Shown here: positions 1 through 32,312 of the stretch, piece by piece
Numbering within the stretch: position 1 is the first letter of the stretch
How the letters are laid out: each line of letters starts with the position of its first letter
From: Nitrospiraceae bacterium
GTDB taxonomy: Bacteria > Nitrospirota > Nitrospiria > Nitrospirales > Nitrospiraceae
Assembly (NCBI GenBank): GCA_019637075.1
Contig: JAHBWI010000011.1
Location: 1-32,312 of the forward strand
Direction of reading: 5' to 3'
Length of the DNA stretch: 32,312 nt
Notes under the pieces: generated by a model
Databases searched by the model: none
Told to the model about the DNA's origin: nothing
Seen by the model: the letters and a program-made list of their open reading frames with translations, nothing else
Position numbers and translations under genes: made by a program

Positions 1-2860
1 CCTGGTGCTCGCCGACGCCCGGCGTCCGCTTGTCCATGCGGTAGGGATCGCCGAAGTTCGACTCGTAAATCTGCACCCAGTCGTTCACCGACCACTGGCT
101 GTGGACCCGGTGGCGGGTCTTCGGAGTGACACAGTAGAACTGGTAGCCCTTCTCCCAAAGTGGATTGGAGAATTGCTTCACCTCCGACCACGACAATTTG
201 ATGTTCCGCACCGTTTTGTCGTCATGGTGCTGCGCCGTGATCGGAATCCCGTAGTCGTCCGGGCGGACGTAGGGGTTACTCGTCATGATCGCGTTCGGGA
301 GGTAGGGCGTACATTCCGGCCCTTCCCGATGCACGATGAAGTTTTCGCCGTACTCGATCGCCTCCGGTTCGATCCGGTAAGCCTCGAGCCGCCCCGAGCG
401 TGTCCACATCGGCTTGGACTCGTTGGTTTCTTCCCAGAGCGGATGGCGCGGATAGGTGCGGCCCATGACCATCCAGCCCTTTTCGCTCTTCAGCATCACA
501 TCGGCCGAGTAGCCGTAGAAGGTGCTGGAGGCATCCAAAATCCGCTGCGCATAGACATCGACGCGGTTCTGGTAGACGAACTGGAATGTGTCGGTCATCC
601 GTTTCTCGCCGGTCATATCGGCCAGCCTGGCCGCCACGCCCGCAAAGGTATCCAGGTCGTTACGCGTGTCATACAGCGGCCGGATGCCGCCTTTCCAAAT
701 CTGCAGCCAGGGGTTGGACACCGTGGCCGTCATCTCCGGATAGGTGAACTCCATCCAGCTGTTGCAGGCCATCGCCACATCGGCATGGTTCACATCGGAG
801 GTCATCTCGATATCTTGGGTCACGATCATCTCGATGTTCGGGTCGACGTTCTTCACCATGTCGTAGTGGTGCTTGGAGTTGTTCAGAATGTTCACATTGA
901 CGACCCAGCGCAGTTTGCTCGGTGAGGGCATGTGGGTCTTGCCGGTGAAGACTTTGCGGCCGTACTTCGGCGTGTTGACGATCAACGCCGTGTCGCCATG
1001 ATTCCAGAATCCCGGCTCTTCACCGTAGTAGTACTTCTTGTAGTGCACCTCTTTCCCGTGCGCCTCCGGGGAGAGGTTCAAGCCCCAGGGATCTTCGCCG
1101 AGATAGACGCTGCAGCCGGCGCCGGACCACGGTGTCGCATTCCAAATCCCGACTTTGTAATTGCCGGACCAGGTATGGCATCCGGTGCCGAACTTGCCGA
1201 TATTGCCCGTCAGCATAAGCACCAAGGCCGCCGCCCGCCCCATCGAGGTCATGTGAAAGTAGTGGCAGACGCCTTCACCGTTGTGAATCGCGGCCGGCTT
1301 GATCGTGCCCGAATCGCGCGCCCACCGGACGATGAGATCCCTCGGAGCTCGATTGATCTGGTGCACCGTATCCAAGTCGTAGTCCTGGAAGTGGATCAAA
1401 TACAGTTGGTAGATCGGCATGACGTCGACCTCGCGGCCGTTGAGCAGCTTGACGCGAAAACTTCCCGTCAGCGCCGGATCGATTCCGGATTCAGTGAAGT
1501 GAAACCCGACCTGTTCACGATGCAACGGAACCGCCTTGCCCTTCCCCAAATCCCACACCATCATCCCGCCGAGCCGTTGAACCTGATCGGCGTTCAGTCC
1601 CTGCACCTTGCCGGAGTAGGACCTTGCGAAATCCGGCAAACGATAATCTTTGACCACATCGCGCGGATCGAGGTATTGGAGGGTGTCGGTCCGCACGAGC
1701 AAGGGCATGTCCGTGAAGCCCTTGATGAAATCGATGTCCTGCATGTTTTCATCGACGATGATCTTGCTCGCCCCCAAGAACAGGGCGCCGTCCGTTTCCG
1801 GCCGCACGGGGATCCAATAGTCCGCGCGGCTCGCCGTCGGGTTGTATTCCGGCGTGATGACGACCAACCGCGCACCCCGCTCCATACACTCGAGCTTCCA
1901 GTGCGCTTCCGGCATCTTGTTCTCGACGAAGTTTTTGCCCCAGCTCGTATTCAGTTTGGAGAAACGCATGTCATTGAGATCGATGTCGCAATTCTGCGTG
2001 CCGTTCCACCAAGGCTGCGACGGGTCCTGGTCCCCGTGCCAGGTGTAATTGTTCCAGTACCGTCCCCCTTGCGCTTGGTCAGGTCCGACTTTTCTGATCC
2101 AACTGTCCAGCAACGGAAGAATGCAGTTGTTCAGGCGTGTGTTCCCGTGTTTGCCCAACAGCCCGAGAATCGGCATGCCCGCGCGGTGCTTGAACGTCCT
2201 CACGCCCGCGCCCTTCATCATCTCGATCATTTCCGGGGCGTAGCCCTGCTCGCGCAACCGCCGCGCGCCGGACTCCCCGCTGTAGCGCGTCCCGATCAGG
2301 ATCATGCCCTTGGCGATATAGGTAAACGCCGTGTCCCATGACACCCGCTGCATGTCATCGAGAAAGCGGGCGTTGAATTTATACTTGGACTTGGTCTCCG
2401 GCGTGAGTTCCGGCGCGCCATCATCCATCCACTGCCTCCAGCCTTTCCGCATCAAGGGTCCCTTCAATCGATAGGGGCCGTAGACGCGGCGGTGGAAGGT
2501 GAAGCCCTTCAAGCACATGCGCGGATTATGGGCGAACGTCCCACGGTTGCCGTAGAGATCTTCATAGGTCTGGTGGTCGTAGTTCTGCTCCACCCGCATG
2601 ACCACACCGTTGCGGACAAAGGCTCTGATCCGGCAGGCGTGGGTGTCATTGGGCGAACAGACCCACGTAAACGACGAGTCATACCGATACTGGTCGTGGT
2701 ACACACGCTCCCACGACCGATCCGGATATTCCCCGAGAGGATTGCCGACTTCGACGACCGGCTGCAGAGCGGTCAAGGCCAAGGCCCTGTCGGCAATGGC
2801 CGCCGCCGCCACCGTCCCCGCCGAAATCTTGAGGAACTGTCTGCGGGAAAACTGCATCAT
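1..2860 (-). CDS. nxrA: Nitrite oxidoreductase alpha subunit NxrA, copy 1 (3' end outside window)
   Basis: NxrA is the molybdenum (bis-MGD) catalytic subunit of nitrite oxidoreductase, which oxidises nitrite to nitrate. About 953 residues are present; Nitrospira NxrA is about 1,150, so the C-terminus lies beyond the left edge. The N-terminus carries a twin-arginine motif (SRRQFLK, residues 5-11) and a short hydrophobic stretch, consistent with Tat export to the periplasm. The N-terminal [4Fe-4S] ligands appear as Cys68-x3-Asp72-x3-Cys76 with Cys116 further on; an Asp in the ligand set is characteristic of this branch of the type II DMSO reductase family. Two ATGs are adjacent (2860 and 2857). 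The GAGGAGG ribosome site lies 5 or 8 bases upstream; the second start would match the spacing of copy 2. It is a clear paralogue of the gene at the right edge and reads away from it. The family call is very secure; the start is uncertain by one codon. Confidence 0.96.
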   Translation of the reverse strand, partial: MMQFSRRQFLKISAGTVAAAAIADRALALTALQPVVEVGNPLGEYPDRSWERVYHDQYRYDSSFTWVCSPNDTHACRIRAFVRNGVVMRVEQNYDHQTYEDLYGNRGTFAHNPRMCLKGFTFHRRVYGPYRLKGPLMRKGWRQWMDDGAPELTPETKSKYKFNARFLDDMQRVSWDTAFTYIAKGMILIGTRYSGESGARRLREQGYAPEMIEMMKGAGVRTFKHRAGMPILGLLGKHGNTRLNNCILPLLDSWIRKVGPDQAQGGRYWNNYTWHGDQDPSQPWWNGTQNCDIDLNDMRFSKLNTSWGKNFVENKMPEAHWKLECMERGARLVVITPEYNPTASRADYWIPVRPETDGALFLGASKIIVDENMQDIDFIKGFTDMPLLVRTDTLQYLDPRDVVKDYRLPDFARSYSGKVQGLNADQVQRLGGMMVWDLGKGKAVPLHREQVGFHFTESGIDPALTGSFRVKLLNGREVDVMPIYQLYLIHFQDYDLDTVHQINRAPRDLIVRWARDSGTIKPAAIHNGEGVCHYFHMTSMGRAAALVLMLTGNIGKFGTGCHTWSGNYKVGIWNATPWSGAGCSVYLGEDPWGLNLSPEAHGKEVHYKKYYYGEEPGFWNHGDTALIVNTPKYGRKVFTGKTHMPSPSKLRWVVNVNILNNSKHHYDMVKNVDPNIEMIVTQDIEMTSDVNHADVAMACNSWMEFTYPEMTATVSNPWLQIWKGGIRPLYDTRNDLDTFAGVAARLADMTGEKRMTDTFQFVYQNRVDVYAQRILDASSTFYGYSADVMLKSEKGWMVMGRTYPRHPLWEETNESKPMWTRSGRLEAYRIEPEAIEYGENFIVHREGPECTPYLPNAIMTSNPYVRPDDYGIPITAQHHDDKTVRNIKLSWSEVKQFSNPLWEKGYQFYCVTPKTRHRVHSQWSVNDWVQIYESNFGDPYRMDKRTPGVGEHQ

Positions 2861-3057
2861 AGGAACCTCCTCATAAAAGAACAGCATGACAACGCGGCAT
2901 CGTGACGCTCACGACGCCGAACGACACCCGGCGCAGCGCTACGACGGGCTCGCCAATCACTCGCTGATGCGGATCGTCACAGAGCTGCCGACGCCCGCAT
3001 GTGCAGCAGCGCCGGTCCCTGGTCGGATTCCGATCCGAATGGGCCGCCGCCCTCTTC

Positions 3058-3073
3058 TGCAGACCTCATGCCC
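3058..3073 (-). promoter_or_regulatory. Sigma-54 (-24/-12) promoter candidate for nxrA copy 1
   Basis: Read on the minus strand the site is GGGCATG-AGGT-CTGCA, against the consensus TGGCACG-N4-TTGCW. The invariant GG and GC pairs are present with correct spacing and three positions differ. Transcription would start near 3047, leaving a leader of about 187 bases before nxrA. The gene immediately upstream encodes a sigma-54-dependent activator, which supports the call. No transcript data are available. Confidence 0.6.
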
Positions 3074-3098
3074 AAAAGAATAATTTCCGAGGGAATCC

Positions 3099-3112
3099 TT
3101 CAAGCGCTTGAA
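3099..3112. repeat. Perfect 14-base palindrome upstream of the nxrA-1 promoter
   Basis: TTCAAGCGCTTGAA is a perfect palindrome centred about 35 bases upstream of the -24 element. It may be an operator for a dimeric regulator. It is nearer to the promoter than typical sigma-54 enhancer sites, so a repressor or auxiliary factor site is as likely as an activator site. Confidence 0.4.
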
Positions 3113-3178
3113 AACACTTGCGTTGGCTTTCGACAGCCGACGCCGGGCTCAACGCGATCATCCGATTCCCACGGCACG

Positions 3179-3218
3179 TCGCGGGAAATCGACCGCGAGC
3201 CACCACGGCATATCGTGG
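3179..3218. promoter_or_regulatory. Two adjacent dyads, possible activator-binding region for nxrA-1
   Basis: TCGCGG-N8-CCGCGA (3179-3198) is followed by CCACG-N6-CGTGG (3203-3218). They lie roughly 130-170 bases upstream of the predicted nxrA-1 start site, the usual distance for a sigma-54 enhancer-binding protein. The arms are short and the region is GC-rich, so either could occur by chance. Confidence 0.3.
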
Positions 3219-3313
3219 GTGAGCACCGCGCGAAGGGGAACGTGGCGTGCTACGGAGATCGGAACGAGGGGGAACGGGAAGGCGCTGAATGTCGGGAAGC
3301 CGCCAAGGAGGGA

Positions 3314-4858
3314 TTACGAAACGATCGAACTTGCTCGACGGGCGGGACGGCGGATCGCGAGTTTGTGCATGCGACTGCGCAGCGTGCTCGGAGCGAGTCC
3401 CAGGTGAGCCGCGGCGCCTTCTGAGCCTTCGATCTTCCAATCGGCTATCGTCAACGCGCGAAGAATGTGCCGGCGTTCCTCGTCTTCGAGCGTGTTGACG
3501 CGCTTCGCAACGAGTGTGTGCCCGGCAGGCCGCAAGCCCAACATGGCCGGATCCACTCGCAGCAATCGCTCATGACAGAGGATCAAGGCGCGTTCGACCA
3601 GATTTTCCAACTCCCTGACATTGCCGGGCCAGCCGTATTGAACCAAGCGATCCATCGACTCCGGCTCAAAATCTCCACAGCAACGCTTGAGGCGCCTGGC
3701 ATGCTCGCGCAAGAAATGCCGGGCGAGAAGAGGGATATCCTCCGGACGTTCGCGCAAGGGAGGTAGATACAGCGGAAATACGTTCAACCGATAGAACAGG
3801 TCGCTGCGAAACCGACCCTGCTCGATCCCCGCCGCCAAATCGGCATTGGTCGCCGCGATGATCCGTACGTCGACCGGAACCGGCTTGCTGCCGCCCACCG
3901 GATCGATGAACCCATCCTGCAACACACGCAACAACTTGACCTGCGCGTCGAGCGGCATTTCTCCGATTTCGTCCAGAAACAGAGTCCCCCCGTCCGCGAG
4001 TTCGAACCGTCCGACTCGGCGATGGTCGGCCCCGGTAAACGCCCCTCGCTCATGGCCGAACAGTTCGCTCTCGATGAGCCCGGACGGCAACGCTGCGCAG
4101 TTCAGACGGACGAAGGCCCGTTCACGGCGCGGACTCCAGTCATGGATCGCGCGGGCCAGCACTTCCTTCCCCGTACCGGTCTCACCCGAAATCATCACCG
4201 CCGCGGTGGTGGGAGCCGATCGGCGGGCCAAATCCACCACATGACCAAAAGCCTGACTGCGCCACACCATGTCGTGGTGCTGCGCGGACTTGAGCTCTTC
4301 CGACAAATACACGTTCTCGCGCGCCAACTGGTCTCGGAGCCGGTTGATCTCTTCGTATGCGCGAACATGGGCGATCGCAAGCCCGATCTGCGTCGCGACC
4401 TGCTGAAGAAATTCCAGCACGGCTGGATCAGGTTGACCGGTCTCCACGCTCCCGATATTCAACGTGCCGAGACAGGCGTCTTGCACCACCATCGGCAGGT
4501 TGATCATGCGGCCGAGCCCTTCCTCGAGGTAGCAGTCGTCCTCTAAAAAGACCCGCTGCTCGCGAAGATTGGGTCGCACATGGACACACTGATGATCATA
4601 GACCCATCCCACCGCGCTGCGCGCATGGGGAATGCAGGCATCGCGTCTGAGCACAACCCGCGACAGATTAGTTTCAACTGCGTAGAACTTGAAGGCGTCG
4701 GAGTCGGAATCGTAGACGGTCACGCCCGCGCGTTCCCATCGAATGATGTGCGCGAGTTGATCGGTAATGGCGCGGAACAAACTCGTGCTGTCGCGCTGAG
4801 AATTCAGCTCGTTGGTCACCGACAACAGCGTGCGATAATTCAAATCAACGCTATTCAT
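3314..4858 (-). CDS. Sigma-54-dependent transcriptional activator with N-terminal GAF domain (FhlA-like)
   Basis: This 514-residue enhancer-binding protein should open sigma-54 promoters by ATP hydrolysis. An N-terminal GAF domain (about residues 25-175) replaces the receiver domain, so it probably responds to a small ligand and not to a kinase. The AAA+ core has Walker A GETGTGKE (225-232), the sigma-54 contact loop GAFTGA (272-277) and Walker B FLDE (294-297). A Fis-type helix-turn-helix closes the protein (about 460-503). I chose the ATG at 4858; an upstream TTG in frame at 4888 would add ten residues with no better ribosome site. The gene lies 453 bases upstream of nxrA copy 1 on the same strand, and 228 bases downstream of the FNT-efflux operon. 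The likely target is nxrA-1, by position only. The ligand is unknown. Confidence 0.93.
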   Translation of the reverse strand: MNSVDLNYRTLLSVTNELNSQRDSTSLFRAITDQLAHIIRWERAGVTVYDSDSDAFKFYAVETNLSRVVLRRDACIPHARSAVGWVYDHQCVHVRPNLREQRVFLEDDCYLEEGLGRMINLPMVVQDACLGTLNIGSVETGQPDPAVLEFLQQVATQIGLAIAHVRAYEEINRLRDQLARENVYLSEELKSAQHHDMVWRSQAFGHVVDLARRSAPTTAAVMISGETGTGKEVLARAIHDWSPRRERAFVRLNCAALPSGLIESELFGHERGAFTGADHRRVGRFELADGGTLFLDEIGEMPLDAQVKLLRVLQDGFIDPVGGSKPVPVDVRIIAATNADLAAGIEQGRFRSDLFYRLNVFPLYLPPLRERPEDIPLLARHFLREHARRLKRCCGDFEPESMDRLVQYGWPGNVRELENLVERALILCHERLLRVDPAMLGLRPAGHTLVAKRVNTLEDEERRHILRALTIADWKIEGSEGAAAHLGLAPSTLRSRMHKLAIRRPARRASSIVS

Positions 4859-5086
4859 CGTTCTGCCCCGACGACCGCAATGTGGCAACTCGGGCGGCGA
4901 CTGCCGGACCGCGCAGGAACCGGCCCAGGTGGATCACATCTTAGGACCGGCCAACGAGCCTAATCCAGTTGGTTGACCTCCGTACGAGCAAGCGCAGATG
5001 CGCATCGGCCTACCCATTGCGAGGGACCCTTCCGTCACGAGGAGGTGCCGGCCGATGCGGAGAGCGAAGGGAAAACGGACGGGCGA

Positions 5087-6592
5087 TCAGCGGAGCGGAG
5101 CGAGCGGGCGTCCCGATCTCGTGTCTTCGCCTGATCGAAGTCGGGCCGGACTCCGTCCACCTTCAGGCCCCACCAGGCCGGAGCCCGGTCCGATCGAGGG
5201 CGACAATGGAAAGGACGAGGAACCGAGATCCGGACTTCTTTGCGGAATGATCGAGGACGAGGGCCGATGGTCGCGCCGCAGATCGCGCCCCGGAGCAACG
5301 GTAGCGTGATGCGAGGACAATCCCGAGTCGCCGCCGGAACGGAACCGGTTGACGTCGCTCATGAGGTCGTCCGCCGCCAGTCCCACAGCCTCATCCCGAG
5401 GCTCGATGACCAGGTTCGCCGCCATGACTTCCTCCGCCAGAGATTCGGCGGAGGGCAACTCGTCGGCATACACATCGGTTTCATACTCCGCCGTCGATGG
5501 GGTAGCCAGGGACGACCAGACCGACTGCCCGCCCTCGGAGACGTTGATCTTGGTCACGGTCGAAAGCCCGGGTCTCACGGGATGTTCGCGGATTTCATCT
5601 TGCGGCAATGCGATCCGCACCGGGACGCGCTCCACAATATGAATGAAGTTTCCGGTCGAATTGTCGGGCGGCAACAGCGCAAACGCACTCCCTGTCCCCG
5701 GAACTAACCCTTCGACCGTGCCATGATACGTATGCCTGGTGCCATAGAGATCCACACTCACCAGGGCCGGCTGCCCGGGCCTTACATGCTGCAATTCGGT
5801 CTCGCGCAGGTTGGCCTCGACCCACAAATGATCGAGCGGCACGATGGTCATGAGCGGCGCACCCGGCTGAACCCGGTCACCGACTTGCGCTTTCCGCTTC
5901 GCCACATAGCCCGAGATCGGCGCGCGGATCTGCTGGCGCGTGTATTCGAGATAGGCTTCGATGAGTTGGTGCTTCGCCAGTTCGACGGCCGGATGGGCCA
6001 TGATCGTCGTTCCGCCGATTTGCGCGTCCAGCGTGTCGAGTTCGGCCTGCGTCTCCCGCCACTCGGCCTCGAGCGCCATGATCTTGTCCGACGTGTTCTC
6101 CACGATTTGCTTCGAGACCGCGCCGCTCTGCACGGCGCGCCGGTACCGTTCCATGTCGTGCCGCGCCAATTCGAGCCGCGCCACGCGCGACGCCAGCCGC
6201 TCGGCCAACTGTTTGCGGGTCATGAACAGGGCCGCGATGCGCCGCACTTCCTCGCCCAAATGCCCGCGCGCCCGTCCGAGCGCCGCGTAGGCCTGGTGCT
6301 CGTCGAGCCGGAGCACGAGGTCGCCGCGATTGACGAATTGTGTTTCCTCCGCAAGGACTTGGGTAATGATGCCCGTGGCCTGCGCCGCAACGGGTACGAG
6401 ATTGCCCGTCACGTATGCATTGTCGGTCTTCAGCCAGTAGCGGTCGTAGCTCATCCAGTAGCTCAGGTACCCGACCGCGGCAAGAAGGGCGATCAGCGCC
6501 ACTAAGAGAAGCCGCCGATTCCTCTGCGCTCGAATTTCCTTGGGGTGCATGCGAACCGGACCGGATGGAGTCGTAGGAGTCGTCGTGGTCAT
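5087..6592 (-). CDS. HlyD/EmrA-family membrane fusion protein with an unusual C-terminal tail
   Basis: This is the periplasmic adaptor of a tripartite efflux pump, bridging the MFS pump and outer-membrane factor encoded just upstream. It has a cytoplasmic N-terminus, one membrane anchor (about residues 28-47), a first lipoyl half (ATGIITQVLAEE...), a coiled-coil hairpin, the second lipoyl half (RAPISGYVAKRKAQVGDRVQ) and the beta-barrel domain (LWVEANLRETELQHVRPGQ). Homology-like sequence ends near the YETDVYADELPSAESLAEEV segment. After that come about 100 residues rich in Ser, Pro, Arg and Gly with no recognisable domain, making 501 residues against roughly 390 usual for EmrA. The tail may be real or may follow loss of an earlier stop. 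The start is 4 bases after the NodT-type gene's stop, so it is the last gene of the operon. Confidence 0.9.
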   Translation of the reverse strand: MTTTTPTTPSGPVRMHPKEIRAQRNRRLLLVALIALLAAVGYLSYWMSYDRYWLKTDNAYVTGNLVPVAAQATGIITQVLAEETQFVNRGDLVLRLDEHQAYAALGRARGHLGEEVRRIAALFMTRKQLAERLASRVARLELARHDMERYRRAVQSGAVSKQIVENTSDKIMALEAEWRETQAELDTLDAQIGGTTIMAHPAVELAKHQLIEAYLEYTRQQIRAPISGYVAKRKAQVGDRVQPGAPLMTIVPLDHLWVEANLRETELQHVRPGQPALVSVDLYGTRHTYHGTVEGLVPGTGSAFALLPPDNSTGNFIHIVERVPVRIALPQDEIREHPVRPGLSTVTKINVSEGGQSVWSSLATPSTAEYETDVYADELPSAESLAEEVMAANLVIEPRDEAVGLAADDLMSDVNRFRSGGDSGLSSHHATVAPGRDLRRDHRPSSSIIPQRSPDLGSSSFPLSPSIGPGSGLVGPEGGRSPARLRSGEDTRSGRPLAPLR

Positions 6593-6596
6593 GAAA

Positions 6597-8105
6597 CTAG
6601 CCTCGTGTGGCCTTCGGCCGTTTGTCGATATCGGGATTGTGATAGCCGCCGCCCAGCGCTTCGATCAGATCGACCGCCGCCACCAATTGGTCGCTTTCCA
6701 ATCCCTTCAATACATATTCCTGTTCCAGCACCGGATGCCGATGCCGCAAGACTTCGCGATCATCGTCGAGCCCGGTAGTGAGCCGTACCTTAGCCAATCG
6801 CCAATCTTCGCCGAGCGAAGCCAAGAGCCGTTTGTGCGATTGCAGCATCTCCCGGGTGGCCTGCCAGGCGCTCAGGCTGTCCGCCACCTCACGGAGCGCA
6901 TCGAGCACGGTCTCGTTGTACAACTCCACCGCGGCATCGTACTCGGCCCGCTGCGCTGCGAGTTCTCCTCGCAACCGTCCGCCCTCGAACCAGGGCAGGC
7001 GGAATCCCGGCGCCAAGCCATAGGCGAAACTTTGGCCGCGGAACAACAGATTCGCCAGCTTGTCGGCGCCTTTCGTCAAGGTCAATGCATTGAACCCCAC
7101 AAACCCGGTCAGATCGAACGTCGGATAAAACTGGGTCTTGGCGACCTTCACCAGACGCGCGGCGGAGTCGGCGCGGTAGAGCGCCGCCGCGAGATCGGGA
7201 CGTCGCACCAACAACCCGCTCGAGAGATGGTCGGGCACGGGAAGTTGCTCGGGGATCACGACAGAGGACCCAGCAAACAGGTGCCGGGCTTCATCCGGCC
7301 CCTTGCCCGTCAACCGAGCCAGCAGATTGCGCTGTACATCCAACTGATCGCGCACGGCGGCCTGCCGCTTCACGGCAGCCTCATAGTCCGCCACTGCAAG
7401 TTTCACCGGCTGATCATTGTCGAGCCCCAAGCGATACCGGGTTTCCGCCAACCGACGCAGGTCACGTCGAATTCCGACGATGGTGTTCACGATGTCCAAC
7501 TGCTGACGCAAGGCTTGGCCGCGGAAATACGCCCGCGCGACGCCGGTCGACAATCGGAGGCGCACTTCCGCCCGTTCCGCCTCTTCAGCGGCGGCTTGTC
7601 CAAGCGCCGCTTCCATCGTCGCCCGGTTCTTGCCCCAGAAGTCGAATTCGTAACGAAAGCTCAGCGGGTTGATCACGCCAAGCAGGATCTTTGCCCCGGC
7701 GACTTCGGGATTCAGCGCGGCGAATACGCCGTGTTGAGAAATCCGTTCATAGGTCAGAGAGGCATCCGCTTCGAGGAACGGCAACAATCGCGCGCCCTCG
7801 ACCTTGACCAAGGCCTGGGCTTCGCGCAATCGAGCCGAAGCCAGCTTCAAACTGGGGTTGTCCCTAAGGGCGGTCTCCACCAGACCGTTCAACTCAGAAT
7901 TGCCGAACTGCTCCCACCAGCGGTCGTCAGGCCACTGCTGCAGACGCTGCTCCACCTCCGCCAGCGTCTCCTTGATCTCCGGTGGTTCGAGATATTCCGC
8001 CGCGGGGTCGCCTTTGGGAATCCAGGCGCAGGCTCCCGTCACGAGACCGGGGAGACACAGCAGCAGCAGCGCGCCTCGGCGCAATTTCGCCCCCAAGCCG
8101 TTCAT
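6597..8105 (-). CDS. NodT-family outer-membrane efflux protein (TolC-like)
   Basis: This 502-residue outer-membrane channel is of the RND/EmrAB-associated NodT family and forms the exit duct of the tripartite pump. The N-terminus has a signal peptide ending in LVTGAC, an atypical but plausible lipobox. The two repeated halves are visible: LVETALRDNPSLKLASARLREAQALVKVEGA begins the first, and the second contains VRRPDLAAALYRADSAARLVKVAKTQFYPTFDLTG, the usual NodT hallmark. The start at 8105 overlaps the MFS gene stop as ATGA, indicating translational coupling; an upstream in-frame start at 8147 would lie deep inside the MFS gene. Substrate cannot be told from sequence. Confidence 0.92.
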   Translation of the reverse strand: MNGLGAKLRRGALLLLCLPGLVTGACAWIPKGDPAAEYLEPPEIKETLAEVEQRLQQWPDDRWWEQFGNSELNGLVETALRDNPSLKLASARLREAQALVKVEGARLLPFLEADASLTYERISQHGVFAALNPEVAGAKILLGVINPLSFRYEFDFWGKNRATMEAALGQAAAEEAERAEVRLRLSTGVARAYFRGQALRQQLDIVNTIVGIRRDLRRLAETRYRLGLDNDQPVKLAVADYEAAVKRQAAVRDQLDVQRNLLARLTGKGPDEARHLFAGSSVVIPEQLPVPDHLSSGLLVRRPDLAAALYRADSAARLVKVAKTQFYPTFDLTGFVGFNALTLTKGADKLANLLFRGQSFAYGLAPGFRLPWFEGGRLRGELAAQRAEYDAAVELYNETVLDALREVADSLSAWQATREMLQSHKRLLASLGEDWRLAKVRLTTGLDDDREVLRHRHPVLEQEYVLKGLESDQLVAAVDLIEALGGGYHNPDIDKRPKATRG

Positions 8106-9700
8106 GGCATTTCCTCCACGAGCCCCTCGCCGCGCGCTTCCCGCCACCTATCCTCAGCGGTAGCAGGGACAGCCGAGGTGGTCGGATGGGCCAGCCAAAC
8201 CCAAGCGCTAAGACCGATGAACAATGCGCTGGCAACCAGAAACGCATCGTTGATCCCAAGGATCGCCGATTGCTGTTTGATCAACAGCCCCAGTTTGGCC
8301 TGCACCTCGGAAGAACTCAGGCCTGACGACGCCAATTTTGCCGACAATCGATCCATTGCGTCGAACGAGATGGAGGTGCGCCCCCCGAAGTGATCCGCGA
8401 GGTGCAGCCGATGAAACGGAGCCCGGCGGAACATGACGATCCCTTGAAACGTGATCCCGAAGGCGCCTGCTGCAATCCGCAACAGCGTCGCCACTTCCGC
8501 CGCACGCGTAAGCATCGGCCCTGACAGGCCGTGCAGGGTCAGCACGGTCCACGGCGCAAAGAACGAACCCAGGAAGACTCCTTCGATCAGCATCGGCCAA
8601 AAGAGTTCGTCGTAGGAATGAGGATCATCGAACAGGCCCAGCCAATAGAAGGTCCAAGCGAAACCCAATCCGTTCAGGCATGCGAGCCAGCGTGCGTCGA
8701 GGTACTTACAGAGGTAGTGCATCACCGCAATGGTCGGCGCACCAAGCAGCACCAACGGCATCAGCGCCAGTCCCGCAAGTTTCGACGAGTAGCCCAAGAC
8801 GATTTGGATTTGGACGGTCAAGAGCGACAGCAGCCCTTGAATCGAGAAGAAACCCAGCGTCAGCCCGACGATGCCGATCAGAAAGTTTCGTTGGCGAAAG
8901 AGTCGAAAATCGATGGAAGGATGACGTTCGCCCAATTCCCAAATGATGAAACAGGGCACCGCCAGGAGGAGCACGACCGCGACTGCCTGGAGAATCGGCG
9001 CATCCAGCCAATCGAAATCGTTGCCCATATTGAGAAACGTTTGAAGCCCCAGCAATACCGTCGCCAACAGCAGAAACCCCACCAGATCGAAACGGGCATA
9101 GGAACGCCGGAATCCCCGGCCGTACAACAGTGCGCCGAGCACGGCGATGATGATCACCGTCAGCACGAAATCGAGATAGAACAGGAATCGCCAGCCGAGC
9201 ATGTAGGCGATGTACCCGCCCACGGGCATGCCGATCGTGAAGGGCGCGATACTGAACAGCCCCCAAATGCTGAGCGCCACAGCCTTCAGTCGCTTGGGAT
9301 ACTCATTCAGCAACATCGACTGCGCCAACGGCAGCGTGATCCCGCCTGCGATACCTTGAATGACGCGCGCCGGAACGAATTGGGTGAGAGTCTCACTCGC
9401 ACCGCACAGATACGACGCCCCGCTGTAGACAACGAAGGCCGAAATCAGCAATCGGTAATCGCCGATACGTCCGGACAGATACCGAGCCAACGGAAATCCC
9501 AAGGCCAGGCCGATCATGAAATCCGTCTGGGCCCAGGTCAAAAAGCTGGGCAGCACCCCGCCCAAGTCTCCCGCGACATGCGGCAGCAGCGCGATGTACG
9601 AGCCGGCGTTGAATAGCACGACGATATGCGACAGGCCGAGCGCGGCATTGAACAGGACGAACCGCCAGCCTCGCAACCGTCTGAGATATACAACCGCCAT
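8102..9700 (-). CDS. MFS transporter, DHA2 (EmrB/QacA) family, 14 membrane helices
   Basis: This is the inner-membrane pump of the tripartite system, a proton-driven exporter. At 532 residues with about 14 hydrophobic segments it fits the DHA2 family. The loop 2-3 motif is SGRIGDYRLL and the helix-5 antiporter motif region reads GMPVGGYIAYMLGWRFLFYLDF. Typical DHA2 phrases such as ARVIQGIAGGITLPLAQSMLL and FLLLATVLLGLQ are present. The ribosome site is GAAGGA, 8-9 bases before the ATG. It sits 16 bases after the FNT channel gene and overlaps the outer-membrane gene by 4 bases, so all four genes should be co-transcribed. The operon partner suggests the substrate may be linked to nitrogen-oxide metabolism, but nothing in the protein shows this. 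Confidence 0.93.
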   Translation of the reverse strand: MAVVYLRRLRGWRFVLFNAALGLSHIVVLFNAGSYIALLPHVAGDLGGVLPSFLTWAQTDFMIGLALGFPLARYLSGRIGDYRLLISAFVVYSGASYLCGASETLTQFVPARVIQGIAGGITLPLAQSMLLNEYPKRLKAVALSIWGLFSIAPFTIGMPVGGYIAYMLGWRFLFYLDFVLTVIIIAVLGALLYGRGFRRSYARFDLVGFLLLATVLLGLQTFLNMGNDFDWLDAPILQAVAVVLLLAVPCFIIWELGERHPSIDFRLFRQRNFLIGIVGLTLGFFSIQGLLSLLTVQIQIVLGYSSKLAGLALMPLVLLGAPTIAVMHYLCKYLDARWLACLNGLGFAWTFYWLGLFDDPHSYDELFWPMLIEGVFLGSFFAPWTVLTLHGLSGPMLTRAAEVATLLRIAAGAFGITFQGIVMFRRAPFHRLHLADHFGGRTSISFDAMDRLSAKLASSGLSSSEVQAKLGLLIKQQSAILGINDAFLVASALFIGLSAWVWLAHPTTSAVPATAEDRWREARGEGLVEEMP

Positions 9701-9716
9701 CGATACGTCCTTCTCT

Positions 9717-10592
9717 TCAGAACGAGGGGGAATACCCGCTGCGATCGCTCGCGGTGCTTGCCTGCGGAACGGCCACCGGCGCCACCGGTGCCGGGGCAGG
9801 AGGCACCGCCCGATGCGCCCAATAGATCGCCCCGCCGGTCAGCACCGCGCCCCCTACCAGGTTGCCCAGCGTCACCGGAATCTGGTTCCACAACCACCAA
9901 TCCGCAAACGTAACGTTCGCGCCCAGCAAAATTCCGGCCGGAATGACGAACATGTTCACTACCGCATGTTCGAATCCCTGCATGAAGAACAAGACCGTCG
10001 GTCCCCAAATCGCAACGATTTTCCCGACCAGGGAGGTCGTTGAAAAGGCGAAAACCACGGCCAAACTCACCATCCAATTGCACAACACCGCCTTCGTAAA
10101 TACGGTCAGGAAACCGGCCGTGCCGTGATGCGCGTAGTAGGTCGTTTTGGCCTCGGCGATCGCCACCAACTTGGTGCCCACGGCAGACAGGGGCGCATCG
10201 CCACCGGTGGTGACTACGATCCCCAACAAGACCGCATACAGGACGCTTCCCATCAGGTTGCCCAGGAAGACCCAGGCCCAGTTCGTCACGACGCGCGCCG
10301 GCGAGCGCTCCTCGGGATTCTGCATGGCCGCACAAGGAATCAAGGCGAAGCTGCCGGTGATGATCTCGGTGCCGAGCAACACCGCCAGGCACAACCCGAA
10401 CGGAAACAACAAGGCCCCCACCATCCAGAGGCCTGTCTCGACCGCGGCGGTCACCGCCATACTCGTGGCCACCCCCAGATAGGCACCGGCCAACATGCCT
10501 CGCAGAATGAGTTGACTGGGAGGCAACTGCAATTTCGCGCAGCCGGCCGCCACCATGCTCTTGACCACTTCTTGCGGTTTCACATAATCCAT
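9717..10592 (-). CDS. FNT-family nitrite/formate channel (NirC/FocA-like)
   Basis: This pentameric channel moves small monovalent anions (nitrite, formate) across the inner membrane. The 291 residues contain six hydrophobic segments. The conserved omega-loop region reads LGTEIITGSF (73-82), and the central His sits in GFEHAVVNMF (His209), as in FocA and NirC. The C-terminal tail is Pro/Ala-rich and shows no domain. I chose the ATG at 10592, with AAGGAGG 5 bases upstream; a GTG at 10610 lies before that ribosome site and is less likely. In a nitrite oxidiser, nitrite transport is the likelier role, but formate cannot be excluded from sequence. It is the first gene of an operon with a tripartite efflux pump and has a consensus sigma-54 promoter 60 bases upstream. 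Confidence 0.93.
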   Translation of the reverse strand: MDYVKPQEVVKSMVAAGCAKLQLPPSQLILRGMLAGAYLGVATSMAVTAAVETGLWMVGALLFPFGLCLAVLLGTEIITGSFALIPCAAMQNPEERSPARVVTNWAWVFLGNLMGSVLYAVLLGIVVTTGGDAPLSAVGTKLVAIAEAKTTYYAHHGTAGFLTVFTKAVLCNWMVSLAVVFAFSTTSLVGKIVAIWGPTVLFFMQGFEHAVVNMFVIPAGILLGANVTFADWWLWNQIPVTLGNLVGGAVLTGGAIYWAHRAVPPAPAPVAPVAVPQASTASDRSGYSPSF

Positions 10593-10651
10593 TACGCCCT
10601 CCTTGACCACGGGCTCATTATGAAATGGACACGATTGTGAGAGAGTGGCTC

Positions 10652-10667
10652 AGCAAGCCACGTGCCA
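10652..10667 (-). promoter_or_regulatory. Sigma-54 promoter of the FNT-efflux operon (perfect consensus)
   Basis: On the minus strand the site reads TGGCACG-TGGC-TTGCT, matching TGGCACG-N4-TTGCW at every defined position. Transcription would begin near 10641, about 49 bases before the FNT start codon. The divergent neighbour is a kinase gene followed by an NtrC-type sigma-54 activator. This is the strongest regulatory site in the window. Confidence 0.85.
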
Positions 10668-10770
10668 GAATATCGGTGACCACCGGCGCCTCGAATCACT
10701 CGTCCTGCGTTGTAGCGGTGACCGACCGAACGACGATCTCGACGGCAAACACTCACCGAAAACGCGCGAC

Positions 10771-10793
10771 TCCGCACGGCCGCACGGTGCGGA
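10771..10793. promoter_or_regulatory. Inverted repeat, probable activator site upstream of the FNT operon
   Basis: TCCGCAC-N9-GTGCGGA is a perfect 7-base dyad lying 130-152 bases upstream of the predicted FNT start site. That is the normal position for a sigma-54 enhancer-binding dimer. The direct repeat CCGCACGG also occurs twice within it. The best candidate protein is the NtrC-type regulator encoded at 12828-14219, by proximity only. Confidence 0.5.
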
Positions 10794-10847
10794 ATCGCTC
10801 ACATGCAAGTACCGACTCGATCACCGGACTCCCATAAAGCAGCGAGG

Positions 10848-10876
10848 TTGCAGAGATCCGCGCGGAAGCCTACGAT
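10848..10876 (+). promoter_or_regulatory. Candidate sigma-70-type promoter of the CHASE3 kinase operon
   Basis: TTGCAG is followed, after 17 bases, by TACGAT, inside CCTACGATAGGG (10869-10880). The identical 12 bases occur at a matching promoter-like position before the other kinase-activator operon (25590-25601), also with a TTG-type hexamer 17 bases upstream. The leader would be only about a dozen bases, enough for the AGAGGA ribosome site. Confidence 0.4.
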
Positions 10877-10894
10877 AGGGCAACAGAGGAACCC

Positions 10895-12814
10895 ATGCGG
10901 GCACTGACTCAGTTTCTGACCGATTTACCCATCGCGCGAAAGCTCTTTCTCGCCTCCCTCATCCCGGCCCTGACTCTGCTCATCCTCAGCATCATGACCT
11001 ATCGGAGCGTAGCGACGTTCTCGGAGGACGAGGGGCAGTTGAACAGCCTCTACTACTCCCAGCGGCTCGCCTCGGAGTACCTCCGCCTCGTCGTCGACCT
11101 GGAGACGGGGTTCCGGGGCTTCGTGCTTACTCGCCAGGAACGATATTTGTTTCCCTATCGCACGGCGCAGGATCACGTGCTCAACCTTGGACGGACGCTG
11201 GAAGGCCAGGTGGCCGATTACCCGGATCAGCACGCGCTCCTGTCATCCGTGCAGCAACTGGTGAAGCAGTTTGTGACAGAGAAAGACCGGCTGATCGAGA
11301 CGGTAAAAGCCGGACATTTCGATGAGGCCCGGAAGTACATCGAGGAAGGTAAGGGTCGTGTCCTGATGCTGCAGATTCGGCAGGACATGGCACGGTTCGA
11401 GCATTTGGAAGAAGCGGCGCTGAATCAACGGGTCGTGAAACTCGGACAAGACCGGGACACGATGTTGACGGTCATCATGGGGGGCGGCCTCTTCGCCCTG
11501 ATCTGTATGGTCTCGGCGTTGCATTTCATTGCACGGTCGATCACCACACCGCTCAAGCGGTTGGCAACCGCCGTGGGCGCGTCACAGCCCGGCTTGATTC
11601 CCGTGGCGCCTGCGTTGGAACGAGCGGACGAAATCGGGCACCTCTCACGCGCAATGCATGACATGAGCCGAGCCATCCAAACCCACATCGCAACCGTGGA
11701 AAGGTCGGAAGCCGAACTCCGACAACTCAACACCGACCTGGCCTCGTCTGAGGCAAAGTACCGCACAATCGTCGACCATGCGCCCTTCGGCATCTTCACC
11801 ACGCAAGGCATGCGCTTGATCTTCAGCAACCGCTACAACAGCGCCCTCGCCGGACTCGATCCCGGTGAGGAACAAGACCCCGAATCGGTCCGTCGCGCCA
11901 TCCACCCCGAAGATCGCGACCGGGTGCTGACCGAATACGCCGAGGCCGTCGAACAGGGCCACCCCTATGAAACAGTGTTCCGATTCCTGCACGAAGACGG
12001 ATCGATCCGCAAAGTGCTGAGCCGTCGCATCCCCATCACCGATGCGTCCGGTCAAGTCACGCTCTACCAGGGATTCAATATCGACATTACGGAGTTGGAG
12101 CTGATGCAGGCCCGACTGAGCCGGGCCGAACGACTGGCCACTTTGGGCCAGGTCGCGGCCGGTATTGCCCACGAAATCCGCAATCCGCTGGTCGGCATCG
12201 GATCCACGACGTCGCTGTTGTTGGACGATATCGACCCGAACGATGCGCGCCGCCCGGATCTCCAGACCATTCTTCAGGAGACCAAACGTCTCGACCGGAT
12301 CGTAAATCAGATCATCGACTACGCGCGGCCGCGGGAATTGGTGGCGGTGCCGTTCGATCTGGCCACGCTCGTGCAGGAAGTAACCAAGGTGTTGGAGGGA
12401 CCGCTCTCAAACAAGGGACTGCATGCGGCCGTCACTGTTCCCGCTACCCCGCCGATCCTCCAGGCCGATCGCGATCAGATGAAGCAGGTGCTGCTCAACG
12501 TGGTCCAAAACGCGATCGACGCCTCCGCGCAGGACCAGACGATCGACATCGGCATCAGCCTTCAGGACCAGGCGATCGAGCCGAGCGTCACGTTGACGGT
12601 GTCGGACCACGGCGTCGGCATCAGCCCCGCCCATCTGCCGCATGTCTTTGAGCCGTTCTTCACCAGCGGCAAACGTCAGGGCACCGGATTGGGCCTCGCG
12701 ATCTGCCGAAACATCCTCGAATCGCACGGCGGCACGATCACGCTGGAAAGCGCCCCGGGCAAGGGCACCACCGTCCGCATGTGGATTCCACTGCGGCAAC
12801 AGATACGCATGTAA
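10895..12814 (+). CDS. Sensor histidine kinase, CHASE3-HAMP-PAS-HisKA-HATPase
   Basis: This 639-residue membrane kinase is the probable phosphodonor of the NtrC-type regulator encoded 13 bases downstream. It has a membrane helix at about 17-37 and a CHASE3-like extracytoplasmic helical domain (about 40-185, with ETGFRGFVLTRQERYL near residue 70). A second helix (about 190-212), HAMP and a PAS domain (about 285-400) follow. The H-box AHEIRNPL has His426; the N-box region is NVVQNAIDAS, G1 is DHGVGI (571-576), then FEPFFTS and GTGLGLAI. The architecture resembles NtrB/AtoS-type kinases that feed sigma-54 activators. CHASE3 ligands are generally unknown, so the signal is open. It is divergent from the FNT operon. 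Confidence 0.93.
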   Translation: MRALTQFLTDLPIARKLFLASLIPALTLLILSIMTYRSVATFSEDEGQLNSLYYSQRLASEYLRLVVDLETGFRGFVLTRQERYLFPYRTAQDHVLNLGRTLEGQVADYPDQHALLSSVQQLVKQFVTEKDRLIETVKAGHFDEARKYIEEGKGRVLMLQIRQDMARFEHLEEAALNQRVVKLGQDRDTMLTVIMGGGLFALICMVSALHFIARSITTPLKRLATAVGASQPGLIPVAPALERADEIGHLSRAMHDMSRAIQTHIATVERSEAELRQLNTDLASSEAKYRTIVDHAPFGIFTTQGMRLIFSNRYNSALAGLDPGEEQDPESVRRAIHPEDRDRVLTEYAEAVEQGHPYETVFRFLHEDGSIRKVLSRRIPITDASGQVTLYQGFNIDITELELMQARLSRAERLATLGQVAAGIAHEIRNPLVGIGSTTSLLLDDIDPNDARRPDLQTILQETKRLDRIVNQIIDYARPRELVAVPFDLATLVQEVTKVLEGPLSNKGLHAAVTVPATPPILQADRDQMKQVLLNVVQNAIDASAQDQTIDIGISLQDQAIEPSVTLTVSDHGVGISPAHLPHVFEPFFTSGKRQGTGLGLAICRNILESHGGTITLESAPGKGTTVRMWIPLRQQIRM

Positions 12815-12827
12815 GGAGACCACGTTC

Positions 12828-14219
12828 ATGCGGGCTACGATTTTCGTCACCGACGACGAGCCGGCCATTCGCTCCGCCATCGTCAAACGACTCACGCGGC
12901 GGCAACATAACGTCACCGGCATCGAATCCGGAGAAGACCTCATCAAGGCAGTCTCGCTCAACCTGCCCGACTTGATCCTGCTCGACCTGAAAATGCCTGG
13001 GCTGAGCGGGCTTGAAACCCTTCGTCAGATTCGGCCGTTGGCGCCGCAGGCCCTGGTGATCATGTTGACCGCCTACGGAACGGTAGAGGACGCCGTTGAG
13101 GCCATGCGGCTCGGGGCTTATGACTTCTTGATCAAGACCGTCGACCTGGGCGGAATCGATCCCGTGGTGGACCGCGCGATCGAGTTTCTGGCGCTACGCC
13201 ACCGGATGGAATACACGCTGGAAGACCAGAACAACGCCTATGCCCTGTCCAACATCGAAGCCCACAGCCCGGTCATGCAACACCTGCTCGCGCAGGTGCG
13301 CGACGTAGCCGAGAACGCGAAATCGACTGTGCTCTTGCAAGGCGAGACCGGGACCGGCAAGGAATTTGTCGCCCGCGTCCTCCATTGTAACGGCCCACGC
13401 GCCCGCGGCCCTTTCGTCAGCGTGAACTGCACCGCCATCCCCCGCGACCTCTTCGAAAGCGAACTGTTCGGGTATGAGCGCGGCGCCTTTACCGGCGCCC
13501 ATCAGCGCAAGCGCGGCCTCCTGGAGAAGGCGGAAGGCGGCACGATCTTTCTGGACGAAATCGGCGATCTTGACCCCTCCATGCAAGCGAAGCTGCTGCG
13601 CGTCCTGCAAGACCGCACCTTTCGCCGGCTCGGCGGAACCGAAGACCTCTCGGTTGATTTCCGCCTGATGACGGCCACGAATCGGGACCTGAAGAAGGAT
13701 GTCGCGCGCGGAACATTCCGGGAGGACTTATATTTCCGGTTGAACGTCGTGACCTTCGAGCTTCCCCCCTTGCGCGTCCGGACCGACGATATTCTGCCGC
13801 TCTGTATGCAGGCCGTCGTGCGATACGGCAAGGAGTTCGGGAAAGATGTCACGGACATCGACGCGGAAGCCAAGGCGCTCCTACAACGGTATAGCTATCC
13901 GGGCAACATCCGCGAGTTGCACAACATCATCGAACGCGCGATGATTCTGTGTCATGACAAAACGCTGACGGTAGGCTGTCTGCCCAAGGAACTCCACGAT
14001 ATGCCCCCTCCCGTCGCGGTGGGAGTGCCCCAGGGGCAGGAACAGACGATCCGAATCGAGATGACGCTAGGACGCCAGACCCTGGCCGACGTGGAATCGG
14101 CCATCATCGACGAGGTCGTCCGCCTCTCCGAACACAACAAGACCCTCGCGGCGAAACGCCTGGGCCTTACACGATTCGCGCTCGATCGACGGCTCAAGAA
14201 GCAGGCCGACTTCCCCTAA
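12828..14219 (+). CDS. NtrC-family response regulator, sigma-54-dependent
   Basis: This 463-residue activator is paired with the kinase just upstream. The receiver domain (1-120) has the acidic pocket DDE, phospho-acceptor Asp53 (LLDLKMPG), Thr81 and Lys103; the Pro that usually follows this Lys is replaced by Thr. The AAA+ domain has Walker A GETGTGKE (172-179), GAFTGA (219-224) and Walker B FLDE (241-244). A Fis-type helix-turn-helix lies at about 420-458 (LAAKRLGLTRFALDRRLKK). The start is the ATG at 12828 with AAGGAG 9 bases upstream; longer readings extend back into the kinase gene. The divergent FNT-efflux operon with its perfect sigma-54 promoter is the natural target, by position. Confidence 0.94.
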   Translation: MRATIFVTDDEPAIRSAIVKRLTRRQHNVTGIESGEDLIKAVSLNLPDLILLDLKMPGLSGLETLRQIRPLAPQALVIMLTAYGTVEDAVEAMRLGAYDFLIKTVDLGGIDPVVDRAIEFLALRHRMEYTLEDQNNAYALSNIEAHSPVMQHLLAQVRDVAENAKSTVLLQGETGTGKEFVARVLHCNGPRARGPFVSVNCTAIPRDLFESELFGYERGAFTGAHQRKRGLLEKAEGGTIFLDEIGDLDPSMQAKLLRVLQDRTFRRLGGTEDLSVDFRLMTATNRDLKKDVARGTFREDLYFRLNVVTFELPPLRVRTDDILPLCMQAVVRYGKEFGKDVTDIDAEAKALLQRYSYPGNIRELHNIIERAMILCHDKTLTVGCLPKELHDMPPPVAVGVPQGQEQTIRIEMTLGRQTLADVESAIIDEVVRLSEHNKTLAAKRLGLTRFALDRRLKKQADFP

Positions 14220-14288
14220 TCCGCGGAAGCCTCGCGTCTACCGAATCGCCACTTGATTAAGGCGGTCGACGAGACCGAGAATAATACG

Positions 14289-15434
14289 ATGGCCATGCAG
14301 GACTCTCCTACTCGATGGATGCCGCCGACGGTGGTGGGCCTGAGCGCCCTGCTGTTTGTCCTTGACCTCTTCATGCCGCTGGGGGTCGCAAACGGCGTGC
14401 TCTATGCCGGCGTCGTGCTGCTGACCTGGTCGTCGTCCGATCAAGGCATGCCGCTGCGAACGGCCCTTGGCTGCTCGATCCTCCTGATCGCGGGCGCCTT
14501 CTTCGGCCCACACATCGACACTATTCCGCTCTGGGTCGGAATCACCAACCGCATGTTGAGCTTCAGCATTCTGTGGGTCGCCGCTATTCTCCTCCATCAA
14601 CGCCAGCGCGCGGACATCCAGCTCCGCCTGGCCAAAGTCGAGTTGGAAAAACGGGTACGGGAGCGAACCAAGGAACTCGCCGACGTCAATCACGCGCTGG
14701 TGAACGAAATCGCCGAACGCGTGGAAACCGAGCAATCCCTCCGAGCCAGCGAAGCCAACCTCGCAGGCAGCCGGCGGGAGTTACGCGATCTGGCCGCACA
14801 ATTGTTGACGGCACAGGAAGAAGAGCGACGGCGGATATCACGAGACCTACACGACGACATCAACCAGCGTCTCGCCATGCTGGTCGTCCAAGTTGAGTCC
14901 CTCGAAACCTCGCTCCCGGCATCCGCCGGACATCTGGGACGGAGCCTGCGTTCCATTCAGGACCACCTCACGGAACTTTCCGATGACGTCCGCCATTTGG
15001 CGTATCAGTTTCACCCATCGATCCTGGACGACCTCGGACTCACCGTTGCGCTCCAGCGCTTGGTCGACGACGCCGGAGAACGATCGGGGATTTCCGGCAC
15101 GTTCACATCCGAAGGCACTCTCCCCTTCATGTCGCAGGAAGTCGCCACCTGCCTCTATCGGGTGGCGCAAGAGTGCCTGGGAAACGTCGTCAAACACGCC
15201 CGCGCGACGGAAATGCGGGTCACGCTCAGGCCTGAATCGGATCGCATCGTGCTTACGGTGGAAGATAATGGGGTGGGATTCGACATCCACTCGTCGGCGA
15301 ACTACCGGGGGCTGGGCCTCATCAGCATGAGTGAACGGGTCCGCCTCGTGAAGGGCACGGTGACGATCGACTCCCGCCCGCAGGAAGGCACGAGAATGAT
15401 CTTCCAGGTGCCCCAGGTACAGGTGACGGCATGA
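14289..15434 (+). CDS. Membrane sensor histidine kinase, HisKA_3 (NarX/DegS class)
   Basis: This 381-residue kinase pairs with the NarL-type regulator that overlaps its stop codon. The N-terminus has about four hydrophobic segments (residues 12-102) with little periplasmic loop, so it may sense within the membrane or a cytosolic signal through the coiled coil (105-155). The HisKA_3 H-box reads EERRRISRDLHDDINQRL with His188. The ATPase has the N-box region ECLGNVVKHA and G1 DNGVGF. It lacks the NarX periplasmic P-box. The ATG at 14289 is chosen; an in-frame ATG at 14295 and an upstream TTG at 14253 are alternatives, and no strong ribosome site separates them. The signal is unknown. Confidence 0.9.
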   Translation: MAMQDSPTRWMPPTVVGLSALLFVLDLFMPLGVANGVLYAGVVLLTWSSSDQGMPLRTALGCSILLIAGAFFGPHIDTIPLWVGITNRMLSFSILWVAAILLHQRQRADIQLRLAKVELEKRVRERTKELADVNHALVNEIAERVETEQSLRASEANLAGSRRELRDLAAQLLTAQEEERRRISRDLHDDINQRLAMLVVQVESLETSLPASAGHLGRSLRSIQDHLTELSDDVRHLAYQFHPSILDDLGLTVALQRLVDDAGERSGISGTFTSEGTLPFMSQEVATCLYRVAQECLGNVVKHARATEMRVTLRPESDRIVLTVEDNGVGFDIHSSANYRGLGLISMSERVRLVKGTVTIDSRPQEGTRMIFQVPQVQVTA

Positions 15435-16072
15435 ACAGGCCGAGAGTGCTCCTGGCGGACGACCACACCCTAGTCCTCGAAGGCTTCCGCCGCATCGTCG
15501 AACAACGCTGTGAAGTCGTGGGCTCCGTCGAGGACGGACGTTCGCTGCTGGAAGCCGCGATGCGCCTGCGTCCCGACCTGATTCTGTTGGATATCTCGAT
15601 GCCCCTCCTCAACGGGATCGATGCGGCTCGGCAGCTCCACAAACTGGCCCCGGAAGTGAAACTGATCTTCGTGACCATGCACGCCGATCCGGCCTATATC
15701 AGCGAGGCGTTCAAAGCCGGCGCCTCCGCCTATCTCCTCAAGCGGTCGGCTGCGCGCGAGTTGGAGTCGGCTATCGATGCGGTCATGAAAGGGCAATACT
15801 ACGTGACCTCTCTCTTGACCCGCGATTTGGTCACCTCCCTCACTCAGGACGGCGCCAACATGCTGGCTCAGCGGCAAGAACTGACACCGCGCCAGCGCGA
15901 AGTGCTTCAGCTCGTCGCCGAGGGCCGCACGATCAAAGAGACGGCTGCGCTTCTCAATATCTCCCCCAAGACGGTCGAGTTCCACAAGGCTCAGATCATG
16001 TCCCAGCTCAATTTGCACACCACCGCTGAGCTGACGAAATACGCCCTTTCCCACGGGCTGATTTCAACATAG
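15431..16072 (+). CDS. NarL/FixJ-family response regulator
   Basis: This 213-residue DNA-binding regulator has an N-terminal receiver (DD at 10-11, phospho-acceptor Asp54 in LLDISMPLL, Lys104). A C-terminal LuxR-type helix-turn-helix (about 147-210) reads LTPRQREVLQLVAEGRTIKETAALLNISPKTVEFHKAQIM. Its ATG overlaps the kinase stop (ATGA), so kinase and regulator are translationally coupled. Targets are not evident; a cluster of CCTAGG repeats lies just downstream of the gene and could be one. Confidence 0.94.
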   Translation: MNRPRVLLADDHTLVLEGFRRIVEQRCEVVGSVEDGRSLLEAAMRLRPDLILLDISMPLLNGIDAARQLHKLAPEVKLIFVTMHADPAYISEAFKAGASAYLLKRSAARELESAIDAVMKGQYYVTSLLTRDLVTSLTQDGANMLAQRQELTPRQREVLQLVAEGRTIKETAALLNISPKTVEFHKAQIMSQLNLHTTAELTKYALSHGLIST

Positions 16073-16085
16073 GGCGTGGCCGCCC
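16072..16085 (+). terminator. Weak terminator-like hairpin after the NarL-type regulator
   Basis: GGGCG-TGGC-CGCCC begins at the last base of the stop codon and is followed by a pyrimidine-rich but not T-only stretch. It is a plausible end to the 10895-16072 transcript, but weak by intrinsic-terminator standards. Confidence 0.3.
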
Positions 16086-16120
16086 CATTCTTCTCCTCTC
16101 CTCGCAAATAAATCATCCGT

Positions 16121-16160
16121 ACCTAGGGAACTTACAGACATGACCTAGGACAACGCCTAG
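16121..16160. repeat. Cluster of CCTAGG-type repeats
   Basis: ACCTAGGG (16121), ACCTAGGA (16143) and CCTAG (16156) lie in the intergenic region before the small-gene cluster, spaced 22 and 12 bases apart, close to two and one helical turns. They may be an operator array upstream of the genes from 16302. The rest of 16086-16301 shows only an AT-richer stretch with a TATAAC hexamer (16194-16199) and no good -35. Confidence 0.3.
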
Positions 16161-16301
16161 TGCCGCTCCTCCGCTGTTTTCTATTAGGTTTCATATAACG
16201 CTTCCGAGAGTGTGGTACGCGCATCCACGAATGCCAGTACGCTCGAATGCAGTGAGGCAACGGGATTCCCTTGACGTTGGAAGCGACGGGAGATGGCCAT
16301 C

Positions 16302-16535
16302 ATGGTGGCACGGGCGCTGCGCTGTGAGTTTTGCCACCGGATTCAACAACAGGAGGCCAGTATGGCGCAGGACGGCAGCGACTCCTCGCCTAGCCCGCGT
16401 CATGGGCTGCTGCAAGAGTTCATGCTGTACGAAGGTTTGTGCGCGCAATGCGAAGGTTTCTATCACCAGCTTGTGACGTACGGCAGACCCCAAGACCCTC
16501 GGGCGAGTCAGGCCGCGGCCGAGGCGCATCTGTAG
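16302..16535 (+). CDS. Small CxxC...CxxC protein, possible zinc ribbon
   Basis: I do not recognise this protein of about 77 residues. Two CxxC pairs (CEFC near the N-terminus, CAQC about 40 residues later) suggest a small zinc-binding fold. Three starts are possible. ATG 16293 has no ribosome-site spacing. ATG 16302 has GGGAG 9 bases upstream. ATG 16362 has the best site (AGGAGG, 5 bases) but drops the first CxxC pair. I chose 16302 because it keeps both pairs. It is the first of a run of small plus-strand genes. Confidence 0.6.
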   Translation: MVARALRCEFCHRIQQQEASMAQDGSDSSPSPRHGLLQEFMLYEGLCAQCEGFYHQLVTYGRPQDPRASQAAAEAHL

Positions 16536-16559
16536 GATGGAGTCACCGAAGGACCGTCG

Positions 16560-16985
16560 ATGAGCCTTCCGCTGCCGTCAGCCGTTTCGGGACATCAACC
16601 GGGCCCAGGACTCATCGTATTCGGAGATTCATTGCAGCTGCGGTTCGTGAACCAGCGGGCCAGAGACCTGCTGGGCGGGATGCCGCCGATGGAACGCGGC
16701 ACGACCTGCGATCCCGTCGCCTTGGAAATTTTGCAGATGAGCGAAATCCTGCTCCGGCAATTGCAGGAACTATTGGCCGGACAGGAATGGAGCTATGCGG
16801 ATCTCCATAGGGAGATCCCGATCGAGGGCCATCGGCTCGACGTGCGGGCCTTCGGTTTCGCCGGACTCAGCCACCGGAACGAAGTGCACATCGTCATGCT
16901 GTTGAATACGGTCGAGGTGAATGGTTCGATGGTAATATCCAACCCGTCGAACACTCGGGACGCAGCTCGGCCCCTGGACCACTGA
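16560..16985 (+). CDS. Small PAS-like protein of unknown function
   Basis: This 141-residue soluble protein has no signal peptide. The segment LIVFGDSLQLRFVNQRARDLLGG resembles the opening strands and helix of a PAS domain, and the later strands (REIPIEGHRLDVRAFGF, NEVHIVMLLNTVE) fit the second half of the fold. No output domain follows, so it would be a free-standing sensor or adaptor. It lies 24 bases after the previous gene and was probably co-transcribed. The PAS call is from pattern only and is moderate. Confidence 0.65.
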   Translation: MSLPLPSAVSGHQPGPGLIVFGDSLQLRFVNQRARDLLGGMPPMERGTTCDPVALEILQMSEILLRQLQELLAGQEWSYADLHREIPIEGHRLDVRAFGFAGLSHRNEVHIVMLLNTVEVNGSMVISNPSNTRDAARPLDH

Positions 16986-17060
16986 CGCACGATGCCCGAG
17001 ACGCGATCATGCCGGGGCTCGAAGGCCTCCTCGGAAGCCTTGGAGCGGGAGACGAGGCTT

Positions 17061-17270
17061 ATGATGGGATGCCCACGATGCCAGAACCTCATGGTGGAAG
17101 AAGTATTCGTCGACATGCAGGCCGACACGAGCCCCTCGAGTTTCAAGGGTTGGAGATGCATCATGTGCGGCGCCATCGTGGATTCGCTGATCCTTCGACA
17201 TCAGTCCGCACCCCCTCAGCCGATCTTTCACCAAACCCGTGCCCGCAAACCGCTGGTGTGGATGGGTTGA
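17061..17270 (+). CDS. Small zinc-ribbon protein (CPRC...CIMC)
   Basis: This 69-residue protein begins MMGCPRCQNLMVEEVFVD and continues with FKGWRCIMCGAIVDSLIL. Two CxxC pairs about 30 residues apart form a rubredoxin-like zinc ribbon. Short proteins of this pattern are, as I recall, common in Nitrospira genomes and have no assigned function. The ATG at 17061 (or 17064) follows GACGAGG; an upstream in-frame ATG at 16992 gives 92 residues but adds only low-complexity sequence. Confidence 0.6.
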   Translation: MMGCPRCQNLMVEEVFVDMQADTSPSSFKGWRCIMCGAIVDSLILRHQSAPPQPIFHQTRARKPLVWMG

Positions 17271-17292
17271 GCTAGACGTCGGAATTGAAACC

Positions 17293-17414
17293 TGCCAGGT
17301 CAGTCCCGGCGAGCCGGGCTGTGATGGACTCGTTGCTCCGCGAGCCCGCTGTGGTTCCCCTCCTGATCCACCACACACCGCCTGCTCTCTGGACGTGCTG
17401 ACCTGGCACCTTTT
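17293..17414 (+). other. Candidate structured RNA element closed by an 11-base inverted repeat
   Basis: TGCCAGGTCAG (17293-17303) pairs perfectly with CTGACCTGGCA (17398-17408), enclosing 94 bases, and the right arm is followed by CCTTTTTC. Inside are CCCGG-CGAG-CCGGG (17305-17318) and a competing pairing CGGGCT/AGCCCG (17315-17320 with 17343-17348). TGTGG/CCACA (17350-17354 with 17371-17375) is a third possible helix. It fills the 182-base gap before the lipoprotein gene. It could be a small RNA, a leader element with its own terminator, or a MITE-like remnant. Confidence 0.35.
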
Positions 17415-17452
17415 TCTCGTAACCAATTGCCCAGGTAAAGGACGACGACCCG

Positions 17453-17881
17453 ATGCAGGCATTCTCTCGACGCATACCCTGGATTCCAATGACCCTATTG
17501 GTACTCATAACGGCCTCCTGCAGGGGAGGGACGCCCGCCGGAGCGGAACGGACCGTGCACTACATACAAATCCGCGATTCGGTGTCCCCAACCCAGGTCT
17601 ATGCCTCCGTAGGCGATGAGATCCGTTGGCAAAACCTGCGTCCGGATTCCGTCAAAATCGGTCTGCTGGACGCACGTGGATTGGAAGAGGCCTCCTGCGC
17701 CGACGGATTTCGGCGATTCGGGCAGATCGAGGATTCCGTCACCGTGCCTCCGCGGGAATTCGCCAGTCTCTGTTTTTCGAAGCCTACGGTGATTCGTTAC
17801 AACGTGTGGTTCGACGCGAAGGATCCTCGCGGCGAAATGACCCGCACCTCGACTGTTTGGATCCGCGACGCGCGCCACTGA
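17453..17881 (+). CDS. Predicted lipoprotein with cupredoxin-like segment
   Basis: This 142-residue protein has a signal sequence ending in the lipobox LITASC, so it should be a membrane-anchored periplasmic lipoprotein. The segment SPTQVYASVGDEIRWQNLRPDSVKIGLL resembles the beta-strand entrance of cupredoxin-like domains (xVxVGDxVxWxN). The usual His-Cys-His-Met copper ligands are not all evident, so copper binding is doubtful. The ribosome site is AAAGGA. A LuxR-type regulator gene follows after 34 bases. Confidence 0.75.
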   Translation: MQAFSRRIPWIPMTLLVLITASCRGGTPAGAERTVHYIQIRDSVSPTQVYASVGDEIRWQNLRPDSVKIGLLDARGLEEASCADGFRRFGQIEDSVTVPPREFASLCFSKPTVIRYNVWFDAKDPRGEMTRTSTVWIRDARH

Positions 17882-17915
17882 TTTCCGGTGGTTGCCTTAG
17901 AAAAGGAGCATAGGA

Positions 17916-18233
17916 ATGCGTAGCAGCACAAAGACATCCAGCAAGCCCCTCCGCCGTCGCGTGGCGGCCTCCGCGCACCGAACGGGTGAAGCCAGCAAGT
18001 CGAGCACGAATGGGCGCATGCGCGTCCTCACGAAGCGGGAGCAGGAAGTGCTGTCGCTCGTGGGCGCCGGCCTCACTTCCCGCCAAATCGGCAAGAAATT
18101 GAGAATCTCCGCCCGCACGGTCGAAGTACACCGCTCGCACGTGATGCGCAAGCTCAACGTCGGCAGCCTCGTCGAGCTCTTGCGCACCGCCTTGCAGCAC
18201 CGACTCATCGAGTGGGGCTTTCCGCATGCATGA
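17916..18233 (+). CDS. Orphan LuxR-type helix-turn-helix protein
   Basis: This 105-residue protein is a basic, Ser/Arg-rich N-terminus (1-35) followed directly by a LuxR/GerE DNA-binding domain (LTKREQEVLSLVGAGLTSRQIGKKLRISARTVEVHRSHVMRKL). There is no receiver domain, so it cannot be controlled by standard phosphorelay on itself. The ribosome site is AAAGGAG. It overlaps the outer-membrane gene of the metal efflux operon by 8 bases, so it probably regulates that operon or is regulated with it. Confidence 0.88.
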   Translation: MRSSTKTSSKPLRRRVAASAHRTGEASKSSTNGRMRVLTKREQEVLSLVGAGLTSRQIGKKLRISARTVEVHRSHVMRKLNVGSLVELLRTALQHRLIEWGFPHA

Positions 18234-19548
18234 GACGCTTCCCACCTCGAAACGTTGCTCCGAACCTCGCTCATGGCCGCGCGACGTCTTCGCGGTGGTA
18301 CTGCTGCTTGCCTGGTCCCCTTGGGCCATTCCGACCGGCTTTGCAGCGGACCCGATTGTTCCCAGTTACTCCCTGAAATCGGTACTGGACCTCGCCCTGG
18401 CGCGCAATCCGACATTGGGCAGCGCGACCGGCCTGATCGAGGAACACCAGGGGCACCGGACCGCGGCGGAGGCTTACCCCAATCCCACGGTCAGCGGGAA
18501 CCTGGGACGCGGAGAAATCCGAGACACCGGACGAGCGAATCTGAAAGAGTCGCTTACGCGGGAATCGCTCACGGAGTTCAGCGCCACGATCGGCCAGCCG
18601 CTGGAATGGCCGGCTAAACGTGCGGCCCGGCAAAGTGCAGCCGACGCCGGCGTCGCGGCCGCCAGCACGGGATTGGTGGAAACACAACTGAACCTGGCCG
18701 CAGGCGTGAAAATCGCGTTCTATGAATTGCTGTTGGCCCAGCGCGATCTGGAATTGGCCAAACAGAATGGTCAGATCGTGGAGGATGTTCGTCGGATCGT
18801 CAATACACGCGTGAAACTGGGCGAGGCTCCCCGTTTCGAAGCGGTCAAGGCCGAAGTCGAGGTGTTAAAGGCGAATCAAATCATTACGCGCGCGGACAAC
18901 GCGGTGCGAGTCGCCCGGGTGACCCTGGATACGCTAACCGCCGGAGCCTTGGGTGGCGACTACGCGATCCACGGCGATTTCGAGTCGTTTCGGCAGGACA
19001 TGTCGCTCAAGGCCCTGTTGGCCCGCACGGTCGAGCAGCATCCAACCCTCCAGCGACTCACGAAGCAGATCGAACAGGCCGACCGTACCGTCGAACTCGA
19101 ACGGCACTCACGCGTTCCCAACATCACAGTCAGCGGCTCCTATTGGCGGGAGATCGGGCGTGAAGCGGTCTCCGCCGGCCTAAGCCTACCCACCCCGCTC
19201 TGGTACAACCGCCAGGGAGAAATCGCCGCTGCCCTCGGAAACAAACGCCGGGAAGAGGCGGAGTGGCTGCGGGCTCGCAACGGGCTCATGAAGGAGGTGA
19301 ACCAACACTTTCAAGACGCCCAGACGACCGCGACCTTGATCGACGTCTTCGAAAAGGGCCTCCTCAAGCAAGCACAGGAAGCACTGCGGGTCGCGCAGTT
19401 CAGCTTTCAGCAGGGCGCCTCGAGCCTCCTGGAGGTCCTGGACGCGCAACGAGTCCAGCGGGAAATTCTAATGGAGTATGCCCAGGCACGCTTCGACTTG
19501 TCCGTCTCGCTCGCTCGGCTCGAACGGGCGGTGGGAGGACTTCTGTGA
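18226..19548 (+). CDS. Outer-membrane factor of a CzcCBA/CusCBA-type efflux system
   Basis: This 440-residue TolC-fold protein is the exit duct of the RND metal pump encoded next. The N-terminus has a signal peptide with likely cleavage after GFAA. The body shows long amphipathic helices, and both halves begin with CzcC-like phrases (LDLALARNPTLGSATGLIEEHQGHRTAAEAYPNP; SFQQGASSLLEVLDAQRVQREILMEYAQARFDLSVSLARLERAVG). The stop overlaps the GTG start of the fusion-protein gene. The start is the ATG at 18226 inside the regulator gene, giving translational coupling. Confidence 0.92.
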   Translation: MHETLPTSKRCSEPRSWPRDVFAVVLLLAWSPWAIPTGFAADPIVPSYSLKSVLDLALARNPTLGSATGLIEEHQGHRTAAEAYPNPTVSGNLGRGEIRDTGRANLKESLTRESLTEFSATIGQPLEWPAKRAARQSAADAGVAAASTGLVETQLNLAAGVKIAFYELLLAQRDLELAKQNGQIVEDVRRIVNTRVKLGEAPRFEAVKAEVEVLKANQIITRADNAVRVARVTLDTLTAGALGGDYAIHGDFESFRQDMSLKALLARTVEQHPTLQRLTKQIEQADRTVELERHSRVPNITVSGSYWREIGREAVSAGLSLPTPLWYNRQGEIAAALGNKRREEAEWLRARNGLMKEVNQHFQDAQTTATLIDVFEKGLLKQAQEALRVAQFSFQQGASSLLEVLDAQRVQREILMEYAQARFDLSVSLARLERAVGGLL

Positions 19549-20744
19549 ATCACACACATTTCTGTCGGTTCCGTCGGCTCATCAGCGGCGCGGGGTGTCT
19601 GCTTGCCCTCGTGAGCCTGACGGCCTGCGACAGCCCGCAACCGGGGGATGCCGCCGTAAAGGCTCATTCCGCGCAGCCGACGAAGGGCCTCGCCAGGCTC
19701 TCCCCCCAAGAACTGATCAGCGCCGGGATCGCAACCGAGATCGTCAGCAAGCGAGAGTTTCGGTCGGCGCGAGAGTTTCCTGGCACCGTGACACCCAATC
19801 ATCATGCGCTGGCGGATGTCACGACGCTCGTCCGAGGCCGGGTAGTGGACGTGTATGCCGACCTCGGGCAACAGGTGAAGGGAGGAGACCTGCTCGCCAT
19901 CCTCTACAGCGGCGAACTCGGTATGGCTCAGAGCGCATACCTCAAAGCGGACGCGAAGCTCTACGTGGCGGAACGTTCCTACGAGCGCGCCAAGATGCTG
20001 CTGGCCGAAAAAGTGATCGGGCTGGCGGAAGAACAGCGACGCAAGGGGGAGTTGCTGACGACACAGGCCGAAAAGCGCGAAGCCCGGGATCGCCTGGAGC
20101 TCTACGGGATGTCCGACGACCAAATCCGGAAGCTCGACCGAGATCACACGATCCGTTCCTATGTCCCGATCGTGGCGCCTTTCGACGGCCGGGTCATTGC
20201 GCGCAACCTCACCAAGGGCGAGGTCGTCGAGACGACTGAAAAGCTTTTCGTCGTCGCCGATCTGTCGGTCGTCTGGGTATTGGCGAACATTCCGGAGAAG
20301 GACATTCCTTTCATCCGGCCGGATGCCGCCGCAACCGCCCAGCCGGTCGACATCCTCGTCAATGCCTACCCGGACGAGGTCTTCCACGGCAAGATCACCT
20401 ACGTCGGCGACGTGCTCGATGTCGCGACCCGCACGATGAATCTCCGGCTGGAGTTGCCGAACCCCGACAAGAAACTGAAACCAGAGATGTTCGCGACGAT
20501 CCGCGTCTGGTCCGATCCGGAACCCAATGTGCTCATGGTGCCGGAACGGGCCGTGCAGCGGGATCGGGAGCGACGCTTTGTCTTCGTCCAGCGCGAGCCC
20601 AACGTCTTCGAAGCCCGCGACGTCCGCCTCGGGCCGTCGAACGGCCGCGATGTGAAGGTCCTCGACGGCCTCTTGGAAGGCGAGACGGTCGTCACCAACG
20701 GCGCCTTCGTCCTCAAATCCGAACTATTCGGAGAACAGATCTAA
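19545..20744 (+). CDS. RND efflux membrane fusion protein, CzcB/CusB type
   Basis: This 399-residue periplasmic adaptor joins the RND pump to the outer-membrane channel. The signal peptide ends in a lipobox-like LVSLTACDS, so it is probably a lipoprotein. It has an HlyD-type first lipoyl half (VRGRVVDVYADLGQQVKGGDLLAILYSGELG), a helical hairpin, the second half (IVAPFDGRVIARNLTKGEVVETTEKLFVVADLSVVWVLANIPEKDI) and a C-terminal membrane-proximal domain. The start is GTG at 19545, overlapping the previous stop as GTGA, with GGGAGG 6 bases upstream; this start decides the signal peptide. No metal-binding His-rich N-terminus is seen. Confidence 0.93.
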   Translation: MNHTHFCRFRRLISGAGCLLALVSLTACDSPQPGDAAVKAHSAQPTKGLARLSPQELISAGIATEIVSKREFRSAREFPGTVTPNHHALADVTTLVRGRVVDVYADLGQQVKGGDLLAILYSGELGMAQSAYLKADAKLYVAERSYERAKMLLAEKVIGLAEEQRRKGELLTTQAEKREARDRLELYGMSDDQIRKLDRDHTIRSYVPIVAPFDGRVIARNLTKGEVVETTEKLFVVADLSVVWVLANIPEKDIPFIRPDAAATAQPVDILVNAYPDEVFHGKITYVGDVLDVATRTMNLRLELPNPDKKLKPEMFATIRVWSDPEPNVLMVPERAVQRDRERRFVFVQREPNVFEARDVRLGPSNGRDVKVLDGLLEGETVVTNGAFVLKSELFGEQI

Positions 20745-20748
20745 TCTG

Positions 20749-23700
20749 ATGCTGTCTTCCCTCGTGGCCTTTTCGCTGCGGCAACGCGTGATCGTGGTCG
20801 CGCTCGCCTGCCTCCTCATGGCCGGAGGGCTCTACGCCTTCCATACGATCGCCATCGACGCATTTCCCGACGTCACGACGGTGCTGGTCCAGGTCGTGAC
20901 GAAAGTGCCCGGCATGTCACCGGCAGAGGTGGAACAGTTCGTCACCTTCCCCCTTGAACTGCAACTCATGGGGGCGCCCGGGCTCACGGACATCCGATCG
21001 TTCTCCAAGGTGGGCTTGTCCATGATCACGGCCGTGTTCCGCGACGACATCGACGTCTATCTGGCGCGACAGGTCGTCCTCGAACGGGTGCTCGAGATTC
21101 AGGAACAGTTGCCGCCCGGTTCCACAGCCCAGCTCGTACCCAACACGACCGGTCTCGGGGAAATCTTTCAGTTCTATTTGGAAGGCCCGCGCGACAATGA
21201 GCCGGGCTTCGTCATGACGGAAGAGGACCTTCTCGAGCGTCGAACGGTGGAGGATTGGACCATCCGACCGTTGCTGAAGGGACTGGCGGACGTGGTCGAC
21301 GTCAACTCGCTGGGCGGATTCGTCAAGCAATACCAGGTGATCGTGGAACCAGGCCTGCTGCGGAAGTACGACCTGGCGCTACACGAGGTGTTCGACGCGG
21401 TCGCCAAGAATAACGCGAATGCCGGCGGCAACATCCTCGAGAAGGATTCCGAGAAGTATGTCGTGCGCGGCGTCGGCTTGATCAAGACGCTCGACGACAT
21501 CAATAACATCGTGGTCAAAGAAGCCCACGGCACCCCAGTGTTCGTGAGGGACGTCGCGGAGGTGCGTATCGGCCATGCCGTTCGGCACGGAGCGGCGGTC
21601 GTGAACGGCAAACACGAAGGCGTCACCGGAATCGTGTTGATGCTCCGCGGAGGCAATGCCCGCGACGTCGTGCAATCGATCAAGGATAAGATCGAGGACA
21701 TCCATAAGAAGCAGCTCTTGCCGGACGGCCTGCGCATCGTGCCCTTCTACGATCGAATCGAGCTCATCACCGCGGCGCTCCAGACGGTCTACAAGGCGAT
21801 GATCGAAGGCATCGTCCTGGTCGTCGTCATCCTGTTTCTCTTCCTAGGCAACGTGCGCAGCGCCTTGATCGTCACCTCCACGCTGATCGTGACGCCGCTC
21901 GTCACCTTCATCATCATGGATCGGGTCGGGCTGACGGCCAATCTCATGTCGCTCGGCGGACTGGTGATCGCCATCGGCATGATGGTGGACGGATCGGTCG
22001 TGGTGGTCGAGAACGTCTATCGGCACCTATCCGAGCACCGGAACGAGCCGATCGACAAGACCGCAGCCATCCTGACGGCCGTGGGCGAAGTCGGCCAACC
22101 GGTGCTGTTCGGCATCCTGATCATCATCCTGGTATTCCTGCCGATCCTCACCCTCCAGGGCATGGAGGGGAAAATGTTCCAGCCCCTCGCCTATACAATC
22201 ATCATCGCGCTCATGGTCTCGCTCGCGCTGTCGCTCACACTCTCTCCGGTCCTCTGCGCCTTGGCGCTCGAGCGAGGCAGCGAGGAGGACACGTTCTTGC
22301 TCCGCTGGGCCAAGCGGCTCTACGTACCGACACTGCAGTGGGCGATGACGCATCGGTTCGGTGTGTTGGCCATCGCCGTGGGACTCTTGGGAGGCAGCCT
22401 CGCCCTATTCCCATTTCTCGGCGGGGAATTCATTCCGATCCTCAACGAGGCCGCCATCACGCCGCAGATCATCCGGTATCCGAGCATCGCCCTGGACAAG
22501 TCCATCGAGATCGAAAAGGACGTGCAGCGGGCCGTGCTGGAATTTCCGGAAGTCCGGTCGGTGGTTTCCAAGATCGGCCGGTCCGAACTCGCGAATGATC
22601 CCCAGGAAGCGAATGCCAGCGACCCGGTCGTCACACTCCGTCCAATGGACGAATGGACCACGGCCAAGACCAAACCCCAACTGGACGATGCGATCCGGAA
22701 ACGGATCGAGCAGGTTCCCGGCGCGAATTTCCTGTTGAGCCAACCGATCCAACAACGCGTCGACGAACTCCTCTCCGGAGTGCGATCCGAGGCCACGGTC
22801 AAGATTCTCGGGGAAGATCTCTCCATGTTGCGGACACTGGCGGAGAAAATTCAGGGGATCATGAGTTCCATCAAGGGCGTCGGGGATGTTCGCGTCGAAC
22901 AGCTCTTCGGCCAAACGTACCTCACCATCGACATCGACCGGAAAAAGATCGCCCGGCACGGCATCACTGTCGGACATATTCGGGAAATCATTACCACCGC
23001 GATCGGCCAGGAAACGGCGACCGTCGTGTATGAAGGACAAAAGCGGTTCGACCTGACGTTCCGGTATCCCGAGAAATACCGCGACAGTGTGCAGACTATC
23101 AGCAACATTCTGTTGACGTCCGGCACCGGAGCGCTGATCCCGCTGGGGGAACTCGCCACGGTGGAATTGCGCGAAGGGCCGGCCCAGATCAGCCGAGAAG
23201 GCCTGCAGCGTCGCATCTACGTCGGCTTCAACACACTCGGCCGTGACATCGAAAGCATCGTCGCCGAAGCCCAAAGCAAGATCGCGGCGCAGGTACCCAT
23301 GCCGTCCGGTTATCACCTCGTGTGGGGCGGCTCGTTCGAAAATATGCAGCGGGCGATGGCTCGTTTGAGAATCATCGTCCCGATCACCATCGGCCTGATC
23401 TTCCTGCTGCTCTTTGCCTCCTTCAACTCGGTCCGGCACGCCGCGCTGATCATTCTGAACCTACCGTTCGCCATGATCGGCGGCATCGTCGCCCTGTGGC
23501 TTTCCGGTGAATACCTCAGCGTCCCCGCTTCAGTCGGGTTCATCAATCTGTTCGGCGTCGCGGTGCTCAACGGCATCGTCCTGGTGTCCTACTTCAATCA
23601 GCTGCGGGCGGATGGATTGAGCAGCCACGAGGCCGTGGTGACCGGTTGCCTCCTGCGACTCAGGCCGGTGCTCATGACGGCAACGGTGGCCTTACTCGGA

Positions 23701-23949
23701 CTAGTTCCGTTGGCTGTCGCCCACGGCATCGGCTCGGAAGTGCAACGGCCGCTCGCGATCGTCGTCATCGGCGGTCTAGTGAGCTCCACCCTGTTGACGC
23801 TTGTCGTCTTGCCGGTGCTGTACCGCTGGCTCGACCGGTCGGATGAAAGCCACACCAGGCCGACATCCCCACAGGGGGAAGGGCGAGAGGGCGAGGCCGG
23901 ATGGGCAGAGGAAGGGCTCGCGTTGCAGAGCGGACGCGACCGGCATTAA
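20749..23949 (+). CDS. Heavy-metal efflux RND pump, CzcA/CusA family
   Basis: This 1,066-residue inner-membrane proton antiporter is the pump of the CzcCBA-type operon. It has the expected 12 hydrophobic segments and two large periplasmic loops. The helix-4 signature reads [15 protein letters not shown] (408-422, Asp414), fitting the AIGxxxDxxxxxxEN class associated with Cu/Ag pumps. However, the periplasmic stretch [25 protein letters not shown] resembles the divalent-cation CzcA group and lacks the CusA methionines I would expect there, so the metal is undecided. The last ~35 residues ([18 protein letters not shown]...) look like translated repeat DNA. It starts 4 bases after the fusion-protein stop. 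Confidence 0.94.
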
Positions 23950-24011
23950 GGCCGGCGGGTTGCTGCAGCGACGCGACCCGGCTGTGTGGACCGCAGGGAG
24001 GAAGCCAATCT

Positions 24012-24326
24012 ATGGCCTGGGGATACTTGGTGCTGGCAGGGCTCTTCGAGGTTGCGTGGGCCGTTGGGTTGAAATATTCCGATGGCTTCACCAGGCCGTG
24101 GCCCTCGATGATCACGATACTCTCGATCTGCGCCAGCATGGGACTGCTTGCCCTTGCCCTCAAAAGCATTCCCGTTGGAACGGGCTACGCGATCTGGACC
24201 GGCATCGGCATCGCCGGGACCGCAGTACTGGGAATGGTATTGTTCGCTGAATCGGCCTCGGCCACGCGCCTGATTTCCCTCCTCCTGATCGTCGCCGGGA
24301 TTCTCGGCCTGAGGGCCTCGTCATGA
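24012..24326 (+). CDS. Small multidrug resistance family exporter, Gdx/SugE-like
   Basis: This 104-residue protein has four membrane helices and the essential Glu13 (LFEVAW). The phrases [16 protein letters not shown] and [19 protein letters not shown] are those of the SugE/Gdx branch, whose characterised members export guanidinium by proton antiport. The ribosome site is GGGAGGAA, and longer readings upstream have no membrane sequence. It lies 62 bases after the RND gene and is probably in the same operon. No convincing guanidine riboswitch precedes it. Confidence 0.9.
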
Positions 24327-24387
24327 ATCCGATTGGGCTCGTCGAAACCATGAGTGAGCCGCGCAGGTCACCCTAGTTCCTATCACC

Positions 24388-25551
24388 ATGATCAAACCGG
24401 CCGACACAGCAGCCCTCCCCGAGGTCCCGCCCGCCGGCCAAAGAACAGGGTCGTTCGGGCAAGCACTGCTGATACTCCCGATTACGACGGCCCTGTTGTT
24501 CGTCGCATACGGCGACGAGTGGCTCAGCGACTTCGACCGTCCGCTCCAACTCATGGCCCTATTGGCTTGGCTGCTGTTTGCCATCCTGACCTCGGCCTTC
24601 TCGGCCATCCACCATGCCGAAGCCCTGGCCACCAGGCTGGGGGAACCGGTCGGAACCGTCATCCTCACCCTCTCCGTTACCGGCATCGAAGTCGTGATGA
24701 TCAGCGCCTTCATGTATACGGAATCAGGCAACCCCTCGTTGGCACGCGACGCGATGTTCGCGGTGGTGATGATCGTGCTGAACGGAATGGTGGGCCTCTC
24801 GCTGGTGCTCGGCGGGCTTCGCTACCATGAGCAAAGCTATAACCTGCAAGGGGCCAATGCCTTTCTGGCCGTGATTGTGCCGCTCGCAGTCCTCGGACTC
24901 GTCATGCCGAACTATACGCTCTCCTCACCGGGTCCCACCTACTCACCCAGACTGTCGGCGTTCTTGATCGTCATGTCGCTGGGCCTCTATGGCGTATTCC
25001 TGGCTATTCAAAACCTACGCCATCGTGACTACTTTCTCGCCCCCAAGCGATCCGGACGGGCGTTTCCCCGACAGCCGCAACGGGACGGCGCCCCAGCCAA
25101 ACCGCTCTGGGCCCATGGAGCCCTGTTGCTGGGGTATCTGGTCCCGCTTGTCCTCTTAGCCGAGCATGCCGCGGTGCCGATCGACTACTTTCTCCATCAA
25201 TGGCAAGCTCCGCCTGCATTGGGGGGCGTGTTGGTCGCAGCGATGGTGCTGGCGCCGGAATCCTTTGGTGCCGTGCGGGCGGCCTTGGCCAATCAGCTGC
25301 AACGATCCGTAAACATCCTCCTCGGCTCCGTCCTGGCGAGCATCGGCCTCACGATTCCCGCCGTGCTCACCATCGGCTTCCTCCGAGGATCCACAATCAT
25401 CCTGGGGCTCGACGAGGTCGATACGACACTCCTCCTCCTCACGGTCGTCCTCAGCATGCTGACGTTTGCGGCGCGCCGCACCAACGTCCTGCTCGGAGCC
25501 GTCCACCTGCTGCTGTTTCTGGCTTATCTTATGTTGTTATTCGAGAAGTGA
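24388..25551 (+). CDS. chaA: Ca2+(Na+,K+)/H+ antiporter, ChaA-like (CaCA superfamily)
   Basis: This 387-residue inner-membrane exchanger exports cations by proton antiport. Both inverted-repeat halves show the alpha motifs: AIHHAEALATRLGEPVGTVILTLSVTGIEVVMI near residue 75, and LAPESFGAVRAALANQLQRSVNILLGSVLASIGLTIPAVL near residue 290. The acidic residues of these motifs are the ion-binding ligands in the family. About ten to eleven membrane helices are visible. There is no strong ribosome site before the ATG at 24388. It follows the SMR gene after 61 bases and appears to close the efflux cluster. Confidence 0.9.
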   Translation: MIKPADTAALPEVPPAGQRTGSFGQALLILPITTALLFVAYGDEWLSDFDRPLQLMALLAWLLFAILTSAFSAIHHAEALATRLGEPVGTVILTLSVTGIEVVMISAFMYTESGNPSLARDAMFAVVMIVLNGMVGLSLVLGGLRYHEQSYNLQGANAFLAVIVPLAVLGLVMPNYTLSSPGPTYSPRLSAFLIVMSLGLYGVFLAIQNLRHRDYFLAPKRSGRAFPRQPQRDGAPAKPLWAHGALLLGYLVPLVLLAEHAAVPIDYFLHQWQAPPALGGVLVAAMVLAPESFGAVRAALANQLQRSVNILLGSVLASIGLTIPAVLTIGFLRGSTIILGLDEVDTTLLLLTVVLSMLTFAARRTNVLLGAVHLLLFLAYLMLLFEK

Positions 25552-25568
25552 TGCAAGTTGATGGGGGG

Positions 25569-25597
25569 TTGATTAGCGATAGGTCCCCTCCTACGAT
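25569..25597 (+). promoter_or_regulatory. Candidate sigma-70-type promoter of the P-box kinase operon
   Basis: TTGATT and TACGAT are separated by 17 bases, and the -10 lies within CCTACGATAGGG (25590-25601), identical to the 12 bases before the kinase gene at 10895. A second CGATAGG copy sits 17 bases upstream (25577). The leader would be about 80 bases and contains the next inverted repeat. Confidence 0.45.
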
Positions 25598-25620
25598 AGG
25601 GTATCTAGGCCCGAGCCGAT

Positions 25621-25645
25621 CGTCCCGCATCCGCCACGCGGGACG
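25621..25645. repeat. Perfect 8-base inverted repeat in the kinase leader
   Basis: CGTCCCGC-N9-GCGGGACG lies 38 bases before the kinase start codon and downstream of the candidate promoter. No T-tract follows, so it is not a standard terminator for the chaA transcript. It could be an operator or a leader hairpin controlling kinase expression. Confidence 0.45.
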
Positions 25646-25682
25646 GAGTGTTGGTTTGTCACCACGGAGGCGAGCGGCATCT

Positions 25683-27725
25683 ATGCGCCGATTCCGAACC
25701 TTCCGCTCTTCGTTGATCGCTCAGATCGGTGCCACCTTCCTCCTGGTGTTCCTCATGTACAGCGCCCTGTTGCTCGTTTCCTCCTACATGGCGGCACAGC
25801 TGATCGGAATCAGTACCGCGATCGATCAAGCCGGAACGGAACGGATGCGTATCTACCGGCTGGCTTCGCTGCTGCTGCAACTGTCGGCCCCCCAGCAGGA
25901 AGCGACACTTCGCGACCTCATTACCCAGGAAACGGCACGATGGGAGAAAGTCCTGACCGGCTTGCGATACGGCACGGCCGATCATGCCCCGATCGGCGAG
26001 ATCGAGCCCTCGGTGATGGGGCAGATTCAGGGGCTGCAAGACCGTTGGGACCTGCAGCTCCGCCCGTCGATCGAATCGGCAACCAGAGCATCCGGGATGC
26101 AACTGGAACTGGCTCAGCAGGAATACCTCCGGCACGCCGATGAATTCGTCGATGCCCTTTCGGTCATGGTGCACAGCCTCGAACGCAATGCCGCAGCGAG
26201 AACGAAGACCCTCTATGCCCTACAAATTCTTTTTCTAATCCTGTCGGCCGGACTGCTGGGAGGCGCCTTCATCCTGTTCCACCGGACGATCCGCCGACCA
26301 TTCCAGGAACTGACCCGGGGAGCCGAGCGGCTTGCGGCGGGAGACCTGAACACCACGCTTGCCGTGCAGTCGTCGAACGAGCTCGGTCGCCTAGCCCGCA
26401 CTTTCGAACATATGGCGCAGCGAACCAGGCAGGGCATCGAGGAGCTGGAAGCGCTCCATGCGACCGGCCAAGAGATCAGCACACTCGGCATCGGAGGTAT
26501 CGAGCAGGTGCTGCGACGTATCGTCGACCGCGCAGCCGACCTCGTCCGGGTAGACATGGCCGTCATTATGGTCCGCCACTCCGTCTTGGAATGTTGGATC
26601 GTGGAGGCCGCATCAGGACAAGCCTTCGACACCATCCGCAAACAGATTCTCCTCACCGAAGAAACCCCATTTTCCAACGAAGCGTACGAGACCAAACGTC
26701 CGGTCGTGGTCGCCGATGTCGGCAGCTGCCATGATCGCCTGATTCACTTTCGCGACGAGTTCGGAGCACAAAGCTATCTGGCCGTCCCGCTGCTCGGGCC
26801 GCACGACTGCATCGGCGTGCTGACCCTCCTGAGCACTGGGACCCAGCGGTCCTTCAGCGAATGGGATATCAGGCTGGCGCAGCAATTCGCGGCCTATGCG
26901 GCGGTCACCATCGAGAATGCACGGCTGTTCGACGCGCTGCAGTCCGAGTCACATCTCCTCCGCGCGAAGCTGCACGCCGTCGAACGCAACGTCGCGGAGC
27001 TGACTCACGAGGTGAAGGCGCCAGCCGGCCGCGTCGCGGAATTCGCATCCTGGATCGAATCGGACTACGGCAGCCGACTGGACGACAAAGGACGGCGCTA
27101 TCTCGAATGGATCAAGAAGGAGGGACGCGATCTCGCACAGCTGGCGGAACGCACATTGGACCTGGCTCGCATCACGGCGGTTCCCAGCCCGTTGGAAAGC
27201 GTCGATACGCAGGCGGTCGTGAAGGAAGTGCTGGATTTACTCGCGCCCCTGGCCCAGGCGGCCAGGGTAACCGTGACGATTGCTGACAATCTTCCGCGGC
27301 TGGCCTGCCGCCGTATCCACCTCAAACAGGTGCTGGAAAATTTAATCGGGAACGCCATCAAATATATGGGTACGCAGCCGCATCCGCGTGTGGACATCGG
27401 TTGGGATCCCTCCCCGCACGGCGCGGTGATCTATGTAGACGACAACGGCATGGGCATCGATCCCGCGATGACGGCAAGGATCTTCGAGCCGTTTCAACGG
27501 CTCTGCACCGCCGATATCCCCGGCGCAGGCATCGGATTGTCTATCGTCAAGACCGTGGTCGAACAGTACGAGGGGGCCATCTGGGTCGATTCCACGCCAG
27601 GCATCGGCAGCCGATTCCAGTTCCGTCTCCCGGTTCCCGGCGGTAAGTCCGCCGAACGTGGAACTGGCTCGCCCCAATCTGCATCCCTGCTCTCCAACCT
27701 GTCCTATCAAGCTGAAAGAGGCTAG
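25683..27725 (+). CDS. Sensor histidine kinase with NarX-like P-box sensor, HAMP, GAF, HisKA, HATPase
   Basis: This 680-residue membrane kinase probably senses nitrite or nitrate. Between helices at about 12-34 and 179-199 lies a helical sensor domain beginning AIDQAGTERMRIYRLA (46-61). This matches the P-box of NarX/NarQ/PilJ-type domains (AGxxRMxxYR), which binds nitrate and nitrite in E. coli. HAMP (about 200-252) and GAF (about 265-415) follow. The H-box is ELTHEVKAP with His442 and the ATPase has NLIGNAIKYM, DDNGMGI and GAGIGLSI. Unlike NarX it uses a HisKA-type transmitter and is joined to a sigma-54 activator two bases downstream. The start ATG at 25683 has GGAGG about 12 bases upstream, a long spacing. 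Sensing is inferred, not shown. Confidence 0.92.
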   Translation: MRRFRTFRSSLIAQIGATFLLVFLMYSALLLVSSYMAAQLIGISTAIDQAGTERMRIYRLASLLLQLSAPQQEATLRDLITQETARWEKVLTGLRYGTADHAPIGEIEPSVMGQIQGLQDRWDLQLRPSIESATRASGMQLELAQQEYLRHADEFVDALSVMVHSLERNAAARTKTLYALQILFLILSAGLLGGAFILFHRTIRRPFQELTRGAERLAAGDLNTTLAVQSSNELGRLARTFEHMAQRTRQGIEELEALHATGQEISTLGIGGIEQVLRRIVDRAADLVRVDMAVIMVRHSVLECWIVEAASGQAFDTIRKQILLTEETPFSNEAYETKRPVVVADVGSCHDRLIHFRDEFGAQSYLAVPLLGPHDCIGVLTLLSTGTQRSFSEWDIRLAQQFAAYAAVTIENARLFDALQSESHLLRAKLHAVERNVAELTHEVKAPAGRVAEFASWIESDYGSRLDDKGRRYLEWIKKEGRDLAQLAERTLDLARITAVPSPLESVDTQAVVKEVLDLLAPLAQAARVTVTIADNLPRLACRRIHLKQVLENLIGNAIKYMGTQPHPRVDIGWDPSPHGAVIYVDDNGMGIDPAMTARIFEPFQRLCTADIPGAGIGLSIVKTVVEQYEGAIWVDSTPGIGSRFQFRLPVPGGKSAERGTGSPQSASLLSNLSYQAERG

Positions 27726-27727
27726 CC

Positions 27728-29164
27728 ATGCCCACGACCAAGCCCTCAACCTTCACCATCCTGTTGATCGAGGACAACGGCGGCGACGTCGAGATGTTCC
27801 TTCGCGCCGTGGAACACGAACTGCCTCGCCATGAGGATGAGGAAGTGGAATTATTGATCAACGCAACGGCTGAAGGTGGATTGGAGCGCCTCTCCCACGA
27901 ACCGATCGACCTCATCATCACGGACGTTCGGTTACCCGGGATGAGCGGCATCGAGTTGCTCCGGCGGGTCCAGGATATGAACCGCCGCATCCCGGTCATC
28001 GTCGTCAGCTGGGTCAATGCGGTCGATACCGCAATCGATGCCATGCGCCACGGCGCGTTCGATTACGTGGTCAAACCGTTCGACGCGATGGATCTGGCCG
28101 CCCGCATCCACCGTGCCATGCGCATGGCCGATATTCTTCGGCACACCGAGCCCAACGGGACCGACAGCCAGCCGATGCCGTTCAAGGATCTGGTCGGAGT
28201 CAGCCCGCCGATCAAGAACGTGATGCAGATGATCGAAGCCATCGCCAAAGTCCCTTCGACCACGCTCATCATCGGTGAAACCGGTACCGGAAAAGAGTTG
28301 ATCGCAAAGGCCATCCATGAGCGCAGCGCCGAGCGTGACGGCCCCTTTCAAGTGGTCGACTGCACGACATTTGCCGAGGGCACCGTCGAAAGCGAACTCT
28401 TCGGCCATGTGCGCGGGGCATTCACTGGGGCGGTGTCGGACAAGACCGGCCTGATCGAGTCCGGAAGCCGCGGCACGGTCTTTCTCGACGAGATCGGAGA
28501 CCTACCCGCCAACTTGCAAGCCAAGCTCCTACGGGTGCTGGAAGAGGGCGAGGTTCGAGCAGTCGGCAGCACCCAGCAAAAGAAGGTGAATGTCCGGTTC
28601 GTCGCAGCCACGAACCAGGACCTGGCCGAAAAGGTCAAGCGCAACGAATTTCGCAAGGACCTGTTTTTCAGGCTCAACGTCATGGTCATCCGCGTCCCGC
28701 CCCTGCGCGAACGGCCGGAAGACATCCCCGTCTTGGCTCGGCATTTCATGTCGCGCTATGCCAAGGAATTCAGCAAGCACACCGACGATATTCATCCGTC
28801 GGCCGTCACCGAATTGGTTGCCTATCCCTGGCCCGGTAACGTGCGCGAGCTCCGCAACGTCATGGAGCGCGCGGTCATGCTGGCCAAGAGCAATCGAATC
28901 GCCGTGACAGACGTCTCAGGGCTGCTGCAGTCTCCCGACCGGCGAGGAGCGGACGGAATGGAAGATTACCTTCACCTTCCATATGCGAAGGCCAAGGAGC
29001 AGATCCTCGCCGCATTCAACCATCGATACATCTCCGCCAAGCTCTCGATCCATCACGGCAATGTCACCCACGCCGCACAGGAGGCCGGCCTCCCTCGCTC
29101 TTATTTTCATGAAATCATGCGGCGCTATCTCAAAGATGCCGGGCAGGACGTCAGTAAATCCTGA
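27728..29164 (+). CDS. NtrC-family response regulator, sigma-54-dependent, next to nxrA-2
   Basis: This 478-residue activator should be phosphorylated by the P-box kinase encoded 2 bases upstream. The receiver has the acidic pair in LIEDN, phospho-acceptor Asp66 (LIITDVRLPG), Ser94 in place of the usual Thr, and Lys116-Pro. The AAA+ domain has Walker A GETGTGKE (183-190), GAFTGA (230-235) and Walker B FLDE (252-255). The C-terminus (about 425-470) carries a Fis-type helix-turn-helix (GNVTHAAQEAGLPRSYFHEIMRRYL). The ribosome site is AAAGAGG. Downstream lie a strong dyad, a sigma-54-like promoter and nxrA copy 2 on the same strand, so this is the likely activator of that gene. Confidence 0.94.
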   Translation: MPTTKPSTFTILLIEDNGGDVEMFLRAVEHELPRHEDEEVELLINATAEGGLERLSHEPIDLIITDVRLPGMSGIELLRRVQDMNRRIPVIVVSWVNAVDTAIDAMRHGAFDYVVKPFDAMDLAARIHRAMRMADILRHTEPNGTDSQPMPFKDLVGVSPPIKNVMQMIEAIAKVPSTTLIIGETGTGKELIAKAIHERSAERDGPFQVVDCTTFAEGTVESELFGHVRGAFTGAVSDKTGLIESGSRGTVFLDEIGDLPANLQAKLLRVLEEGEVRAVGSTQQKKVNVRFVAATNQDLAEKVKRNEFRKDLFFRLNVMVIRVPPLRERPEDIPVLARHFMSRYAKEFSKHTDDIHPSAVTELVAYPWPGNVRELRNVMERAVMLAKSNRIAVTDVSGLLQSPDRRGADGMEDYLHLPYAKAKEQILAAFNHRYISAKLSIHHGNVTHAAQEAGLPRSYFHEIMRRYLKDAGQDVSKS

Positions 29165-29228
29165 CGCTGCGTTGTACGAAACCCGCTGAACTCCTCGTCT
29201 GGCGTGGGTATTGGCGAATCCAGCCCTA

Positions 29229-29248
29229 GTGTCCGTGATTTCGGACAC
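29229..29248. promoter_or_regulatory. Perfect dyad, probable activator site upstream of nxrA-2
   Basis: GTGTCCG-N6-CGGACAC has perfect 7-base arms and lies about 210-230 bases upstream of the predicted nxrA-2 start site, a normal distance for a sigma-54 enhancer. It is 64 bases after the activator gene's stop. No T-tract follows, so a terminator is unlikely. Apart from the features listed, 29165-29430 shows no gene. Confidence 0.5.
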
Positions 29249-29430
29249 CAGATCGCCCCATCATTTCCATAACTTAGCCAAGAGCATGTACCAGCGCGTC
29301 AGCCCTTGCTGACAGAGCCCAAGCCGCAATTCCTTCCAAGCGCCCGTCGACTTCCGGCCGATTTTCACAACATACTGAATTTCCATCAGTCTCCTTCCGC
29401 GCGACGACGGCTGGCGCGAGACCTCACCCG

Positions 29431-29446
29431 CGGCACGTCACTTGAT
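29431..29446 (+). promoter_or_regulatory. Sigma-54-like promoter candidate for nxrA copy 2
   Basis: The site reads CGGCACG-TCAC-TTGAT against TGGCACG-N4-TTGCW. The -24 box is nearly perfect, but the -12 box has GA where GC is strongly conserved, so it is weaker than the other two sites. The start site would be near 29457, giving a leader of about 160 bases, similar to copy 1. Confidence 0.45.
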
Positions 29447-29539
29447 ATTCCCATACCCCGTCATGCGCTGTTCGCACGATTACAACCGGTTCCGCAACGA
29501 GATGTTTCCATCCGACCACGCGAAGGGAGGTGATCACAG

Positions 29540-29584
29540 ATGTTCTGCGGACCGGCCGACTCGATGGCACGAACAGCACCATGA
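29540..29584 (+). CDS. Possible 14-residue leader peptide upstream of nxrA-2
   Basis: An ATG opens a 14-codon frame (MFCGPADSMARTAP, stop at 29582-29584) inside the predicted nxrA-2 leader. It is preceded, at 3-base spacing from GATCACAG, by AAGGGAGGTGATC (29523-29535), which contains ten contiguous bases complementary to the 16S rRNA 3' end. This is much stronger than any other ribosome site in the window. It ends 33 bases before nxrA-2. It could be a translated leader or a ribosome standby site. Confidence 0.35.
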   Translation: MFCGPADSMARTAP

Positions 29585-29617
29585 ATCATTGATCTGCCTT
29601 ACAAGGAGGTATTGGCT

Positions 29618-32312
29618 ATGCACGTTTCCGTTTCACGGAGACAATTTCTCAAAGTGACGGTGGGAACCGTCGCGGCGATCGCCGTGGCGGATAAAGTCCT
29701 GGCGCTGACCGCGCTGCAGCCGGTCGTGGAAGTCGGGAACCCGCTGGGCGAGTATCCGGACCGGTCGTGGGAGCGCGTCTACCATGACCAGTACCGGTAT
29801 GACTCGTCGTTTACGTGGTGCTGCTCGCCGAATGATACCCACGGCTGTCGCGTCCGGGCCTTCGTCCGGAACGGCGTCGTCATGCGGGTCGAGCAGAACT
29901 ACGATCACCAAACCTATGAGGACCTCTACGGCAATCGCGGGACATTCGCGCACAACCCGCGCATGTGCCTGAAGGGGTTCACCTTCCATCGCCGCGTGTA
30001 CGGACCCTATCGGTTGAAGGGGCCGTTAATGCGGAAGGGCTGGAAGCAGTGGATGGACGACGGCTCCCCCGAGCTGACGCCGGACGTCAAACGCAAATAC
30101 AAATTCGACAGCCGCTTCCTCGACGACATGAATCGGGTCTCCTGGGACACGGCGTTTACGTATGTGGCCAAGGCCTGCATCGTGATCGCGACGCGGTACA
30201 GCGGGGAGTCCGGTGCGAGGCGGTTGCGCGAGCAGGGCTATGCCCCGGAAATGATCGAGATGATGAAGGGCGCGGGCGTGCGGTGCTTCAAGCATCGCGC
30301 GGGCATGCCGGTGCTGGGCATCGTCGGCAAGATGATGAACACCAGGTTTAACGGCGGATGCCTGCCTCTCCTCGACACATTCATCCGGAAGGTTGATCCG
30401 GATAAAGCGCAAGGCGGCAAGTATTACTCGAATTACACCTGGCACGGCGACCAGGACCCGTCCCACCCCTGGTGGAACGGCACGCAGAACTGCGACATCG
30501 ATCTCAACGACATGCGCTTCTCCAAACTGAACACCAGCTGGGGGAAGAACTTCGTCGAGAACAAGATGCCGGAAGCCCACTGGAAACTCGAGTCGATCGA
30601 GCGCGGCGCCCGGATCGTCGTCATCACGCCGGAATACAATCCGACGGCCTATCGGGCCGACTATTGGATTCCGCTGCGGCCAGAAACCGATGCCGCACAC
30701 TTCCTCGGTGCCTGCAAGATCATTCTCGACGAGAACATGCAGGATATCGACTACATCAAGGATTTCACGGACCTCCCGCTTCTCGTCCGCACGGATACGC
30801 TGCAATACCTCGATCCGCGCGACGTCATCGCGGACTACAAGCTGCCGGATTTTTCCAAGAGCTATTCCGGACGCATCCAATCCCTCAAGCCGGACCAGAT
30901 CGAGCGGCTCGGCGGGATGATGGTGTGGGATCTGGCCAAGGGCAAGGCGGTCCCCATCCATCGTGAAATGGTCGGAGTTCATTTCAAGGCCAGCGGTATC
31001 GACCCGGCCCTGACCGGGACGTTCCGCGTGAAGCTCTTGAACGGTCGGGAGGTCGACGTCATGTCGATCTACCAGCTGTACTTGGTCCACCTCCAGGACT
31101 ACGACCTGGATACGACGCATCAAATCACCCGGGCGCCGAAGGATCTCATTGTCCGGTGGGCGCGCGACTCGGGCACGGTCAAGCCGGCCGCGATGCACAA
31201 CGGCGAAGGCGTCTGCCACTACTTCCACATGACGGAAATGGGGCGTGCGGCAGCCATGGTGCTCACTCTGACCGGGAATATCGGCAAGTTCGGCACCGGA
31301 TGCCACACCTGGTCCGGCAACTACAAAGCCGGCATCTGGAACGCGGTGCCGTGGTCCGGCGCCGGCCTCGCCGTGCATACGGGAGAAGATCCGTTCAACC
31401 TTACGTTGGACCCCAATGCCCATGGCAAGGAAATCAAGACCAAGTCGTACTACTACGGCGAAGAGGTCGGGTACTGGAACCACGGCGACACGGCCTTGAT
31501 CGTCAACACGCCGAAGTACGGACGCAAGGTGTTCACCGGCAAGACCCACATGCCGAGCCCCAGCAAGGTCCGGTGGGTCACGAATGTGAACATCCTGAAC
31601 AACGCGAAACACCACTACGACATGGTGAAGAACGTCGACCCGAACATCGAGATGATCGTGACCCAGGACATCGAGATGACATCCGACGTCAACCACGCCG
31701 ATGTGGCGTTTGCCTGCAACAGCTGGATGGAATTCACCTATCCGGAAATGACGGCCACGGTGTCCAATCCGTGGGTGCAGATCTGGAAGGGCGGCATCCG
31801 GCCGTTGTACGACACCCGCAACGATGCCGACACATTCGCCGGTGTCGCATCCAAGTTGACGGAGATAACGGGCGATGCCCGCTTCCGCGGCGTGTTCCAT
31901 TTCGTCTATATGAACCGCGTCGATGTGTACCCGCAGCGGATGCTGGACGCCAGCTCAACCTGCTACGGATACAGCGCCGACGTCATGTTGAAGTCGGAAA
32001 AGGGCTGGATGGTCATGGGCCGCACCTATCCGCGCCATCCGCTCTGGGAAGAAACCAACGAGTCGAAACCTCAGTGGACGCGGTCGGGCCGGATCGAGAC
32101 CTACCGGATCGAACCGGAGGCGATCGAGTACGGCGAAAACTTCGTCGTCCATCGGGAAGGGCCGGAATGTACGCCCTACCTCCCGAACGCGATCATGACG
32201 AGCAACCCGTACGTCCGCCCGGACGACTACGGGATTCCGATCACGGCGCAGCACCATGACGACAAACACGTGCGCAACATCAAGTTGCCGTGGGGAGAAA
32301 TCAAACGGCATG
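29618..32312 (+). CDS. nxrA: Nitrite oxidoreductase alpha subunit NxrA, copy 2 (3' end outside window)
   Basis: This is the second NxrA paralogue, with 898 residues in the window and roughly 250 missing beyond the right edge. It has a twin-arginine motif (SRRQFLK, 6-12) and the iron-sulfur ligand pattern Cys69-x3-Asp73-x3-Cys77 with Cys117. An extra Cys68 sits immediately before the first ligand, where copy 1 has Val. The core tracks copy 1 almost residue for residue (for example the YTWHGDQDPS and NIGKFGTGCHTWSGNY segments), with scattered substitutions, so this is a diverged paralogue and not a recent duplicate. AAGGAGGT lies 7 bases before the ATG. An NtrC-type sigma-54 activator and P-box kinase are directly upstream. 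An nxrB gene would be expected downstream, outside the window. Confidence 0.96.
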   Translation, partial: MHVSVSRRQFLKVTVGTVAAIAVADKVLALTALQPVVEVGNPLGEYPDRSWERVYHDQYRYDSSFTWCCSPNDTHGCRVRAFVRNGVVMRVEQNYDHQTYEDLYGNRGTFAHNPRMCLKGFTFHRRVYGPYRLKGPLMRKGWKQWMDDGSPELTPDVKRKYKFDSRFLDDMNRVSWDTAFTYVAKACIVIATRYSGESGARRLREQGYAPEMIEMMKGAGVRCFKHRAGMPVLGIVGKMMNTRFNGGCLPLLDTFIRKVDPDKAQGGKYYSNYTWHGDQDPSHPWWNGTQNCDIDLNDMRFSKLNTSWGKNFVENKMPEAHWKLESIERGARIVVITPEYNPTAYRADYWIPLRPETDAAHFLGACKIILDENMQDIDYIKDFTDLPLLVRTDTLQYLDPRDVIADYKLPDFSKSYSGRIQSLKPDQIERLGGMMVWDLAKGKAVPIHREMVGVHFKASGIDPALTGTFRVKLLNGREVDVMSIYQLYLVHLQDYDLDTTHQITRAPKDLIVRWARDSGTVKPAAMHNGEGVCHYFHMTEMGRAAAMVLTLTGNIGKFGTGCHTWSGNYKAGIWNAVPWSGAGLAVHTGEDPFNLTLDPNAHGKEIKTKSYYYGEEVGYWNHGDTALIVNTPKYGRKVFTGKTHMPSPSKVRWVTNVNILNNAKHHYDMVKNVDPNIEMIVTQDIEMTSDVNHADVAFACNSWMEFTYPEMTATVSNPWVQIWKGGIRPLYDTRNDADTFAGVASKLTEITGDARFRGVFHFVYMNRVDVYPQRMLDASSTCYGYSADVMLKSEKGWMVMGRTYPRHPLWEETNESKPQWTRSGRIETYRIEPEAIEYGENFVVHREGPECTPYLPNAIMTSNPYVRPDDYGIPITAQHHDDKHVRNIKLPWGEIKRH

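Follow-up and report, generated by a model that had tools for sequence, protein, structure and literature searches.

The window analysed here is a stretch of 32,312 nucleotides from a Nitrospiraceae bacterium, and on its minus strand lie four genes arranged head to tail. The first encodes a formate/nitrite transporter (FNT) channel of NirC-alpha-like type with Ile at FocA position 89 (positions 9717–10592; PF01226, 1.4e-62); the PF01226 match is full length, with a score of 211.6 bits against a cut-off of 34.6, and places the protein in the FNT family. It is followed by a DHA2/EmrB-type MFS efflux transporter (8102–9700; PF07690; NCBIfam EmrB; efflux_EmrB, 2.5e-67), which also matches the solved EmrB 8zar at 3.6e-67, then by a NodT-type outer-membrane factor (6597–8105; TIGR01845, 2.6e-95) and an EmrA-type periplasmic adaptor (5087–6592; EmrA model, 1.9e-90). 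The three junctions measure 16, −4 and +4 nt, and the second is an overlap of the NodT start with the DHA2 stop (ATGA). Coordinates and spacings given in the original prediction proved exact on re-examination.

A DHA2 transporter, an EmrA/HlyD adaptor and a TolC/NodT factor encoded together constitute a tripartite EmrAB-OMF pump, and the profile matches to all three parts bear out, at the family level, the earlier description of the pump as complete. The scores fall below the strict curated EmrB and EmrA cut-offs, and the pump is therefore termed EmrAB-type and not EmrAB. Like tripartite MFS pumps of the EmrAB-TolC type, it has a DHA2 transporter, an EmrA adaptor and an outer-membrane factor; it differs in that the gene for a NodT-type factor separates those of pump and adaptor within one operon, and in that an FNT gene leads the operon behind a predicted sigma-54 promoter. 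The adaptor ends in a C-terminal tail some 100 residues long (encoded at 5087–5400) with the motif RSPDLG..PLTPSIGPGS..LGPEAGRSPSRLR in most relatives; the tail is missing in several other branches of the Nitrospiraceae. No convincing terminator was found in the gap between the EmrA gene and the next gene, where the terminator search gave results at chance level and the fold was weaker than those of shuffles.

Regulatory genes flank the operon on both sides. Divergent from the FNT gene is a CHASE3-HAMP-PAS histidine kinase (10895–12814, plus strand; Pfam), followed by an NtrC-type response regulator with receiver, sigma-54 AAA+ and Fis HTH domains (12828–14219, plus strand; Pfam); the open reading frame of the latter opens at 12642, and 12828 is the likely start. 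On the other side lies a GAF-AAA+ sigma-54 activator of the FhlA/NifA type (3314–4858, minus strand; Pfam; NCBIfam FhlA 399 bits, NifA 381 bits). Two nxrA genes frame the window, one at each end. The left copy, coding for the alpha subunit of nitrite oxidoreductase (2–2860, minus strand; subunit A of 7b04, 1294 bits), comes next downstream after the pump operon and the GAF activator and runs off the window, as does the second copy (29618–32308, plus strand), a member of the molybdopterin oxidoreductase family whose N-terminus closely matches the left one. Two long open reading frames antisense to the left nxrA (5–925 and 932–2341, plus strand) are probably spurious. The plus strand also carries an RND metal efflux system of the CzcCBA/CusCBA type and, after it, a ChaA-like cation/proton antiporter (18226–25551); in other genera, RND pumps are repeatedly found close to the operon.

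The linkage of channel and pump was followed across 175 genomes from this bacterium's own family, the Nitrospiraceae as judged from named relatives. Close FNT orthologues (E below 1e-100) are present in 46 genomes, and in 45 of these the pump adjoins the FNT gene, with genome G012 counted from its locus L081 and adjacency in G017 inferred from the ends of two contigs over which the locus is split. The exception is G173. A chance adjacency of the two is ruled out by this retention, and the association is far from being absent in all relatives, the outcome that would have spoken against the original prediction. The full order FNT-DHA2-NodT-EmrA was read in loci of eight genera, with junctions of 11–76 nt, mostly −4 nt and about −4 to 25 nt; the −4 overlap is kept in nearly all relatives. 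One genome (G022) has two copies of the locus, nxrA included (L052 and L053), which possibly reflects a mixed assembly or a duplication.

Phylogenetic trees place all 31 pump-linked FNTs sampled in one clade (support 100/97), with the G173 protein as sister. With divergent pump paralogues as the root, the DHA2 tree nests operons that have no FNT gene (L072–L077) within FNT-bearing ones. The simplest history is therefore one joining of channel and pump and one loss, such that the FNT-less pump clade would derive from an FNT-bearing ancestor. The FNT and DHA2 trees conflict for L061 and L062, which indicates that channels or pumps have been exchanged and makes a strict co-adaptation of the two doubtful.

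Outside the Nitrospiraceae, FNT relatives are not found beside a DHA2-EmrA-NodT pump, and the unit is in this respect as unusual as originally proposed. Among 75 non-Nitrospira loci with FNTs 46–58% identical, some of them on short contigs, there were no NodT or EmrA relatives near the FNT gene and one weak DHA2 match, 6 kb away. Across the phylum, a close FNT is present in just two more genomes (loci L188 and L189); the pump is absent in L188 and none was seen in L189. L188, from another family of the same order, has its FNT near glutamine synthetase adenylyltransferase-like reading frames and an FhlA-like sigma-54 activator. A locus of Domibacillus antri (L135) carries two FNT genes close together on the same strand (6295–7062 and 8001–8762).

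A sigma-54 −24/−12 promoter, TGGCACGTGGCTTGCT (TGGCACG-N4-TTGCT), is predicted at 10652–10667 on the minus strand, 59 nt ahead of the FNT start. It has no mismatch, and is the sole site in the window with one mismatch or fewer; the 4.06 Mb genome has three perfect sites, this one included. Sites with up to one mismatch show no genome-wide excess over a reversed-pattern control, so a single box would not have been proof. An alignment of 19 upstream regions also reveals a conserved upstream activating sequence, CGCACCGTGCGGCCGTGCG, at 10773–10791 (minus strand), with the pattern CGCACnGTGCG-n3/4-GTGCG, some 105 bp ahead of the box. Across 27 loci, a sigma-54 box with up to two mismatches lies within the 130 bp upstream of the FNT gene in 23, where shuffles predict 0.05, and the enhancer with up to two mismatches is present in 20, where they predict 0.1; both expectations ignore the kinship of the loci. 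The box is kept at −72 to −102 in relatives, and in the FNT-less operons it stands before the DHA2 gene. A random match is ruled out by this conservation across loci. A perfect box with its GG and GC elements 10 bp apart, an enhancer upstream of it and two flanking genes of the bEBP type are what a sigma-54-dependent promoter would be expected to show, and together with the conserved junctions the conserved box supports the proposal of one operon under one such promoter.

The enhancer appears to be tied to the kinase/regulator pair, since its sites track the kinase genes. Exact enhancer sites number two in the genome of the window, and the reversed control has none. The family as a whole has 137 such sites, of which 69 have a CHASE3 kinase orthologue within 20 kb, 21 of them with no FNT gene near. 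Of the 69 genomes with enhancer sites, 62 carry the kinase; the significance of this co-localization is inflated by the relatedness of the genomes. The kinase itself lies within 10 kb of 39 of 47 FNT copies, and an NtrC-type two-component pair usually adjoins the operon in relatives, in several arrangements. It is likely that the CHASE3 kinase and its NtrC-type partner act through the CGCACnGTGCG enhancer.

The same enhancer, with a sigma-54 box some 80–100 bp further on, was also observed at L182, L178, L170–L175, L180 and L184, ahead of an RND pump (L182), kinase/regulator pairs and small membrane proteins, and this suggests a regulon. A reading of the operon as part of a general envelope or toxicant stress response, in which the CHASE3 pair governs a number of efflux systems and the FNT plays a minor, accessory part, such as balancing anions for a proton-driven pump, would fit these further targets. 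It would also fit the resemblance of the kinase to AtoS/ZraS in profile matches and the survival of a pump clade that has no FNT. Yet the FNT is retained as the first gene of the operon in at least eight genera, and nxrA is adjacent in g1/g13; the general stress reading is unlikely on balance. An RND pump excepted, no stress genes beyond the operon and its regulators were found to recur near it in other genera.

The nxrA gene is in the equivalent place in 12 of 13 loci examined from g13, the nearest large genus, and this adjacency is confined to the g1/g13 lineage, with none in the stretch read for loci of g14–g20. The GAF-AAA+ activator lies between the pump operon and nxrA in the lineage of the window; it is also found directly upstream of FNT-less pumps in other lineages. 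No sigma-54 box precedes nxrA in the window, and relatives have weak boxes with three mismatches only. In Nitrospira moscoviensis, a NifA-like activator, NITMOv2_4531, lies upstream of the dominant nxrAB and is among the most transcribed genes (PMC6606698). The activator at 3314–4858 is likened to it by description, as a NifA-type sigma-54 activator upstream of nxr; the arrangements differ in that the N. moscoviensis regulator is upstream of nxrB/nxrA, whereas here nxrA directly follows and the pump operon is on the other side.

The pore of the channel provides clues to its substrate. His209, Thr91, Phe202, Asn172 and Asn262 are present in all 31 pump-linked copies, and alignment to FocA and NirC of Escherichia coli shows V212, R37, K167, N113 and E208, the pattern of the NirC-alpha subfamily (PMC5525234). 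G92, F202 and H209 are likewise shared with NirC-alpha proteins (Mukherjee et al., 2017; PMC5525234). The residues that define the subfamily are V212, R/K37, K/R167, V/L90, F/Y79 and G92 (Table 4 in PMC5525234); the operon FNT has V212, R37, K167 and G92, but differs at 79, which is Leu in place of Phe/Tyr, and has Ile at 90. The pump-linked copies share the Leu at 79, whereas 22 of 25 non-Nitrospira relatives have Phe. Position 89 (FocA numbering) is Leu in 99.9% of 2206 FNTs (PMC5525234); it is Ile in 30 of the 31 pump-linked proteins, and Leu in L081, in G173 and in all 25 outside relatives. Both 79 and 89 are situated in the cytoplasmic slit.

Gene context points in the same direction. NirC-alpha relatives are genetically linked to nitrite reductase or cyanase, unlike the operon FNT with its efflux pump. 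Outside the Nitrospiraceae, the neighbours of FNT relatives are nirBD and nasA in Paracoccus, nirBD in Ideonella and nirB in Nitrospinota and Neobacillus, as well as siroheme synthase and cyanate hydratase (cynS) genes. Nitrite is probably the substrate of the channel, as judged from its residues and from gene context, and cyanate is a fair alternative. The link to nitrite proposed originally thus gains support from the NirC-alpha residues, from relatives beside nirB, NirA or cynS, and from the adjacency of nxrA.

Bicarbonate may also be carried, since the best solved relative is LCIA (110 bits, followed by FocA with 76 and NirC with 47), a bicarbonate-linked protein. This match, the FhlA score of the adjoining activator, which is its best, and the use of formate by Nitrospira (PMC8407350) would together favour a formate or bicarbonate channel that serves alternative energy metabolism or carbon supply. 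That role is very improbable given pore residues that are NirC-alpha-like and not those of FocA or FdhC, and given the relatives beside nirB, NirA and cynS. The genome of the window encodes two further FNTs, of which the first adjoins a NirA-type reductase and the second, on contig C2, a formate dehydrogenase-like molybdopterin enzyme; with this separate paralogue at hand, the operon FNT is unlikely to be a formate channel.

Nitrite might instead be taken up for assimilation, with the FNT feeding cytoplasmic NirA under nitrogen limitation and an unrelated housekeeping pump merely sharing its promoter. The orthologue in G173 lies between NirA and AmtB on one side and GlnA-GlnD on the other, as expected of such a role; FNT relatives occur in nirBD operons; and the genomes of genus g14 lack any further nirC-type channel of the C8 kind. 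The genome of the window and most g13 genomes, on the other hand, already own a nirC linked to a nirA-type gene. The retention of the pump link in 45 of 46 genomes and a gate residue altered in the pump-linked copies only also speak against an assimilatory function, and it is judged improbable.

The distribution of the unit with respect to ammonia oxidation is of interest. AMO matches occur in 61 of the 175 genomes and in none of the 46 that bear the FNT. One genus (g15) is mixed, with eight FNT-bearing genomes, all AMO-negative, and 49 AMO-positive ones; the contrast represents few independent events, as the g15 loci that have the FNT group together as one clade in the DHA2 tree. AMO genomes also almost never carry the assimilatory nirC, accounting for one of its 53 carriers, and the pattern may therefore stem from comammox organisms having lost nitrite uptake in general. 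The pump is kept, with no FNT, in five AMO-positive genomes. The best reading is that the FNT-pump unit belongs to canonical nitrite oxidizers. Absence from amoA-bearing genomes, together with the two flanking sigma-54-type regulators, the enhancer and the nxrA neighbour, goes beyond the original prediction.

How the parts might work together can be outlined as follows. The CHASE3 two-component pair would sense an envelope signal, bind the CGCACnGTGCG enhancer and open the sigma-54 promoter, which alone would drive both the FNT channel and the DHA2-EmrA-NodT pump. The NirC-alpha-type channel would move nitrite, or a similar anion such as cyanate, across the inner membrane in a direction set by the gradient, and the proton-driven pump would expel an organic toxicant, taking it from the cytoplasm to beyond the outer membrane. 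With the channel setting cytoplasmic nitrite and the pump clearing weak acids or nitrosated products, the two might keep the cytoplasm tolerable in cells that oxidize nitrite in the periplasm.

The linkage of the operon and its regulatory signals are well supported; a role in nitrosative stress is inferred. That the operon is a sigma-54-controlled unit for nitrite homeostasis and detoxification in canonical nitrite-oxidizing Nitrospira has somewhat less than an even chance; the detoxification role and the cargo of the pump are proposed more tentatively still. The existence of a pump clade that has no FNT counts against this reading as a whole, as does the periplasmic location of NXR, since nitrite oxidation itself then needs no transporter (PMC7522533). 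We know of no channel gene in the operons for MdtEF-TolC and MexEF-OprN, which are RND systems, in contrast to the MFS pump here. These two provide a precedent for efflux pumps in nitrosative stress, and a likeness, as functional speculation only, in the proposed export of nitrosated or toxic products (PMC10333786, PMC8562477). A bolder proposal, in which the Ile89-gated nitrite channel and the MFS pump form one device that drives nitrous acid or a nitrite-derived compound past the outer membrane, is a long shot; the literature searched contains no account of such coupling in FNT proteins. The parts are all of known kinds. What appears to be new is that an FNT is joined to an MFS tripartite pump in a conserved unit, as no description of an FNT-EmrAB-NodT operon was found in the open-access literature searched.

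Nitrospira is a key organism in nitrification and wastewater treatment, and how nitrite oxidizers tolerate nitrite is an unsettled question. The operon, with a promoter, enhancer and sensor of its own, offers a conserved candidate that can be tested, and its FNT provides research on this channel family with a naturally occurring variant at a gate residue that is almost invariant.
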